The notes under the pieces were generated by a model that did no database searches, was not told where the DNA came from, and saw only the letters and a list, made by a program, of their open reading frames with translations. Source: Gillisia sp. Hel1_33_143 (GTDB lineage Bacteria; Bacteroidota; Bacteroidia; Flavobacteriales; Flavobacteriaceae). Taken from it: a DNA stretch of 64,000 bases. The position numbers and the translations under genes were made by a program. This document shows, piece after piece, positions 1 through 64,000 of this stretch. The DNA is taken from the NCBI RefSeq assembly GCF_900104765.1, contig NZ_LT629737.1:186001-250000 (forward strand), given 5' to 3'. Numbering within the stretch: position 1 is the first letter of the stretch; each line of letters begins with the position of its first letter.

Positions 1-81
1 TTTATTTGAGTTACAACTTCCCTTTAGACTGACATTTAAAACTTTCAAATGCTTTAACCCGCGTTTACTATTCTCTTATTT

Positions 82-1182
82 CTAATTGATCAGTATAATT
101 TTTAAGGCTTTTTCTACTTCAGCATTACCAAACACTTCATAAGCTTTCATAATTTCTTCTAGCTTAAAGTGGTGGGTAATTAATTTCTGAGGTTGGATTC
201 TATCTGAAATGATCGTTTTGAGAAGCATGGGAGTTGTATTTGTATTTACAAGCCCCATGGTGATGGTAATATTCTGAATCCATAAATCCTGAATTTTTAG
301 CTCAACGCTTTTTCCATGTACGCCAATGTTGGCGATATGCCCTCCTGGTTTAACGATCTGCTGGCAGATATCAAAAGTTGCAGGAGCACCTACGGCTTCT
401 ATAGCCACATCTACACCTTCAACAGTTTCAGCCAATATTTTTTTAATGGCATCTTCTGAACCAGAATTAATAGTTTCTGTTGCTCCCCATTTTTTTGCCA
501 ATTCCAGACGATTTTCATCCAGATCTATCATAAATATTTTGGAAGGAGAATAGAACTGAGCTGTTAGCAGAGCAGACATTCCAATTGGACCCGCACCTAT
601 TATGGCGATCGTATCACCTGGTTTAACACATCCATTTATTACTCCTATTTCATGACCCGTAGGAAGTATGTCACTAAGCATAACCAAAGCTTCATCATCC
701 ACCTCATTTGGGGCTTCATAAAGGCTATTATCCGCATGTGGGATCCTAACATATTCTGCTTGCGTACCATTAATTAGATTCCCCAATATCCATCCGCCGT
801 CTTTACAATGAGCATACATTTGTTTTTTGCAATATTCACAGGTACCACAGGCGGTGATACATGAAATGATCACCTTATCCCCTTTCTTGAAATTAACCAC
901 ACCAGCACCTACTTCCTCTATCACACCTACACCTTCATGCCCTAAGGTGGTGCCAGGTTTTACGCTTGGAGTTTTGCCGTGTAAAATTCCTAAATCTGTT
1001 CCACAAATAGTTGTCTTAAGTATCTTTACTATAGCATCTGTTGGTAATTTTATCTCGGGTTTTGAAACCTCTTTGTAAGATATTTTCCCAGGACCACCAT
1101 ATACAAGACCTTTCATAGTTTTTTTAAGAGTAGAAGAATTATTGGAATGGATTTTATCTTTTGATAACATTTTATTAGACAT
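82..1182 (-). CDS. Zinc-dependent alcohol dehydrogenase (MDR superfamily)
   Basis: Medium-chain dehydrogenase that would interconvert an alcohol and an aldehyde or ketone with NAD(P). Visible residues: catalytic-zinc ligand C60 in CGTDLG, the H82-E83 pair in GHEGVG, and the structural-zinc cysteines C112, C115, C118 and C126. The Rossmann motif GAGPIG lies at 197-202. The full family length is present. The first ATG adds about 22 residues before the usual family start MKGLVYGG, which corresponds to position 1116, so the true start may be there. It resembles secondary-alcohol and threonine-dehydrogenase-like enzymes, but the substrate cannot be read from the sequence. It lies outside the putative integrated element and has no functional link to the metal genes. 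Confidence 0.9.
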   Translation of the reverse strand: MSNKMLSKDKIHSNNSSTLKKTMKGLVYGGPGKISYKEVSKPEIKLPTDAIVKILKTTICGTDLGILHGKTPSVKPGTTLGHEGVGVIEEVGAGVVNFKKGDKVIISCITACGTCEYCKKQMYAHCKDGGWILGNLINGTQAEYVRIPHADNSLYEAPNEVDDEALVMLSDILPTGHEIGVINGCVKPGDTIAIIGAGPIGMSALLTAQFYSPSKIFMIDLDENRLELAKKWGATETINSGSEDAIKKILAETVEGVDVAIEAVGAPATFDICQQIVKPGGHIANIGVHGKSVELKIQDLWIQNITITMGLVNTNTTPMLLKTIISDRIQPQKLITHHFKLEEIMKAYEVFGNAEVEKALKIILIN

Positions 1183-1720
1183 CTCTCAGCTATTCTTTAA
1201 TAATTGATATTCAGTGATTTACGAACAGCTAAGTTATAGGAAGGCTAAGCGCCAAAACATGATGAATATCAGTTATGCATTTAATCTGAAGAAACAATAT
1301 TGCTACGCTAATTAAAATTGGAAGCAATTGAACCTCAATTTATTAGAAATGGAAGCAATAAAGTAATCGCATGAAAACAGTGGAGATCTATTTAAAAATG
1401 AAAAATCCAGAATTATATAAATTCTATGTAAAAACTAAAAGATCTAGGGCACTTCATAATGCCCATTTTAGAAAATAAGTATGGATTATAAAAGTAGATC
1501 AAAAACATATTTCAATTAAAACACCTCAAACTTTAGATCAATAATATAAACCTAATGGGAAAAAGATAATAAGATTTGGATCCAATATTTCAGATAAGAT
1601 GAAATGTTTATAATATCTTGACAGATAAAGTATTTATTAAATCATGAATCTAAGTTGCTTTTAAAAATAGTATTAGAATTAAAGTAACTTATTTAACTAC
1701 ATCAAAAAACCATAGAAATT
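1183..1720. other. Intergenic stretch without a convincing gene
   Basis: AT-rich sequence between the divergently placed alcohol dehydrogenase and the exported protein. A 35-codon ATG frame near 1371 is too short and has no support. No promoter matching TAnnTTTG was recognised. Confidence 0.5.
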
Positions 1721-2152
1721 TTGATAATCAATAAATTATATATTTTGCTTATTGTTTTTTATTTCAATCATTCTTACTCTGAAGAATATATTGAAATTAA
1801 CTACAAAGGAATAGAAGGAGTTATTCTTTGTGAGGAATATTTCTCTTTAAGATATCGAGAAACTTATAATATTTACAACTTATCTTTTAAAGAAGTTTAT
1901 GAATTAGAAAACTATCTTGAGAGAAGTGAAAATCGGTATCCCTCTTATTTTAGAAAGTATCAAGGCTTAATTAAGGATGGAAAAAAATATATCAATATTA
2001 AATTAATAAATCCAGTGTATAAACATCAGTATTCTCCAAATTGGAAAGAAGATAAAACCGTATATATTCACGAATGTAATACAAGGACTATTGTATATAG
2101 TTTTTCTGAAAAAAAAATTATAATGAATAAACTTAATGAATGTGGAGATTAG
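1721..2152 (+). CDS. Small exported protein of unknown function
   Basis: Frame of 143 codons with an N-terminal hydrophobic stretch (LYILLIVFYFNHSYS) that looks like a signal peptide. The only start in frame is TTG, so the 5' end is uncertain. The mature part is rich in Tyr, Glu and Lys and has an N-terminal EYIEINYKG and a late cysteine pair far apart. I do not recognise a family. It stands alone between the dehydrogenase and the tRNA fragment and may be real or a decayed remnant. Confidence 0.4.
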   Translation: MIINKLYILLIVFYFNHSYSEEYIEINYKGIEGVILCEEYFSLRYRETYNIYNLSFKEVYELENYLERSENRYPSYFRKYQGLIKDGKKYINIKLINPVYKHQYSPNWKEDKTVYIHECNTRTIVYSFSEKKIIMNKLNECGD

Positions 2153-2325
2153 CCAAAAAGCTTAGCGTATAAAAGGCTTAAAGAAAAAAATAAAATGCTC
2201 TTTTATTGGAATCGACGAAAGAAAGTGAATTTTTACGACAAAAGATAAAATTGTTAAACCCGATAAATACCTGTTATACCGAGTTATTTAAAAAGCTGCA
2301 TATTCTGTACCTATTAGAAACAAGA

Positions 2326-2351
2326 AAGGCTTCACATTTTTGTGAAGCCTT
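2326..2351 (-). terminator. Rho-independent terminator of the tRNA-Met locus
   Basis: Perfect 10-bp stem AAGGCTTCAC / GTGAAGCCTT around a 6-nt loop. Read on the - strand it is followed by a T-rich run, as expected for termination just downstream of the tRNA 3' end at 2363. Confidence 0.7.
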
Positions 2352-2362
2352 GTCTTTCCTAG

Positions 2363-2404
2363 TAGCGGGAACTGGACTCGAACCAGTGACCTTCGGGTTA
2401 TGAG
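2363..2404 (-). other. tRNA-Met 3' fragment, probable attachment site (attL/attR)
   Basis: On the - strand this reads as the anticodon loop CTCATAA, the 3' anticodon strand CCCGA, a T arm (ACTGG, TTCGAGT, CCAGT) and the acceptor strand TCCCGCT plus discriminator A. The sequence 5' of the anticodon loop does not pair with CCCGA and no D arm or 5' acceptor strand is present. The gene is therefore cut at the anticodon loop, a common crossover point for tyrosine recombinases. The integrase begins 172 bp away. The native terminator sits on the other side, so this is the displaced 3' half, and the rebuilt tRNA should lie at the far end of the element. Confidence 0.75.
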
Positions 2405-2508
2405 ATTGAAGTTAGTATATATTAAAATATATCAAAACCCAGCAAATACAATGATTACCAGTGTTTAAAATATTTTATATATTCAATAGAAATGGTTTAA
2501 AACCAAAT

Positions 2509-2530
2509 TATTCTGTACCTATTCTGTACC
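2509..2530 (+). repeat. TATTCTGTACC direct repeats near the attachment site
   Basis: TATTCTGTACC occurs twice, sharing two bases (2509-2519 and 2520-2530). A third copy lies at 2301-2311 as part of TATTCTGTACCTATT, which is also present at 2509-2523. They flank the tRNA fragment and precede the integrase start. Short direct repeats in this position are typical of arm-type recombinase or excisionase binding sites; that role is inferred. Confidence 0.5.
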
Positions 2531-2575
2531 CCTTTTTATTCTTTTGATTATCTTTATACAACTATATATAATATT

Positions 2576-3907
2576 ATGGCTAGTATAAAAATTGTTCGAA
2601 GGAAAAATAAAGAAAGAAAGGACGGCACTGCCCCTCTCACTTTGAGAATTAGCGACAATTACAAAACTAGCTATAAATTTATCGGACAATATGTATTGGA
2701 AAAGGATTGGGATAAAAACGCAGGAAAAGTAAAAAGAACACATCCTTATTCACAGAAGCTAAACAATTTCCTGTTGAAAAAGTTAACTGAGGCCAATGAT
2801 ATATATTTCGATTCTAAGATAGAACTCACAACTAATCAAGTCAAACAAAAATTAAAAGGTGCAGGAGGTTCTAAATCATTCTTCGCTGTCGCTACAGATA
2901 GAATAAAAAACAAATATGAGCGGGGCACATTTTCTGTAGTAAAATCTGAACTATCTATTCTTTACAACTTACAAGAGTTTTTAAACTTTAACATAGCCAA
3001 GGGAAAAGAAATCAGCATTCAAGAAATAAAGCTTCGCAGAAAAGAGCGAGTTAGCAATGGACGAAAAGGCAACCATTCATTTATAGATTCCATAGAGCAA
3101 TTCAAAAAGAATAAATCCCTAAAATTTCAGGATATAAACGAAGCTTTCCTAGATAAATACAAAGACTTCTGTCTGGTTTATTTAGGACAAAAAACTCGTA
3201 CGATTACAAATCAACTTATCTTCATTCGTACCTTATTTAACAAAGCTATCAAAACTGGGGTTGTTGATGCGAAGTTCTATCCCTTTGGTGGAGAAAAAGA
3301 AAAAATACGTATAGGTTCAAGCCATAAAATTGGTCTTACTTCTAAAGAAATTGAAAAAATTGAAATCTTAAAATTAGAACCAAATACTTCTATTTGGCAT
3401 ACCAAAAACGTGTGGCTAATTGCGTTTTATTTTGCAGGTATTAGAATTTCCGATGCTGTTCAACTAAGATGGTCAGATTTTAAAGATGACAGACTTCTTT
3501 ATGTGATGCACAAAAATGAAAAGCCCGTTAGTTTAAAAATACCTCAAAAAGCAATTAAAATCTTAAATCTATACAAAAAAGGTAAGGATGAAAACAATGG
3601 TTATGTTTTTCCATTTCTTAGATCTGTAGAGATATCTAATATTGAGGATATATTTAAGAAAACAAGAAATGCTACTAAACTCTTTAATAAGTATTTGAAG
3701 TGCATCGCTACAGAATGCAACATTGACAAAAATTTATCTAATCACATCGCGCGACACAGTTTCGGAAATATTGCTGGTGACCGAATCCATCCATTGATGC
3801 TTCAGAAACTATATAGACATAGTGATTTAAAAACTACCTTGAATTATCAGGCAAATTTTGTCCATAGAGATGCAGATGATGCTTTGGATAGTGTTGTGAA
3901 TTTTTAG
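2576..3907 (+). CDS. int: Tyrosine-type site-specific recombinase (integrase)
   Basis: Phage-type integrase of the Bacteroidota class. An N-terminal arm-binding and SAM-like region occupies about residues 1-245 and the catalytic domain about 255-440. Catalytic residues visible: R290 (in FAGIRISDAV), H390 and R393 (HIARHSFG), H415 (RHSDLKTT) and the nucleophile Y424 (LNYQ). The usual GHS box is RHS here. Length (443 aa) is normal. The ATG follows an AT-rich leader. The gene points away from the adjacent tRNA-Met fragment, the standard layout at the integrase end of an ICE or genomic island. No excisionase or conjugation gene is seen in this window. Confidence 0.95.
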   Translation: MASIKIVRRKNKERKDGTAPLTLRISDNYKTSYKFIGQYVLEKDWDKNAGKVKRTHPYSQKLNNFLLKKLTEANDIYFDSKIELTTNQVKQKLKGAGGSKSFFAVATDRIKNKYERGTFSVVKSELSILYNLQEFLNFNIAKGKEISIQEIKLRRKERVSNGRKGNHSFIDSIEQFKKNKSLKFQDINEAFLDKYKDFCLVYLGQKTRTITNQLIFIRTLFNKAIKTGVVDAKFYPFGGEKEKIRIGSSHKIGLTSKEIEKIEILKLEPNTSIWHTKNVWLIAFYFAGIRISDAVQLRWSDFKDDRLLYVMHKNEKPVSLKIPQKAIKILNLYKKGKDENNGYVFPFLRSVEISNIEDIFKKTRNATKLFNKYLKCIATECNIDKNLSNHIARHSFGNIAGDRIHPLMLQKLYRHSDLKTTLNYQANFVHRDADDALDSVVNF

Positions 3908-4074
3908 TTTTATTTGTACTTGAAATTATTACTAAAAAAGGCTTGGAGAAATTTGGAATTTGTATTATATATTACAAATAAAGAGAACTTACATTTGAGG
4001 TCTTCTCGCTACTGCCTTACGGATCATTCAATCCTAATCCTGAATTTTTTAAAAGTCGGTGCACCTTCACGAAA

Positions 4075-4620
4075 AGAAAAATTCTTTATATGGCAAACGT
4101 ATACGGAGCAAACTAGGTGGAGGCCATTATTATTTAGGCAACTCTTGCAACCGTCATACCACAGATGGTATTGAGGCGGTTATACAGTACGCCTATATGG
4201 ATACAATGCCTTGACAAATAGAATTTGAACAAGTTTTCTAAAGGCCTACCTTTAAATATCAGGATATTTATGTATCATACGATTTCTAAAAAAGTCCGAA
4301 AATTAAAGGGTAAGATAAATTCTGGTAACACAACTTATAATTTGGGAGAAATAATCTATCATACACCATTCGGATTTATATACGCTTTGGATTCAGAACC
4401 AATCCGGGATGACTTTTGTGAAATTACCGATGTTAAAAAGTTTGAATTAAATCAAACTTTGCATGTAAGATTAATGATACTTTACCTCGCACCTAAAATC
4501 TATATCTCAGGCTTGTATAGTTGAAGTCAGAAAAGTCGTTACTAAAGTAACATTTATCCAAGAAACCATTTCCAGCGCAACCACCTTTGATAAAGAATAT
4601 TTATTTATAGGATGAAATGA
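4075..4620 (+). pseudogene. Decayed protein-coding remnant
   Basis: Protein-like sequence is spread over several frames with stops between the pieces: GGGHYYLGNSCNRHTTDGIE (about 4110-4170), GKINSGNTTYNLGEIIYHTP (from about 4310) and VRKVVTKVTFIQETISSATT (about 4525-4590), ending in a frame that runs through an in-frame TGA. The pieces read in the same direction and in order, which suggests one gene inactivated by several frameshifts. I do not recognise the family. It lies just inside the integrase, a usual place for decayed cargo. Confidence 0.5.
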
Positions 4621-5065
4621 CCTTTTAAATTTAGGGGTTATGTGCAAATCGCATTTTTATTTGCCAAATACGCAATACCCTGTACTTTCTAAATTTTTTA
4701 ATTAGAATGGGAATATTAGATGCGGAAGATTACAAAAATTAGCAAACTACGTTTTTAGTTTTATTATCAATCCACCAAAAAAAAATTTCCGAAGAATCGT
4801 AAAAGAACTTGGTTATTCAAGTAGTGTCGGATTCCCTTTAATCCAATAAGTTTTCAATTAACACTCAAGAAACCTAATTTACACTTTCATCGCTTTCAGA
4901 TTACGTGGTCAATAGTATGAGCTTCACTATACTTTAAACACTCTCAACATTCTATAAATGAAAGAGCTTTAAAATATTTAATGGGACTGTTAAAATTCTT
5001 GATCTTAAGATCAAAATTTCACTAAAAGACACTCTTATAAGTTTATATTACCTAATTTTACATTT
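4621..5065. other. AT-rich spacer, probably degenerate
   Basis: No open frame of useful length. Short protein-like pieces (for example MGILDAEDYKN near 4707) end quickly at stops. A good promoter for the gene at 5066 was not found; TAATTTTA near 5053 is only a partial match to TAnnTTTG. Confidence 0.4.
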
Positions 5066-5482
5066 ATGAAGAACAACTTTCATAGAGTATTGTCTGTTTG
5101 TATGGCGCTTGGAGTTCTATTTACTACCACGTCATTCACAGTTGATATGCACTTCTGTGGAAAGGCACTGGTTGATTTTTCTTTAGTGCAAAATGTCCAG
5201 ACCTGCGGAATGGAAAAACAACAATCCAAAAAAAGTTGCGAAAAGGGTTTTTCTAAAAAGTCCTGTTGTTCGGATAAGCAAATAGCGGTTGATGGTCATG
5301 ATGATTTGAAGTCATCATTCAATAAATTTACTTTTGAGCAACAAACATTTGTTGCTACTTTCTTCTATACATATATCAATTTATTTGAGGGACTTGATGA
5401 AAATGTCATCCCTTTCAAAAATTACTCGCCGCCCTTTCTCATACGGGATGTGCAAAAACTACACGAGACATATTTAATTTGA
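5066..5482 (+). CDS. HYC_CC_PP family exported protein
   Basis: Exported 138-residue protein with a signal peptide ending near SFTVDM. The family signature is present: HFC after the signal peptide, a central CC (KSCCSDKQ) and a C-terminal PP (NYSPPFLIRD). Members are usually found beside heavy-metal efflux and copper genes in Bacteroidota; the biochemical role is unknown and periplasmic metal binding is an inference from the cysteines. A lysine- and cysteine-rich stretch lies between the HFC and CC parts. A paralogue sits at 20379 directly before the Cus pump. Confidence 0.8.
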   Translation: MKNNFHRVLSVCMALGVLFTTTSFTVDMHFCGKALVDFSLVQNVQTCGMEKQQSKKSCEKGFSKKSCCSDKQIAVDGHDDLKSSFNKFTFEQQTFVATFFYTYINLFEGLDENVIPFKNYSPPFLIRDVQKLHETYLI

Positions 5483-5996
5483 TCTAACACAGCAGTACCC
5501 CCTTTCAAAGGTTGGAATATGGGAAATTCTGCCCTATGAAATCTTCGATTTTGGATTCACTTTATAAAATAAAGAGATTATCCATATCAAATTATATAAA
5601 TATGATCCATAATTATTAAAAGATTTCTTTAGCATTCTCCCTAAATTTCGATTAAAGTTCTTAACTATCCTATTTCGTTAAAATATTTTTTTCAAGAACA
5701 TAGACCCACATGTTGGGTTTTCGAAAGGTTTTAAAAATTAAATAGTATAATAAACGAAAGGGATTGGTTGATTTTAATTCGGAGTTATAGTACTGGGTGT
5801 TTTTTACACCGGGATAGAAAAACCAAAAAAAAGCGCAAGGCTGTCTTGAAAATTCTGTATGAAAGATTTTTCAAAGAAGAAATCAGAATAAAAGAATATT
5901 TGGAACAAAGTCCTATAAAATCTCTAATAAGAAACAAATTTTCAATCGAAAGAAAATTTTTAAAATAAACAATAATCAATTTAAAATAGATCAAAA
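5483..5996. other. Gap without a supported gene
   Basis: A 66-codon TTG frame at 5768-5968 is Lys/Arg/Ile rich and ends 28 bases before the next gene; it has no recognisable domain or ATG and I treat it as chance. A short inverted repeat ACCCA...TGGGT lies near 5704-5718. Confidence 0.4.
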
Positions 5997-6602
5997 ATGA
6001 AAAAGACAAGTATAAAAATGGGAATCTTAACAATGAGTTTGTTAGCGCTCACCACAATATCCTGTAAAGATGGGAATAAGGAGGAAGCTCCCATACCAAT
6101 GTCAAGCGAAATGCAGCTGGAAGATGGAACTAATAATGGTGATTCAGAAAGGTTAATGGCAAACAATTCAGGCAACAGTGCTTCCGAAGCTATTATTGAT
6201 AATTACCTCAAAATTAAAAATGCCCTGGTTGCAGATAATCAAGAGGAAGCTGCCAAAGCTGGGGGTCTGTTGATATCGGATTTTGAAAAATTTGATAAAA
6301 CTTCGTATTCTTCTGAGGAGCAAAAAGAATTGACCGATATTATTGAAGATGCAAAGGAACAAGCCGAACATATTTCAGAAAGTCCTATGGATCATCAACG
6401 AGAGCATTTTGATATTCTCAGCAAGGATGTTATCGATATGATTGCTATTACTGGAACCGATAAGAAGTTGTACCAGGATTTTTGCCCAATGTATAATAAC
6501 AAGAAAGGGGCTCAATGGCTTAGCAGTACAGAAGAAATCAAAAACCCGTTCTTTGGAAGCAAAATGATGAATTGTGGAGAAGTTCAAAAAGAGATTAATT
6601 AA
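5997..6602 (+). CDS. DUF3347 lipoprotein
   Basis: A 201-residue lipoprotein: signal sequence with lipobox ALTTISC, then a short acidic linker, then a DUF3347 helical domain (about residues 60-200). The C-terminal signature is intact: CPMYNNKKGAQWLS, then KNPFFGSKMMNCG. DUF3347 is also the C-terminal domain of CusB-type adaptors in this phylum, including the one at 25890, so a periplasmic copper-binding role is likely; the Cys, Met and His residues of the signature are the probable ligands (inference). It is a close paralogue of the protein at 7136, sharing DHQREHF and ITGT. Confidence 0.85.
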   Translation: MKKTSIKMGILTMSLLALTTISCKDGNKEEAPIPMSSEMQLEDGTNNGDSERLMANNSGNSASEAIIDNYLKIKNALVADNQEEAAKAGGLLISDFEKFDKTSYSSEEQKELTDIIEDAKEQAEHISESPMDHQREHFDILSKDVIDMIAITGTDKKLYQDFCPMYNNKKGAQWLSSTEEIKNPFFGSKMMNCGEVQKEIN

Positions 6603-6606
6603 TCAT

Positions 6607-6651
6607 AACCTATAAGGTATTCCTCGCCCTTCAGGGGAGTACTTGTAGGTT
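6607..6651 (+). terminator. Imperfect stem-loop between two genes
   Basis: AACCTATAAGGTATTCC pairs with GGAGTACTTGTAGGTT with a few mismatches around a small loop. It follows the stop codon of the DUF3347 lipoprotein and ends just before the next gene; there is no long T run, so it may be an mRNA-stabilising hairpin rather than a full terminator. Confidence 0.5.
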
Positions 6652-6666
6652 TAATTGAATATTTCG

Positions 6667-7119
6667 ATGAAGATTCCAAAAATCATAGCATTTATTCTAT
6701 TGGTAGCTTTTATAGCCATCCAATTTTTCCCTACCAGTCGCAACCAAAGCAACGTTGTCCCTCACACCGATTTTATGGTTGTTAACAATGTGCCAGCCAA
6801 CATAGAGAACAAAATTCAGGTCTCCTGTTATGACTGTCATAGCAACAATACCGCTTACCCTTGGTACAATAAAGTACAACCGGTTGCCTGGTTTCTGGAA
6901 GATCATATAAAAGAAGGAAAGGCTGAGTTAAATTTTAATGAATGGGATGAATATTCAGACCGAAGAAAAAACAGCAAGCTAAGGTCAATTATCAGTCAAA
7001 TTGAAGATGATGAAATGCCACTGGACTCTTATACAATTATTCATGCGGATGCAAAATTTTCCGAAGATGAAAAATCTGAAATTATAGCGTATATGGCCCA
7101 GTTGAAAAATAGTTTATAA
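6667..7119 (+). CDS. Haem-binding domain (cytochrome-like CxxCH) protein
   Basis: Exported or membrane-anchored protein of about 150 residues with one N-terminal hydrophobic segment ([16 protein letters not shown]) followed by a haem-binding domain. The CYDCHSNNT motif gives covalent c-type haem attachment; [17 protein letters not shown] and DDEMPLDSY are typical of the small haem_bd family. A TTG lies 12 bases upstream; ATG at 6667 is the better start. It sits between two DUF3347 paralogues, suggesting redox chemistry in the same periplasmic copper pathway (inference). Confidence 0.85.
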
Positions 7120-7135
7120 CATTAAAAACAAGAAA

Positions 7136-7702
7136 ATGAAAAATCTAAAAATGAGTATAGCAGCAATGTTATTGATGGCAGTTTCTTTTGCAAATGCACA
7201 GGAAAAGATGAACCACGAACACGGAGATATGAAAGGAGACATGAAAATGGATCATAGTAAAATGGCGAATATGAAAAGTGATGCAAAGGCAGAGGCGATT
7301 TTAAGTGACTATTTCAACTTAAAGAATACTTTGGTGGCAGATGACACCAAAAAAGCAGCCCAAGAAGGATCCAAATTGGTAGCTTCCCTAAAGGCTTTTA
7401 ATGCCAGCAGCTATTCAAAAGAAAACCAAAAAGAGCTGGCCGATATCATTGAAGATGCTACCGAGCATGCCGAGCATATCATTAAAAGTGCGATAGACCA
7501 CCAACGTGAGCATTTTAAGATCTTAAGTATGGACATAACAGATATGGTTGCCATTACAGGAACAAAAAACACGCTTTACGAACAGTTTTGCCCAATGTAT
7601 GATAAAGGAAGTGCTTGGTTGAGCACAAGCAATGAAGTGAAAAATCCATATTACGGAAGCAAAATGCCTACATGTGGGAAAGTTCAAAAGACTATTAATT
7701 AG
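7136..7702 (+). CDS. DUF3347 exported protein with His/Met-rich N-terminus
   Basis: Signal peptide ending ...SFANAQ, then a His/Met-rich stretch ([19 protein letters not shown]), then the DUF3347 domain. The end carries [12 protein letters not shown] and [13 protein letters not shown]. It is clearly paralogous to the lipoprotein at 5997: the segment from the DHQREHF motif to the C-terminus aligns nearly without gaps, so the two arose by tandem duplication flanking the haem-binding gene. The His/Met-rich tail is a plausible copper-capturing extension. The spacing of 16 bases from the preceding gene suggests one operon. Confidence 0.85.
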
Positions 7703-7802
7703 ATAAACCCTTCCTTAAAAATCTTTTAACTATCCTGGTTTATTAGTTTATAGAAGGAGGTAATATGATAAGAATATATGAATAGTTCTAAAGCCCTATC
7801 AT

Positions 7803-7844
7803 GGGAAGGAAAACAATATTAAAGGTTAGTGTTAATTCCTTCCC
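7803..7844 (+). terminator. Stem-loop downstream of the DUF3347 gene
   Basis: GGGAAGGAAAACA pairs with TGTTAATTCCTTCCC with a two-base bulge, loop of about 15 nt. No T run follows directly, so the terminator role is likely but not certain. Confidence 0.45.
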
Positions 7845-7958
7845 GTGCCAGGCACAAATTAAAGTCCTAATAGAGAGAAAGGGAAACTTTTTTCATTGTT
7901 TGGTTAGTAAAGACTTTTCTCTTGCTTAGGCACTAAAAAAAAGAAAAAAAAGAATCCG

Positions 7959-8093
7959 ATGAAAGATTGTTGCAAAACAGGTATCGAAAAGGATCAGAAG
8001 CAAGGAGGCTTCAAAAAATGGTTTAATTACATTATGTATGCAATTTTAGCCGCCGTAATTATTGGGACTTTAGTGTTTCAAATATTTAGTTAA
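7959..8093 (+). CDS. 44-residue single-span membrane microprotein
   Basis: Starts MKDCCKTGIEKDQKQGGFKK and ends with one membrane span (IMYAILAAVIIGTLVFQIF). The CC near the N-terminus could bind a soft metal on the cytosolic side. It stops 14 bases before the potassium-channel gene, so the two are probably cotranscribed. Hydrophobic pattern and operon position support a real gene; the function is unknown. Confidence 0.6.
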   Translation: MKDCCKTGIEKDQKQGGFKKWFNYIMYAILAAVIIGTLVFQIFS

Positions 8094-8107
8094 AAGAATA
8101 AGATAAA

Positions 8108-8668
8108 ATGGTTATTGAAAACAATGACGATACCTCTAGAAAAACAGGTTTTTATAAACAACTGTTTAAAAAGGTATTACTTACTGTAAGCACAGTTATT
8201 GTGCTATCCTTAAGTTATACACTATGGGTTGATGCGAATTCTGATAACCTTGTTCTATCTCTTTTAATTGTTTGTTTGGCTTTGATTAAAACGTTTTATA
8301 TCGTTAGACTCACTTTAATACAGTTAAGTAAAATAATCGGGGAAAGTCACCAGCTTACACACGTGCTCACTTTATTCAGTGTATTAATTTTTTTAATTAT
8401 CCTTTCGTTTTCGGAAGATTATCAAGCTTTATATGTTTTGAATTCTGAAAATTTTAAAACCGCTACATTAATTAGTAGTTCCGTTTTACTGCAATTCTTT
8501 GATTTTTCGTATTTCAGCTTGATCACTTTTTCGTCCGTTGGTTATGGCGATATGGTTCCAGTATCCATTGCGGGCAAGCTATTGGTAATGATGGAGATTT
8601 TCTTGAGCTTTTTGGTGCTGGTCTTTGGCATTGCCAACATTAATAGAATACACGTTGATAATAAATAA
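8108..8668 (+). CDS. Two-pore-type potassium channel family protein
   Basis: Membrane protein of 186 residues with about four hydrophobic segments. The pore loop FSLITFSSVGYGDMVP carries the K+ selectivity filter TFSSVGYGD, followed by a final membrane helix. No RCK or cyclic-nucleotide domain is attached, so it is a small ion_trans_2 channel. It follows the microprotein at 7959 and precedes a SnoaL-like protein with short gaps, apparently as passengers in the copper island. Confidence 0.9.
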   Translation: MVIENNDDTSRKTGFYKQLFKKVLLTVSTVIVLSLSYTLWVDANSDNLVLSLLIVCLALIKTFYIVRLTLIQLSKIIGESHQLTHVLTLFSVLIFLIILSFSEDYQALYVLNSENFKTATLISSSVLLQFFDFSYFSLITFSSVGYGDMVPVSIAGKLLVMMEIFLSFLVLVFGIANINRIHVDNK

Positions 8669-8686
8669 CCATTTAAAACTAAAATT

Positions 8687-9169
8687 ATGAAAACAATTAA
8701 AACAATTACACTCGTAATAATTCTCATTGCAACTTTCAGCTTATCCAATGCACAGGAAACAAAAGCACAAACAGATACCGAAGCGGTTATCACTGTGATG
8801 AAAAACTACAAGGATGCCATTCAAAATTTGAAAACCGAAGGCACGTTCAATCTTTTTACCGAGGATTCCCAAGTCTTCGAATCAGGAGGTGTGGAGGGTT
8901 CTTATGCAAACTATATAGAACACCATTTAGGGCCGGAATTGGGACATTTCAAAAAATTTGAATTTTCAGATTATGAAATTGATGTACAGGTAGATGCACC
9001 TTATGCATTTACTACCGAGATCTATATTTATACCATCGTCCTCAAAGCAGATGAGAAAGGCGATTCAAGAACGATAAAGAAAAAAGGAGTGGCAACTTCT
9101 ATCTTAAAAAAGATGGATGGCAAATGGAAAATCATCAAAACACATACGTCTTCAAGAAACACGAAATGA
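8687..9169 (+). CDS. Exported SnoaL/NTF2-like protein
   Basis: Signal peptide (ending ...SLSNAQ) followed by a single NTF2-like fold of about 130 residues (VITVMKNYKDAIQNL ... DGKWKIIKTHTSSR), matching the DUF4440/SnoaL-like group. These domains form small alpha-beta cones that bind ligands or act as enzymes; nothing specific can be assigned. It starts 19 bases after the channel gene. Confidence 0.75.
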   Translation: MKTIKTITLVIILIATFSLSNAQETKAQTDTEAVITVMKNYKDAIQNLKTEGTFNLFTEDSQVFESGGVEGSYANYIEHHLGPELGHFKKFEFSDYEIDVQVDAPYAFTTEIYIYTIVLKADEKGDSRTIKKKGVATSILKKMDGKWKIIKTHTSSRNTK

Positions 9170-9213
9170 CAGCAACAATGAGCAATTTTCCTTAATTAAT
9201 CCATCAATATAAA

Positions 9214-9410
9214 ATTGACACAGAAAGTGTTTACAATACTTGGGTTGTTGACAATAACCAAAGATTGAAAGCATTTAGGTTCATTCGTAGAAGTGTTTTC
9301 AAATTATCGAGGACGTTAAAAGCAAAAACTTTCTAAACTATTTGGGTTTAATAGCCGAATGGTTTTTCGAAAGTAGAATCAAAAAAAATTGGCGTACTGA
9401 GGAATATTAA
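9214..9410 (+). pseudogene. Frameshifted remnant of an unrecognised gene
   Basis: Two adjacent frames give one continuous protein-like sequence: YNTWVVDNNQRLKAFRFIRR in one frame, then, after a shift near 9300, QIIEDVKSKNFLNYLGLIAE in another, ending WRTEEY and a TAA at 9408-9410. A single frameshift would join them. There is no start or upstream domain. The family was not identified. The rest of the gap between 9170 and 9496 holds nothing supported. Confidence 0.5.
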
Positions 9411-9496
9411 AGTGTTCCCGGAACCAAATAGTTCAATATAATCCAAATAGTAGAAGCTCTTAACTAGGTAGAAAACAATTAGTAGCAACAAGCATT

Positions 9497-10039
9497 ATGA
9501 AAACCAAACTATTAATATTCACAGTACTTTTAATAACATTTTATGAGGTTGCGGCCCAAAAGATTTATAAAACTGAAGATGGCCATATTGAGATGATGAC
9601 TTTGGCTGACAGTAAATCTATCAAAGCAGAAAGCCATAACCTGGTATTATATCTTGATTATGATACTAAAGTGGTAAAGGGGATTCTGGACCTTAAAACC
9701 TTATCAACCAATGTTCCTGAAATAAATACGACTCTAAAAGAGCAGAAGGATCCGTTAATCCTTCGGTTTACGGGTACTATTCCATCCGTGGATTTTTTAT
9801 CAAACCGGCATGAACCTATCAATTTTAATTGGTTGGTAGATGTCACATATCAAGGAAAAACCTATAAGTCACAATTTAAAGCAACCATTACCCATATAGA
9901 ACAAGGATTAAGTATGTCTTGCCTATTAAGTGCAACAGGACAGGTTTTGGTTTCAAATACGGGTTTGGATTCTTTAATACAAGGTTTGGATAAGAGTATC
10001 GATGTGCAGTTTGCCCAATTAGTGCTGAAATTGGAATGA
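9497..10039 (+). CDS. YceI-like exported protein
   Basis: A 180-residue protein with a signal peptide (ending ...YEVAAQ) and a beta-rich body (HIEMMTLADSKSIKAESHNL, LILRFTGTIP, NFNWLVDVTYQGKTY) resembling the YceI lipocalin-like fold that binds isoprenoid-type ligands. The assignment rests on overall pattern and is not certain. It is preceded by a 327-base gap, so it probably has its own promoter. Confidence 0.55.
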   Translation: MKTKLLIFTVLLITFYEVAAQKIYKTEDGHIEMMTLADSKSIKAESHNLVLYLDYDTKVVKGILDLKTLSTNVPEINTTLKEQKDPLILRFTGTIPSVDFLSNRHEPINFNWLVDVTYQGKTYKSQFKATITHIEQGLSMSCLLSATGQVLVSNTGLDSLIQGLDKSIDVQFAQLVLKLE

Positions 10040-10239
10040 GAATGTATTTTTTATGTTTTAGTAATAAAAAATGATAAAGTACCAATTTTAATAACATATC
10101 TAAAGTGTGAAGCAGATGAAAACCGAGTTGTGACACTTACAATTTTACCCCATAAGAAATGTTTAGTATTCGATAGTTTCTTGCAAATAATATTTAACAA
10201 CATCTGATTTAATATAACTATCTTTGAGATAGAAATAAG

Positions 10240-10599
10240 ATGAAAAACAAAACTTCCATAATTGCCTTATTTATCCTGTTATTGGTGTTTCCCACCAGTA
10301 CAGTTTTAGTATTAGGAAATTTATCAAAGGCTTCTAAAACTGAAGAACATATTTGTTCAAACCAAGACACGCATTCTGAAAAGAAATCATGCTGTGATAA
10401 TGATGATAATGGTTGTGTGGGATTGTGTAACATCAATTATTGCCATTTTCCAAGTTCGATCAGTACTCATTTCTATATCAATGATTCTGAACAGGTAAGT
10501 ACTAAGTTAATGTATGTGTCGAAAGTTGACCAAACCTACATTCAGAACACTCCAAATAAAGTATATCTCTCCATCTGGCAACCGCCAGAAATAAGCTAA
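10240..10599 (+). CDS. Small exported cysteine/histidine-rich protein
   Basis: Signal peptide or anchor (ALFILLLVFPTSTVLV) followed by a Cys/His-rich core: HICSNQDTHSEKKSCCDNDD, then GCVGLCNINYCH. No known domain is recognised; the composition and the neighbouring copper genes suggest soft-metal binding in the periplasm. A TATCTTTG at 10219-10226 fits the TAnnTTTG -7 box 14 bases before the ATG, though no good -33 partner was seen. The next gene is HMA-DUF3347. Confidence 0.65.
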   Translation: MKNKTSIIALFILLLVFPTSTVLVLGNLSKASKTEEHICSNQDTHSEKKSCCDNDDNGCVGLCNINYCHFPSSISTHFYINDSEQVSTKLMYVSKVDQTYIQNTPNKVYLSIWQPPEIS

Positions 10600-10695
10600 T
10601 CCTTTTCTTTGACAGTAGTACTTAGGCTGTCGTTTTTTGAATACAGTACTTTGCTTGTATTCTTTAGCTTTTTCAATAATCTAAAATTTTTTAAA

Positions 10696-11610
10696 ATGAA
10701 ATCAATGTTCAATATATTGATAGTACTATCGGTAGTGCTATCAGTTACTTCGGGCCACGCCCAAATTAAAAATCCACAAACCGAAACTGTAAAGATTTTC
10801 GGTAACTGCGATATGTGTAAGACTGCAATAGAAAATGCTGGAAACAATAAAAATACGGCTAACGTTAATTGGTACAAAGACACCCAAATGGCGGAAATAA
10901 CCTACGATTCCCAAAAAACAAATCGGGACGAAATATTAAAACGTATTGCTCTGGCAGGTTATGACAATGACCAATTTCTGGCTCCAGACAATGCCTATGC
11001 ACAACTTCCGGAATGTTGCAAATATGAAAGGTTGAATAAAGCACCTGCAATGGTTATGGACCACACTAAAATGGACCCGCCTGCCGGACGGGTAGGTATG
11101 GAAATGCCCGAAACCAAGATGGAAATGGATATGCCATCTTCTGAAAACCATACAGATATGGCGATGCCCGAAATGATGAAGCCTAACGCACTGGATGCAG
11201 TATTCGATAATTATTTTGCAATAAACGATGCCTTAATAAAAAGCAATGCCACTACAGCAACTGCAAAGGCGGCAGAACTCTTGAACGCAATAAAAGCCCT
11301 GAAAATAGAATCGCTTAAAACGGAAGAACAAAACGCTGTGATCAAAGTAATGCCGTCAATAATGGATGCTGCAAAAAGTATTTCGGAAACAAAGGACATC
11401 GGTAAGCAACGGGAAAAATTTAAGGCTCTGTCAAAAAATATGCATGAAATCATACCATTTTACAGCTCCAAAGAAACCCTTTACTATCAATACTGCCCAA
11501 TGCAGGATGCCAATTGGTTAAGCAAGGACAAGACCATTAAAAATCCGTATTACGGTTCACAAATGTTAAGCTGTGGCTCCACTGTGGAAACCATTGATAA
11601 TAAAAATTGA
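10696..11610 (+). CDS. Exported HMA-DUF3347 fusion protein
   Basis: Two metal modules in one exported protein of 304 residues. A signal peptide ends at ...GHAQ; an HMA-like domain follows with the CDMC motif (C38, C41); then a Met/His/Pro linker (about 120-165) rich in M and H; then DUF3347 with CPMQDANWLS and KNPYYGSQMLSCG. The ATG at 10696 gives a clean signal peptide, so upstream in-frame codons are not used. The linker holds a palindromic repeat insertion at 11076. It would capture copper in the periplasm and perhaps pass it to the multicopper oxidase encoded 33 bases downstream (inference). Confidence 0.85.
   Translation: MKSMFNILIVLSVVLSVTSGHAQIKNPQTETVKIFGNCDMCKTAIENAGNNKNTANVNWYKDTQMAEITYDSQKTNRDEILKRIALAGYDNDQFLAPDNAYAQLPECCKYERLNKAPAMVMDHTKMDPPAGRVGMEMPETKMEMDMPSSENHTDMAMPEMMKPNALDAVFDNYFAINDALIKSNATTATAKAAELLNAIKALKIESLKTEEQNAVIKVMPSIMDAAKSISETKDIGKQREKFKALSKNMHEIIPFYSSKETLYYQYCPMQDANWLSKDKTIKNPYYGSQMLSCGSTVETIDNKN
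11076..11096 (+). repeat. In-frame palindromic repeat (PPAGRVGM)
   Basis: GC-rich 21-base element with stem CCTGCC / GGTAGG around GGACG. It inserts the residues PPAGRVG between Met/Asp-rich parts of the HMA-DUF3347 linker. A second copy, differing by one base, lies in the next gene at 12882. Confidence 0.75.
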
Positions 11611-11643
11611 AATAATCCAAAAATATAATTTTTCGATAACGTA

Positions 11644-13956
11644 ATGAAAAAAATAATCTTCGTGCTTTTATTTCTGGGGACTCTCTCCCTACAAGCACAA
11701 AATATAGTGCGCTATGATCTTTATGTGCGCGATACCATTGTCAATTTTACGGGCAGGGAAAAACGCGCCATTGCGGTCAATGGGCAAATACCTATGCCAA
11801 CACTCACGTTTACCGAAGGCGACATCGCCGAAATTTATGTTCACAATGAGTTGGATGAAGAAACTTCCCTGCATTGGCACGGCCTATTTTTGCCCAATAA
11901 GGAAGATGGTGTTCCGTATCTCACACAGATGCCCATACCACCACACACTGTCCATAAATACACCTTCCCCATCATACAACACGGTACCCATTGGTACCAC
12001 AGCCATTTTGGGCTTCAGGAACAGATTGGAATGTATGGTTCTATGATTCTGAATAAAAGACCAGACGACAAAACCTTCAGAAAAGGCATTGACGATTTGC
12101 CCACCATTCCCATAGTTTTGAGCGAATGGACAGATTTGAAACCAGAAAATGTACATAGAATGCTTCACAACGCGTCCGACTGGTTTGCAATTAAAAAAGG
12201 TACGACCCAAAGCTATGCAGAGGCCATAAAAAAGGGACACCTAAAAACAAAACTTCACAACGAATGGAAACGTATGAACGCTATGGACGTGAGCGACGTT
12301 TATTATGATAAATTTTTCATCAATGGCAAAAGTGAAAATGAGGATACGTCCCTGAAAGACTTAAAAGCAGGAGATAAGGTACGGCTTCGAATTTCAAACG
12401 GAGGTGCTTCGAGCTATTTTTGGCTTACGTATGCCGGCGGAAAAATAACCGTGATTGCCAATGATGGGAATGATGTGGAGCCCGTGGAGGTTGATAGAAT
12501 GCTCATTGCAGTGTCTGAAACTTATGATGTCGTTATCACTATTCCTGCTGATAATACAGCATTTGAATTTCTGGCAACCCCTGAAGACCGAACAAAATCA
12601 GCCTCTATTTATTTGGGAAGTGGAATTAAACAGCTCACTTCGCCACTACCAAAATTGAAATACTTTGAAGGTATGGAAATGATGAACGGAATGATGAAAA
12701 TGAATGGCGATTTGGACCAAATGGGGATGAAAATGAGTATGCAGCAAATGGATATGAATGTGGTGATGTATCCTGAAATAACAGGCGAAGCAGCTAAAGG
12801 AAAAAATAAGAAAATGGAAATGAAGACCGAAAAACTTCCAGCCCACAATATGGAACAAATGGATGGGATGGAGGGAATGAACCCGCCTGCCGGACGGGCA
12901 GGAATGGATGGGGAAATGTACAAAAGCAATGAACTTTCAGACATCACCACGCTCAACTACGCCATGTTGAAGTCACCTACAGTTACTACACTTCCCGAGG
13001 ACGCACCTGTAAAGGAACTGCATTTTACACTTACGGGAAATATGAACCGTTACGTTTGGAGCATGGACAACAAGGTAATTTCTGAAAGCGATAAAATCCT
13101 AATAAAAAAGGGCGAAAAAGTGAGGATTACCATGTACAACAATTCTATGATGCGCCACCCGATGCACTTGCATGGTCACGACTTTAGGTTGCTCAACGGC
13201 CCAGGAGAGTACGCGCCCCTTAAAAACGTGGTGGATATTATGCCTATGGAAACCGACGTTATCGAGTTTGAGGCAAATGTAGAAGGCGATTGGTTTTTCC
13301 ACTGCCACATCCTTTACCATATGATGAGTGGTATGGGCAGGGTTTTTAGCTATGAAAACCAGGAACCCAATCCATTGATTCCAAATCCAGAATTGGCATT
13401 AAAGAAATTAAAGGGTGATGACAGAACCTTTCACTGGATGGCAGAAAACGATTTTGCAACCAATGGGAATGATGGCGAGTTAATGGCTCAAAGTACGCGA
13501 TGGAGTTTAGGAACCGAATGGCGTTTAGGTTATAATGATATGCACGGATACGAAACAGAAACCCATATAGGGAGATATATAGGGAAAATGCAATGGCTGA
13601 TGCCATTTGTTGGCTTTGATTGGCGTTATAGAAAATTGGCCCATAATGAAATAGAGGAAAATCTTTTCGGTCAAAAAAACACAAAAGACAAACGTTCTCT
13701 ATTAAGTCTAGGGGTCAATTATACCTTGCCAATGCTTGTAATGGCACAAGCCGAAATATTTTCAGATGGCAACGTCAGACTGCAATTTGAACGTAATGAC
13801 ATTCCTATAACTTCAAGGTTGCGTATGAATCTAATGTGGAATACGGACAAGGAATATATGGGAGGATTACGATATATAGCGACGCGAAATATGGGAATCA
13901 CCACACATTACGATAGCGATATGGGATTTGGGGTTGGATTGAACCTTAATTATTAA
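11644..13956 (+). CDS. Multicopper oxidase fused to a CopB-like barrel domain
   Basis: Signal peptide (1-18), then three cupredoxin domains with all four copper motifs: HWHG (77-80), HWYHSH (116-121), HPMHLHGHD (505-513) and HCHILYHMMSGM (553-564). Between domains 2 and 3 lies a long Met-rich insert (about 340-425), typical of CopA/CueO cuprous oxidases. After the last copper site, about 190 more residues (from the HWMAENDFATNG region) resemble the outer-membrane protein CopB, with the pattern LMPFVGFDWRYRKL. CopA and CopB are separate genes in proteobacteria; here they appear fused. Expected role: oxidation of periplasmic Cu(I) at the outer membrane. The Met-rich part holds a palindromic repeat insertion. 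Confidence 0.9.
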   Translation: MKKIIFVLLFLGTLSLQAQNIVRYDLYVRDTIVNFTGREKRAIAVNGQIPMPTLTFTEGDIAEIYVHNELDEETSLHWHGLFLPNKEDGVPYLTQMPIPPHTVHKYTFPIIQHGTHWYHSHFGLQEQIGMYGSMILNKRPDDKTFRKGIDDLPTIPIVLSEWTDLKPENVHRMLHNASDWFAIKKGTTQSYAEAIKKGHLKTKLHNEWKRMNAMDVSDVYYDKFFINGKSENEDTSLKDLKAGDKVRLRISNGGASSYFWLTYAGGKITVIANDGNDVEPVEVDRMLIAVSETYDVVITIPADNTAFEFLATPEDRTKSASIYLGSGIKQLTSPLPKLKYFEGMEMMNGMMKMNGDLDQMGMKMSMQQMDMNVVMYPEITGEAAKGKNKKMEMKTEKLPAHNMEQMDGMEGMNPPAGRAGMDGEMYKSNELSDITTLNYAMLKSPTVTTLPEDAPVKELHFTLTGNMNRYVWSMDNKVISESDKILIKKGEKVRITMYNNSMMRHPMHLHGHDFRLLNGPGEYAPLKNVVDIMPMETDVIEFEANVEGDWFFHCHILYHMMSGMGRVFSYENQEPNPLIPNPELALKKLKGDDRTFHWMAENDFATNGNDGELMAQSTRWSLGTEWRLGYNDMHGYETETHIGRYIGKMQWLMPFVGFDWRYRKLAHNEIEENLFGQKNTKDKRSLLSLGVNYTLPMLVMAQAEIFSDGNVRLQFERNDIPITSRLRMNLMWNTDKEYMGGLRYIATRNMGITTHYDSDMGFGVGLNLNY
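12882..12902 (+). repeat. In-frame palindromic repeat (PPAGRAGM)
   Basis: 21-base element with perfect stem CCTGCC / GGCAGG around GGACG, one base different from the copy at 11076. It adds PPAGRAG to the Met-rich loop of the multicopper oxidase without breaking the frame. Confidence 0.75.
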
Positions 13957-14049
13957 ATCCAATCTGGTGATAAAGTATTAATAATGAATATATTTTGGAA
14001 TTGCCGAAAGTAAAAAATGATTATTTTTAAGCAAATACCTACTTAAATT

Positions 14050-14083
14050 TTTGGAGACCACCCGAGGAGGACCTTTACATTTG
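14050..14083 (+). promoter_or_regulatory. Promoter with embedded GC-rich operator, csoR-like gene
   Basis: A TTTG -33 box at 14050-14053 and a TACATTTG -7 box at 14076-14083 are separated by 22 bases. The spacer carries GACCACCCGAGGAGGACC. The same design occurs at 14536. GC tracts flanked by AT-rich sequence are typical of CsoR-family operators, so the downstream repressor probably autoregulates here. Confidence 0.7.
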
Positions 14084-14099
14084 CTATTCTAAAAAATAA

Positions 14100-14471
14100 A
14101 TGATGATACCAAAAGACTTAAGTAGAGACATCAAAACAAGGTTACAAAGTATAAATGGGCAAATAGGCGGACTCATAAAAATGCTTGATGAAGAGGTAGA
14201 TCCCGATAAAATCCTTCTTCAATTTAAAGCAGCTCAAAAAGGATTGGATAAGGCTCATTTTCTTTTACTGGATGAAACTTATAGAAAGGCCCTAGCCATA
14301 AAAATCTCTGAAACCGTAGAAGCCTGTCCCGGCGATTGTGGTAATGAAGACCGCATTGAGTTTATACGAAAACAGTTCCCAAATTTGGAACTCGATACAC
14401 TAACCTCTCAAATGAAAGAGATTGATGCTCTTAGAAAGCGAATTAACACCGACACCACGGAAACTTCATAA
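14100..14471 (+). CDS. CsoR/RcnR-like metal-sensing repressor
   Basis: All-helical 123-residue protein matching the DUF156 family: RLQSINGQIGGLIKMLDEE (helix 1), ILLQFKAAQKGLDKAHFLLL (helix 2) and a C-terminal helix. Members bind operators as tetramers and release on Cu(I), Ni or other ligands. The usual Cys-His-Cys sensor appears to be lost: the first Cys position reads DPDK and the LLExH motif reads LLDET. A CPGDC pair sits later, near residues 78-82, and may replace it. The C-terminal extension after that is longer than normal. Two operator-like sites lie at its own promoter and at the next operon. Confidence 0.75.
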   Translation: MMIPKDLSRDIKTRLQSINGQIGGLIKMLDEEVDPDKILLQFKAAQKGLDKAHFLLLDETYRKALAIKISETVEACPGDCGNEDRIEFIRKQFPNLELDTLTSQMKEIDALRKRINTDTTETS

Positions 14472-14507
14472 CGTACCACACATTTTAATATCAATTCCAG
14501 AATAATA

Positions 14508-14534
14508 GGCTTAATGAAAATTAGGCCTTTTTTT
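14508..14534 (+). terminator. Rho-independent terminator after csoR-like gene
   Basis: Stem GGCTTAAT / ATTAGGCC with one G-T pair, GAAA loop, then an unbroken T run. It separates the repressor from the following promoter. Confidence 0.75.
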
Positions 14535-14535
14535 A

Positions 14536-14569
14536 TTTGGTGACCACCCGGGGTTGGGTAGTACTTTTG
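14536..14569 (+). promoter_or_regulatory. Second promoter with matching operator
   Basis: TTTG at 14536-14539 and TACTTTTG at 14562-14569, again 22 bases apart, with GACCACCCGGGGTTGGGTAG in the spacer. The core GACCACCCG is identical to the site at 14050. It drives the thioredoxin-like and copper-storage genes. Confidence 0.7.
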
Positions 14570-14607
14570 AAGTATTAAAATAAATTTAAAATTTAAACTG
14601 AATTATT

Positions 14608-14877
14608 ATGAAAAGACAAATAGAAATATTCACAGCTGGTTGCCCAGTATGTGATCCCGTTGTAAATATGGTCAAAGAACTGGCCTGTGAGAATTGCGAA
14701 GTGCAAATTTATGACCTTGTAAAACAATGCGATGATAAATCCTGTCTTAGCAAAATGAAGGAATACAATATCACGAAGATCCCTGCCGTGGCGGTAAATG
14801 GAAAATTGCTGGATTGCTGTAAGGATTCGGCCATAACCAAAGAAAAATTGATAGAAGCCGGAATAGGACAGGCATAA
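14608..14877 (+). CDS. Thioredoxin/glutaredoxin-like small protein
   Basis: Cytosolic 89-residue protein with an N-terminal thioredoxin-fold strand and active site CPVC (FTAGCPVCDPVV), the cis-Pro segment KIPAVAVNGK and several extra cysteines (CENC, CDDKSC, DCC). It resembles the small redox-active thioredoxin family found beside metal genes. Likely roles are reduction of disulfides or transfer of copper or mercury to the Csp protein encoded 75 bases downstream (inference). It is the first gene after the operator at 14536. Confidence 0.8.
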   Translation: MKRQIEIFTAGCPVCDPVVNMVKELACENCEVQIYDLVKQCDDKSCLSKMKEYNITKIPAVAVNGKLLDCCKDSAITKEKLIEAGIGQA

Positions 14878-14952
14878 AGAAATAGGATACGGCCTTTTTA
14901 ACTTAAGTCTCTGTTTCCGTATAGACAGGGATTAACTAAAACCAATATTATT

Positions 14953-15279
14953 ATGAAACCATTAAGTTCAGAATTACAAAAATGTATCGATGATTGCAAC
15001 GCCTGTATTACAGCGGCAAGAATTTGCCTGGATCAGCACTTGGGTGAATCCGATATGAAAGAATGCCACCAGTTTTGCCTGGATTGCATTGCACTATGCA
15101 CTGCCTGTGTACAACTATTGGCCAGCCAGTCCGATTACTCACAACGTGTTTGCGCCATTTGTGCAGATTTATGTAAAGCCTGTGCCGATGAATGTGCAAA
15201 ATTTGATAGCGAAGTATGCCAGCAATGTGCAGAAAAATGTAGAGAGTGTGCAGAAAGCTGTAAAAAAATGGCAGCTTAA
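14953..15279 (+). CDS. csp: Four-helix-bundle copper-storage protein (Csp/DUF326)
   Basis: A 108-residue cytosolic protein with 19 cysteines in helical CxxxC and CxxC patterns (KCIDDCNAC, CHQFCLDCIALCTAC, VCAICADLCKACADEC, VCQQCAEKCRECAESC). This is the pattern of the Csp family, which lines the core of a four-helix bundle with Cys thiolates and stores many Cu(I) ions. No signal peptide, so a Csp3-like cytosolic store is most likely. Cotranscription with the thioredoxin-like gene from a CsoR-type operator fits a copper-induced buffer. Confidence 0.9.
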   Translation: MKPLSSELQKCIDDCNACITAARICLDQHLGESDMKECHQFCLDCIALCTACVQLLASQSDYSQRVCAICADLCKACADECAKFDSEVCQQCAEKCRECAESCKKMAA

Positions 15280-15299
15280 CCTTTGAGAACGTGAAAAGT

Positions 15300-16157
15300 A
15301 TGGCTATTCCCAATCCGATTTTCAAAATTATTTTTATTAGCATTATAAATGTATTTGCAATTTCAACCATAAATGCTCAAGGCCACGGGCCCTTGTATGG
15401 TGTCCCGACACCAACCCTTGCAAAGGGTGGCGTGAATTTAAATGTCGCCGGGATGAGCCTAAGTACAGAGAACGAAACCTCTTATATGATGCGTTACCTA
15501 TTTTCTTATGGTATAACCGAAGATTTGCAGATCAACCTTACCACTCCTACAATGATCGAGCGTTTGGATAATCCTTCCAGAACACGTGGAAATAGCAATA
15601 TGCCAGCCAATGGTGATATTGAAGCTTCTTTATGGTACCGGTTTTTTTCCAATGCCTTTGGGGTGGGGAAACGCTTTGAATCTACAGCCATTTTAGGGGT
15701 ATCAGCTCCTACCGATGATGTTCGGGGTCAGGTGAATGTGGGGAATTCAATTCACGGAGCTATATCTACCGGTTATGCCTCCCGTACCTGGTATGCGTGG
15801 CTGGGTGGTGGATATCAGTATTATTTTGAACGGGACCAGGAGCAGCTTGGTGACCTCCCTTATGCCAGTGCTGTTGTTGGATATCGCCCAGATATTTTTA
15901 AGGGAGATTATCCCAAACCCGATTGGAGGGTCTTTGTAGAAAGCCTTGCTGAATTTCCAGGGGACAACCGCTATCTGGGACAGCAGGATTTTACCGATTC
16001 AAGAAGCAAAAAAGTTCTAGTGGGGCCTTCCTTTTTAGGATTGTACGGAGCTTGGGGAATTTCCTTTGGAGCTTTGTTTCCGGTGGTACAGGATTTGACC
16101 CCAAGTGCGGTAAAGGAAAATTACAGAGTCGCGATTAATTTGAGTTACTGGTTATAA
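15300..16157 (+). CDS. Outer-membrane beta-barrel, transporter-like
   Basis: Exported protein of about 285 residues with a signal peptide (ending ...STINAQ) and alternating strands with aromatic ends to the C-terminus (VAINLSYWL), as in outer-membrane barrels. It starts 20 bases after the csp gene; a GTG nine bases upstream is an alternative start. A related protein is encoded at 17036. Metal-associated barrels of this kind recur in Bacteroidota metal operons, with no proven substrate. Confidence 0.65.
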   Translation: MAIPNPIFKIIFISIINVFAISTINAQGHGPLYGVPTPTLAKGGVNLNVAGMSLSTENETSYMMRYLFSYGITEDLQINLTTPTMIERLDNPSRTRGNSNMPANGDIEASLWYRFFSNAFGVGKRFESTAILGVSAPTDDVRGQVNVGNSIHGAISTGYASRTWYAWLGGGYQYYFERDQEQLGDLPYASAVVGYRPDIFKGDYPKPDWRVFVESLAEFPGDNRYLGQQDFTDSRSKKVLVGPSFLGLYGAWGISFGALFPVVQDLTPSAVKENYRVAINLSYWL

Positions 16158-16184
16158 TAGAAATAAATTTTAATAATTAAAAAG

Positions 16185-16670
16185 ATGAAAAAAGTAGTAT
16201 TGATTATGATAATGGCAGTATTAGGAACTTTTAGCTCCAATGCTCAAATCCAAAAAGTAGATCAGGAAGTTTTTGGGATGGATTGTGCGCCTTGTGCGTA
16301 TGGCCTTGAACGTGGCCTTAAAAAAATGGACGGTCTGCAAAATGTAAGGGTGAGCCTTAATGATGGGAAAGCCTATCTGGAACTTTCTAAAAATAACAGT
16401 TTAAGTCTGAGACAAATCCAAGAGGAAGTAAAGAAGAATGGTTTCTCCGCTAAACAAGCGGAAGTGGTCATAGAGGGAAAACTGATAAATAAAAATAGTG
16501 GTTATGAACTGGAAACCGGCACGGAAACCTATAGTATCGTTACTGGTGCTTCAGACGATTTAAATTCAAAGTTGAAGGCAGGAACGGTAAAGCTAAAAGG
16601 GATCGTTCAAGATGAGGAAGATGGTAATTTATCAGGACATTGGAAAATTAAACTAACCGAGATTCTTTAA
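16185..16670 (+). CDS. Exported HMA-domain metallochaperone
   Basis: Signal peptide (ending ...SSNAQ), then an HMA fold with GMDCAPCAYGLERGL, where C-A-P-C is the metal site, followed by a second small domain of about 80 residues of unknown fold. HMA proteins bind Cu(I) or Hg(II) through two cysteines; a periplasmic chaperone is expected. It is 27 bases after the barrel gene and 9 bases before the MerT-like gene, so one operon. Confidence 0.8.
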   Translation: MKKVVLIMIMAVLGTFSSNAQIQKVDQEVFGMDCAPCAYGLERGLKKMDGLQNVRVSLNDGKAYLELSKNNSLSLRQIQEEVKKNGFSAKQAEVVIEGKLINKNSGYELETGTETYSIVTGASDDLNSKLKAGTVKLKGIVQDEEDGNLSGHWKIKLTEIL

Positions 16671-16679
16671 TATTTGAGA

Positions 16680-17036
16680 ATGCTAAAGAAAAACGCGCTT
16701 TTGGGCACGAGCCTTTTAACGGCAGGAGTCCCCTTTTTGTGTTGTTGGACCCCTGCTGTTTTAATTGGCATTGCAGGTTTTACGGGCATGTCCTCCAATT
16801 TTGAATGGTTACATCCCATCAGGCCATATTTATATGGAGTATCCTTTCTATCCTTAGGCTTTGCATTTTACAATACTTATGGGACTTCCAAAGCAAAAAG
16901 TTCAGGAGAAAATAAAGATGTAAGTGAATGTGGTTGTAAGAAAAGTGCTCTAAATTCAACTAAAAATAAATGGATATTATGGACAACAACTTTTTTGGTA
17001 TTCATAATGATTGTTATAAATTTTCTCCTCGATTAA
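16680..17036 (+). CDS. MerT-like mercuric/metal transport membrane protein
   Basis: About 118 residues with three hydrophobic segments. The first membrane helix carries the MerT cysteine pair (VPFLCCWTPAVLIG) and the loop carries a second set (SECGCKK). MerT carries Hg(II) across the inner membrane using those pairs. There is no mer reductase in this operon, so the metal may be copper or another thiophile. The stop codon overlaps the next ATG (TAATG). Confidence 0.8.
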   Translation: MLKKNALLGTSLLTAGVPFLCCWTPAVLIGIAGFTGMSSNFEWLHPIRPYLYGVSFLSLGFAFYNTYGTSKAKSSGENKDVSECGCKKSALNSTKNKWILWTTTFLVFIMIVINFLLD

Positions 17037-17827
17037 TGGCTTATCAGCGGATTACGAGTAAGATATTTCTAATCATCCTAATGCTGCTATTGGGTTTGAA
17101 AATGAAGGCACAAGGCCCTCCCATTTTCACGGATACCCCAATAATGTTGGGTGTGCAAGGACGTGGAGTGCGCACTTTTGGCAATATTATATCCAAAGAG
17201 AATGCGAATGCTTATGCCCAGGTTTTGGTTGTGCCCTATAACATTACCAGCAAATGGCAGGTAGATGCGGTAGTGCCATATTTATCTATTTCTCCAGACG
17301 CTGGGGATTCCCAATCTGGTTTTGGAGATTTAAAATTATTTACAAAATACCAGTTATATCAAAAAGATGGCAAAGGTACTACTCTAAGAGGTCTAATTAA
17401 AATAACCGAAACATTTCCTACGGGAAATACAAGCAAAATGCCTGCGCTGGGGTCTGGCGCATACCAGACAACTTTAAGCTTAGTTAATGGGTATGTAACC
17501 ACTAAATATGGTGTTTATGGAGAAGTGGGCTACAATCTTGCTGGAAATGGTTTACCAGATAACCTGATATACAATATCGCTTTTGGCTACCCGCTTTTAC
17601 CACAAAAGTATCCACCCAACCAATTGAATGTTTTTTTGGAGCTTAATGGGAATTATGTATTCGATGATGTTGGAAACAATTTATTTTTGTCCCCAGGCAT
17701 TCAATATATAGCGGGAAGAAAATTACTCTTTGAATCGGGTATTCAAATTCCTTTGGCAGATGCTTCTCCAAGGGGTCAACAAACAAATTACATTTTAAGA
17801 ATAGGAACTAGAATATTAATTTTTTAA
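17036..17827 (+). CDS. Outer-membrane beta-barrel (transporter-like)
   Basis: Signal peptide (RITSKIFLIILMLLLGLKMKAQ), then strands typical of a MetA-like outer-membrane barrel: VVPYLSIS, LFTKYQLY, GEVGYNLAGNG, VFLELNGNYVF. ATG at 17036 overlaps the MerT stop and gives a clean signal peptide, so I prefer it to the earlier in-frame start. It is the second barrel in the operon, suggesting export or entry of a metal or ligand through the outer membrane. Confidence 0.65.
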   Translation: MAYQRITSKIFLIILMLLLGLKMKAQGPPIFTDTPIMLGVQGRGVRTFGNIISKENANAYAQVLVVPYNITSKWQVDAVVPYLSISPDAGDSQSGFGDLKLFTKYQLYQKDGKGTTLRGLIKITETFPTGNTSKMPALGSGAYQTTLSLVNGYVTTKYGVYGEVGYNLAGNGLPDNLIYNIAFGYPLLPQKYPPNQLNVFLELNGNYVFDDVGNNLFLSPGIQYIAGRKLLFESGIQIPLADASPRGQQTNYILRIGTRILIF

Positions 17828-17838
17828 AAATAGAAAAA

Positions 17839-18150
17839 ATGAAAAAGTTATTGATATTACTGTTAATAGGACTTGGTTCTATGACAACAAATGCACAAAC
17901 GGACAAATCCCCATTAGAGGGTAAAATTACAATTGAAGTAGATGGCCTGGCCTGCCCCTATTGTGCTTATGGCCTAGAAAAAAACCTTAAAGAAATAGAT
18001 GGAGTTGAAGGCATTGAAATAGTTATTAACGAAGGAACTGCACTTCTAACAATTGCAAAGGGAAAACAAATCTCAGAAAACACTGTCCGTGAAAAGATAA
18101 AAGAAGCAGGCTTTACCCCAGGCACCATAAAAAAAGAAAGCGATGAATAA
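17839..18150 (+). CDS. Exported HMA-domain protein
   Basis: Signal peptide (ending ...TTNAQ) and an HMA domain with the motif ACPYCAYGLEKNLKEIDG, the CxxC giving the metal site; about 80 residues of fold follow and there is no extra domain. It is a paralogue of the protein at 16185. Its 3' end overlaps the NHL lipoprotein start by eight bases. Confidence 0.85.
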   Translation: MKKLLILLLIGLGSMTTNAQTDKSPLEGKITIEVDGLACPYCAYGLEKNLKEIDGVEGIEIVINEGTALLTIAKGKQISENTVREKIKEAGFTPGTIKKESDE

Positions 18151-18958
18151 ATTTTTATTAGTATTCGTTTTCTCCTTGTTGCTTTTCAGCTGTAAAGAAG
18201 ATAAAGAAGTTAAGGAATGGGCTTTTAAAAGTAAAATAGAACTACCCGAAATAGCCCGTCCCCTTGCCTTAGTGAAAACCGGTGACGATTTCTGGTTTTC
18301 GGATCCGGAACAATTTAGGTTGCTTAAAATAGACAGAAGCGGTAAGGTGCTGGATTCCATTGTAGACATCAAGCGCCCGATGAACATCGATTTTAATAAA
18401 GGGAAGTTATATGTGCCAGAATTTTTAACAGATTCCATTTGGGTTTTTGAAGACGGAAAAAAATCATCATTATCCCTTAATGCTAAACCTGAAGCACCTG
18501 CAGGACTCAACGTAAAAGGCGATACCATTGCGGTTGCCGATTTTTATAATCATCGGGTTATCCTTCAAATAAAAGGACAGGTTACATTTATAGGAAAAGA
18601 AGGTCACGACAATGGAGAACTCTATTATCCCATAGATGTGAAAATCAAGGGTGACAAAGTCTATGTTGCCGATGCGTACAACAACAGGATACAGGTCTTC
18701 GATTTTGATGGAAAAGCGTTAAACGTAATCGGAAAAGCAGATGGCTTAAATGTAGCTTCGGCCATAGCATTCAATAAAAATGGCTTTGCTGTGACCGACC
18801 AAGAAAACAGTAGGGTACTAATTTACGACCTGGACGGAACATTACAGCAAACCCTTACCGCCAATATCAACTATCCTACGGATGTTTTATTCGATGATAA
18901 TAAATTGTACATCACAAATTTTAAGGAGAATTCAATTACTCTTTATACGCCGAAATAG
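18143..18958 (+). CDS. NHL-repeat (beta-propeller) lipoprotein
   Basis: Lipobox LLLFSC after a short signal sequence, then about five NHL-type blades: VADFYNHRVILQIKG, VADAYNNRIQVFDFDG, VTDQENSRVLIYDLDG and similar. Such propellers act as scaffolds in the envelope. The length (271 aa) is suited to one propeller. It overlaps the preceding HMA gene by eight bases and closes the operon before the oppositely oriented thiolase. Confidence 0.85.
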   Translation: MNKFLLVFVFSLLLFSCKEDKEVKEWAFKSKIELPEIARPLALVKTGDDFWFSDPEQFRLLKIDRSGKVLDSIVDIKRPMNIDFNKGKLYVPEFLTDSIWVFEDGKKSSLSLNAKPEAPAGLNVKGDTIAVADFYNHRVILQIKGQVTFIGKEGHDNGELYYPIDVKIKGDKVYVADAYNNRIQVFDFDGKALNVIGKADGLNVASAIAFNKNGFAVTDQENSRVLIYDLDGTLQQTLTANINYPTDVLFDDNKLYITNFKENSITLYTPK

Positions 18959-18972
18959 TTCAAAAACATACC

Positions 18973-20238
18973 TTAGGATTCCAATAGCATTACCGTTCCC
19001 AGTCCACCATCGGCACAAACACTAACTACCGCTTTTTTACCAGGTCCCATTTGTGCCAGTTCCTTGATTGCCTGGTTAATAATTCTTGCACCAGTTGCTC
19101 CGAAAGGGTGACCAATGGCAATACTCCCACCGTTAGGATTAAGGTTTTCCCAAGGAAATAACCCGAACTCAAATGAAACCCCCACTTTTTTAAGGTGCAT
19201 TTTATCTTCAAGCAATTTGATGTTAGCCATCACCTGTGCTCCGAATGCTTCGTGTATTTCCCATAGGTCAATTTCATCATATCGAAGTTTATGTCTTTCC
19301 AACAATCTGGGAATAGCAAAAGTAGTAGCCATCAACAGCCCTTCTTTTTCAATATTTACGGCGGCGATTTCCCAGTCTACTAATTGAGTAGCATAAGAGT
19401 TGTCAGGAAATTTCTCTTTTGCTTTTGAGCCGCAAACCCATAATCCTGCAGCACCATCGGTCAATAAAGAAGAATTACCCGCAGTTAATGAACCGTTCCC
19501 CGACTCCTTATCGAATACAGGATTGAGTTTGGATAACTGCTCCAAACTAGTATTTTCTCTGGGAATCGTATCCTCTTTATCACCATCGAACGGTAAAATC
19601 AAATCATCAAAAAATCCATTATTTCTTCCTTTAATATAATTTTGATGGCTGTTAAGGGCTATCTCGTCTTGTCGGCTTCTATCTATTTGAAGGCGTTTTG
19701 TGGTAATTTCGGAATGCTCGCCCATACTCAAACCAGTTGTTCTGTTGGTAACACTTGGGATAAACAATTTAATTTCCCCAAAACTCAAATCTTTTAATTT
19801 TGAAAATTTATCGGCAAGTGTCTTGCTTTGGAACATCCTACGCAACCAGTCGGAAAAATTCTGGTTCAGACCTAACTGAACCTTACTCATACTTTCTACA
19901 CCTCCCACTAAAGCAACCTCCTCTTCGGTTATCAATCCAGCAGCTTCAATAGCTGCCATCATACTGGTACTACAGGCCATAATCGTGGTAAAAGCCGGAA
20001 TACTTTGATCCAATGCTGCATCCATAAGTATCTCGCGCGCTAGGTTACTGTAGCCAAGATTTGGCGCTACCGAACCCCATATAAAAAGATTGGGAGAAAT
20101 AGCATCCCTTTTCATCATTTCTTGAACAATGGGAATGGATAATTGAAGGGCATCTTTATCCTTAAGCTCCTTATCAACTTTTGCGAAAGGTGTCCTAAAC
20201 CCTGCAATCAACCATATAGATTCCTTTGCTTTTTTCAT
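18973..20238 (-). CDS. Acetyl-CoA acyltransferase (thiolase)
   Basis: Thiolase of 421 residues. The nucleophilic cysteine is C89 in IMACSTSMMAA; the C-terminal part carries HEAFGAQVM, NPNGGSIAIGHPFGATGAR and the second catalytic cysteine in VSVCADGGLG. These are the hallmarks of enzymes that cleave 3-ketoacyl-CoA or condense acetyl-CoA. It resembles FadI-like degradative thiolases. It is the only - strand gene in the 5-42 kb copper block and has no metal connection, so it is probably an older chromosomal or passenger gene. The start MKKAKESIW lies next to a fairly AT-rich upstream region. Confidence 0.9.
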   Translation of the reverse strand: MKKAKESIWLIAGFRTPFAKVDKELKDKDALQLSIPIVQEMMKRDAISPNLFIWGSVAPNLGYSNLAREILMDAALDQSIPAFTTIMACSTSMMAAIEAAGLITEEEVALVGGVESMSKVQLGLNQNFSDWLRRMFQSKTLADKFSKLKDLSFGEIKLFIPSVTNRTTGLSMGEHSEITTKRLQIDRSRQDEIALNSHQNYIKGRNNGFFDDLILPFDGDKEDTIPRENTSLEQLSKLNPVFDKESGNGSLTAGNSSLLTDGAAGLWVCGSKAKEKFPDNSYATQLVDWEIAAVNIEKEGLLMATTFAIPRLLERHKLRYDEIDLWEIHEAFGAQVMANIKLLEDKMHLKKVGVSFEFGLFPWENLNPNGGSIAIGHPFGATGARIINQAIKELAQMGPGKKAVVSVCADGGLGTVMLLES

Positions 20239-20338
20239 ACAACCGTTATATTTATTTCAATATAATATAGTTTTATTATATTATTCGTGAATTTGAAAAA
20301 GTTTTTTGAAAGGTTTAACAAAGATGCTCGTCTAAATT

Positions 20339-20369
20339 TTTGATTAAACACCAGTTATATGTATATTTG
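20339..20369 (+). promoter_or_regulatory. Bacteroidota-type promoter for HYC_CC_PP gene
   Basis: TTTG at 20339-20342 and TATATTTG at 20362-20369 with a 19-base spacer, both exact consensus matches. The ATG of the gene is at 20379. Confidence 0.75.
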
Positions 20370-20378
20370 CATTTAATA

Positions 20379-20795
20379 ATGAAAAAAGGTTTCCAAAAAA
20401 TATTATCCCTTAGTCTAGCGCTAATTGTCTTTTTTTCCACAATGTCTTTTACTGTGGTAAGCAATTATTGTGCGGATGATTTAGTGGATTTTTCTTTTTT
20501 TGATAATGCATCTTGGTGTCATGATTTGCAGGATGATACATTCTCTAAGGTTTGTGATATTTCAGAGATGTCTTGCTGTAGTAGTGATCAAATTGTAGTT
20601 GAAGGTATGGATGAACTACAGAAGTCATCTTTTGAACAATTAACTTTCGATCAACAACTATTTGTTGCTACGTTTACCTATTCTTATCTAGGTCTTTTTG
20701 AAGATCTTGATAAAGAAACAATTCCTTTTGCCAATTATAATCCACCGCTCCTGGTCAGGGATATTCTTTTGCTTGACCAGACCTTCCTAATTTGA
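20379..20795 (+). CDS. HYC_CC_PP family exported protein
   Basis: Paralogue of the protein at 5066: signal peptide, NYC in place of HFC, a central CC (MSCCSSDQIVVEG) and a C-terminal PP (NYNPPLLVRDI). The ATG at 20379 lies just after a strong TATATTTG promoter; the longer frame upstream of it lacks a signal peptide. It is followed by a terminator-like hairpin and the CusA gene 108 bases later, the typical position of the family ahead of an RND pump. The role is unknown. Confidence 0.8.
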   Translation: MKKGFQKILSLSLALIVFFSTMSFTVVSNYCADDLVDFSFFDNASWCHDLQDDTFSKVCDISEMSCCSSDQIVVEGMDELQKSSFEQLTFDQQLFVATFTYSYLGLFEDLDKETIPFANYNPPLLVRDILLLDQTFLI

Positions 20796-20817
20796 TTTTT
20801 AAGTAATTATACCGTAC

Positions 20818-20850
20818 GCCCAACAGAATCCTCTGTTCTGGGCTAATTTT
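20818..20850 (+). terminator. Hairpin with T tract before cusA
   Basis: GCCCAACAGA pairs with TCTGTTCTGGGC with a two-base bulge, followed by TAATTTTTTTG. It sits between the HYC_CC_PP gene and cusA and could act as a partial terminator or attenuator. Confidence 0.6.
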
Positions 20851-20903
20851 TTTGTGCTTATAATTCTAAGCGCTCCTACTGTAATTGCTTAATAATCGAT
20901 AAT

Positions 20904-23900
20904 ATGTTAAATAAAAGTATTAAATTTTTAATTGAGAATAAGTTGGTAGCAGTACTGTTACTTGCATTATTCGTTGGCTGGGGAATAGTTGTTGCCCCGT
21001 TTGGATGGGATAACGGAATCTTACCTAGTGACCCTGTGGCGGTTGATGCTATTCCAGATATTGGTGAAAATCAACAAATTGTTTATACAAAATGGGACGG
21101 TCGTTCCCCACAGGATATAGAAGATCAAATAACATATCCTTTAACTACATCCCTGCTTGGTATACCGGGTGTTAAAACAATTAGGAGTTCCTCCATGTTC
21201 GGTTTCTCTGCTATTTATATCATTTTTGAAGAAGATATAGAATTTTACTGGAGCCGAAGTCGCATACTCGAAAAACTAAACTCATTGCCCTCTGGTTTAT
21301 TACCAGACGATGTAAACCCCTCATTGGGACCAGATGCCACTGGCCTTGGTCAGATATTTTGGTACACACTTGAAGGAAGGGACCAGAATGGCAATGTAAC
21401 CGGAGGATGGGATTTAAACGAATTAAGGAGCATTCAGGATTTTTATGTAAAATATGCACTATCAGGTGCTAGTGGAGTGTCCGAAGTTGCTTCCGTCGGC
21501 GGGTTCGTTCAAGAGTATCAGATAGATGTGGATCCGGAACTAATGAAACAATATAACATTAGCCTTCAGCAAGTTGTAAAAGCAACCCGACAAAGCAATG
21601 AGGATATTGGTGCTCAAACCTTGGAAATCAATAAGGCAGAATATCTAGTTCGCGGATTGGGTTATATAAGGTCTCTTGAGGATATTGAGAATACCGTAGT
21701 TACGTCTGAAAATTTTACTTCTATACGTATAAAGGATATTGCGAAAGTGAACCTTGGTCCTAAAACACGTCGAGGAATATTAGATAAGGAAGGAGCAGAA
21801 GTTGTAGGTGGAGTTGTGGTTGCCAGGTATGGAGCCAATCCCTTGGAAGTTATTAACAATGTTAAAGAAAAAATACAGGAGATAAGTGCTGGCCTACCCT
21901 CAAAAGAATTAAGCGATGGCAGAACGTCACAAGTAACTATTGTTCCTTTTTATGATCGTACAGAATTAATTCAAGAAACTCTTGGCACTCTCAACGAGGC
22001 CTTGACGCTTGAGATACTTATCACGGTCTTGGTGATAATTGTTATGGTCTTCAATCTTCGGGCATCCATTCTTATATCTGGTCTCTTGCCCGTGGCTGTA
22101 TTAATGGTCTTTATCTCGATGAAGCTTTTCGGCGTCCCTGCCAATATAGTAGCCTTATCGGGAATTGCAATCGCTATTGGGACAATGGTAGATGTGGGCG
22201 TCATACTTTCCGAAAACATTATCAGGCATCTGGATGAGGACGAAGGTGAATTATCTATAAATGAAATTGTTTACAATGCTACGGCAGAGGTTTCAGGTGC
22301 CATACTCACAGCAGTTTTAACGACGATTATTAGTTTTATCCCCGTGTTCACTATGATTGGTGCCGAAGGAAAATTGTTCCGACCACTAGCCTTTACCAAG
22401 ACTATGGCTCTTACTGCATCCTTGGTAGTCGCCCTCTTTTTAATACCTCCCTTCGCCGCTATCTTTTTTAAGAAAAGAAATATTAAGAGCGTTGCGGGAT
22501 ATACTGTTAGTTCTATAATAGTGGCGCTTGGTATTGCAGCGCTGTTTTTTGGTTATGTTCTAGGCTTGGTACTAATCGCTTTTGGTATCACAGGAATTTT
22601 ATTATTGAAAAAGAAAATTTCTCCAAAACGTTCCAATTTAATCAATATCATTATTTCTGCGACTACTATAGTTTATCTATTGGCGGAATATTGGAGACCA
22701 TTAGGGCTTGATAGAAGTGTTTTTTGGAACCTAATTTTTGTAAGTCTCATTGCATTTAGTCTATTGGGAACTTTTGCAATATTTAGAAAATACTACACAA
22801 GAATTTTAAGATGGGCGTTGAGGAATAAAATATTATTCCTATCTGTCCCTACCGTTATTGTGATTTTAGGGGTGCTTATTATGCAGAATACTGGTAAGGA
22901 ATTTATGCCATCCCTTAATGAAGGATCTTTTCTACTTATGCCCACTTCTATGCCCCATGCAGGTGTAGAAGAAAACAAACGCATACTTAGGCAACTGGAT
23001 ATGGCAGTAGCCAGTATTCCAGAAGTCAAAACGGTAGTAGGTAAGGCCGGTAGAACAGAATCTGCCTTGGATTCTGCTCCACTCTCCATGTATGAAAATA
23101 TTATTCAGTATAAATCAGAGTATATGCTGAATGATGAAAGAGAATGGCAACGGTACAAGGTCAATGATGATGGAATGTTTGTTTTAAAAGACGGCAAATT
23201 GGTCATAAACCCTAATTCCGAACTGGATAAAGAACAATCCGATTATTCTGCGGATGACTTCAAGGATCCTTCCTTGGTCAAACGGGAGGATCTTATAACG
23301 GACGAAGATGGGGAGTATTATAGAAACTGGCGCCCTGAGATTGAATCTCCTGATGATATTTGGAATGAAATAGTTAGGGTTACCAAAATACCAGGCATCA
23401 CATCGGCACCTAAATTGCAGCCTATAGAAACCCGACTGGTAATGTTGCAAACAGGAATGCGTGCCCCTATGGGGATTAAAGTAAAAGGGCAAGATTTAAG
23501 GGAAATTGAAGCTTTCGGCCTCAAACTCGAAGAAATAATTAAAGAGGCAGATGGTGTAAAAGATGAAGCTGTATTTGCTGATCGTATAGTAGGAAAACCG
23601 TATCTTCTTATAGATATCAAAAGGGAGCGTTTAGACCGCTACGGCATATCCATAGAAGATGTGCAACAAACTCTAAAAGTCGCCATTGGTGGTATGCAAA
23701 TCACCGAAACCGTTGAGGGACGGGAGAGATATGGTGTTCGTATTAGATACCCCCGGGAACTTCGGGAGAACCCTCAGGACATCAAGGACATTTATGTTCC
23801 TGTAGAAAAAGGAAATCCTGTACCCTTGGGAGAATTGGTAGAAATACGTTATGAACAGGGACCTCAAATAATAAAAAGTGAAGACACCTTTTTAATTGGA

Positions 23901-24644
23901 TATGTACTGTTCGATAAAATAGACGGTTTTGCAGAGGTAAATGTCGTAGAAAACGCACAATCAGTAATCCAAGGAAAAATAGATTCAGGTGATCTGGTCG
24001 TGCCAAAAGGGATTACTTATAAATTCACAGGTACTTATGAGAACCAGCTGCGAGCAGAAAAGACGCTTTCCATCGTAGTGCCATTAGCTTTGATCATCAT
24101 CTTTTTGATACTGTATTTCCAATTTAAATCTGTTTCTACCTCCTTAATGGTATTTACAGGTATTGCGGTTGCATTTGCCGGAGGTTTTTTGATGATTTGG
24201 TTTTATGGGCAGGACTGGTTCCTAAACTTTGGTTTTTTTGGAGAAAATATGCGTGATCTATTCCAGATCCATCCCATCAATTTGAGTGTCGCAGTCTGGG
24301 TCGGTTTTATTGCCCTGTTTGGTATTGCTACAGATGACGGGGTAGTTATGGCCACTTATTTAACGCAAACCTTTGACAGGAATGAACCTGATAACAAGGA
24401 AGAAATTAGGGATTCTATAGTCGAAGCCGGGGAAAAAAGGATACGCCCTTGTTTAATGACCACGGCAACCACGATATTGGCATTGTTACCAATCCTTACC
24501 TCCACGGGTCGCGGTAGTGATATTATGATACCTATGGCTATACCAAGTTTTGGGGGAATGCTTATCGCTTTGATGACACTCTTTGTAGTACCAGTATTGT
24601 TTAGTTGGAAAAAAGAATTTGCACTTAAAAGAAGAAACAAATGA
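20904..24644 (+). CDS. cusA: CusA-type heavy-metal RND efflux pump
   Basis: Inner-membrane RND transporter of 1246 residues that pumps Cu(I)/Ag(I) from the periplasm and cytosol through the CusBC channel. The family motifs are intact: the first periplasmic loop with the DQITYPLTT segment, TM4 with GTMVDVGVILSENI, and the metal site region RLVMLQTGMRAPMGIKVKG. Two insertions make it about 200 residues longer than E. coli CusA: about residues 522-629, with several extra hydrophobic segments, and a polar segment at about 739-820. The stop overlaps the next gene's ATG by four bases. No separate cusF gene is present. Confidence 0.95.
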   Translation: MLNKSIKFLIENKLVAVLLLALFVGWGIVVAPFGWDNGILPSDPVAVDAIPDIGENQQIVYTKWDGRSPQDIEDQITYPLTTSLLGIPGVKTIRSSSMFGFSAIYIIFEEDIEFYWSRSRILEKLNSLPSGLLPDDVNPSLGPDATGLGQIFWYTLEGRDQNGNVTGGWDLNELRSIQDFYVKYALSGASGVSEVASVGGFVQEYQIDVDPELMKQYNISLQQVVKATRQSNEDIGAQTLEINKAEYLVRGLGYIRSLEDIENTVVTSENFTSIRIKDIAKVNLGPKTRRGILDKEGAEVVGGVVVARYGANPLEVINNVKEKIQEISAGLPSKELSDGRTSQVTIVPFYDRTELIQETLGTLNEALTLEILITVLVIIVMVFNLRASILISGLLPVAVLMVFISMKLFGVPANIVALSGIAIAIGTMVDVGVILSENIIRHLDEDEGELSINEIVYNATAEVSGAILTAVLTTIISFIPVFTMIGAEGKLFRPLAFTKTMALTASLVVALFLIPPFAAIFFKKRNIKSVAGYTVSSIIVALGIAALFFGYVLGLVLIAFGITGILLLKKKISPKRSNLINIIISATTIVYLLAEYWRPLGLDRSVFWNLIFVSLIAFSLLGTFAIFRKYYTRILRWALRNKILFLSVPTVIVILGVLIMQNTGKEFMPSLNEGSFLLMPTSMPHAGVEENKRILRQLDMAVASIPEVKTVVGKAGRTESALDSAPLSMYENIIQYKSEYMLNDEREWQRYKVNDDGMFVLKDGKLVINPNSELDKEQSDYSADDFKDPSLVKREDLITDEDGEYYRNWRPEIESPDDIWNEIVRVTKIPGITSAPKLQPIETRLVMLQTGMRAPMGIKVKGQDLREIEAFGLKLEEIIKEADGVKDEAVFADRIVGKPYLLIDIKRERLDRYGISIEDVQQTLKVAIGGMQITETVEGRERYGVRIRYPRELRENPQDIKDIYVPVEKGNPVPLGELVEIRYEQGPQIIKSEDTFLIGYVLFDKIDGFAEVNVVENAQSVIQGKIDSGDLVVPKGITYKFTGTYENQLRAEKTLSIVVPLALIIIFLILYFQFKSVSTSLMVFTGIAVAFAGGFLMIWFYGQDWFLNFGFFGENMRDLFQIHPINLSVAVWVGFIALFGIATDDGVVMATYLTQTFDRNEPDNKEEIRDSIVEAGEKRIRPCLMTTATTILALLPILTSTGRGSDIMIPMAIPSFGGMLIALMTLFVVPVLFSWKKEFALKRRNK

Positions 24645-25861
24645 GAAATATAATTTTAATAGTCACCGTGTTATTTTTCCTTCAGGCACAGGCACAAGAA
24701 TTACAGCCGTACATTCAGGAAGCGGAATCGAATAACCCTGAAATACAAGCTTTTGAACTTCGATATGAGATAGCAGAAGAAAAGGTGAATGAAGTTAATA
24801 CCTTGCCCAACTCTGAGGTTAGTGGTGGATATTTTGTTAGTGAGCCTGAAACCCGAACGGGTGCTCAGACAGCCAAATTATCTGTTAAGCAGATGATTCC
24901 TTGGTTTGGAACCATTACGGCACGTGAAAATTACGCGACCTCCTTGGCAGAAGCCGAATATTTAGAAATCACCATCGCAAAAAGAAAATTGGCTCTTTCC
25001 GTGTCACAATCCTATTACCGCTTATACTCCATCAAAGCAAGGCAACGTGTACTGGAAGAAAACATAGCACTTTTGGACACTTATGAGAAGCTCGCCCTGA
25101 CCTCCCTTGAAGTTGGAAAAGCTTCCGCAGTAGATGTTCTACGCCTACAAATACGGCAAAACGAACTTGTGGAGCGTAAGGAAGTGTTAGGGCAGGATTT
25201 TTTTGCAGAGCAAAGTGTTTTCAACAACCTTTTAAACCGTGATGAAAGTATGGATGTTGAGATATTTGATTCTTTGGATCTTCCTTCCATAGATCCTATG
25301 GTTTCCTTAAACTCTTTGAACATCCACCCAGAATTGTTAAAATATGATGAGCTATACGAATCTGTAGAACAGGCTGAACTGCTCAATCAAAAAGAGTCAC
25401 TGCCCGATCTTGGTTTGGGTGTGGACTATATTGCGGTGACTGAACGTCCCAATATGGATTTTAATGATAATGGCAAAGATATTTTGATGCCTATGGTATC
25501 TATATCTATCCCCATTTTCAACAATAGATATAAATCCATCACAAAGCAAAATAAGTTGAGACAACAGGAACTTGCAGCACAAAAGAATGATCGTAGGAAT
25601 AAGCTGGAAACAATATTGGTAACAGCTATAAGTACCCGAGAGGCTTCTCGAATAAGTTATAGAACGCAATTAGATAATTTGCAACAAGCGAATGATGCCG
25701 AGGAAATTTTGATTAAAAGTTATGAAAGTGGCAGTATCGATTTTAATGATGTGCTGGATGTTCAGGAATTACAATTAAAATTTCAGATCAGTAGTATTGA
25801 GTCTGTCAAGAATTATTATGTACAAATGGCCATTATCAATTATTTAAGTAACAATAACTAA
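24641..25861 (+). CDS. cusC: TolC-family outer-membrane channel (CusC-like)
   Basis: Signal peptide ending ...AQAQE, then about 390 residues with the TolC pattern: two long coiled-coil repeats (YKSITKQNKLRQQELAAQKN; YKAL-type repeats) and paired strands. Length is typical for Bacteroidota TolC homologues. It overlaps cusA by four bases and precedes cusB by 28 bases, completing an RND tripartite pump in the order A-C-B. Confidence 0.9.
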   Translation: MRNIILIVTVLFFLQAQAQELQPYIQEAESNNPEIQAFELRYEIAEEKVNEVNTLPNSEVSGGYFVSEPETRTGAQTAKLSVKQMIPWFGTITARENYATSLAEAEYLEITIAKRKLALSVSQSYYRLYSIKARQRVLEENIALLDTYEKLALTSLEVGKASAVDVLRLQIRQNELVERKEVLGQDFFAEQSVFNNLLNRDESMDVEIFDSLDLPSIDPMVSLNSLNIHPELLKYDELYESVEQAELLNQKESLPDLGLGVDYIAVTERPNMDFNDNGKDILMPMVSISIPIFNNRYKSITKQNKLRQQELAAQKNDRRNKLETILVTAISTREASRISYRTQLDNLQQANDAEEILIKSYESGSIDFNDVLDVQELQLKFQISSIESVKNYYVQMAIINYLSNNN

Positions 25862-25889
25862 TCTTTTAGGATTAATAATATAGAACAAA

Positions 25890-27752
25890 ATGAAAAAATA
25901 CGGTATATACATAGGGATATTGATTGGTGGATTAGTGCTGGGATATGTAATATTCGGCACAGGTTCATCAAATGAAACCATGAATAGTGATGAGATGGCT
26001 GAAATAGCTGACGAGCATGGTCATGGAACGGAAAATGGGGAACCGCAAATGTGGACCTGTTCCATGCATCCACAAATTATGCTACCTGAACCTGGGGATT
26101 GTCCAATTTGTGGAATGGATCTAATTCCTGCGGAACAAAGTGCTGGGGGGTTGACAGCAGACCAATTTAAAATGACGGAAAATGCATTGGCATTGGCCAA
26201 CATTCAAACAACTTTGGTAGGTGGTTCAGGCCTAGAAGACAATACCCTCGTACTTTCTGGTAAAGTAATGGAAAATGAAGAATTAAATGCAGTACAAGTA
26301 TCTTACTTTGCTGGAAGGATAGAAAAACTCTATATTAATTTTACTGGCGAACAGGTAAATAGGGGTCAACTTTTGGCGACAATATATTCGCCAGAATTAG
26401 TTTCAGCACAACAAGAACTTTTAACCACGGCTTCTTTAAAAGAATCACAGCCTGGTCTATACAAGGCTGTTAGAAACAAATTAAAGCTTTGGAAACTTTC
26501 AGAAAAACAAATAAATAGTATTGAATCTTCTGGTCAAGTAAAAGAAAATTTCCCGGTCTATGCAACCGTATCAGGAACAGTAACGGATAAAATGGCGCAG
26601 GAAGGTGATTATATTAAACAAGGACAACCTCTGTATAAAATAACAGATTTAAGTTCTGTGTGGGCAATGTTTGACGCTTATGAAAATCAGATTTCCAGTT
26701 TACAGGAAGGTCAAGAAATCCAGATTGCCACAAATGCTTATCCCGCCAAGGAATTTACCGCCAAGATATCCTTTATAGATCCCGTTTTAAATACGGCATC
26801 GCGAACAGTGAAAATTCGTGCCGTACTGCCCAATAACGAAGATCTCTTTAAACCCGGGATGTTTCTTCAAGGAAAGGTCAAGGGACTTACCAATGATGGA
26901 AATGAGACTATAGTTGTTCCGCAAAGCGCGGTAATGTGGACCGGGGAACGCTCTGTAGTTTATGTAAAGTCTAATGATGATGCACCCGTTTTTGAACTCA
27001 GGAAGGTAAAGCTTGGGAAATCCCGTGGCGATCAATATGAAATACTTGAAGGTTTACAGAATGGGGAGCAAATTGTAACCCAAGGTACCTTTACGGTAGA
27101 TGCTGCTGCACAATTAAAAGGCAAAAAATCAATGATGAGTCCAGAAGGCGGCAGCGCCAATACTATGCCTGGAATGCCCGGTATGAATATGGGAGGTGCA
27201 TCCAATACCAAAACGGACGATGAACAAATCAAGCAAGGTCAGGTAAGTACGAAGAAATTTTTGGAAGGCAAAGTTTATGATTTTCGTAAAGACACTCCGA
27301 AAGCGTTTAGACAACAATTGGATGCAGTGATCCATGCATACCTTTCTTTAAAAGACGGTTTGGTACAGGCCGATGAAAAAGCTACATCCAAATACAGCAG
27401 CGAATTGTTGAAAGCACTGCAAAACGTTGACGGCAATGTACTTAAAGGTGATGCCAAGGCATTTTGGGAAGAAAAGAAAAGCTTTTTGATGCAACACGCG
27501 AAGCTTTGCAAAGAGGCTTCTACCATTGCTGGAAAACGAGAGAACTTTATTTACTTGTCCCAGCCCTTAATAAAAGTGGTTGAGGCATATGGCCCGGGAG
27601 ATGAAAAACTTTATGTCGATTTTTGCCCAATGGCCAACAATAACAAAGGTGCTTTCTGGCTAAGTGCAGATCAGGAAATTCAAAATCCGTTTATGGCCGC
27701 CGATATGAGAAGCTGTGGAGAGGTGAAGCAGGAAATAACTTCGAATAAATAG
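25890..27752 (+). CDS. cusB: CusB-type periplasmic adaptor with HMBD and DUF3347
   Basis: Membrane-fusion protein with an N-terminal anchor (1-25), a heavy-metal-binding domain at about 55-80 (WTCSMHPQIM, then [10 protein letters not shown]), the barrel-sandwich hybrid and hairpin typical of HlyD-type adaptors, and a C-terminal DUF3347 domain (about 470-620). The DUF3347 end shows CPMANNNKGAFWLS and IQNPFMAADMRSCG. The HMBD and DUF3347 are both thought to gather metal for the pump. The middle contains a Met/Gly-rich linker (MPGMPGMNMGG). Operon: A-C-B, then regulator and a free DUF3347 protein. Confidence 0.95.
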   Translation: MKKYGIYIGILIGGLVLGYVIFGTGSSNETMNSDEMAEIADEHGHGTENGEPQMWTCSMHPQIMLPEPGDCPICGMDLIPAEQSAGGLTADQFKMTENALALANIQTTLVGGSGLEDNTLVLSGKVMENEELNAVQVSYFAGRIEKLYINFTGEQVNRGQLLATIYSPELVSAQQELLTTASLKESQPGLYKAVRNKLKLWKLSEKQINSIESSGQVKENFPVYATVSGTVTDKMAQEGDYIKQGQPLYKITDLSSVWAMFDAYENQISSLQEGQEIQIATNAYPAKEFTAKISFIDPVLNTASRTVKIRAVLPNNEDLFKPGMFLQGKVKGLTNDGNETIVVPQSAVMWTGERSVVYVKSNDDAPVFELRKVKLGKSRGDQYEILEGLQNGEQIVTQGTFTVDAAAQLKGKKSMMSPEGGSANTMPGMPGMNMGGASNTKTDDEQIKQGQVSTKKFLEGKVYDFRKDTPKAFRQQLDAVIHAYLSLKDGLVQADEKATSKYSSELLKALQNVDGNVLKGDAKAFWEEKKSFLMQHAKLCKEASTIAGKRENFIYLSQPLIKVVEAYGPGDEKLYVDFCPMANNNKGAFWLSADQEIQNPFMAADMRSCGEVKQEITSNK

Positions 27753-27779
27753 TCCATCTAACCACATAATCAACCAAGG

Positions 27780-28349
27780 ATGAAAAAAGAATTTTATATT
27801 AAAAATATGGTTTGTCGCAGCTGTATTAAAATAATCAGGGATGCGCTTCAAAAAAAGAACTTGTGCATTACTGAAATTGAATTGGGAAAAGTCGTTATCG
27901 ACACAGAAAATGTCCTAGAAACCAAAAAACAACTTATTGAAGTTTTAAGGACTAATGATTTTGACCTTATTGAAAGTCCAGAGGATAAACTGGTAGAGCG
28001 CGTGAAAATAGCGCTTATCGAACTCATCCCCTTGATTCCTGAATATAGGGACATAAAATTATCAGATTATCTCAAGGACAGGTTGAATCAAGATTATTTC
28101 ACGCTGAGTAAATTGTTTTCATTTAATCAACAAATTACAATCGAAAAATACTTTATTAAACTCAAAATAGAAAAAGTTAAAGAGTTGATTCCTTCCCAAG
28201 AACATAATTTTACGGAACTATCACATTTGTTGGGCTACAGTAATCTTGGGCATCTTAGCGGACAATTTAAAACCGAGACAGGAATGAGTCTATCAGAATA
28301 TAAGACTATAGGATCAAATATTAGGAATCCATTAAACCGAATTCTATAA
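27780..28349 (+). CDS. HMA-AraC fusion regulator
   Basis: N-terminal HMA-like domain with MVCRSCIKII (C12, C15), then an AraC-type DNA-binding domain with both helix-turn-helix motifs: YFTLSKLFSFNQQITIEKYF and FTELSHLLGYSNLGHLSGQF, ending SEYK. Total 189 residues. The HMA domain is the likely metal sensor: binding of Cu or Hg would alter DNA binding by the AraC part (inference). It lies 27 bases after cusB, between pump and chaperone, suggesting feedback control of the cus operon. Confidence 0.8.
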   Translation: MKKEFYIKNMVCRSCIKIIRDALQKKNLCITEIELGKVVIDTENVLETKKQLIEVLRTNDFDLIESPEDKLVERVKIALIELIPLIPEYRDIKLSDYLKDRLNQDYFTLSKLFSFNQQITIEKYFIKLKIEKVKELIPSQEHNFTELSHLLGYSNLGHLSGQFKTETGMSLSEYKTIGSNIRNPLNRIL

Positions 28350-28423
28350 ACATTTCCCAAAATTATAGAAATGTAATTAATTAATTAACAGTAATTTAGA
28401 TAATAATTAAAAACGAAAGAATT

Positions 28424-28978
28424 ATGAAAATAGTAAAAATAAGTATAGCTGCTGTGGTGGCATTTGGATTGTTCAGTTTTACAACTTCCTGTAATCAAAT
28501 GGGAAATAAAAATGATAAACACATGATGGATGAAACAATGGATAATAGTTCGATGGGTACAATGATGGGCGAAAATGAGGAAATGGGGAGTTCAGAACAA
28601 CAAGATGAATTTTCCATGATAATATCATCCTATCTTGAAATTAAGGATGCCTTGGTTTCCGATGATTCCGAAGCTGCTCAGTCAGCGGCGAAGAAAATGG
28701 CTAAAATGGATAGTGACATTGCATCTTTTGCCAATGCAATAGCTGGTTCCAACGATTTAATGGAGCAACGTAAAAATTTCAGTAAAATGTCCACTGCTCT
28801 CTATGCAAAAGCCAAGGACAAAAATCTTGAGAACACCCTGTATTGGAACTATTGTCCAATGGCGAATGACGGTAATGGTGCCAATTGGTTAAGCATGAAC
28901 GAAAAGATCCGCAATCCTTATATGGGTCAAAAAATGCCAGGTTGTGGATCTGTAAAAGAAACTTTAAACAATAAATAA
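28424..28978 (+). CDS. DUF3347 lipoprotein, Met-rich N-terminus
   Basis: Lipobox SFTTSC, then a Met-rich stretch (MMDETMDNSSMGTMMGENEE), then DUF3347 with CPMANDGNGANWLS and IRNPYMGQKMPGCG. Its domain end matches that of CusB most closely in the NANGAxWLS part. It is probably a periplasmic copper-capturing partner of the cus pump. It is fifth of the five DUF3347 modules in the window. Confidence 0.85.
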   Translation: MKIVKISIAAVVAFGLFSFTTSCNQMGNKNDKHMMDETMDNSSMGTMMGENEEMGSSEQQDEFSMIISSYLEIKDALVSDDSEAAQSAAKKMAKMDSDIASFANAIAGSNDLMEQRKNFSKMSTALYAKAKDKNLENTLYWNYCPMANDGNGANWLSMNEKIRNPYMGQKMPGCGSVKETLNNK

Positions 28979-29067
28979 AAAAAGCCCTGCAAAAGAGCTG
29001 TGTAAAATTGGTTAGGTTTTATCAAGCTCTTTATGTAGGCACAACTTAAGCTATAAATTAGAAAATA

Positions 29068-30411
29068 ATGGATGCACAGATAGAAAGATTTTACGATGAA
29101 GATTTAGCGCATGCATCTTATGCTGTTTTAAGCGATGAAGAAGTAGCGTTAATTGATCCCGGAAGAAACCCTCAACCTTATTATGATTTTGCCAAAAAGA
29201 ACAATGCCAACATTATTGCAGTTGTCGAAACTCACTTGCATGCCGATTTTGTAAGTAGTCATTTGCAAATTCAGAAAGAAAAGGGAGCAGTTATTTATGC
29301 CAGCAAGTTTGCTCAAGCAAAATATCCTCATATTACCTTCGATCAAGATGATGTTCTCGCAGTAGGTAACATTGAATTGAAGGCCCTGAACACACCTGGA
29401 CATTCTCCGGACAGTATTAGCATTTTGCTCGTGGATGAACGCGATACAAAAAGGGCTGTTTTTACAGGAGATACGCTCTTTGTGGGCGATTTAGGTAGGC
29501 CTGACCTTCGGGAAGAGGAAGGAGATACGGACACTCAAGAGAAGGAATTAGCCCGACAAATGTATTCCTCTACCCGTAACGTATTAATGAAATTGGGAAA
29601 AGATGTCGAAGTATATCCTGCTCATGGTGCTGGTTCCCTCTGTGGAAAAAATATCAGTAGTGACCTATCCAGTACAATTGGGCGGGAGTTGGAGGAGAAC
29701 CCTGCATTACAGCCTATGGATGAAGACGTTTTTGTTCAATTTCTATTAGACGACCAGCCCTTTATACCGAAATATTTCAAACACGATGTTTCCTTAAATA
29801 GAAATGGTGCTGATTCTTTTGATGAAAGTTTGAAAGCTGTACCGCTGGTTGAAAATGAAACATTTCAGGATGGTATTGCAATTATCGACGCCCGTTCGCA
29901 GCAAGAGTTTAAAGCAGGGCATCACGCTGGTGCAATAAATATTGCGGCAGGGGGTAAATTTGAAACTTGGTTGGGCACTATTGTGCCGCCTCAAGAATCT
30001 TTTTACCTAGTGACCGAAAACAAAGAAACCCTGAAAAATTTATTGGAAAAGACGGCGAAGATCGGATACGAAAAAAGCATTAAAGCAGCTATAATAAGTC
30101 CTAATAGTGCCACAAACGAAGAACCAGAATTGGATATGGGCCATTTCAAATCACACAAACAGGATTATCAGATTTTGGACGTAAGAAATGAACCTGAATT
30201 GGAGAGTGGTAAAGTTTTCGAAGAGGCTGTTTCCATTCCTCTTCCCGAATTGGCGGACCGTATTCGGGAGATTGACCCTAAAATACCAGTAGTGGTTCAT
30301 TGCGCTAGTGGCTATCGGTCTGCCATAGCCGCAAGTTTGATAAAAAACCTGCTTCCGGATATTAAAGTCTATGATCTGGGGGCGGAGGTAAAAGATTTTA
30401 AGACAAGCTGA
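29068..30411 (+). CDS. Persulfide-dioxygenase-like MBL-rhodanese protein
   Basis: N-terminal metallo-beta-lactamase fold with THLHADF (about 52-58), TGDTLFVGDLGRPDL and HGAGSLCG, matching the ETHE1/persulfide dioxygenase group. Two rhodanese domains follow: the first (IAIIDARSQQEFKAGHHAGA) lacks a catalytic Cys, the second has it in VVVHCASGYRS. Such enzymes oxidise GSH-persulfide or related sulfane sulfur. In this copper block it may protect thiols or supply sulfide chemistry (inference). No transcriptional neighbour overlaps it. Confidence 0.85.
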   Translation: MDAQIERFYDEDLAHASYAVLSDEEVALIDPGRNPQPYYDFAKKNNANIIAVVETHLHADFVSSHLQIQKEKGAVIYASKFAQAKYPHITFDQDDVLAVGNIELKALNTPGHSPDSISILLVDERDTKRAVFTGDTLFVGDLGRPDLREEEGDTDTQEKELARQMYSSTRNVLMKLGKDVEVYPAHGAGSLCGKNISSDLSSTIGRELEENPALQPMDEDVFVQFLLDDQPFIPKYFKHDVSLNRNGADSFDESLKAVPLVENETFQDGIAIIDARSQQEFKAGHHAGAINIAAGGKFETWLGTIVPPQESFYLVTENKETLKNLLEKTAKIGYEKSIKAAIISPNSATNEEPELDMGHFKSHKQDYQILDVRNEPELESGKVFEEAVSIPLPELADRIREIDPKIPVVVHCASGYRSAIAASLIKNLLPDIKVYDLGAEVKDFKTS

Positions 30412-30492
30412 TTTAAACGAAAACAAATTTGCTGTAATTAATAATAGTAGAAATTAGATAATTGAATATTAACGATTAATAATTAAAACAAA

Positions 30493-30954
30493 ATGAAAAA
30501 TTTAATAAAAAACACCATCGCAGTACTTGTTTTGGCGGTAATAATGTCAACAAGCCTGTATGCACAGGAGAATAAAGAAATGTCCAAAATGATGAAGGAC
30601 AATCAGAAGAAAGAACAAGTCTACACAGCGATAATGGAGAATCCTGAATTAAAAAAGGAGATGATGCAACGAATGATGAAGGATGCCAAAAAAGATTCAA
30701 CATCTTGTAAAATGATGGGCGATATGATGATGAAGGATGGTCATATGCAGGATATGATGATGGGTAAAATGGTGGATGGCGCAGCCGAAGATGATGGCAT
30801 GTGCAAGATGATGTGCATGAAGATGATGGACAATGATAAGATGATGAATATGATGGATAAAATGAAGGAAGAAAAGTCGATGTCTCCCAAGAACAAAAAT
30901 GATAAATCCATCAAGAAAGGGCATAATATGGAAATGCATAAAGACGATAACTAA
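30493..30954 (+). CDS. Exported Met-rich protein
   Basis: Signal peptide (ending ...SLYAQ) followed by about 130 residues with very many Met, plus Asp, Lys and a few Cys: KMMGDMMMKDGHMQDMMMGK, DDGMCKMMCMKMMDND. No folded domain is seen. Met-rich stretches bind Cu(I) and are typical of periplasmic copper-tolerance proteins. Its stop codon TAATG overlaps the next ATG, so the two are cotranslated. Confidence 0.75.
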   Translation: MKNLIKNTIAVLVLAVIMSTSLYAQENKEMSKMMKDNQKKEQVYTAIMENPELKKEMMQRMMKDAKKDSTSCKMMGDMMMKDGHMQDMMMGKMVDGAAEDDGMCKMMCMKMMDNDKMMNMMDKMKEEKSMSPKNKNDKSIKKGHNMEMHKDDN

Positions 30955-31151
30955 TGAAAATGAACCAAATGATGAAATGGATGATTATAGGTTGCATAAT
31001 GGTGCTGATCCTTTCCTTTATTTGGCCATTTTTAGGTATTCAGGGCTATGGGAGCTGGCTATTCTTTGGATTAATATTCCTAGTTTGCTTGCTACCTATG
31101 CTTTTTATGAGTCGGAGAAACAAAAATAATGACAATCATGAGGGAAGTTAA
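30954..31151 (+). CDS. 65-residue Met-rich membrane protein
   Basis: Two hydrophobic segments (MIIGCIMVLILSFIWPF and SWLFFGLIFLVCLLPMLFM) separated by a short GIQGYG loop, with Met-rich N-terminus and Lys/Asn-rich tail. The start overlaps the Met-rich gene's stop. The overlap with the next PII-like gene is 23 bases. Function is unknown; it may anchor the Met-rich protein in the membrane (inference). Confidence 0.7.
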   Translation: MKMNQMMKWMIIGCIMVLILSFIWPFLGIQGYGSWLFFGLIFLVCLLPMLFMSRRNKNNDNHEGS

Positions 31152-31473
31152 AGCATTTATACGCGAAAAAAGAGCCAACGAGGTCTTGCGAGCTTTACGT
31201 ACTGAAGGTTTTAAGAGCTTAACGGTGTCCGAAGCGGAAGGAACGGGAAAATACACAAGAAAAGAGGATTCCCCTTCACTTCGGTTTCCGTTGACCCACA
31301 GTAAAATGTCCAAATTGGAAATTGTATGTAAGAAAGAGGATGTTGAAAGAATAGTTCATGTCATTCACGAACATAGCGAGAAAAATAAAAAGGGCGAAGG
31401 CCTTATTTATGTTTCTGAAGTGCTTGAAATTTACAAAGTAAGAACGGGCAAATTGAGTAAAGAGGATATATAA
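31129..31473 (+). CDS. PII-like protein (metal-associated subgroup)
   Basis: 114 residues with the PII fold: MREVKAFIREKRANEVLRAL (strand and helix 1), SLTVSEAEGTGKYTRKED (T-loop region) and KNKKGEGLIYVSEVLEIYKVRTG (B/C region). The canonical uridylylation tyrosine motif is replaced by a different T-loop, and the TGxxGDGKI B-loop reads KNKKGEGLI. This fits the PII-like subgroup (PII-NG) known to occur beside heavy-metal pumps rather than the GlnB/GlnK nitrogen sensors. A small ligand or metal could be sensed (inference). Confidence 0.8.
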   Translation: MTIMREVKAFIREKRANEVLRALRTEGFKSLTVSEAEGTGKYTRKEDSPSLRFPLTHSKMSKLEIVCKKEDVERIVHVIHEHSEKNKKGEGLIYVSEVLEIYKVRTGKLSKEDI

Positions 31474-31482
31474 CAATAAATT

Positions 31483-32571
31483 ATGGAAGAACCGGCTATA
31501 AAAATCAAGAAAGATATTATTGTTATAAGTGGCAGTAGTGGACTAATAGGGACCAGGCTCATAAACGAATTGGCGAAAAAATATCTGGTTATAGGACTAG
31601 ATAACATAGGTTATCCCTTTCCTCCTATTACTGCCGAATGTGTTTGTATCGATATCACTTCAGATAAAAGTATGGAAAACGCCTTTGAGCGTATCCGGTT
31701 CGCTTATGGAAATAGAATTGCTTCCGTAGTACACCTTGCGGCGTATTATGATTTTTCCGGGGAACCAAGTCCACTCTATCAAAAAATCACGTTGGAAGGC
31801 ACAGAACGCCTCTTAAGAGTTTTACAGGGGTTTGAAGTTGAGCAATTTGTATTTTCCAGTAGCCTACTGGTGTATGATTCTACTAAACCCGGCATAAATA
31901 TTACAGAAGAATCCCCGGTGAACCCAAAATGGGATTACCCTCAATCTAAAGTTGATACCGAGAAAATACTCCGTTCCAAAAGAGGTAAAATTTCGGTCAT
32001 GAATTTGAGGATAGCCGGAGTTTACAGCAACGAGGGTGATTCGATCCCTATTACCAACCAAATTCAGCGTATATACGAAAACCAGTTGACCAGTCATTTT
32101 TACCCCGGTAAATTTGACCGTGGAAACCCCTATGTTCACCTTGATGATCTTATTGCAGGTTTAATTAAAGCTATAGAAAAAAGGAAAGAATTCTCAGGGA
32201 TGACCACCATTAACCTGGGCGAACCCGAAACAATGAGCTTTATTGAGCTACAGAATGAAATTGCACGTTTGCTTTTTAATAAAGAATGGAAAACTTATAA
32301 GATTCCAAAATTCGTAGCAAAAACTGGTGCATGGGTTCAGGGCCTCTTTGGTGATTCCTTTATCAAACCCTGGATGGTCGATTTGACGGATGACCACATG
32401 GAACTCGATATTTCGCGTGCCAATAAAATGCTTGATTGGGAGCCAAAACATCGTTTGCGCACTACGCTTCCGAAGATAATAGATAACTTAAAGTCAGATC
32501 CTCAAAAATGGTACAAGGAAAATGACCTTAAACCTCCTTCCGATTTAAAAGAAAAGCAGTCCGAAAAATGA
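31483..32571 (+). CDS. NAD-dependent epimerase/SDR protein
   Basis: Extended short-chain dehydrogenase of 362 residues. NAD motif GSSGLIGTRL near the N-terminus, the active-site tyrosine and lysine in YPQSK, and a C-terminal substrate region. It resembles sugar-nucleotide epimerases and reductases in general. Located 10 bases after the PII-like gene, it is part of the small conserved group, but the substrate is unknown. Confidence 0.85.
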   Translation: MEEPAIKIKKDIIVISGSSGLIGTRLINELAKKYLVIGLDNIGYPFPPITAECVCIDITSDKSMENAFERIRFAYGNRIASVVHLAAYYDFSGEPSPLYQKITLEGTERLLRVLQGFEVEQFVFSSSLLVYDSTKPGINITEESPVNPKWDYPQSKVDTEKILRSKRGKISVMNLRIAGVYSNEGDSIPITNQIQRIYENQLTSHFYPGKFDRGNPYVHLDDLIAGLIKAIEKRKEFSGMTTINLGEPETMSFIELQNEIARLLFNKEWKTYKIPKFVAKTGAWVQGLFGDSFIKPWMVDLTDDHMELDISRANKMLDWEPKHRLRTTLPKIIDNLKSDPQKWYKENDLKPPSDLKEKQSEK

Positions 32572-32601
32572 TATAAAATTAACCCACCAAAAAAAACCAT
32601 T

Positions 32602-34140
32602 ATGGCAACTGAAAAACAGAACCCAAGTAATCAGAATCCCCAAAAGACAGAAAAGAAACACGGGAAAATGGGAAAACGAGGAGTCACTCGGCCAATGTCT
32701 GATATGAAAATGGATGGGGGGAATGGAATGATGATGGATTCTGGGCAACGGAAAGAGATGTTGATCGCACACCATAAACAGACTCTTTGGGTGTATTGGG
32801 TGGTTATACTTTTAGGGGTATGGATGATTTTTTCCCCGCTTACTTTTGATTACGGAAATAATGTGGTATCTCCTAGCGGCGGAAGGGATGTCTGGCTTTC
32901 CCTTGCAGACCGTATAGCGGCAATGCGCTGGAGCGATATCATAAGTGGTTTGTTATTAATATTTTTTGGCTGGCGCTCCCTAAAACCGAATAGGCCTTAT
33001 AGCGTCTGGATTGCCTGTTTTGTAGGAATATGGATAAGCATGGCTCCATTAATATTTTGGGCCCCTACGGCCATAGCATATTATAATGGAACCATGGTTG
33101 GTGCTTTGGTAATCGCCCTAACCATTCTAATCCCTGGAATGCCGAATATGATTATGTATATGAAAATGGGAGGTGATTTGCCCACAGGTTGGTCTTATAA
33201 TCCTTCGAGTTGGCCACAACGATGGATTATGATCGTTCTTGCATTTATGGGTTGGATAGCCGCCCGTTATTTGGCGGCATTTCAGTTAGGCTACGTGGAT
33301 TACGCCTGGGACCCATTCTTCGGTGATGGCACTTTAAATGTTCTAAATTCAGATATGTCACATTCCTGGCCGGTATCGGATGCCGCTTTGGGATCTTTTG
33401 CATACACCTTGGAATTTTTAATGGGCTTTATGGGAGCCACTTCTCGATGGCGTACAATGCCGTGGATGGTCACTTTTTTCGGTATTTTGGTTATTCCACT
33501 AGGATTTGTCAGTATTTTTTTAGTGGTATCCCAACCCCTAACCGTGGGAGCTTGGTGTGCACTTTGCCTATTCACCGCAGCGGTAATGCTGCCAATGATT
33601 CCATTGCAGATCGATGAAGTGATCGCCATGTGGCAGCATATGGTACAAAGAAAACGCAAGGGAGATTCTTTATGGAAGGTCTTCTGGAAAGGAGGGGATG
33701 CAATAACAACAAAAATGGATGAACGTTCTCCTGGACTTGTCGAACTCCACGAAAGCCCCTGGAAGGTATTTAAATCCTCTATTTGGGGAATGACTGCTCC
33801 TTGGCAATTGACCGTCGCCACACTCCTGGGACTATGGTTGATGTTTTCCCCTACTGTGTTTGGTGTGGGAATAGAAACCCGCGCGGCGGACCTAAATCAT
33901 TTAGGTGGTGCCTTGGTTGTGGTAATGGCAGTAGTTGCTATGGCAGAGGTCTTGAGGACCTTCCGCTATCTGAATGTGCTGTTGGGCTTAGCACTGATTT
34001 TATTGCCTTGGTTTATTGATGACGGAAATATATCGCTCAACGTCAGTAGCAGTATAAGTGGTCTTATTATTATGATGCTTTCTTTTTCCAAAGGCACCAT
34101 TAGGGAAAAATATGGCTTATGGGATAAGTATATTAAGTAG
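32602..34140 (+). CDS. SPW-repeat membrane protein with VKOR-like segment
   Basis: Multi-span protein of 512 residues, with a Met-rich cytosolic N-terminus (MSDMKMDGGNGMMMDSG). SPW-type segments (WMIFSPLTF, ISMAPLIF, LWLMFSPTVFGV) mark two SPW domains at about 65-145 and 410-500. The middle carries QPLTVGAWCALCLFTA, a WCxxC motif like that of vitamin K epoxide reductase-type thiol-disulfide enzymes. The combination suggests membrane thiol-redox chemistry. It lies between the SDR and the second multicopper oxidase. Confidence 0.75.
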   Translation: MATEKQNPSNQNPQKTEKKHGKMGKRGVTRPMSDMKMDGGNGMMMDSGQRKEMLIAHHKQTLWVYWVVILLGVWMIFSPLTFDYGNNVVSPSGGRDVWLSLADRIAAMRWSDIISGLLLIFFGWRSLKPNRPYSVWIACFVGIWISMAPLIFWAPTAIAYYNGTMVGALVIALTILIPGMPNMIMYMKMGGDLPTGWSYNPSSWPQRWIMIVLAFMGWIAARYLAAFQLGYVDYAWDPFFGDGTLNVLNSDMSHSWPVSDAALGSFAYTLEFLMGFMGATSRWRTMPWMVTFFGILVIPLGFVSIFLVVSQPLTVGAWCALCLFTAAVMLPMIPLQIDEVIAMWQHMVQRKRKGDSLWKVFWKGGDAITTKMDERSPGLVELHESPWKVFKSSIWGMTAPWQLTVATLLGLWLMFSPTVFGVGIETRAADLNHLGGALVVVMAVVAMAEVLRTFRYLNVLLGLALILLPWFIDDGNISLNVSSSISGLIIMMLSFSKGTIREKYGLWDKYIK

Positions 34141-34155
34141 AAAAATTAAAACAAT

Positions 34156-35781
34156 ATGGATATTGAAGAGCTTGATCGTAGAAAATTTATAAAATTGGGC
34201 AGCACGGGAGCCGCTGTTCTCCTCTCGTGGCCCTTTCTAAATTCTTGCGAAGGACTTTCATCTAAAAAAAATGAAAGTTCAGATCCTAATTTCGAACCAG
34301 ATCTGGATATTGATCTTACCGCCAAGGAAAGTCAAGTACCCTTTTTTCAAGGAAGTTCCACAAATGTTTGGATGTTTGAGGCCAAATTGAATACCGGCGA
34401 CCCCAATCCGGTTCAACACCTAGACGGTAGTTATCTAGGCCCAATACTGCGTGTGCAGAAAGGCCAAAAGTTAAGGATCCGTTTTAAAAACCAGTTGCCT
34501 GAAAAAAGTATTGTGCATTGGCACGGTATGCACGTACCGGAAAAATATGACGGCCATCCCAAAGATGTTATAGAAAATGGGGAAACCTATATTTATGAAT
34601 TTGAGATTATGAACCGTGCGGGCACGTATTGGTTTCACCCACATCCACACGGGCGCACAGGTCCACAGGTCTACAATGGACTGGCAGGAATGCTTATAGT
34701 TAGTGACGATGAGGAAGAGAAACTGAACCTGCCCAAAGGTGAATTTGATATTCCAATTGTCATTCAGGACAGGGCATTTGATGAGGATAATCAGCTCCTA
34801 TATCTGAACAGGGGGCGAATGGATAAAATGATGGGCTTTTTAGGAAACCAAATTTTTATTAATGGAAGGCCAGATAAAACATTATCCTTAAAATCCGGTT
34901 CTACATATCGGTTAAGACTACTTAATGCATCAAATTCACGTTTTTATAAACTCGGTTGGTCTGATGGAACACCGCTTACCGTGATCGGGATTGACGGCAG
35001 TCTTTTGGAAAAGCCACGATCGATGCCCTATATGATGTTGGGAGTGGCTGAACGTGTGGATATATGGCTGGATTTAAAAGATAAACCTAAAGGAACCGAA
35101 CTGACTTTGAAAAGCCTGTCCTTTTCGGCAGGGATGATGAGCATGGGCATGATGGGTCAAATGAGAAGTAACCTTCCGCTGGGCAGTGAATATGATGTAT
35201 TAACGATTTCTTTGGATGAATCGGGAAACAACAGTTTTATACTTCCTGAAAAACTCATTGTTTTTAATAAAATAGATCCTTCCGAAGCCATAAATGTGAA
35301 AAATCCAAGAACCTTCAAATTTTTTATGCAACGCATGCAATGGACCATCAATGGTAGGACCTGGGAGGAAACAGAGGTGGCAGGTGAAGAAATCGTAAAA
35401 TTAAATACCACCGAAATATGGCAGTTGGTAAATAGTGGTGGTGGCATGATGGGTAATGGTGGTATGATGGGCGGAAAAGGAATGATGGGAAACGGCGGCA
35501 TGATGAATGGCGGTATGATGCAAATGCCCCATCCCATTCATATACATCAGGTTCAATTCAATATTCTGGAAAGGGATACATCGGATATGGATCCTGAGGT
35601 GTGGAATTCCGTAAGGGAGGGATTTATAGATGACGGCTGGCAGGATACGGTATTGCTAATGCCCGGAATGAAAATAAAGATCATCATGCGTTTTGAGGAC
35701 TTTAAGGGCTTGTTTCTTTATCACTGCCATAATTTGGAGCACGAGGATATGGGCATGATGCGGAACTATAAAATAGAGTAG
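34156..35781 (+). CDS. cueO: CueO-like multicopper oxidase
   Basis: 541 residues with a Tat-type signal (RRKFIKLGSTGAAV) that ends in a lipobox-like LNSC. The copper motifs are all present: HWHG (121-124), HPHPHG (161-166), HPIHIH (459-464) and HCHNLEHEDMGMM (523-535). A Met/Gly-rich loop (about 427-457, repeats of GGMM and GNGG) precedes the third motif, as in CueO's substrate Cu(I) loop. Expected role: oxidation of periplasmic Cu(I). It is independent in sequence from the fused oxidase at 11644. Confidence 0.9.
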   Translation: MDIEELDRRKFIKLGSTGAAVLLSWPFLNSCEGLSSKKNESSDPNFEPDLDIDLTAKESQVPFFQGSSTNVWMFEAKLNTGDPNPVQHLDGSYLGPILRVQKGQKLRIRFKNQLPEKSIVHWHGMHVPEKYDGHPKDVIENGETYIYEFEIMNRAGTYWFHPHPHGRTGPQVYNGLAGMLIVSDDEEEKLNLPKGEFDIPIVIQDRAFDEDNQLLYLNRGRMDKMMGFLGNQIFINGRPDKTLSLKSGSTYRLRLLNASNSRFYKLGWSDGTPLTVIGIDGSLLEKPRSMPYMMLGVAERVDIWLDLKDKPKGTELTLKSLSFSAGMMSMGMMGQMRSNLPLGSEYDVLTISLDESGNNSFILPEKLIVFNKIDPSEAINVKNPRTFKFFMQRMQWTINGRTWEETEVAGEEIVKLNTTEIWQLVNSGGGMMGNGGMMGGKGMMGNGGMMNGGMMQMPHPIHIHQVQFNILERDTSDMDPEVWNSVREGFIDDGWQDTVLLMPGMKIKIIMRFEDFKGLFLYHCHNLEHEDMGMMRNYKIE

Positions 35782-35799
35782 TAACTTAAATTAAAAATT

Positions 35800-35925
35800 A
35801 TGGGAGATATGGAAATGGACGGCTTTTGTTGGATGTGCACTGCCATGTGGGCAGGTGGAATACTATTAATAGCCTTGGTCATATATTTAATCTATCGTCT
35901 AGCGAAAAAAAACAAGAACCATTAA
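35800..35925 (+). CDS. 41-residue membrane microprotein
   Basis: MGDMEMDGFCWMCTAMWAGG followed by a single membrane span and a basic tail (YRLAKKNKNH). A C-W-M-C pair sits near the membrane face. Start 19 bases after the oxidase stop and end 1 base before the next ATG, so it is plausibly translated with its neighbours. No family recognised. Confidence 0.6.
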   Translation: MGDMEMDGFCWMCTAMWAGGILLIALVIYLIYRLAKKNKNH

Positions 35926-35926
35926 T

Positions 35927-36460
35927 ATGGAGGAATTCAATTTGGCCGTCCTTATTTTACCCGGATTTTCTATAATCGGAGTTCTTTTGATGTATTGGTA
36001 TTTTAGAAAAAAAATTAAAGATAAATGGGTATATAACTATTATGTAGTTTCCATTGCTCTTATTGCACTCGTTTTCAATACTATCTGGGAATTGTTGCAT
36101 GGCCCATTATATAAAGGTTACCAATACGACTGGGAGCATATATCGATTTGCCTAATGGCGGCTTTTACAGATATGTTGACTACTCTGATTATGTTGTATG
36201 GGTTTGGCCTTTTTTATGAAAATATTTTTTGGATTCGAAAATTAAAATTGAGCAAGATAATTCTCGTAATAATTACGGGCGGAACCGGTACCATTTTATT
36301 GGAACGTTGGCATATAGCTGAGGGACATTGGACGTATGCCGAAAATATGCCAATAGTTCCTTGGATCGAGGTTGGACTCACTCCCCTATTACAGTTCACT
36401 ATTCTCCCCATTGTTATTTTTCTTGTTGGAAGAATAATTTCAAACAGACAATTTAAATAA
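35927..36460 (+). CDS. Five-span membrane protein of unknown function
   Basis: About five hydrophobic segments. Conserved-looking motifs TIWELLHGPLY, FTDMLTTLIM and ERWHIAEGHWTYAENMPIVP, with Glu/His/Trp residues near the membrane. No family is recognised, though the His/Glu pattern could bind a metal or a cofactor. It follows the microprotein directly and precedes a single-span protein. Confidence 0.6.
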   Translation: MEEFNLAVLILPGFSIIGVLLMYWYFRKKIKDKWVYNYYVVSIALIALVFNTIWELLHGPLYKGYQYDWEHISICLMAAFTDMLTTLIMLYGFGLFYENIFWIRKLKLSKIILVIITGGTGTILLERWHIAEGHWTYAENMPIVPWIEVGLTPLLQFTILPIVIFLVGRIISNRQFK

Positions 36461-36476
36461 TTTAAAACTTTATAAA

Positions 36477-36977
36477 GTGTATCAAAAAAGAGCATATAGA
36501 AATAAAAATGTAAAAAAGGAGATATCTCAAAAAAATAAAATTACCAAAAGGGATACAATAATTGCACTAATCTCTTTTCTTGGAATTTTTTTAGCAGCCG
36601 CTTTTTTTGCCTACAGAATGATGTTTATTAACCCTTCTGAAGTTCATCAAGCAGATAAAAACTTGGCTTATCAAATTGTGCCCAATAATGAAGTGTGTAT
36701 GTTAAACAACACGTATAGAACAGAAGCAATTCCATTTGTTTTAATAGGAAAGCACGCCTATTTTGGGTGCTGTAATAGCTGCACAGATCGGTTATTAAAA
36801 AATCCAGAAGAGCGATATGCAATAGATCCTATAACAAAAGTAGAGGTAGATAAATCTATGGCAATAATCCTACGAAAAGTAGATGATGACTCTTCAATAT
36901 ATTATTTCAATACAACTCACAATGCAAAAACTTTTATGATCAGGGAAAAGAAGAACCAAAAAACAGAACAAATATAG
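36477..36977 (+). CDS. Membrane-anchored TRASH/YHS-like protein
   Basis: One N-terminal membrane span (IALISFLGIFLAAAFFAY) and a periplasmic domain with NEVCMLNN, then a CC and C in YFGCCNSCTDRL. The C-(~40)-CxxC-type pattern and NNxY(R)xxAIPF resemble TRASH/YHS metal-binding domains. The only usable start is GTG. Located before the SCO gene, it could hand copper to it (inference). Confidence 0.55.
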   Translation: MYQKRAYRNKNVKKEISQKNKITKRDTIIALISFLGIFLAAAFFAYRMMFINPSEVHQADKNLAYQIVPNNEVCMLNNTYRTEAIPFVLIGKHAYFGCCNSCTDRLLKNPEERYAIDPITKVEVDKSMAIILRKVDDDSSIYYFNTTHNAKTFMIREKKNQKTEQI

Positions 36978-37007
36978 AATTGTCAATACTTATATGGAGA
37001 TAAAAAT

Positions 37008-37628
37008 ATGACTGTGAAATTTCAACTTATTCTTTTAATAATAATGGGTTTGCTTACCTCTTGTGAAGATCAAAATAGACATTTGCCTATTCTTGGAAAT
37101 AAGGAAGTAGCCAACAATGAGGAAGATACAATTTATCACTCTATCCCCTATTTTAGCTTTATAGATCAGGATAGTCTTACAATTACGTCCAATACATTTA
37201 CAGATAAAATTTATGTAGCAGATTTCTTCTTTACATCCTGCCCCACCATCTGCCCAATAATGAAAAACCAAATGCAACGGGTATATGAGAAATTTAAGGG
37301 AAATAAAAATGTAGCTTTCCTATCTCACAGTATTGACCCATCTCACGATAGCGTACCAGTATTAAAAACATATGCAGAAGATCTTGATATTAATAATGGT
37401 CAGTGGCACTTTGTTACTGGTAATAGAGAAGAAATCTTTGCTATAGCCGAAAACCACTATATGGTAAGTGCCCAAGAAGATCCTTCTGCCCCTGGCGGAG
37501 CAATTCATAGTGGTGCGTTTATATTAATTGACAAACAAAAAAGGATTCGCGGGTATTATGATGGGACCAACACAGAAGAAGTCGATAAGCTGATTGAGGA
37601 TATTCCGATACTGCTTAACAATTATTAA
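37008..37628 (+). CDS. SCO1/SenC family copper chaperone lipoprotein
   Basis: Lipobox LLTSC then a thioredoxin fold of about 170 residues. The CuA-type metal site is intact: CPTICP in FFFTSCPTICPIMKN and the distal His in GAIHSGAFILID. SCO proteins bind copper with these two Cys and one His, and assemble cytochrome oxidase or act in thiol/copper redox. No cytochrome oxidase gene is near, so a role in copper resistance is likely. Start 30 bases after the TRASH-like gene. Confidence 0.9.
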   Translation: MTVKFQLILLIIMGLLTSCEDQNRHLPILGNKEVANNEEDTIYHSIPYFSFIDQDSLTITSNTFTDKIYVADFFFTSCPTICPIMKNQMQRVYEKFKGNKNVAFLSHSIDPSHDSVPVLKTYAEDLDINNGQWHFVTGNREEIFAIAENHYMVSAQEDPSAPGGAIHSGAFILIDKQKRIRGYYDGTNTEEVDKLIEDIPILLNNY

Positions 37629-38043
37629 TTTTAAATGCACTGATCTGGTGAGGAAATACTTTATTTCATTGTGACCTTTGTTGAAATTAACATCCTTGCT
37701 TAAAAAGTAATTTTTATTAGGAAAAGCCTGTCTTAGGATGATGACTGAAAAAGTCTGGAATTTAACCCCAGCTTAAACAGGAAAAAGCAAATGCTTTACA
37801 GGGGGAGTTGTTTTGATTTAATTAGTTATTTAAGCTACAATTCTTCCCTTGTAAAGCTAATTTAAGAAGAGGATTGAAAGAATTTCTTATGTGAGACCAA
37901 CATGTAATTTTAAAAGAAAATGGCTAGGTTCACATTCATTCTAGGGAATAACACTAAGCATAATCAAAGATGAAAAGCGACGTATAAAAATAATGTTATG
38001 ACAAAGATTAAAATGGGGAAATGAAAATTTAATTTGATGGAAA
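37629..38043. other. Gap with an imperfect inverted repeat
   Basis: No gene found. GCTTTACAGGGG near 37793 and CCCTTGTAAAGC near 37847 form an imperfect inverted repeat about 45 bases apart. It lies upstream of the PH-domain genes, which have no clear TAnnTTTG promoter. Its function is unknown. Confidence 0.4.
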
Positions 38044-38574
38044 ATGGATTCTTTAAGTAAGGCAATTTTTGAAAATAAGCAACTGGATATAGATTCACTA
38101 CCCAGATATGGAGAAGTGAAGTTTTCTTCACTTAATCCGAAATATCTCGTTAAACTAAATATAATCACAACTGCTGGTGCCTTGATATTTTTGGTAGGGC
38201 TTGGTGCAGGATATGTGCTTGTGGAAAACTATAGAGGCTTATTGGCATTTTTGGCGATCCTGTTTTTGCTAATTTTCTTTGGCTCTTACTATCGTAACTT
38301 TCAATTGCAGAAAAGAAACGGCTATGCAATCCGGGAAAGGGATATAATCTTCAAACGGGGCTTTATTTACAAAAAAACTACAGTAGTACCTTTTAACCGA
38401 GTGCAACATGTTTCTACGGGCAGGGATATATTGGACAAATTTTTAGGAATTTCAACTTTACGGGTTTTTACGGCCGGGGGTTCAGGAAGCGATATCGGAA
38501 TTCCTGGTTTGCTACCCAAAATTACGAGTGGCTTAAAGGAAGAAATTTCGAAAAGAACATCTTCTCATGATTAG
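38044..38574 (+). CDS. PH-domain membrane protein (YdbS-like)
   Basis: Two membrane segments (IITTAGALIFLVGLGAGYVL, LLAFLAILFLLIFFGSYY) followed by a bacterial PH domain (IRERDIIFKRGFIYKKTTVV, FNRVQHVSTGRD, LGISTLRVFTAGG). This is the YdbS half of the YdbS-YdbT pair. The gene overlaps its partner by 8 bases. The role is unknown; members can affect membrane stress or export. Confidence 0.85.
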   Translation: MDSLSKAIFENKQLDIDSLPRYGEVKFSSLNPKYLVKLNIITTAGALIFLVGLGAGYVLVENYRGLLAFLAILFLLIFFGSYYRNFQLQKRNGYAIRERDIIFKRGFIYKKTTVVPFNRVQHVSTGRDILDKFLGISTLRVFTAGGSGSDIGIPGLLPKITSGLKEEISKRTSSHD

Positions 38575-40051
38575 CAGCAACTTTTATGAGCCGAACCGAC
38601 AATCAAAAACAGGGGTTATACTTGTTTTTGGCAGCAGCCTTTATCATCTTGTTAGAAATTTATGGTTTCTGGGGGTTTACTTTTTCATGGAAGAACTGGA
38701 TGTTCAAATGATCATGATTTCTATTGTTGGAGCTGCAATCTTTCTTGTTCTTGCTCTAGGCTATAGTATCCTTTACTATTTAAAATTTATTTTTTTCATT
38801 GACCGGGAAAGAGAAGAATTTGTACTCCAAAAAGGGGTTTTTAGCTCAGAAACTATAAGTGTCCCTTTTGATAAAATACAGCAAGTTAATTTCAAGAGAA
38901 ACCTGCTTCAGCGAATAATTGGTGTTTATAGCATTTTGATTGAAACTGCTGGGAGTAAAGAAAAAGAGGTCGAGATTAAAGCTCTTTCTAAGGTAAAAGC
39001 GGAGCAACTCTCCGAACTTCTGATGAGCCATATCAAAACAAAAATAGATCGAACAATTCCTGAAGATGAACAAGTGGAAACTACTACAGATTGGCAATAT
39101 TCTTTAAACGTTCTCCAGCTTTTAAAACTCGGGTTAAGCAGCAACTACCTCCGTGGACTGCTATTATTGCTCACTTTTTATCTCACTCTGAAAGATCAGA
39201 TTTTTTTGAGACAAGTCTTTCCAGATGAAATAAGTGTGGTGGGTAATAACGGTTTTACCTTTACCCCTTGGACGATTCTACTGATGTTATTAGCGGTATT
39301 GATTGTTACTGTAGCTGATACTTTTATAAAATATTTTAATCTTCATTTAAAAAAAACAGATCTGGGGCTGCAGGTGGAAATGGGACTTCGAAAGAATAAA
39401 AAGGTGAGCCTGAAAGCGAAAAGAGTACAGTCAATAGAAATTTCCAGCAATCCTATTCAACAACGGCTTGACCTCCATAAGTTAAAAATCTCTCTGGCAA
39501 CCAGTGCGGATGATTCGGAAAAAAGTGTAATTACAATTCCAGGTATATCACAAAAATTTATTTTAAGGATTAAGGATTACATCCATAACACTCAAATCAA
39601 GCAAATTTCTCAAATCGTTCCGAATAGTATGTTGATATTTAGAAAAATTATTCGTGGTCTCTTTCCTTTGTTGCTGCTTCCTTTACTCATAGGATATTAT
39701 GAACTTAATTTCAGATTAGAATGGATAATTCTTGGGATAGCGGGTTATACTATTCTTTTGGCGGGGTATCAATTTCTCTTTTTTCGTTCTTTAAAGCTGT
39801 CTATTTCTAAAGGATTTATCGTAAAGTATTCTGGCGTGTGGAGAAGAAAGCAGCAGCATCTGGAAATGTGGAAACTACAATCTGTTTCAATAATACAGCC
39901 ACTCTGGTATAAAAAACAAGGTCTGGCAGATTTGGTTTTCCATTCAGCGGCAGGAGATATTTACTTTGAAGTAATAGATGAAAATCAAGCAAAACCACTC
40001 ATGGATTATTTACTGTACAAAATAGAAAGTACATCAGGGGAATGGATGTAG
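38567..40051 (+). CDS. PH-domain membrane protein (YdbT-like)
   Basis: Nearly 500 residues with about six membrane segments and repeated bacterial PH domains: EEFVLQKGVFSSETISVPFD, FDKIQQVNFKRN, LGLQVEMGLRKNKKVSLKAK and SKGFIVKYSGVWRRKQQHLE. Three PH-like copies are seen, as in YdbT. Overlap with the gene at 38044 suggests a functional complex. It sits as an unrelated-looking pair before the copper ATPase. Confidence 0.85.
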   Translation: MISSNFYEPNRQSKTGVILVFGSSLYHLVRNLWFLGVYFFMEELDVQMIMISIVGAAIFLVLALGYSILYYLKFIFFIDREREEFVLQKGVFSSETISVPFDKIQQVNFKRNLLQRIIGVYSILIETAGSKEKEVEIKALSKVKAEQLSELLMSHIKTKIDRTIPEDEQVETTTDWQYSLNVLQLLKLGLSSNYLRGLLLLLTFYLTLKDQIFLRQVFPDEISVVGNNGFTFTPWTILLMLLAVLIVTVADTFIKYFNLHLKKTDLGLQVEMGLRKNKKVSLKAKRVQSIEISSNPIQQRLDLHKLKISLATSADDSEKSVITIPGISQKFILRIKDYIHNTQIKQISQIVPNSMLIFRKIIRGLFPLLLLPLLIGYYELNFRLEWIILGIAGYTILLAGYQFLFFRSLKLSISKGFIVKYSGVWRRKQQHLEMWKLQSVSIIQPLWYKKQGLADLVFHSAAGDIYFEVIDENQAKPLMDYLLYKIESTSGEWM

Positions 40052-40157
40052 TGGTTGCAAGGGCAAATTACAATGTTTACAGGCAATACCATGTTAATTA
40101 AAGATGTAGGCCGATTTTAAAACTAAAAAAATGATTTTAATATAATTTAGAAAAAAA

Positions 40158-42659
40158 ATGAAACATACCTATCACATACACGGAATGACCTGCGACGGTT
40201 GCCGAACGCACGTCGAAAAAACGCTTTCTAATGTAGAAGGTGTAACCAGTACATCGGTCAATTTGGAAAAAGAAGAGGTCTCCATAGAAATGGAATCACA
40301 TATCCCCATTGAAAAATTTCAAGATGCCCTTAAAAATGATGGCGGTACATATTCCATCCACAAACCGGGCGAGCACAAACATACTTCAGAAAAAAAATCT
40401 GAAAAATTAAAAGGTCAAGGCACAGGTACGTTTTATTGCCCAATGCACTGCGAGGGAGATAAGACTTATGATAAACCAGGCGATTGTCCAGTGTGCGGAA
40501 TGGATTTGATTGAAGAAAAAAAACTCTCTGCAACACCGAGTGGACAATGGACCTGTCCTATGCATCCAGAGATAGTAAAGGATGCGCCGGGAGACTGCCC
40601 TATTTGTGGGATGGATCTTGTGCCGATGGAACCTGACCTTTCCGCAGAAGAGAAGAGCTACAAAAAACTTATTAAAAAGTTTTGGATTGCCGTAGGATTT
40701 ACATTGCCCATTTTGATTATTGCAATGTCAGATTTGCTCAATAACAATCCCTTAGTTTCCATTTTAAAAGTTGAATATTGGAATTGGATTCAATTAGCAC
40801 TATCTCTGCCGGTTGTATTTTATGCCTCCTGGATGTTCTTTGAACGTGCGTATCGTAGTATTATAACGTGGAATTTAAATATGTTCACGCTCATTGGTAT
40901 AGGTACAGGGGTTGCTTGGTTATTTAGCGTGTTTGGGATGTTTTTTCCAGATTTTTTTCCAGCCCAGTTTAAGACGGATGCTGGAACCGTTTTTGTTTAT
41001 TATGAGGCCACGACGGTTATTCTGACATTAGTTATGTTGGGGCAGGTTTTAGAAGCACGTGCACATAGTAAAACCAATTCTGCAGTAAAGGAACTCTTGA
41101 AACTGGCGCCAAATAAAGCCATTAAAGTCATCGATGGGGAAGAACAAGAGGTTGCTATTGATGATATTGAAATTGGTGATATACTTCGGGTAAAACCGGG
41201 CGATAAAATTCCAGTTGACGGAGTTTTATCAGAAGGGCAAACTTCTATTGATGAATCGATGATTACCGGCGAACCGATTCCGGTAAGCAAGGCCGAAGGA
41301 GATAAAGTTAGTAGTGGAACAATAAATGGTAACCAGTCTTTTTTGATGAAGGCCGAAAAAGTGGGAGCAGATACCCTACTCTCCCAAATCATTCAAATGG
41401 TTAATGATGCGAGTCGCAGTCGTGCGCCAATTCAAAAACTAGCAGATACATTTTCCAGTTATTTTGTGCCAATTGTGGTTCTTATTTCCGTGATTACATT
41501 TGCCGTTTGGGCAATATGGGGTCCAGAACCAGCTTATGTATATGCTTTGGTTAATGCTATTGCTGTTTTGATTATAGCATGCCCCTGTGCATTGGGTCTT
41601 GCCACGCCAATGTCTATAATGGTAGGTGTAGGTAAGGGCGCTCAGAATGGGGTGCTTATAAAAAATGCCGAAGCTCTTGAAAAAATGGACAAGGTAGATA
41701 CACTTATCGTGGATAAAACAGGTACTATTACTGAAGGGAAACCAGCGGTTGAACAAATAGGAGTTTTTGGAGATGGCTTTCGCGAAAACGAAATACTACA
41801 TTTTATCGCATCGCTTAATAGTTCAAGTGAACATCCACTTGCTGAAGCTACTTTGAAATATGGAAAAGAACAGAATACCGAAATCTCAAAAACTGAGAAC
41901 TTTAGTGCAGTCACAGGTAAAGGAGTTGAAGGAACAGTTGATGGTAAAAAACTCGATTTAGGAAATGCTAAAATGATGGAGCACGCCAATGCAACTATTT
42001 CATCACAAATGGAAACCGAAGCACAATCCTATCAAAAACGAGGTAAAACAGTTTCCTATTTGTCCGTTGACGGCAAAGTCTCGGGCTTTGTAGTAATCGG
42101 CGATAAGATAAAAGAGACCAGTGCCAAAGCAATCAAAGAGCTCCAAGCCAAAGGTATTGCAGTGATTATGATGACGGGTGATAACCACGATACCGCTCAG
42201 GCTGTTGCGGGTGATCTTGATCTTGCCGACTTCAAAGCAGGAATGCTACCACAAGATAAGTTAGAAGAAGTCAAAAAATTACAGGAAAAAGGAAAGGTGG
42301 TAGCAATGGCAGGTGACGGCATAAACGATGCTCCAGCATTGGCAAAAAGCGATGTAGGTATAGCAATGGGAACTGGAACGGACGTTGCAATTGAAAGTGC
42401 CGCTATAACCTTGGTCAAAGGGGATTTACACGGTATAGTTAAAGCAAGGAATCTGAGTGAAGCCGTAATGAAAAACATCAAACAGAACCTGTTTTTTGCA
42501 TTTATATATAACACGGTGGGAATTCCTATAGCTGCAGGAGTATTGTATCCCTTTTTCGGGCTATTGCTTTCCCCAATGATTGCAGCCTTGGCAATGAGTC
42601 TTAGTTCGGTCTCTGTAATTATAAATGCATTGCGGTTACGAACAAAGAAAATTAATTAA
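40158..42659 (+). CDS. copA: Copper-translocating P1B-ATPase
   Basis: Inner-membrane copper exporter of 833 residues. N-terminal HMA domain (GMTCDGC, C12 and C15), then two heavy-metal-binding (HMBD) motifs at about 93-117 and 132-157 (CPMHCEG...[14 protein letters not shown]...CPICGMDL), eight membrane helices, CPC at 475-477, the phosphorylated Asp in DKTGT (D519) and the [16 protein letters not shown] motifs. It is the single P-type ATPase here and uses ATP to pump Cu(I) to the periplasm, where the oxidases and Cus pump take over. Confidence 0.97.
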
Positions 42660-42886
42660 ATCACTATGAACTAAAATACAATAGATTTTTAAATCTGACT
42701 AAAGTCAGCAGTTTGTGATTACTCAATATAAAAGGATCCAAATCATTTCCTGATTTTGACAACACTAAATTTAAATTTCAGATAATTATGTATTACGAAA
42801 TTTTTCAAGGTAAGTAACCGAATATCAATTTATAAAATTTGGTGTTTAGAAAGTTGGACAAATTTAGTTCATCCCTAAAAGTAATA

Positions 42887-44182
42887 TTAGGGAAGGCATC
42901 TTGTCGGCTTTTTTAGTTGTTTCTTGGTCTCCAAAACCCTACCCTTCAATGGAATATCCGCTATTTGTGACAGCCGAAAATGCGCAGCATTTATTACTGG
43001 CATGCTAAAAGTAAAAGTTGTCATTTCATCTGACGAATCTACCTCAATTTTTCCTCCATGAGCCTTTGCTATTTCAGATGAGATATAAAGTCCCAACCCT
43101 AATCCCGATTTATTGTTTTCAGAATTCGTCGTGAAAAATGGTTTGAATAAATCCAGTTGCTTGCTTTCGGATATTTTATCTCCAAAATTTGATACCGATA
43201 AATAGAAAATCCCGTTTTCAGTCTTTATTTCTGTCAATATTGGTTTGTCCATAAAACCATGTTTAATAGCATTCCCTAAAATATTTGAATAAAGTTGTCC
43301 TATTCTGTTAGTGTCACAAGCAACTTTTTCATCTAAAACTATGATTGAACTGATTTTATGATCAGAATTAATTGTCTTAATTTCATTTTCAACTTGTTTT
43401 ATAGCTTTTTTCAAATTTCGTTGATTATCTGAAATTTCTAACTTAATCCCATCACCCAAGTGCCCTTTTGCAAAATCTAATAAATTATCTATCAAATTTT
43501 GCATTCTGTAAGAAGTAGATTTAATAGTTTTCGCTTGTCTTCTAGCAAATTCCGACAGTTCTGTATTTAATAATATATCAGCGCACATTCTAGTAGTACC
43601 AACTGGATTTCTTAAATCATGCCCTAAAATTGCTATAAAAGTTTCCCGAAGTTCACCTATTCTTTTTTCTTCTTTTAAACTTGTATTAAGTTCAATTAGC
43701 TCTTCAATTGCATCTAAATGAAAAGAAATTAATTCAGTGTAAAGTTTAAATAATTCCTTTGTTTCCTTATTATCAAGTTTTGCAGGTTCAGTATCAAGAG
43801 CACATAAAGTTCCAAAAAACATTCCATTTTTTCTGAAAATCGGAAATGAAATATAGCTTTGAAATCCATATTTCGCAGGAGTATGATGCTCACAATATTC
43901 TACACTTTTAGACACATTTTCAATAATTACTGGAGAACTGTGCTGTCGTATTTCGTTACATATTGTGGTTTCTATTTCTAATTCATCTCCCGGTTTTAGT
44001 CCGAAGTTTATTTCGTCCTGAGAAGCACAAGTAATCCATTTTTCTTCTGTTACTCTACCAATAGCAGAAAATCTCATTCCTGTCGTTCTACATATTACAT
44101 TTAAAATAGAAGAAATGCTGCCAATTTGGGCAACATTATCAATATCTTTCTGTAGATCAGCGCTTAAAGTCTTGTTTATCAT
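42887..44182 (-). CDS. GAF-domain sensor histidine kinase
   Basis: About 430 residues with an N-terminal GAF domain (about 20-165) and a HisKA-HATPase pair. The H box is ILGHDLRNPVGTTRM; the N box is LYSNILGNAIKHGF; the G region is SGLGLGLYISSEIAKAHGG. No membrane segment and no adjacent response regulator. A TTG start lies upstream, but the ATG at 44182 is preferred. GAF/HK proteins of this type are common in flavobacteria, with unknown ligands; it may be unrelated to mer. Confidence 0.85.
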   Translation of the reverse strand: MINKTLSADLQKDIDNVAQIGSISSILNVICRTTGMRFSAIGRVTEEKWITCASQDEINFGLKPGDELEIETTICNEIRQHSSPVIIENVSKSVEYCEHHTPAKYGFQSYISFPIFRKNGMFFGTLCALDTEPAKLDNKETKELFKLYTELISFHLDAIEELIELNTSLKEEKRIGELRETFIAILGHDLRNPVGTTRMCADILLNTELSEFARRQAKTIKSTSYRMQNLIDNLLDFAKGHLGDGIKLEISDNQRNLKKAIKQVENEIKTINSDHKISSIIVLDEKVACDTNRIGQLYSNILGNAIKHGFMDKPILTEIKTENGIFYLSVSNFGDKISESKQLDLFKPFFTTNSENNKSGLGLGLYISSEIAKAHGGKIEVDSSDEMTTFTFSMPVINAAHFRLSQIADIPLKGRVLETKKQLKKPTRCLP

Positions 44183-44504
44183 TTGTAGAATATAAAACAA
44201 ATAAAGATATTACTAATTTTCTTAACAATTAAAGGTGGGCAAACCGGCTTGGATAAGACAAGTGGCGTGGAGTAGGGACGCATTCCAGTCGGACTTGTTG
44301 TTTTTTACTTGGTGTCTAAAATAACATTTTTCCCACGAACGCTCGCTATTTGCGCTTAACCAATGTTACCCACTGGCTTTTTCCGTTCAGCTTGGTTTTC
44401 AGCGTAGGCAAAGACATACTCTTTTGCAATTTTTGGTGTAGCCATGGCTGGCGCGAATAGCAAATGTGTATGTCTTTTAGCAAGGGCTTTTTAGCAACAA
44501 CTTT
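44183..44504. other. Gap with a dispersed repeat
   Basis: Non-coding; holds GC-richer pieces than the neighbours and the repeat at 44429-44483, which also occurs at 50790. No gene is supported. Confidence 0.5.
44429..44483. repeat. Dispersed intergenic repeat, copy 1
   Basis: TTTTTGGTGTAGC and AGCAAATGTGTATG separated by about 17 variable bases; the copy at 50790-50845 shares both blocks and the CTTTAAG-like end. Each lies at the downstream edge of a - strand resistance gene set. Confidence 0.6.
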
Positions 44505-44615
44505 AGACGGATAAGTAACTCCTCCGTAAGAACGATAAGGACAACGATCTCCCTTGATTGGTGTCAGAACCGATTTACAATTCTCACACTTGTAAAAGAA
44601 TGGATAAACCTTTAC
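44505..44615 (-). pseudogene. Decayed GDCCVxC-type mer-associated gene
   Basis: On the - strand this reads VKVYPFFYKCENCKSVLTPI, then KGDRCPYRSYGGVTYPSK. It matches the family signature KCENC then GDCCVxCSYG, but the second Cys is R, the VxC is PYR and the CPPIQ end is lost. The upstream frame has a stop and no start. GDCCVxC proteins are part of mercury operons in Bacteroidota, and this lies just downstream of a MerA-like gene. Confidence 0.7.
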
Positions 44616-44706
44616 CGGTACTTACTCATCATTCGTATGTCAGCAATTGACACTGCTAATGGCCGATAATAATTATACTTCCGTAATTGATCGATTGATA
44701 CTTTAA

Positions 44707-46053
44707 TTAGAGCATATGAGGAATATCAGATGCCATTGTTGGATACGTAAATATCATGGCTCTAATCTCATCCAATTTAATTTTAGTCTTTATGGCCATC
44801 GCAAAAATATTAATGACTTCCTCTGCATTGGGTCCAATTAAATGAGCGCCCAAAATTGTTTGAGTCTCTTCGTCAATAATAGTTTTAAATGCATATTCCG
44901 GAACGTTCAATCGCTTTGCATTAAACCAATCTTCCGCAGATTTATAGTTCACTTTATATTTTATTCCCTCCGCTTTTACCTGCTTTTCAGTTAAGCCAAC
45001 GGAAGCCATAGTGGGTAAAGCAAAAACAACTGTTGGCATTGGCGGATAACTCACTTCTTTTTTATTTCCTTTAATAAGGTTGGATGCAAGAACATGTCCT
45101 TCCAAGACCGCAACGGGAGTTAAAGGAAGTCCTTGTGTATCTGCCGAATCTCCTGCTGCATAAACGTTAGGGTTAGAAGTGCTTTGTAAATACTTGTTTA
45201 CCTCAATTCCCTTTTTTGAATATGAAATATTTGCCTTTTCCAAATCAAGGTCAAAAATAGCTGGTGGCCTGCCCGCAGAATTAAAAACCGTCTTTGTGGT
45301 GAAGGTGATTTCTTTGCCATTTTTATTTCCTTTCACATTATAACCTTTTTCGGTTTTTTCTATACCGGTGACTTCAGTTTCCAGAATTAAATTAACCCCT
45401 AAATTTTTTGTTGCTTCTACCAGATGTTTTACAATATCCTGTTCAAAGTTTTCTAAAGGGTTTTTACCACGATGTACTATGGTTACTTCAGCACCAGCAC
45501 GCGCAGCGATATGTGCAAACTCAAATGCAATATATCCTCCCCCTATAAAAAGCAAAGATTGAGGCAGTTCTTTAAGATTAAGAAAATCGGTACTTGAAAG
45601 GGCATGTTCACTACCTTCAAAATCAAGTATCCTTGGTTTTGCCCCAGAAGCGATCACAATTTTATCTGCTTCAATAACCTCATCACCTACTTGCAAGGTA
45701 TTATTTGATAAAAATTGGGCAGAAGTGTGATAAGTGTCTATATCTTTATTTTTATATCCTTTTTCTATTTTGGGTGGCATAGCATCCACAAAAGACTGTT
45801 TAAATGCCATGATATCCTCCCAATTAATTTTGGGTACGGTATCTATTCCATTTCCTTTAAGCCTTTGGGAAAAATCGCGAACCTCTGTTGCTCCTATGAT
45901 CACTTTTTTAGGATCACAACCTCTTAAAGCACAGGTGCCGCCATATGGTAATTCATCTGTTATCCCAACCTTAAGGCCTTTGGAAGCACATTTGTTGGCC
46001 ACGGTCATTCCGGACATCCCAGAACCAATTACAAATACATCATATTTTCTCAT
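44707..46053 (-). CDS. MerA-like FAD/NAD(P) oxidoreductase
   Basis: Class-I pyridine nucleotide disulfide oxidoreductase of 448 residues: FAD motif GSGMSGMTVA, redox disulfide CALRGC (C41, C46), NAD motif GGGYIAFEFA and the C-terminal dimer domain (FTYPTMASD). It has no HMA domain and no C-terminal Cys pair, so it is not a full mercuric reductase. Such short relatives often accompany mer operons in Bacteroidota. It lies 115 bases downstream of merB, separated by a gap, and may be transcribed with it. Confidence 0.85.
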   Translation of the reverse strand: MRKYDVFVIGSGMSGMTVANKCASKGLKVGITDELPYGGTCALRGCDPKKVIIGATEVRDFSQRLKGNGIDTVPKINWEDIMAFKQSFVDAMPPKIEKGYKNKDIDTYHTSAQFLSNNTLQVGDEVIEADKIVIASGAKPRILDFEGSEHALSSTDFLNLKELPQSLLFIGGGYIAFEFAHIAARAGAEVTIVHRGKNPLENFEQDIVKHLVEATKNLGVNLILETEVTGIEKTEKGYNVKGNKNGKEITFTTKTVFNSAGRPPAIFDLDLEKANISYSKKGIEVNKYLQSTSNPNVYAAGDSADTQGLPLTPVAVLEGHVLASNLIKGNKKEVSYPPMPTVVFALPTMASVGLTEKQVKAEGIKYKVNYKSAEDWFNAKRLNVPEYAFKTIIDEETQTILGAHLIGPNAEEVINIFAMAIKTKIKLDEIRAMIFTYPTMASDIPHML

Positions 46054-46168
46054 AATTTAAATTTTAAGTTATGTTAGTTTTTTCTTTTTGTTATATAAAC
46101 ATTGTTTTCTTTTTATTTAAAGAGATAGGTATAAATTACCTTTACGTTATCCTGAAATTTTGAACTCA

Positions 46169-46780
46169 TTAACAGCATTTGGACCCACTAGAATTAGAAA
46201 AAAATTGTTCAACAGGATAAATATTTCCTGTTGGATTTTTAATTCGCCATTTATTGGCAGACAGTTCATTTTCAAAAAAATTGGAATATTGGCAGAAACT
46301 CGACCTGATATCACAACTGTCAGCTTTTTCAATCCATGAAATAAAGATTGGAACTGGCTTGGTCCATTCAAGGAGGTTATCTGAAATTGATAGCTTTACG
46401 GGGTTTCCGGTAATCGGATCTTTTGAAATTATTTCCCATCGATGCATTAAATACCTAGGTAATAAAATAGTATCCATAGCACACCAGGCATACAATGACT
46501 TATTATCAAAGTTTAATTGATGCGCGGTCTTGTTCAATGAAAGTCCTACATAACCGGTAATATTCCCATCTCTATTGGTCTCGCCGTACAACTTTATTAT
46601 CTCATGCGCCTTATAGATAGGAACGTCCATTAACTGAGCAAAAAGAACAGGGTGCAGGGGTTTTCCTTTGAGTAATTCCCAATAAACTTTATCACTATTG
46701 GGCAAGTCTAATTCCTCCAATAATTGTTCAAAACCATTAATAGATTTATGATCCCAAAATGTTATTTCCTTACTCTTCAT
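46169..46780 (-). CDS. merB: Organomercurial lyase
   Basis: Cleaves C-Hg bonds in methyl- and phenyl-mercury, releasing Hg(II) for MerA. The catalytic triad is intact: C100 and D103 in LYAWCAMDT, C163 in SSFCQYSNFF. N-terminal winged-helix part (about 1-80) is family typical. Unusually the protein ends SSGSKCC, a vicinal Cys pair that proteobacterial MerB lacks; the same kind of pair ends MerA. Located downstream of merA and the DUF2652 gene. Confidence 0.9.
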   Translation of the reverse strand: MKSKEITFWDHKSINGFEQLLEELDLPNSDKVYWELLKGKPLHPVLFAQLMDVPIYKAHEIIKLYGETNRDGNITGYVGLSLNKTAHQLNFDNKSLYAWCAMDTILLPRYLMHRWEIISKDPITGNPVKLSISDNLLEWTKPVPIFISWIEKADSCDIRSSFCQYSNFFENELSANKWRIKNPTGNIYPVEQFFSNSSGSKCC

Positions 46781-46804
46781 TATAATGTCATTGAAATCAA
46801 TAGT

Positions 46805-47407
46805 TTAATCAAATTTTAAATACCGATAATTTATAGTTCTGATTTCCTCAATACCCTGAGATTTATTTTCCAATTCGAAAATTTGCATGGAATTTTGTCC
46901 ATACTGGGCAAAGAAATTTTCTGTAGCAAGAATATATTCTTTCATTGATAATTCATTCTTCAGTAGTCTGTGGGCCACAATTACTTCTGCTCCATAAAGT
47001 TTGCAAAAATCATTGATCATAACAGATCCCATTTCTCCATAGTGAAGAATGAACTTTAAACTAAGCTCCCCTAAAAGAGCACATGCTCCACAAGAACAAT
47101 CTGTTGCAATTATTTTCTTCAATTGATGATGAAATGCCCTGTGCATTGAAAAACATTGATCGATAATTTCATCCACGGAATGGTCATTTTCGAAACTGTA
47201 AAACAATATGGCATCTCCTTCTATTTCTGAAACCTGAAGTCCAAGCTTGTTGTTTTCCAATATAGCCTCCAACAAGAGCGCAATATTCACTTGACTATAT
47301 TGTAGATCAGCGGCAGCAATGTATTTTGTAAAACCAGTAATATCTGGAATTAACAATAATCCTGGCAACACGCCTTTCTTTAGTTGAATACATCTCGAAA
47401 CTCCCAT
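46805..47407 (-). CDS. DUF2652 protein (cyclase-like fold)
   Basis: About 200 residues, with LIPDITGFTKYI at the N-terminus and GDAILFYSF, both reminiscent of class III nucleotide cyclase strands. The metal-binding Asp positions are partly conserved, but cyclase activity is not established. A CSCGAC motif (about 110-115) could bind mercury. GTG at 47422 would overlap merA; ATG at 47407, four bases after the merA stop, is preferred. Position between merA and merB makes it a part of this mer operon. Confidence 0.75.
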   Translation of the reverse strand: MGVSRCIQLKKGVLPGLLLIPDITGFTKYIAAADLQYSQVNIALLLEAILENNKLGLQVSEIEGDAILFYSFENDHSVDEIIDQCFSMHRAFHHQLKKIIATDCSCGACALLGELSLKFILHYGEMGSVMINDFCKLYGAEVIVAHRLLKNELSMKEYILATENFFAQYGQNSMQIFELENKSQGIEEIRTINYRYLKFD

Positions 47408-47411
47408 TTTA

Positions 47412-49151
47412 TCAGCTTGCACAACAGCTTAATTTAGAAACATCTTTTCCAAAGGTAATTGCTGCTAATTTTATGCCTTCACCCAGTGTTAAGTATGGGT
47501 AAAAACTTTCTGCCAAATCTTTTACTGTAATACCAAATTTAATAGCCATACTCAATTGTTGTATCAATTCGCCACCTTCGGGTGCAATTACTCTAGCACC
47601 AATTAGCTTATCGGTTTCAGTATTGCGAATCAATTTTATGAAACCCCTTGTATCTTGTGCTGCCAATGCTCTAGGTACATGGATTAGATCCAATTTCGAT
47701 ACTTCAAAAGGAATTCCCGCTATTTCGGCTTCCACTTCATCCAGTCCTGCTCCCGCAATTTGAGGGTCTGTAAATACCACCCAAGGCAATGAGGAATAAT
47801 CTAATTTATTTTTTGATAAAGAAAATGCATTGTTTATTGCAGCACTACCTTCAGTAGCAGCTGTATAAACAAATGGTGGTGTATTGGTGACATCACCTGC
47901 CGCATAAATATTAGAAACATTAGTTTCCAATTTTTCATTAACTATAACATGTCCACTTTTGCTTAAGTTAATGTCAATGTTTTCAAGACCTAATTTAGAC
48001 GTATTGGGTTTTGTTCCAGTAGCGACAACAATATGTCCCTTTTCAATGATTTGAGTTGTAGTACCGTCGGGACAGTTACAGTGAATAATGGTATCTGTTC
48101 CCTGTTTTTCAACTTTAAATGCCCTGAAATTAGGAAAGATTTCGATCCCTTCCTTCTTCATTTGCACTTCCAATACATCTGTAATGTCCTTGGTCTGACT
48201 TCTTAAAGGCCTATCGGTAAATTCTATGATACGCACTTTTACACCTAATCGATTGTATGCCATGGCAATTTCCAGCCCGATATAACCAGCACCCATAATG
48301 GTTAGGCTTTCAGGTTTTTCTTCTAAATCGAATAGCGAAACATTGGTTAAATAACCAACCTCGTTCAAACCTTCAATGTTTGGGATGTTTGTTGTTGCCC
48401 CTGTAGCTATAACAATGTTAGTTGCGGAGTATGTATCTTTTCCATCCACAAGAATGGTTTTATTATCTACAAATTCAGCCCATCCTTTTAACATGGTCAG
48501 GTTTTTAAAATCACTGACCACATCCATATATTTCTGTTGTTGAAGAGCAGCAACCAATGCTTTCTTGTCTTTGATAACTTGTGTAAAATCAATCTCAACA
48601 CCTTGGGGCTTAATACCTTCAAAATTGGAATGTGTAGCGTGATATACTGTTTCGGCAGCTCTAATTAAGTTTTTTGAAGGTACACAACCAACATTTACAC
48701 AAGTGCCCCCAAAATCTAAACCTCCATTTACCATTAGTATTGTGAGTCCTAAACTTTCCGCCTTGATGGCTGCTGAAAATGCTGCCGAACCACCACCTAT
48801 AACAATTATATCATAATTGTATTTCCCTTTAGTAATAGATGCTTCTTTATTCGTGGTTTCTATAGTATCAGAAGCACAGCAATCCTCTTTTTCAACACCA
48901 TTAACAACCAAATAACTACCAACCCCATTTACGGCATTAATCAATGCTTCTTTAGTCATTTTGGTGGTATCGATGGTAAACTCTCCTTCTCCAGTTTCGT
49001 GGTTTACTGAACTATTAAAAACGCCAGTAGTTTTATTCAAATCTTTTTCGATATGTGATGAACAACCAGAACAAGTCATTCCGTTAATTTTTAATGTTAC
49101 GGATTCTTTAGTTGTTGGCATAGCTTGTTTCTTTTTAAATATATTCTTCAT
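47412..49151 (-). CDS. merA: Mercury(II) reductase
   Basis: Reduces Hg(II) to volatile Hg(0) with NADPH. N-terminal HMA domain (GMTCSGC, C27 and C30), FAD motif GGGSAAFSAA, redox disulfide CVNVGC (C151, C156), NAD motif GAGYIGLEIA and the C-terminal Cys pair SCCAS (576-577) that passes Hg(II) to the active site. An extra CC at 91-92 lies in the linker. Complete at 579 residues. Upstream are merP-like, merTP and the regulator in the same direction. Confidence 0.97.
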   Translation of the reverse strand: MKNIFKKKQAMPTTKESVTLKINGMTCSGCSSHIEKDLNKTTGVFNSSVNHETGEGEFTIDTTKMTKEALINAVNGVGSYLVVNGVEKEDCCASDTIETTNKEASITKGKYNYDIIVIGGGSAAFSAAIKAESLGLTILMVNGGLDFGGTCVNVGCVPSKNLIRAAETVYHATHSNFEGIKPQGVEIDFTQVIKDKKALVAALQQQKYMDVVSDFKNLTMLKGWAEFVDNKTILVDGKDTYSATNIVIATGATTNIPNIEGLNEVGYLTNVSLFDLEEKPESLTIMGAGYIGLEIAMAYNRLGVKVRIIEFTDRPLRSQTKDITDVLEVQMKKEGIEIFPNFRAFKVEKQGTDTIIHCNCPDGTTTQIIEKGHIVVATGTKPNTSKLGLENIDINLSKSGHVIVNEKLETNVSNIYAAGDVTNTPPFVYTAATEGSAAINNAFSLSKNKLDYSSLPWVVFTDPQIAGAGLDEVEAEIAGIPFEVSKLDLIHVPRALAAQDTRGFIKLIRNTETDKLIGARVIAPEGGELIQQLSMAIKFGITVKDLAESFYPYLTLGEGIKLAAITFGKDVSKLSCCAS

Positions 49152-49186
49152 ATTTATCTAATTCATTTTATTGAAACCTAAAAAAA

Positions 49187-49546
49187 TTAAACCTTTCCTT
49201 TAATGTTCTCTTTTAATAATTCAACTTTATATCCTTTCTTTTCAATTACTTTTTTCAAGGCTTCAATATTTGTTTTTGAATCATCAAACTCGATAATGGC
49301 TATATCACCGGGATATTCAACTGAATGTTCCAAAACACCATCAACTTCTTTAAGGGCACTGTAAATTGTATTTGAGCAGCCAGCACAAGTAATTCCGGTA
49401 ATTTTAAACTTAACTGTTTTTGCTGTTTGTAGATTGTTGTTTATTTCTCCTGTTTTGTCGCTTTTTGAAGCAGTACAACATTGTGCTCTAGCCTGAAATG
49501 AGGTTAATGATAAAGCTAAAACAACGATTACTAATAGATTTTTCAT
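49187..49546 (-). CDS. merP: MerP-like exported HMA protein
   Basis: Signal peptide (ending ...FQARAQ) then CC and an HMA domain with GITCAGCSNTIYSALKEVDG. It is slightly longer than classical MerP. It collects Hg(II) in the periplasm and passes it to MerT-type proteins. It lies between merA (36 bases) and merTP (17 bases). Confidence 0.85.
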   Translation of the reverse strand: MKNLLVIVVLALSLTSFQARAQCCTASKSDKTGEINNNLQTAKTVKFKITGITCAGCSNTIYSALKEVDGVLEHSVEYPGDIAIIEFDDSKTNIEALKKVIEKKGYKVELLKENIKGKV

Positions 49547-49562
49547 AATATTCTTTTTGTGT

Positions 49563-50186
49563 TTATTTATTTACAACTTTATAGCCTGTGGAATTAATTG
49601 CTTTTTCTATATCTTCCTTTGAGGTTTTTGTATCGTCAAATTTCACTTCTGCCTTCTCGTTTTCATAGGATACCTCTACATGTACAATACCTTCTAATTC
49701 ATTTACAGCATGCTTTATGTGTTCTTCACAAGACGTACAGGTCATTCCCTTGACATCAAAGTTTACAGTTTGAATATCTGATTGACTTACAATCACAATA
49801 TCCTTTTTATTTTCCGGATAAAAGATTTTTGAATAATACGGGAAAGCCAACATTAATACCGAGAATATTGTCACCAAGCCAAGGAATGTTTTGGACTTAA
49901 AAAAAGAAGGTTTTTCGTCTTCATCACAAGCGCAGTCTATCTCTTCTTGAGTTTTTGGTTTTAGTTTTTGATACCAAGCGAAAGCCAACACTAAAACCGT
50001 GATCCCAATTAAATAAGGCCTAAAAGGTTCCATCCAAGAAAAAGTGGAAGCAAGACCGGTAGTCCCGGAAATTAATGCCAATACGGGCGTTATACAACAA
50101 AGAGAGGCGGCTGCAGCCGTAAGTAGCCCAGCTCCCAAAAGCTTGCTGGATTCGTTCTTTTGTGTAGATTTTGAAATTGTTTTCAT
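49563..50186 (-). CDS. merTP: MerT-MerP fusion mercuric transporter (MerTP)
   Basis: Three membrane helices with the MerT Cys pair in SLCCITPVLALIS and a second pair in IDCACDEDE, then a C-terminal HMA domain with KGMTCTSCEEHI. MerTP fusions are typical of Bacteroidota mer operons. It transports Hg(II) to MerA in the cytosol. It is the first structural gene after the regulator. Confidence 0.9.
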   Translation of the reverse strand: MKTISKSTQKNESSKLLGAGLLTAAAASLCCITPVLALISGTTGLASTFSWMEPFRPYLIGITVLVLAFAWYQKLKPKTQEEIDCACDEDEKPSFFKSKTFLGLVTIFSVLMLAFPYYSKIFYPENKKDIVIVSQSDIQTVNFDVKGMTCTSCEEHIKHAVNELEGIVHVEVSYENEKAEVKFDDTKTSKEDIEKAINSTGYKVVNK

Positions 50187-50236
50187 TATTTTGAACTTAT
50201 TTTAATTTTTTTATTTGGGAATGATTATCATCCAGT

Positions 50237-50614
50237 TTAAACCGCAATTTTATTTGTTTTTATACTTCGGAAAATATCGGCGAGAATATGCTCTTCACCA
50301 TCATTCAAGGAATAATAAAGGGTTTGCCCATCCCGGCGAGAAGAGATAATTCCGGCATCCTTGATTTTACGAATGTGTTGAGAAATAGCCGGCACACTCA
50401 TTTCTAAGATATCGGCAATATCACAGGGACATAGTTCACCTTCCATTTCAAGTAAAAACAAAATTTTAAGCCTTACCTTATTTCCTGCAATCATCAAAAC
50501 CTTGCTCATAAAAGAAAAATCATCTTCTCTTTTGGCAATTTCACTTTGACAAGTAAAAATTTGCTCGTGATTGGCCTCACTTCGGGTACATAGAATTTCA
50601 AAATTCTTTTTCAT
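50237..50614 (-). CDS. ArsR/SmtB-type mer regulator
   Basis: Winged-helix repressor of 125 residues: LKILFLLEMEGELCPCDIADILEMS with a CPC metal site in helix 3, recognition helix VPAISQHIRKIKDAG and wing RRDGQTLYYSL. It would release DNA on Hg(II) binding. A palindromic site overlaps its -33 box (50664-50677). Bacteroidota mer operons commonly use ArsR-type repressors rather than MerR. Confidence 0.9.
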   Translation of the reverse strand: MKKNFEILCTRSEANHEQIFTCQSEIAKREDDFSFMSKVLMIAGNKVRLKILFLLEMEGELCPCDIADILEMSVPAISQHIRKIKDAGIISSRRDGQTLYYSLNDGEEHILADIFRSIKTNKIAV

Positions 50615-50633
50615 GATTTATATATTATATATG

Positions 50634-50677
50634 CAAATATATCATTAAATGTTTATTTAAGCAAATACTTAAGTATT
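50634..50677 (-). promoter_or_regulatory. mer promoter with palindromic operator
   Basis: Read on the - strand: TTTG (50662-50665), 20-base spacer, TATATTTG (50634-50641). The perfect palindrome AATACTTAAGTATT at 50664-50677 overlaps the -33 box, so a bound ArsR-type protein would block the polymerase. Confidence 0.7.
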
Positions 50678-50789
50678 AAATTTAAAAAGCCGAAAGAATT
50701 AGATTCCTTTGCTCTACAGTAAGGTTTGTGGGTTAAAACAATTGTTTCTAATGCAAGTTAGGCTTTTCTGCTTATGGATAATCTTTTAC

Positions 50790-50845
50790 GTTTTTGGTGT
50801 AGCATAGGCTTGATTCTAACAGCAAATGTGTATGGCTTTAAGAGT
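50790..50845. repeat. Dispersed intergenic repeat, copy 2
   Basis: Shares TTTTTGGTGTAGC and AGCAAATGTGTATG with the copy at 44429-44483. It runs into the last codons of the arsenite pump gene (stop at 50838). Confidence 0.6.
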
Positions 50846-51884
50846 TGGCTTTTCCGTAATATTTTTTTCGCAACCAAAAGGAAACTCGAACTAATAAAAT
50901 CAATGCAGGAACTTCAACCAATGGACCAATTACTCCTGCAAATGCTTGCCCTGAATTCAGTCCGAAAACAGCAATGGCAACTGCAATCGCCAATTCAAAA
51001 TTATTCCCGGCTGCTGTAAATGCTACAGCTGTCGTTTTATCATATTCTGCTCCTGATGCTTTAGTAACGAAAAATCCAATGATAAACATTAACGTAAAGT
51101 AAATAAGCAAAGGAACTGCAATAATCACAACGTCCATTGGTATTTCCACAATCAATTCTCCTTTTAGCGAGAACATTACCACAATCGTAAATAAAAGCGC
51201 AATTAAAGTTATTGGCGAAATTGTCGGAATGAATTTTTTTGTGTACCAATCCTCTCCTTTAAGTTTTACCAATATTAATCTGCTTAAAATTCCCATTACA
51301 AACGGAATGCCTAAATAAATAGCGACACTTTCTGCAATTGTGCCAATTGAAATATCCACAATAGCACCTTCAAATCCAAAATATGGAGGAAGCACTGTGA
51401 TAAAAATCCATGCATAAAAACTGTATGCAAAGACTTGAAAAATGCTGTTCAAAGCAACTAAACCTGCTCCATATTCACTACTTCCTTCTGCGAGATCGTT
51501 CCAGACCAAAACCATTGCAATACAGCGTGCCAGACCAATTAAAATTAGTCCGACCATATATTCCGGATAATCTCTTAAAAAAGTGATTGCCAATACAAAC
51601 ATCAAAATGGGTCCAATTATCCAATTGAGAATAAGTGAAATAGAAAGGATTTTAGTGTTTCTAAAAACTTTTGGTAAAAGTGAATAATTGACTTTTGCCA
51701 AAGGTGGATACATCATTAATATCAAACCAATTGCAATCGGGATGTTAGTTGTTCCGTTACTAAATGAGTTTATAATATTGGGAAATGTTGGTATAAAATA
51801 CCCAAGTCCTACTCCAACAGACATTGCTACAAATATCCACAAAGTCAGGTTTTTGTCCAGATAGCTTAATTTTTTTGTAGTCAT
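50838..51884 (-). CDS. acr3: ACR3-type arsenite efflux pump
   Basis: Ten-span bile/arsenite/riboflavin transporter of 348 residues. The conserved Cys of the ACR3 family is in [16 protein letters not shown] and the conserved Glu is in [16 protein letters not shown]. It extrudes As(III) in exchange for protons. The arsC start side is three bases away, so the genes are cotranscribed. The 3' end abuts the dispersed repeat. Confidence 0.95.
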
Positions 51885-51886
51885 TT

Positions 51887-52519
51887 TTAAGATTGGATTT
51901 GAGAGAAAACGTAAAATAATTCAGTTGCAATTTGCAGACTTCTTTCATTGTATTTTTCTTTCTGTTGTGGTGTATTATCAAATGCTTTTGGGTCTTCAAA
52001 AGTTATTGGAATACGTTTTTCCGCCCCCGCAATAAAAGGACAACCTCCATCAGCTTGTGAGCAAGTCATAATAGCTGCGAATTTTGATTTTGGGTTAAAA
52101 TCATCATCCAATGTTTTTGAAAACCCAATAATAGGATGTTCATTTTCAGCATATTTAATACTGTAAATAGGATTATTTCCTTCTGAAATTATTTTGACTT
52201 CAAAGCCTGAATTTCCCAAAGTTTCTGCAACCATTGGGAAAAGAGCGGTAGATTCAGTTCCTCCTGAATAACAAAAAACATTTTTAATATCAAAATAGTG
52301 AGCCATTGTTTGTGCCCAAACTTGGGAGAAATGACTTCTACGTGAATTGTGTGTGCAAATGAAGTTTATTCTAATTTCTTGAGCGTTATTGACTTTTGTT
52401 CTGATAAATTCAATTAGGGGTTGCAAGATTTCTTTTCGTTCTACCGATATGTTTTCAACATTCAATGAATTTATAGTGATTTCTATTTTTTTAAATAGTG
52501 TAGTTCTATGTGAAGTCAT
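51887..52519 (-). CDS. arsC: Arsenate reductase, LMW-phosphatase type
   Basis: About 210 residues with the P-loop CTHNSRRS (C55) and the paired cysteines in [11 protein letters not shown], matching thioredoxin-coupled ArsC, where three cysteines shuttle. It reduces As(V) to As(III) for Acr3. The ATG at 52519 is preferred: the longer frame starts at TTG within the operator-like dyad at 52535-52550. Confidence 0.9.
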
Positions 52520-52534
52520 ATAGAATATTTGTTT

Positions 52535-52550
52535 ATTGCGATTATACAAT
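52535..52550 (-). promoter_or_regulatory. Candidate ArsR operator before arsC
   Basis: ATTG-N8-CAAT (CGATTATA spacer) with the same architecture as the dyad in the arsR promoter (ATTG-N8-CAAT at 52917-52932). It lies in the 49-base gap between arsR and arsC and suggests a second binding site for the repressor. Confidence 0.55.
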
Positions 52551-52568
52551 TAATTAATGTAAAATATT

Positions 52569-52901
52569 TTAGCAGCACTCTTCTTTTGTAGAAATATCTT
52601 GATTTAGAAATTGCGACATTGTTTCTTTCATTTTAGTCCAATTTTCGGTGTTGATGCAATAGCAAACACTCGTTCCTTCTACATTTCCTTTAATTAATCC
52701 CAAATGCCTTAATTCTTTCAAATGTTGGGAAATGGTTGGTTGAGCAAGTCCTATTTCCTTTACCAGATCGCCACAATAACAAGTGTTTATTTTAAAGAGT
52801 TGTTCTAGAATAGCAACCCTTGCTGGATGACCAAATACTTTAGCGAATAAGGCAATCTCATTTTGCAGATCGGTAAATATTTCTGTTTTGGCTAATCCCA
52901 T
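52569..52901 (-). CDS. arsR: ArsR-family arsenic regulator
   Basis: Winged-helix repressor of 110 residues: recognition helix AQPTISQHLKELRHLG and wing EGTSVCYCI. Possible metal ligands are CYCGD (in helix 3, like the ELCVCDLC site) and a C-terminal CC (STKEECC), as in ArsR types with C-terminal As(III) sites. It lies divergently from nothing and directly upstream of arsC. The operator dyad starts seven bases before the ATG. Confidence 0.9.
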   Translation of the reverse strand: MGLAKTEIFTDLQNEIALFAKVFGHPARVAILEQLFKINTCYCGDLVKEIGLAQPTISQHLKELRHLGLIKGNVEGTSVCYCINTENWTKMKETMSQFLNQDISTKEECC

Positions 52902-52907
52902 TTTCTT

Positions 52908-52951
52908 AATTATTTAATTGCAATATTACAATTAATAATTAAATCCACAAA
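52908..52951 (-). promoter_or_regulatory. ars promoter and ArsR operator dyad
   Basis: A long dyad AATTATTTAATTG / CAATTAATAATT with an 8-base centre (52908-52940). On the - strand the centre is TAATATTG, a near match to TAnnTTTG (-7), and TTTG at 52948-52951 is the -33 box with a 19-base spacer. The operator thus covers the promoter. Confidence 0.7.
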
Positions 52952-53365
52952 AGTTTATAATATGATAGCTTGTGTAATGCGAAAAATCATTGAGCCGTTT
53001 AGAATTAGAAAGTATATTTTAAAGACGAATAAGTATAGTAATTAACAGAAGTAATCAGGAATATAGAATCGAAATTGCAAACTTATATCAGATCAAGAGC
53101 AATAAGATTTGATTTTTAATAAGGTGTTTTTTTGACTTATCGTTTAAAATCAAATAGCAGGTTTGCACTTAACACCTTAAATAAATTCTTCATTGAGGTA
53201 GAATATGACGTCAAGAGCAATAGTATAATAAAGTAAGTTTTATTTCAGGGGAGAAATTAGATTTATATAGTAATCTTTTATTATAGAAAGATTGAAAAGA
53301 TAGTGGCAAGTTTTTAAAAAAAAATATTAAACTTAAGGAAGTTAGTTTCTGACTTTAAAATATTC
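52952..53365. other. AT-rich gap without a gene
   Basis: No frame of useful length and no repeat. It separates the ars operon from the small HTH gene and is a candidate boundary of the resistance region. Confidence 0.5.
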
Positions 53366-53686
53366 TTAATGCTTAGTTATTGATTTTTCGAACTCAAGAA
53401 TTTCATCATTTGTAATTGAATCATAGATTTTTGCAAAATCATATAATTTATAACCCATTGCTTCAACGATTAAAATTAATGTAGTGGATCTAGGGATAGA
53501 TTTTGAGTTAAATGTATCGGAAACTGTTGCTTTTCTAATATCTGCATCCAAAGCTATTTTATTATAGCTTGTAGCAATTGGATCTAATTTATCATCAATT
53601 TTTTTAAATATTTTACTGGCAACCAAAAGTTTATTTAAGCTTATTGCAATTTTGATATCCATTCCATCCATTAATACCTTTTTCAT
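53366..53686 (-). CDS. Small HTH protein (XRE/Cro-CI-like)
   Basis: 106 residues with one Cro/CI-type helix-turn-helix: YNKIALDADIRKATVSDTFN followed by SIPRSTTLILIVEAMGYKL. No sensor domain. The start is ATG at 53686. Its gene begins 25 bases from a perfect 15-bp hairpin (53711-53746). Could be an accessory regulator or an antitoxin-type protein, but no toxin partner was recognised. Confidence 0.65.
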   Translation of the reverse strand: MKKVLMDGMDIKIAISLNKLLVASKIFKKIDDKLDPIATSYNKIALDADIRKATVSDTFNSKSIPRSTTLILIVEAMGYKLYDFAKIYDSITNDEILEFEKSITKH

Positions 53687-53710
53687 CTATGCAATTAACT
53701 ATTTAACAAA

Positions 53711-53746
53711 TAAAATATCGGTACGCTTTGCCGTACCGATATTTTA
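53711..53746. terminator. Perfect 15-bp inverted repeat
   Basis: TAAAATATCGGTACG / CGTACCGATATTTTA around CTTTGC. It is flanked by A/T-rich runs in both directions, so it could terminate in both directions or act as a leader structure for the HTH gene. Confidence 0.6.
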
Positions 53747-53819
53747 TTTTATATTTGGATTGTATCTTAGTAAATAGATACTTTTTAAATATATTTGCGA
53801 TACTTCTTAAAGTAAAATA

Positions 53820-53980
53820 TTAGAAGCATTCGCTTTGAATCTCGAATCGAAAACTGGTAATTTTTAGTACACGAGATGATAGGTGAAGTGCTCACAACCC
53901 GGGGTGTGAGCTCACTTATTGTGTACAAGGTAACCAGTACCGCGGTTCAATAAGTTGAGTTTTGCGCCCTTTTTTGTATT
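53820..53980 (+). ncRNA. Candidate structured RNA upstream of susC
   Basis: Nested stems are seen: ACTGGT (53853) with ACCAGT (53933); GTACAC (53867) with GTGTAC (53921); AAGTGCTCACA with TGTGAGCTCACTT around ACCCGGGG (53886-53917). Outside these, GAATC and CTCGA pair with GGTTC and TTGAG (53836-53960, partial, with G-U pairs). A GCGCCCTTTTTTG T run follows. It has no coding potential. It could be an independent small RNA or the leader of the SusCD transcript. Confidence 0.55.
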
Positions 53981-54123
53981 CTGGCTATTTCTCTTCTTAT
54001 ATATTCTAAAGCGATTATTTCTTCCAAATAACTTAAGTCTCGCATTTTAAAAAAAATTACTACCCCTACATTCTAATTTTAGGCCAAAGTGGCTGGCACT
54101 TCTCTATGGAGTGGATTTAAAAA

Positions 54124-54386
54124 TTCTTGTTTGCGGGAACAAGAAAATTTTAATAATCCCGTGGGTTGCAGTTGCGAGCCCTATTTATAGTAACGGCTTT
54201 GGGTGGGGTCTCTAAAATGGAGGCTTTGGGCTAATATTTATGAAATGATAAGCTTTAATGCATAGGGGTGTTAGCTTAAAAAAAAGAAATTGTTTATGAG
54301 AAAAGATTTGAATTAGCCTATTTATAGGTGTTAAGCTAAGAAGCCTTCCCTTAAAGATTGGAGTCCGATGGGGAAGGCCTAAGCTT
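54124..54386 (+). other. Hairpin-rich leader region before susC
   Basis: TTCTTGTT / AACAAGAA (54124-54145, loop TGCGGG) and a longer stem AAGCTAAGAAGCCTTCCC with GGGAAGGCCTAAGCTT (54333-54386). The second ends 39 bases before the ATG of the SusC gene. No gene is supported in the 440 bases between the candidate RNA and susC. Confidence 0.5.
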
Positions 54387-54424
54387 AAATAAAACAATGT
54401 TTCATTTAAAACACATGTAAAATT

Positions 54425-57421
54425 ATGAAAAATAATTACTCGCGCCTCAAATGGGTGGCGCTAATTATTATTGCTGGAATGCTTTTATTTCTAGCACAAG
54501 CTGCCATGGCAGGTAATAAACCTTTAGTAACCAATTCGTTTCCTCAACAAGAAATAATAGGTAAAGTAACTAATATGGAGGGGGTACCTCTTATTGGAGT
54601 TACAGTTATGGTAAAGGGAACCAATACGGGAACTATTACCAATTTGGAAGGAATTTTTCAACTTAATGTTCCTCAAAATAACACGTTGGTATTTTCATTT
54701 ATAGGCTATAAAACCTTGGAACTTCCTTTTAATGGAGAGAAAGAAGTCAATGTTAGCTTAGCCGAGGATATCGCCACACTTGGCGAGGTGCAAATAAACG
54801 CAGGTTATTACAATACTACCCGCAGGGAAAGTACGGGTAATATCTCTAGAATCACAGCCGAGGAAATAGAATTACAACCTGTAGTAAGCCCTTTGCAAGC
54901 TTTGCAAGGTAGAATGGCTGGGGTAGAGGTGTCTTCTGGTGGAGTAAATCCTGGGGGTGCTACTACCATTAGAATAAGAGGAATTAACAGTTTACGCTCA
55001 GAAGGCAACTACCCACTATATATTATAGATGGCGTTCCAATTAACTCCACCCCCATAGAAACAAATTCCATTATTGGCAATACAGGTTTAGATCCATTAA
55101 ACACCTTGAATGTTTCGAACATAGAGAGTATTGAAGTACTAAAGGATGCAGATGCTACGGCTATTTATGGGTCTAGAGGTGCAAATGGGGTAATATTAAT
55201 TACTACCAAAACCGGAAAGCAAAGGGAGACGGGTTTAGAGGCTAGAATTTATACAGGGGTGAGCACTATGCCCAATCGTTTAAATCTTTTAAATACCGAG
55301 CAATATCTTGAAATAAGAAGAACTGCCTTTGAAAATGATGGGGTAGAACCAAATGAGTTTAATGCTTACGATTTGGTTTTGTTTGACCAAAACAGGTATA
55401 CCGACTGGCAAGATTTTCTTTTTGGTGGCACTGCAGAGACTACCAATGCAAATCTTGCTTTCTCTGGAGGTAATGAAAACACTTCATTTAGAATTGGAGG
55501 CTCTTATTTTACTCAGGGAACGGTTTACACTGGGAACTATAACTACCATAAAATTACTGGAGATATAAGTCTAAATCATCGCTCCAAGGATAATAAATTC
55601 AATATTAATCTTTCCTTAAACTATGGAGTAGATGTAAACAGGCTAGTGGGTAATGTTAGTTTAAATTCTGCCACTTTTCTTTTACCTCCCAATGCCCCTT
55701 CTATTTTTAATAATGATGGTAGTTTAAATTGGGAAGATTGGGGAGAAGCTAATCTTGATAATCCATTAAAAGGATATTTTAACGCTACAAATACTGAATC
55801 CAACAATCTAATTTCTAACGTAGGCTTATCCTATGAGTTATTTAAGGGATTAAAGCTTAAAACCACTTTGGGTTATTCGAAGTATGATAGTAATGAATTA
55901 TGGAAACTTCCAAGTCGTTCTTATAATCCAGCAGATGCATCACCCAATAGTTCGTTTCACTTAAGTTCGAATAGAAATTCTTGGATAGTTGAACCTCAGT
56001 TAGTATATGAGAGTCAACTTATGAAGTTAAACGTCGCAGCTTTAATTGGCGCAACCTTGCAAGAAAACAAACAAGATCAACAAAATTTTCAAGCCACGGG
56101 ATACGCGTCAGAATCTTTAATTGGAAATATTGCAGCTGCTGAAAAAATTATAAATGCCACTAACACACAAACAGATTATAAATATAGTGCATTGTTTTCT
56201 CGCTTAGGAATTAACTGGGACAAAAAATATTACATCAACTTAACTGGGAGAAGAGATGGATCCTCTCGATTTGGTCCAAACAATCGCTTTGCAAATTTTG
56301 GTGCTGTTGGGGTTGCATGGATTTTTTCTGAGGAACCATGGGTAAAAAAATCACTTCCATTTTTATCCTTCGGAAAATTGCGGGGCAGTTATGGTACCAC
56401 AGGAAATGATCAAATAGGTGATTATGGTTATTTAGATGCATATGAAGCAACGGTAGGACCGGGAGGTTTATATCCCACAGCCTTGGCTAATCCTGATTAT
56501 TCTTGGGAGGTAAATAAAAAGTTAGAAGCAGGGATAGAACTAGGTTTACTAGATGATAAAATAAGGCTAGGTTTAAGCAGGTATAGAAATCGCTCTTCCA
56601 ATCAACTTGTAGGATATACACTCCCCTCCACTACGGGATTTAATTCCGTACAAGCAAATTTAAGAGCCACCGTACAAAATTCTGGTTGGGAGTTGGAAGC
56701 GAATAGTGTTAATGTTGAAACTAAAAACTTTCGTTGGCAAACTGCATTAAATATTAGTTTTCCAAAAAATGAATTGTTGAGTTATCCAAATATAGAACAG
56801 TCAACCTATGCGAATACCTACCGTGTTGGGCATCCTTTAAACATTTCTTTATTGTATGAATATACTGGGCTGGATCCAGAAACAGGGTTGTATACGATTC
56901 GTGATGTTAATGAAGATGGGAGTTTCGATTTCCAGGATAGAATTATAATCCAAGATCAAAGCAGAAAATTTTATGGAGGTATTAATAATAACCTTTCATA
57001 CAAGGGTTTTACATTACAATTCTTATGGGAATTTGTAAAACAAAACGGAAGGCTTGTATTATTTGATGCGGGTGCCCCATTCAACATTCTTGATTTGGAT
57101 GACAGCTCTTTAAATGGGCAGAATGAATATCAGACCATTTCACAATCTTTCCAAGCTAATAGAGCATATAGTTATGTATTAGAAACAACATTTCCAAATC
57201 AGGATGCATCTTTTCTTAGGTTAAAAACTTTATCCCTAGGATATAATTTACCTAAGGGTTTTATACAATCTGTTGGCCTCAAGCAAGCTAAAATATTTAT
57301 GCAAGCTCAAAATCTACTAACCCTAACTCCGTTTAAAGGTTTAGATCCTGAATTTCCTACATCCACAATAGGATTTGGAAACTTGAGAACAATAAGTGGT
57401 GGACTTCAAATTAATCTTTAA
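54425..57421 (+). CDS. susC: SusC-like TonB-dependent receptor
   Basis: 998 residues: signal peptide (ending ...AMAG), a CarboxypepD-reg-like domain (IIGKVTNMEGVPLIGVTVMV), plug (SPLQALQGRMAGVEV; IRIRGINSL; YIIDGVPIN) and a 22-strand barrel to the C-terminal aromatic end (GGLQINL). The receptor imports large ligands in an energised way with SusD as lid. Neighbours are a SusD lipoprotein and an M16 peptidase, so peptides are the likely substrate. Confidence 0.95.
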   Translation: MKNNYSRLKWVALIIIAGMLLFLAQAAMAGNKPLVTNSFPQQEIIGKVTNMEGVPLIGVTVMVKGTNTGTITNLEGIFQLNVPQNNTLVFSFIGYKTLELPFNGEKEVNVSLAEDIATLGEVQINAGYYNTTRRESTGNISRITAEEIELQPVVSPLQALQGRMAGVEVSSGGVNPGGATTIRIRGINSLRSEGNYPLYIIDGVPINSTPIETNSIIGNTGLDPLNTLNVSNIESIEVLKDADATAIYGSRGANGVILITTKTGKQRETGLEARIYTGVSTMPNRLNLLNTEQYLEIRRTAFENDGVEPNEFNAYDLVLFDQNRYTDWQDFLFGGTAETTNANLAFSGGNENTSFRIGGSYFTQGTVYTGNYNYHKITGDISLNHRSKDNKFNINLSLNYGVDVNRLVGNVSLNSATFLLPPNAPSIFNNDGSLNWEDWGEANLDNPLKGYFNATNTESNNLISNVGLSYELFKGLKLKTTLGYSKYDSNELWKLPSRSYNPADASPNSSFHLSSNRNSWIVEPQLVYESQLMKLNVAALIGATLQENKQDQQNFQATGYASESLIGNIAAAEKIINATNTQTDYKYSALFSRLGINWDKKYYINLTGRRDGSSRFGPNNRFANFGAVGVAWIFSEEPWVKKSLPFLSFGKLRGSYGTTGNDQIGDYGYLDAYEATVGPGGLYPTALANPDYSWEVNKKLEAGIELGLLDDKIRLGLSRYRNRSSNQLVGYTLPSTTGFNSVQANLRATVQNSGWELEANSVNVETKNFRWQTALNISFPKNELLSYPNIEQSTYANTYRVGHPLNISLLYEYTGLDPETGLYTIRDVNEDGSFDFQDRIIIQDQSRKFYGGINNNLSYKGFTLQFLWEFVKQNGRLVLFDAGAPFNILDLDDSSLNGQNEYQTISQSFQANRAYSYVLETTFPNQDASFLRLKTLSLGYNLPKGFIQSVGLKQAKIFMQAQNLLTLTPFKGLDPEFPTSTIGFGNLRTISGGLQINL

Positions 57422-57430
57422 TTAAAAAAT

Positions 57431-58837
57431 ATGAAACTGAATATATTAAGAAAGTTAGGACTGCTATTACTCCTTGGCACAAGTCTAATCTCTTGCGAGG
57501 ACTTCGTGGAGTTTGAAACTCCAAATAACAAACTTATACGGGGTGAAGTTTTTAATAACGATGCTACTGCTAATAGTGCGATGATTGGAATTTACAACCA
57601 GTTGCGTTTAGCAGCTTTTTCAAATGGATCTAGGAGTAGTGTTACTCTACTGGCAGGTTTATCTGCCGATAATATTAGAAATATTAATACTACTAATTTC
57701 CTCAGATTGCAATTTGAGCAAAATGAACTATTGCCAGACAATCCAAGTAACTTGGATATATGGTCTAGTGCTTATAATATGATTTATATGACTAATTCTG
57801 TATTGGAAGGTTTGGCTGAATCAGAGAAAATTACTGCTGATCTAAAAACTCAATTGGAAGGAGAAGCCAAATTTATTAGAGCCTTTACTTACTTCTATTT
57901 AGTGAATTTGTACGGGGAGGTTCCTTTAGTCTTGACAACCGATTATCGTGAGAACGAACTGGTTTCCCGAAACAGTGAGACTGATATCTATGAGCAAATT
58001 TTGGATGATCTTATAGATGCCTCTAATTTGTTAAGTATAGAATATGTAAGCGGAGATCGTTCTAGGGTCAATAAGTATGCTGCAAACGCTTTACTGGCAA
58101 GAGTTTATTTATATCTAGAACAGTGGGAGAATGCTGAAGAGCAAAGTAGCATAGTGATACAAGCAACCCCAACCTATGAAATCTTGGAGAACTTGGATGA
58201 AGTCTTTTTAGCCAATAGCAATGAGGCGATATGGCAAATTTCTCCAATAGGATCGGGTGGACTCGTGAGTCATACCAACGAAGGAAATCTTTTTATTATA
58301 GATCCATTTTTGTCCTTTTTGGCAAGTATACAATTACAAGATGATTTTGTAGCTGTATTTGATGAAATGGACAAAAGATTAACCAATTGGATAGGATATC
58401 ACACTGGGAAGCAAGCTTTTTTCGCCTACAAATATAAAATTAGAAATAGTACAGAGTTTCCTGCTAAGGAGTATTCCATGGTGCTTCGGTTGGCAGAGCA
58501 ATATTTAATTAGGGCAGAAGCAAGAGCAAATCAAGGAAAGATAGCAGATGCGATCGGAGATCTTGATGAAATAAGAGCCAGGGCTGGAATAAAGCGTTTA
58601 GCTGACATAAACCCTACAATTGTGAAAGAAGAATTATTAGATAAAATTCTTGAAGAGCGCAGAATGGAATTATTTACAGAATGGGGACATCGATGGTTGG
58701 ATTTAAAAAGAACAGGTAAAGCAACTGAAATTTTAGGAGTGAACAATCCATTTTGGGAAAATACAGATGTGTTATACCCAATTCCAAGTGAAGAACGGAT
58801 GAAGAATCCAAATCTTAGTCAAAATAATGGTTATTAA
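57431..58837 (+). CDS. susD: SusD/RagB-like lipoprotein
   Basis: Lipobox GTSLISC followed by the SusD helical fold (TPR-type pairs): AFTYFYLVNLYGEVPLVL, SRVNKYAANALLARVYLY, VLRLAEQYLIRAEARANQGK and the conserved end EERRMELFTEWGHRWLDL(K)RTG. It is the surface lid for the SusC receptor. It starts nine bases after susC and overlaps the next gene by 11 bases, so the three are one operon. Confidence 0.95.
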   Translation: MKLNILRKLGLLLLLGTSLISCEDFVEFETPNNKLIRGEVFNNDATANSAMIGIYNQLRLAAFSNGSRSSVTLLAGLSADNIRNINTTNFLRLQFEQNELLPDNPSNLDIWSSAYNMIYMTNSVLEGLAESEKITADLKTQLEGEAKFIRAFTYFYLVNLYGEVPLVLTTDYRENELVSRNSETDIYEQILDDLIDASNLLSIEYVSGDRSRVNKYAANALLARVYLYLEQWENAEEQSSIVIQATPTYEILENLDEVFLANSNEAIWQISPIGSGGLVSHTNEGNLFIIDPFLSFLASIQLQDDFVAVFDEMDKRLTNWIGYHTGKQAFFAYKYKIRNSTEFPAKEYSMVLRLAEQYLIRAEARANQGKIADAIGDLDEIRARAGIKRLADINPTIVKEELLDKILEERRMELFTEWGHRWLDLKRTGKATEILGVNNPFWENTDVLYPIPSEERMKNPNLSQNNGY

Positions 58838-61694
58838 TTACTTAGTTATGCTGTGGAATTATAAGAATATAGTTTTAATTATCTTGCTTTTCTTCAGTGT
58901 GAGCGTTGTGGCAAGTCAAGAAAAGCAAAATAAAAATGAGGACGATTTGCTAGATAGCTCCGTTAGGCATGGTCAATTGCAAAATGGATTCACCTACTAC
59001 CTTCGAAAAAATGACACTCCTAAAAATAAAATTGAATTGCATTTAATTGTAAAAGTTGGTATAAGTCAATGGGATAACACTCAGTTGGAATATGCACATC
59101 TACTGGAACATTTAGGCTATAAGGGTACAAAAAACTTCCCAAATAAAAAGAGTCATTTTGGAAAGCCTGGAATAAGTAATCATGCAAAAACTAGTTTCGA
59201 TTATACAGAATATTATTTTAGTATACCGTCTGAAGATACTCAGATGTTGAGTGATGTCTTGAAATTATATCGGGATATGACTCATAATATTATTTTAGAC
59301 CAGAAATCCATCGAAGTGGAGCGCGCAGCAGTCTTAGGGGAAAGGAGAACAAATAACCCCTACAGGGACTGGTTAAATGAAACTATAAAGGATAATTTAT
59401 TAAGCAATGTTGGTTTTAAGAAATTTGAAGAGAAGAAAGCTATACAAGGTATGGAAGACTTTAACATTGAGGCTTTTTTTAAATTTTATAAGGATTGGTA
59501 TCGACCTGAACTTCAATCTATAATTATAGTTGGTGATATCAATTTGGATAAAATTGAGCAGAAAATTGAGAATAATTTCTCAAACCTCAAGCCTCATATC
59601 GATTCTAAAAAACATGATGAAGGTCATTATAATCCAAAAATTAAGTTGAAAGGTCAGAATAGATTATTAACTATTAATGACAGCACAAATTCCAACATTC
59701 GGTTTAAGATCTTTTCGAAAAGTATTAATAAGGGTTTGAACCCAAAAGATGAAAATGACTTTAAGGATTTAGTACTACTGAAATTGTATCAGAATTTGGT
59801 TAAAGCGAAAAGTGAGATGTTCGAAGAAAGTTTCCATCCACTTTTTTCTGAATTTTTCAGTAATTATGCACTTGGGGAATTGGCAGGAGGCCAGTTACAA
59901 GTTATTACTATGGGAGTTGATTTGGAAACTGGGAATCAAAAACAAATGCTAAAAACGATTAGAGAGGCTTTTTTTGCTTGGAAACAAATACATAATGGAA
60001 TTTCAGATTTAGAGTTGGAAAAAGCAAAAGTAAAAATATTAAATGAAGTAAATAATAACAGCTTATCGAGTTCTGTATCTTTGGCTAGTAGGTATCGAAA
60101 ACATTATGTAAATGGCCGTTTTGCAAAAGATTCACAAGAAGAAATAGAAATGATTTCTCAAATCTTAAGAGATATTGATCTTGAGCAAATCCAGTCTTAT
60201 TTTAAAAAAGCAGGAGACCTCAGTGAAAATGTAGATTTTGTTTTTCTAAAAGGGACTAAAGCAAAGGTGCCGGATAATAACAAAATTAAAAGAATTATAA
60301 AAGAGATTGAAAGTATAGAGGTATCTCCAATAGATCCTCCAAAGGAACCGATAAAAACATTGACAAATTTGGTGTCTGTTCCAGTTTCGAAAGCAATAAA
60401 ATTAGATAAATCATCTAAAAATTTAATAGATGTATCCACAATAACTCTCGATAATGGTATCAAAATAGTTTTAAAGCCTCTTAAACCTACCTCTAAAAAA
60501 TATAATAGCACTCTACAAATAAGAGGATATAGAAAAAATAACATTCCATTTAAAAATAGAGATGTATACCTGGAAGCAAGCCTTGTTCCAGAGATAGTAA
60601 AATACACTGGAGCTGGAAAGTATTCCAAATTTGAGCTAGACAAATTTAAGGCAGCTAAAGGCATTAAATTACGTTTTGATTTTACAAAAGATTTTCAAGC
60701 TTTAAATGGAGAATTTAAATTTAGTGAAATCGAGGAGTTTTTTAGTCTTATCAATCTCTACAGAACCCAACCCAGAATGGATACTGAAGGATTTAAAGCT
60801 TGGAAGAATAATAAAAGATTAGAGTTCCAGGGTAAGACCATTAGAGGATCATCTGATTTTTATCAGGACAATATTCTTGCCTTGCGTTATCCGGAAATAC
60901 CAAGGTTAAAAAGTGATGAAATTGAAGATATTAATCTTAAGAAAATACTTAAAGCTCACAACCAATGGTTTTCAGATTTCAAGGGATATACTTTTATTGT
61001 AACTGGGGATTTTGAAAGAGAGAAAATTGCAAAACAACTAATAAATATTTTGTCTGCTTATCCAACAAAAAATCTTCCAGAATTGGATTCTGTAAATAGT
61101 GCTGAATTTCCTCTAAAAAAGATGGATAAAACTATTTATTTAGAAAATATTAATCAAGCCATGGTTACCCTTTCCTTCCCTATTAAAGTTGAAAGAAACA
61201 CAAAAAATACAATCTTACTTCAGCTTTTAAGTATGGTATTAAACGACAAGATTTATAAACGTTTAAGGGAAGGTTGTTTTTCCCCTAGGGCTTATGGAAA
61301 ATGGGAGGATAGTCGCAAAGGTATTTATTCCTTTAATGTAGGTTTTGATAGTGCAATAGGCAATCAAGAAAAAATGATTGAAATGGTATTAGAAACTTTT
61401 AATAACCTCAGAGAAGAGGGAGTTTCACAAGATTGGCTAGAAAAGGCTGTTAAGAATGAATCCTACAGCTACAAAAATAGAATAGATGATTTTGGTTTTT
61501 TTAACATGTGGCCAGACTATTTGCAAAATAAAATTGAAAATGGAGAAAATATGGTTTCTGAATTAGTAGAATATAATACCGTATTGGAACATTTTATAAG
61601 TTTAGAAGAAATGAATTTAGCTATCAAAAAATTTTTAAGAGAGGATTACTTTCAAAAATTTGTGATCCTACCAAATAATGGGATGGCTCAGTAG
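58827..61694 (+). CDS. M16-family (insulinase-type) zinc metallopeptidase
   Basis: Full-length two-half M16 protein of about 950 residues. Zinc site HLLEH (91-95) in EYAHLLEHLGYKGT, with the later Glu in IEVERAAVLGERR; the second half (from about 550) lacks the motif, as in PqqL-type proteins. A signal peptide is clear from the ATG at 58848 (NIVLIILLFFSVSVVAS); the ATG at 58827 overlaps susD. It would cleave imported peptides in the periplasm or outside the cell. Confidence 0.9.
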   Translation: MVINYLVMLWNYKNIVLIILLFFSVSVVASQEKQNKNEDDLLDSSVRHGQLQNGFTYYLRKNDTPKNKIELHLIVKVGISQWDNTQLEYAHLLEHLGYKGTKNFPNKKSHFGKPGISNHAKTSFDYTEYYFSIPSEDTQMLSDVLKLYRDMTHNIILDQKSIEVERAAVLGERRTNNPYRDWLNETIKDNLLSNVGFKKFEEKKAIQGMEDFNIEAFFKFYKDWYRPELQSIIIVGDINLDKIEQKIENNFSNLKPHIDSKKHDEGHYNPKIKLKGQNRLLTINDSTNSNIRFKIFSKSINKGLNPKDENDFKDLVLLKLYQNLVKAKSEMFEESFHPLFSEFFSNYALGELAGGQLQVITMGVDLETGNQKQMLKTIREAFFAWKQIHNGISDLELEKAKVKILNEVNNNSLSSSVSLASRYRKHYVNGRFAKDSQEEIEMISQILRDIDLEQIQSYFKKAGDLSENVDFVFLKGTKAKVPDNNKIKRIIKEIESIEVSPIDPPKEPIKTLTNLVSVPVSKAIKLDKSSKNLIDVSTITLDNGIKIVLKPLKPTSKKYNSTLQIRGYRKNNIPFKNRDVYLEASLVPEIVKYTGAGKYSKFELDKFKAAKGIKLRFDFTKDFQALNGEFKFSEIEEFFSLINLYRTQPRMDTEGFKAWKNNKRLEFQGKTIRGSSDFYQDNILALRYPEIPRLKSDEIEDINLKKILKAHNQWFSDFKGYTFIVTGDFEREKIAKQLINILSAYPTKNLPELDSVNSAEFPLKKMDKTIYLENINQAMVTLSFPIKVERNTKNTILLQLLSMVLNDKIYKRLREGCFSPRAYGKWEDSRKGIYSFNVGFDSAIGNQEKMIEMVLETFNNLREEGVSQDWLEKAVKNESYSYKNRIDDFGFFNMWPDYLQNKIENGENMVSELVEYNTVLEHFISLEEMNLAIKKFLREDYFQKFVILPNNGMAQ

Positions 61695-61734
61695 GATTTA
61701 TGAATTTTAAAGCTAGATTTATAGATTTATAAAA

Positions 61735-61761
61735 ATGCCCATCGCAATTAGCGATGGGCAT
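61735..61761. terminator. Bidirectional terminator
   Basis: Perfect 11-bp stem ATGCCCATCGC / GCGATGGGCAT with AATTA loop. It lies between the M16 gene (+) and the convergent DUF6520 gene (-) and serves both. Confidence 0.85.
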
Positions 61762-61773
61762 CAATAATTAAAT

Positions 61774-62058
61774 TTATGGATTTAGGACAGTAGGTTTTGT
61801 GGTATTACTATTTTTGAGTGTACTCAAATTCATTTCATCATACACATCGTAAATAGGACCTCCTTGTCCAAACTGTACTCGACAAGTAGCACTCCCTTGA
61901 GCACAATTTTGTTCGGGTATTCCCTCCCAAGATCCATTAATAAAAACATAATCCTGTGTTTCTACTACTGGCTCTGTTTTCATATCAACATTGGCGAAGG
62001 CCAATCCTATGGCAAAAATAAATGCCATCATCGGTAATATTAATTTTTTAAATTTCAT
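61774..62058 (-). CDS. DUF6520 family small exported protein
   Basis: 94 residues: signal peptide (KLILPMMAFIFAIGLAFANV) and a mature part of about 70 residues with YVFINGSWEGIPEQNC, C later in ATCRVQFGQGGPIYDVYDEM. Only two cysteines, probably a disulfide in the periplasm. DUF6520 proteins are numerous in flavobacteria, often next to SusCD/M16 loci, with no known role. Its convergence with the peptidase gene suggests it could be a substrate or inhibitor (inference). Confidence 0.75.
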   Translation of the reverse strand: MKFKKLILPMMAFIFAIGLAFANVDMKTEPVVETQDYVFINGSWEGIPEQNCAQGSATCRVQFGQGGPIYDVYDEMNLSTLKNSNTTKPTVLNP

Positions 62059-62100
62059 GATTATAAAGTTTTAAAAGTTAAAAATATGCCTATTCTCTAT

Positions 62101-62136
62101 CAGGTTAGGCTGAACCTGCATTATTGCGCAATAATG
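62101..62136 (-). promoter_or_regulatory. Tandem hairpins in the DUF6520 leader
   Basis: CAGGTT-AGGCTG-AACCTG (62101-62118) and the perfect 18-base palindrome CATTATTGCGCAATAATG (62119-62136) lie side by side about 43 bases before the start codon. They may be leader hairpins or dimer-binding sites for the AraC or HTH regulators. Confidence 0.5.
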
Positions 62137-62221
62137 TTTTCGTCTTATAGTATAAAGTTCCTCATTTAAGAGCTTGATGATTTGTCTTAAATGATTTGAT
62201 AATAGCCTTAGAAGCTACTTT

Positions 62222-63139
62222 TTAAGATTTTCTAACTTGGGAGGGAGTCCTACCGTATTGTTTTTTAAAAGATCTGGAGAAATGAGAAAAGCTTTTAAAT
62301 CCGCAATCTTCGGCTATCTCAAATATAGGATTGTTAGTCTCAACTAGAAGAATATATGCTTTTTCTAGGCGTTTATGAAAGTGGTATGCATATATTGTGT
62401 CACCGTAAGCTCTTTTAAATACAGTTTTAATTTTACTTACACTACCCCCCACTTCACTTGAAATAACAGGTAAACTTTTTAATTTCCTATCAAGCCTTTT
62501 CATAACATATTCGTGAAGTTTCCTTACTAATTTTCTTTGATCCTGTAAAAGTAAACTGCGATATTCACTAGGATATTTATTAGTGATTGAATGTTTATTC
62601 CTATTCGAAATCTTCTGTCTTTCGTTATTGAACACCCCTTTGAAAACGGAAAGAATATAATTGTTTTCTCCATTAGATTTTATGTGATGCATATAACCAT
62701 AGCCTGACCAGAAATAACCTCTAGCGTGTATAAACTCTACTTTAAATGCTTTATTTCTTTCCTTTGGATGTTTTAAATTAGTATTAAGCTGATCTGGTAG
62801 AATTGTTTCTTCACTCGTAAATAATCTTACAGGTTTATTAATTATTTCATCTTCAGAGTAATTTAAAATTTCAAGTACATTTTCGGAGTAAGAGGTTATA
62901 TGTAAATTTCGATCAAGATTGAGCACTATATTTTCAATTATCTCTTCACATTTTTGATTATTAATTTGGTGAACCGTGGTATCAATTTCTTCCACCATGG
63001 TGTTAAGTGATAAGACTATCTGTTCCAGTTCGTCCTTAACGTTTCTTAAAGGAAGTGTATAAGTATAATTACCTAGCGTGATTTCGGTTATAAAATCTAG
63101 GATTTCTTTTACCCTTTGTTTGGAATTAGCTGTATACAT
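62222..63139 (-). CDS. PAS-AraC transcriptional regulator
   Basis: 305 residues: an N-terminal region (to about 60) with a helical linker, a PAS-like domain (NLHITSYSENVLEILNYSED through YILSVFKGVF) and a C-terminal AraC domain with two HTHs, the last in FEIAEDCGFKSFSHFSRSFK followed by YGRTPSQVRKS. It probably senses a ligand or redox state in the cytosol and regulates near genes. It lies 19 bases downstream of the STAS-like gene in the same direction. Confidence 0.85.
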   Translation of the reverse strand: MYTANSKQRVKEILDFITEITLGNYTYTLPLRNVKDELEQIVLSLNTMVEEIDTTVHQINNQKCEEIIENIVLNLDRNLHITSYSENVLEILNYSEDEIINKPVRLFTSEETILPDQLNTNLKHPKERNKAFKVEFIHARGYFWSGYGYMHHIKSNGENNYILSVFKGVFNNERQKISNRNKHSITNKYPSEYRSLLLQDQRKLVRKLHEYVMKRLDRKLKSLPVISSEVGGSVSKIKTVFKRAYGDTIYAYHFHKRLEKAYILLVETNNPIFEIAEDCGFKSFSHFSRSFKKQYGRTPSQVRKS

Positions 63140-63158
63140 ACTAACATTATTTCTAAGA

Positions 63159-63527
63159 TTATTTATACCTATATAGAAATGATAATGCTTCTGGCATATC
63201 CGTAAACTCCTTGGTAGGGACAGAAGGATTACTGATGATTAAAAAAGCTTTAGTTAGAGTTCCTAAATATTCTTTTTCTATAACAAGAGCAATTGCTAAG
63301 GCATTATAACAGCCCTTTTCAGCAAGAAACTCTCTAGCTGCTTTATTGGCTGTTTTTAGGTGCCGGATATCACATAGAATAGGATAGGAAACTCCATCTT
63401 GGAAACGTAATCTGTCTTTTACAATTGCTCTGGCAACATTTAAATCAATAACGGTATTTGGTTTGTAAACAAAATGAAGAATACCTTCATCAATCCAAAA
63501 GTGCGCATAATCTTCACCTTTAATCAT
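63159..63527 (-). CDS. STAS/SpoIIAA-like small protein
   Basis: 122 residues with alternating strands and helices: HFVYKPNTVIDLNVARAIVK, YPILCDIRHLKTANKAAREF and ALAIALVIEKEYLGTLTKAF. This fits a SpoIIAA/STAS-like fold found next to AraC regulators in flavobacteria. It may modulate the regulator encoded downstream. No phosphorylation-site Ser could be fixed with certainty. Confidence 0.55.
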   Translation of the reverse strand: MIKGEDYAHFWIDEGILHFVYKPNTVIDLNVARAIVKDRLRFQDGVSYPILCDIRHLKTANKAAREFLAEKGCYNALAIALVIEKEYLGTLTKAFLIISNPSVPTKEFTDMPEALSFLYRYK

Positions 63528-63738
63528 TTGGAGCCCTATTTATATCCTAATTTAAAGAAAAAAAATAATATAATTATTAAAGCTAATCATCCTTACCAAA
63601 CGTAAATAAGTACCAGAACATAGCATTTGACCGCATTTGCCTTTAAAATATAATATTTGTCTTAGAAGTCATTTTATTTTATAAAACGCTGAATGCTAAA
63701 TTCTTTGATTAGTTTCATAGTTGTAAAAATATAGGGCG

Positions 63739-64000
63739 ATGGCAAAAATTAAGCACAATAACCTTCTGGATACTGTAATTTCGGTAATGACGAATGCAAA
63801 AGAATCGGGAGTCTTGCATTTATATGCTGAAGGTGAAAAATTTGATGGTAGACAGATTCAGATAAAAGGGAAGAAACTTTTTCATTTTGGTACTACAGGC
63901 TATTTAGGTTTAGAACAGGATTATCGACTGAAGCAAGGAGCTATAAATGCAATTAATTCCTATGGATCTCAATTTCCCCTTTCCAAATCTTATATATCTC
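63739..64000 (+). CDS. Alpha-oxoamine synthase-like enzyme, partial
   Basis: N-terminal 87 codons of a PLP enzyme; the gene runs off the window. The sequence FHFGTTGYLGLEQDYRLKQG and INSYGSQFPLSKS matches the start of the 8-amino-7-oxononanoate synthase, glycine C-acetyltransferase and serine palmitoyltransferase group, where N-Y-LG-followed loops enter the PLP fold. The substrate is not determinable. It is divergent from the STAS-like gene. Confidence 0.75.
   Translation, partial: MAKIKHNNLLDTVISVMTNAKESGVLHLYAEGEKFDGRQIQIKGKKLFHFGTTGYLGLEQDYRLKQGAINAINSYGSQFPLSKSYIS

Follow-up and report, generated by a model that had tools for sequence, protein, structure and literature searches.

Two conserved gene units and accessory genes in a copper/mercury-resistance island of Gillisia sp. 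Hel1_33_143

Introduction

Copper islands are well mapped. Here, we ask whether a compact run of genes in one such island of Gillisia sp. Hel1_33_143 works as a single system. A first-pass annotation of the window—i.e., the whole 64,000-nucleotide stretch of DNA analyzed—had read positions 29068..35925 as a linked block joining sulfur redox, a PII-like sensor, and Cu(I) oxidation under metal stress. Literature searches returned no function for the core of the set of parts that recurs. Our analysis places the block inside a copper/mercury-resistance island and finds that it can be divided: it consists of two nested conserved units, to which accessory genes are added.

Results

All genes named in the first-pass annotation were found intact in the window using open frames, Pfam, and NCBIfam, and its gene list was thus borne out. 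All features described here lie on the forward strand. Upstream of the block are a CusA-like heavy-metal RND permease (20904..24644; named by sequence rather than by a family-library scan), a TolC-like outer-membrane efflux protein (24641..25861), a CusB-like periplasmic adaptor (25890..27752), and a protein combining HMA and AraC-type HTH parts (27780..28349), likewise named by sequence. The last of these is possibly, from its sequence, the copper regulator of the island. A DUF3347 protein (28424..28978; PF11827, 8e-11), probably secreted, follows. Downstream lie an unclassified membrane protein of 177 aa (TM177; 35927..36460) with no Pfam family over the cut-off, a Cys-containing, weakly TRASH/NosL-like protein with a GTG start (36477..36977; Arc_trans_TRASH, 0.0076, sub-cut-off), an SCO1/SenC copper chaperone (37008..37628; PF02630, 1.6e-24), and a CopA-type P1B ATPase (40158..42659; named by sequence) with an 82.6% identical homologue in the same island in locus L008. 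Copper efflux and handling genes, recognized by Pfam (SCO1 and DUF3347) or by sequence (CusA, CusB, and CopA), therefore surround the block and have counterparts in L008.

The overlapping starts reported for the Met-rich, small membrane protein (smTM), and PII genes were also confirmed: the first two frames overlap by 1 nt, and the smTM and PII frames by 14 nt, or 23 nt if PII begins at its first ATG. Gaps of 9, 30, and 15 nt separate PII from the SDR, the SDR from SPW/VKOR, and SPW/VKOR from the multicopper oxidase (MCO), respectively, followed by 18 nt between the MCO and a 41-codon ORF (35800..35925; open frame) for a small membrane-type peptide, with homologues in L008 and L016, and by 1 nt between this ORF and TM177. 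The end of the block as first annotated, 35925, is the end of the 41-codon ORF; the tight run goes beyond it to the end of SCO1 at 37628, with two further gaps of 16 and 30 nt. The persulfide dioxygenase-type gene (PDO) stands apart, separated by 89 nt from the gene before it and by 81 nt from the gene after it. The Bacteroidota promoter pattern is -33/-7. Six matches to it were found in the window against 5.76 expected, along with 37 sigma-70-like sites (39.6 expected) and 13 terminator-like sites (9.5 expected). Shared promoters were rejected, and the shared regulation anticipated in the first-pass annotation found no backing, as promoter scans of the window did no better than chance.

PDO (29068..30411) encodes an MBL protein with Pfam matches to Lactamase_B (4.9e-15) and, in two stretches, Rhodanese (2.2e-17). 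It matched 3tp9 (6.3e-69) and 3r2u (4.2e-52), the latter of which we take to be CstB, over nearly the full length, and it shares with the CstB type the order of MBL and rhodanese domains and the catalytic motifs (HLHAD, PGHS, GDTLF, PAHG, and CxxGxR). A literature search found no paper linking persulfide dioxygenase, copper, and multicopper oxidase. The MCO (34156..35781; Pfam Cu-oxidase_3, 3.3e-30) carries a Met-rich stretch, an RR signal motif, and the copper-ligand motifs HWHG, HPHPHG, HPIHIH, and HCHxxxHxxxxM. Its best NCBIfam match was the CueO model, at 264.6 bits against a curated cut-off of 525, and its nearest solved chain bears the name bilirubin oxidase.

The Met-rich protein (30493..30954; open frame) has a signal-like N-terminus and 34 Met and 3 Cys in 153 aa. 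At E 0.01 it matched nothing in Pfam or NCBIfam, although homologues in other loci could be aligned, and from its sequence it is likely a periplasmic Cu(I) binder. For smTM (30954..31151; 65 aa, open frame), Pfam gave nothing but a sub-cut-off Bax1-I match. Homologues of smTM lie before PII in L169, L238, and L246, and the L008 copy contains two in-frame stops. Together with PII, these two genes make up one of the two nested conserved units. Elsewhere in the same genome, a second cluster with the order MCO–MetRich–PII–CusB–CusA is without SDR–SPW/VKOR.

To place the PII-type regulator (31138..31473, alternative start 31129; PF00543, 3e-17), a tree of 38 rows was used, from which L030 and L145 (<95 aa), L117 (>200 aa), and L002 (a duplicate of the window) were left out. 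The window PII grouped with L008 and Pontibacter PIIs (support 98/95), and the window, L008, and L169 PIIs formed one clade. A set of 32 rows including the window PII was split (97/92) from the set holding all of the GlnB/GlnK-type rows, only four in number. Since L163 and L164, PIIs from metal loci, fell on the GlnB/GlnK side, the "metal-linked" PII is not one clean clade; a CusA-linked Rhodanobacter PII formed a long branch, whose grouping with the window-type PIIs was weak (87/57). Among 34 non-canonical PIIs, K90 was kept in two and Y51 in none. A CusA or CopA homologue was present in 11/11 Bacteroidota PII loci of a first set (drawn from 42 genomes with a match) and in 13/15 of a second (drawn from 21 matches), the exceptions being L250 and L252; the sets include near-copies, such as L242 and L244. 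A PII-NG gene would be expected beside a CzcABC/CusABC pump; in the window, CusB ends 3.4 kb upstream of PII, in the same island and not adjacent. At the level of sequence, these results show that the PII groups with PIIs of metal-efflux loci, not with GlnB/GlnK. The metal-stress context first proposed for the block is likewise supported.

The extended SDR (31483..32571; Pfam Epimerase, 4.9e-23) was aligned with homologues longer than 300 aa and with E below 1e-60, and the motifs GxxGxxG, D40, and YxxSK are each kept in 42-44 of the 44 rows. Its partner is an SPW–VKOR–SPW membrane protein (32602..34140; Pfam SPW, 1.2e-19, three stretches; VKOR, 4.3e-19). From 109 matches to the latter, 95 of at least 420 aa were retained, giving 85 aligned rows, near-copies included, after identical and own copies were removed. 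A CxxC at 319/322 is kept in 84/85 rows, whereas the loop Cys pair is absent, with no Cys in residues 208-318 in 82/85 and one Cys in 3/85. Conserved Met residues are M180, M183, M187, M286, M329, and M332. The AF2 model (pLDDT 88.6) has a four-helix core in which the CxxC starts the fourth helix, and the N-terminal Met-rich tail is a low-confidence part of it. VKOR structures led a Foldseek search of the PDB (E 0.17, prob 0.99), none of the matches falling below 0.001, and the assignment of a VKOR fold therefore comes mainly from Pfam; phmmer found no PDB chain matching SPW/VKOR. A literature search found no paper linking "SPW repeat" with copper or vitamin K epoxide reductase.

Among the loci of the best 80 of 205 SPW/VKOR relatives, so that the counts describe the closest ones, an SDR adjoins SPW/VKOR in 33, across several phyla. 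The two are fused in one polypeptide in nine loci, namely L081 and 8 of 12 SPW/VKOR loci examined on plasmids, including that of Sinorhizobium meliloti 1021 on pSymB (L253:7843..10473), which sits among sugar-transport genes; no metal genes surround a Limimaricola fusion. An AF2 model of the L081 fusion made without an alignment (pLDDT 43) was unusable. Because they lie side by side in many genomes and form a single protein in some, the SDR and SPW/VKOR are shown, as far as sequences can do so, to act as one unit.

We then compared these 80 loci, 51 of them at least 20 kb long, with 40 control 20-kb regions from 15 single-contig genomes unmatched to the SPW/VKOR genomes. CopA, CusA, or MCO was found in 33/80 loci against 2/40 controls (Fisher p 1.4e-5), and in 27/51 loci of at least 20 kb (p 7e-7); the other 47/80 had none of the three nearby, with 29 of the 80 shorter than 20 kb. 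Homologues of the HMA + AraC-type HTH protein and of TM177 occurred in 25 and 13 of the best 80, respectively, and in none of the 40 controls. The controls also held no Met-rich, smTM, PII, PDO, SDR, or MCO homologue. These counts rest on phmmer cut-offs; loose-BLAST matches to the Met-rich and HMA proteins were partly low-complexity. Copper as the sole role of SDR–SPW/VKOR was rejected as too strong, and because the unit is also found away from copper genes, what copper islands have recruited is probably a redox unit of general use rather than a copper-only enzyme.

An order-wide DNA search matched 27/395 genomes, mostly in short chance-like pieces, and regions were taken from six of them (the Gillisia genome itself, G906, G174, G731, G892, and G080). 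The first-pass annotation had staked the linkage on conservation of gene order; since the order is kept in some other genomes, the proposal survived this check. The best case is a plasmid of Pontibacter actiniarum DSM 19842, where CopA is followed by PDO–HMA–MetRich–smTM–PII–SDR–SPW/VKOR and two hypothetical proteins were matched to the Met-rich and small membrane proteins of the window; the order is therefore conserved outside the family. Partial, reordered, or decayed versions occur in L008 (MCO split), L030 (PDO in two frames, PII a fragment), L063, L238, and L246, and Nafulsella has PDO–smTM–PII without SDR–SPW/VKOR beside it. In some further Bacteroidota, copper islands thus carry several parts of the module together. 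Because of this, and because homologues of six of its parts are absent from the 40 control regions, the block is more than chance. The first-pass reading is supported in part, its joint function of sulfur redox and Cu(I) oxidation being putative. A single conserved unit was rejected, as PDO, MCO, PII, and the Met-rich gene come and go independently of one another, with PDO near 2, PII near 6, and MCO near 9 of the best 80 of 205 relatives; PDO and MCO are looser partners.

Discussion

We propose, with about an even chance of being right, that the block is an accessory module against copper stress, carried by a copper-resistance island that is probably mobile. In it, buffering and oxidation of Cu(I) would be joined with a regulatory pair of PII and a membrane protein and with a thiol-redox unit linked to NAD and probably to quinone. 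The Met-rich protein would buffer periplasmic Cu(I), which the MCO would oxidize. GlnK acts on AmtB; modeled on this, smTM and PII may form a membrane-bound regulatory pair through which energy or metal state would tune efflux or uptake. The SDR is predicted to be cytoplasmic and to use NAD(H), with the CxxC of SPW/VKOR on the periplasmic side near a presumed quinone site, and the two may constitute a thiol-redox unit in the membrane, which would mend thiol chemistry disturbed by copper or keep it in balance, while PDO would clear persulfides under the same stress.

Alternatively, independent resistance and redox genes may have gathered in a mobile metal island, their tight spacing reflecting island packing and no joint system. 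The scarcity of PDO and MCO near SPW/VKOR (2 and 9 of the best 80 of 205) fits this idea, as do subsets that occur apart, e.g., PDO–smTM–PII without SDR–SPW/VKOR in L238, and the genome's second MCO–MetRich–PII–CusB–CusA cluster without that unit. However, mere gathering sits poorly with an order that recurs in another family, block PIIs (window, L008, and L169) in one clade, overlapping reading frames, and an SDR–SPW/VKOR fusion elsewhere, and we consider it rather unlikely.

Other alternatives concern SDR–SPW/VKOR itself. Copper genes are enriched near SPW/VKOR, which has conserved Met residues and a CxxC and is missing the loop Cys pair, as might be expected if these residues bound Cu(I) and passed its electron to quinone, making the unit a cuprous oxidase that works without oxygen, next to an MCO that needs it. 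Since many homologues have no copper genes near them, and the metal site is putative, with the N-terminal Met-rich tail modeled at low confidence, such a copper-specific role appears very unlikely. Least of all do we expect an ordinary VKOR-type enzyme forming disulfides in the secreted proteins of the island: the VKOR match (4.3e-19), the retained CxxC, and best fold matches to VKORs would suit it, but the loop Cys pair of known VKORs is absent in 82/85 rows and at most half present in 3, and an SDR is fused or adjacent. A bolder reading, to our minds distinctly unlikely, would make SDR–SPW/VKOR an undescribed bacterial and haloarchaeal membrane redox enzyme, in which a chain of cytoplasmic-side NAD(P)H, a quinone, and the lone CxxC would handle, with no need of oxygen, Cu(I) or thiols damaged by copper, its activity set by the PII/smTM pair.

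A VKOR that lacks the loop cysteines and is coupled to an SDR would add a new layout to quinone-linked thiol chemistry, and the fusion on pSymB of S. meliloti 1021, a tractable laboratory strain, makes the question testable. The PII part, in turn, offers a concrete route to asking what metal-linked PII proteins sense.

Each component can be set beside a known system. PDO, a putative persulfide oxidizer, resembles CstB-type persulfide dioxygenase–rhodanese proteins in its near-full-length match and its MBL and rhodanese motifs, but it sits in a copper island, and no sulfur-sensing regulator was seen adjoining it when the frames were read by eye. The MCO is like CueO in its best NCBIfam model and copper-ligand motifs, yet it scores below the curated CueO cut-off, and its nearest solved chain is named for bilirubin oxidase. 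PII-NG is described, in the part of the literature consulted, as a proteobacterial, metal-efflux-linked PII clade (Sant'Anna 2009, as cited in PMC7726332). The window PII shares with it PF00543, a position apart from the GlnB/GlnK-type rows, and CusA or CopA in the loci of most relatives examined; unlike PII-NG as so described, it is not proteobacterial, and its partner gene is that of a small membrane protein rather than CusA. Finally, VKORC1 and DsbB have two conserved Cys pairs, according to the portion of the source drawn upon (PMC4555120). SPW/VKOR resembles these quinone-linked thiol oxidoreductases in its VKOR domain, CxxC, and four-helix core, and differs from them in the absence of the loop Cys pair, in its two flanking SPW domains, and in its adjacent or fused SDR.

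Gene run in the window

The stretch at 29068-35925 had been put forward in the first-pass annotation as a candidate undescribed metal-stress system, and the gene set named there is real: a persulfide dioxygenase-type MBL protein (PDO), a Met-rich protein (MetRich), a small membrane protein (smTM), a PII-like protein (PII), an extended SDR (31483-32571), an SPW–VKOR–SPW membrane protein (SPW/VKOR; 32602-34140), and a multicopper oxidase (MCO) were all found in frame and on one common strand. From MetRich onward, the intergenic spacing is -1, -14, 9, 30, 15, 18, and 1 nt, the first two values bearing out the overlaps described for MetRich, smTM, and PII. This tight run extends by gaps of 16 and 30 nt to SCO1, which ends at 37628 and is followed by a 415-nt gap. 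PDO is separated by 81-89 nt on either side and may therefore be a separate unit; it matches 3tp9 and 3r2u across almost its entire length. Of the 153 residues of MetRich, 34 are Met and 3 are Cys, and several loci carry homologues. MCO shows an RR motif as well as four copper-ligand motifs and scores under the CueO cut-off. The functions by which these genes are named are putative throughout the block.

Genes for CusA–TolC–CusB, an HMA–AraC protein, and a DUF3347 protein are located upstream. On the downstream side follow an unclassified 177-aa membrane protein (35927-36460), a weak TRASH/NosL-like protein, and SCO1, and farther on a protein pair, an ATPase of the CopA type, and mercury genes. 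The names CusA, TolC, CusB, HMA–AraC, and CopA were assigned from the sequences rather than by family-library scan. The adjacent pair between SCO1 and CopA (38044-40051), whose second member has bacterial PH domains, is also present after CopA in L008, a locus from a Christiangramia MAG. The mercury-type cassette adjoining the copper genes (42887-53686) is on the reverse strand, as are its histidine kinase (42887-44200), a pyridine-nucleotide oxidoreductase (44707-46053) that is the second in the cassette, a MerB match (46169-46780), a MerA-looking protein combining HMA and pyridine-nucleotide oxidoreductase (47412-49151), and an SBF transporter (50838-51884). A tyrosine integrase (Phage_integrase, Arm-DNA-bind_5) is encoded at 2576-3907, and the island is possibly a mobile element that has integrated; the source genome is a single contig of 3.48 Mb, with the window at 186001-250000. 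Within 5997-13956 are three genes for DUF3347 proteins and a further multicopper oxidase gene (11644-13956). Elsewhere in the same genome, a second cluster (L148; G000:C1:297000-316900) comprises CusA, CusB, PII, a Met-rich protein, and an MCO with 70% DNA identity to that of the window.

Recurrence of the block

When gene neighborhoods were compared, as the first-pass annotation had proposed, the set recurred elsewhere. The clearest copy, and the clearest match in order, is on a Pontibacter actiniarum plasmid, which reads CopA, MBL/PDO, HMA, MetRich (165 aa), membrane protein (60 aa), P-II, SDR, SPW/VKOR, and a trehalase-like gene. L008 has MetRich, smTM, PII, SDR, SPW/VKOR, MCO, a homologue of the 41-codon ORF at 35800-35925 of the window, and the 177-aa protein, with no PDO detected in the locus; its smTM gene carries two in-frame stops and its MCO is divided over two frames, so that decay or assembly error has to be allowed for. 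Partial versions were found in L030 (CopA, PDO spanning two frames, HMA, PII as a fragment, SDR, SPW/VKOR, and the 177-aa protein), L063 (CopA, a PDO remnant, HMA, and smTM, with SPW/VKOR further along and neither PII nor SDR detected in the locus), L246 from Pontibacter sp. 172403-2 (CopA, MetRich, smTM, PII, PDO, HMA, and SDR, with no SPW/VKOR within the stretch), and L238 from Nafulsella (PDO in two frames, smTM, PII, and the 177-aa protein, with SDR and SPW/VKOR absent beside the block). In L018, L021, and L022 the arrangement is looser (PII, UspA-like gene, MetRich, smTM, SDR, and SPW/VKOR); L021 and L022 are not independent, since their SPW/VKOR sequences are identical.

SDR–SPW/VKOR pair

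The strongest element of the block, not singled out in the first-pass annotation, is the SDR–SPW/VKOR pair, which is fused elsewhere and whose VKOR lacks loop cysteines. Among the best 80 of 205 SPW/VKOR relatives, sampled at one genome per species, SDR lay within 1.5 kb in 33 loci (28 with SDR alone and 5 also with a GH15/trehalase-like gene), a GH15-like gene was adjacent without SDR in 28, and neither was adjacent in 19. The GH15/trehalase-like setting, seen in 33 of these best 80 of 205 and also in L169, L170, L256, and L257, is a second neighborhood type whose relation to copper chemistry is not evident. The two types cluster on the SPW/VKOR tree, with 6 label changes vs. about 19 for shuffled labels, a clustering that near-copies among the rows inflate. 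Other block members were less frequent near the best 80 of 205: the 177-aa protein in 13 loci, smTM in 11, MetRich in 10, MCO in 9, PII in 6, and PDO in 2. CopA, CusA, or MCO was present in 33 of the 80 loci as fetched (best 80 of 205), compared to 2 of 40 control regions (Fisher p 1.4e-5), and in 27 of the 51 loci from this set that span at least 20 kb, compared to the same 2 of 40 (Fisher p 7e-7). SPW/VKOR is rare in the window's own family (3 of 199 genomes searched, own genome included). One contig, L010, is labeled Eubacteriaceae, yet its SPW/VKOR groups inside Bacteroidota; the label is probably a binning error.

SDR and SPW/VKOR form one polypeptide at nine loci, namely, L081 from Desulfobulbaceae (801 aa) and 8 of 12 plasmid SPW/VKOR loci, hand-picked rather than random: Aquibium, Rhodanobacter denitrificans, Sinorhizobium meliloti 1021 and ml21, Sphingobium, Cupriavidus (with a weaker SDR match, 2.6e-35), Croceicoccus, and Limimaricola. 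Metal genes accompany SPW/VKOR in 9 of the 11 annotated plasmid loci, the S. meliloti 1021 record having no gene table: Pontibacter, Haladaptatus, Manganitrophus, Aquibium, R. denitrificans, Stutzerimonas, Sphingobium, Croceicoccus, and Cupriavidus. The annotation of the Limimaricola locus holds no metal genes, and that of S. meliloti ml21 none except a ZIP transporter. The SDR motifs GxxGxxG, D40, and Y152xxSK156 are conserved in 42-44 of 44 aligned rows, and the protein is thus likely an active NAD-type enzyme. From charge and knowledge of VKOR, we infer a cytoplasmic SDR and a periplasmic CxxC.

PII and metal efflux

smTM lies immediately 5' of PII in the window, L008 (where it is broken), L169, L238, and L246, and the two overlap in the window and L246; this pairing is a new detail. 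A single clade (98/95) joins the PIIs of the window, L008, and Pontibacter. It sits in a set of 32 rows, separated (97/92) from six others: the metal-locus PIIs L163 and L164 and four GlnB/GlnK-type rows, one of which is the own-genome L001, classed from its sequence. Metal-linked PIIs are therefore not confined to one side of the tree. K90 and T-loop Y51 are retained in 2 and 0 of 34 non-canonical rows, respectively, vs. 4 of 4 GlnB/GlnK-type rows in each case; position 65 is a Cys in 14 of the 34 and in 0 of the 4. Each of 11 Bacteroidota loci retrieved for other PIIs has a CusA or CopA homologue, as have 13 of 15 in a second batch; the loci L250 and L252, as fetched, have none. Two other own-genome PIIs (L148 and L149) adjoin CusB and CusA; around the fourth PII, at L150, CusA and CopA are both missing.

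Comparison with known systems

In a literature library that covers a minority of subscription journals, no paper joined "SPW repeat" with copper or vitamin K epoxide reductase, none brought copper, multicopper oxidase, and persulfide dioxygenase together, and further searches on the module yielded no recognized description. Passages of PMC10434189 and PMC2864759 did not concern it; those of PMC6803676 place a hypothetical VKOR, its function not given there, on plasmids and in a plasmid-like region of Sulfobacillus with metal-resistance genes alongside. The link of PII to metal efflux is of an already known kind: PII-NG adjoins CzcABC in Geobacter according to PMC7726332, which cites Sant'Anna 2009.

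SPW/VKOR of the window has Cys only at 139, 319, and 322. The CxxC is retained in 84 of 85 aligned rows, and residues 208-318, the region in which known VKORs carry a loop Cys pair, contain no Cys in 82 rows and a single one in 3. A four-helix part resembling VKOR is seen in an AF2 model (pLDDT 88.6), together with four long helices and another four. VKORC1 and DsbB have two conserved Cys pairs, according to PMC4555120.
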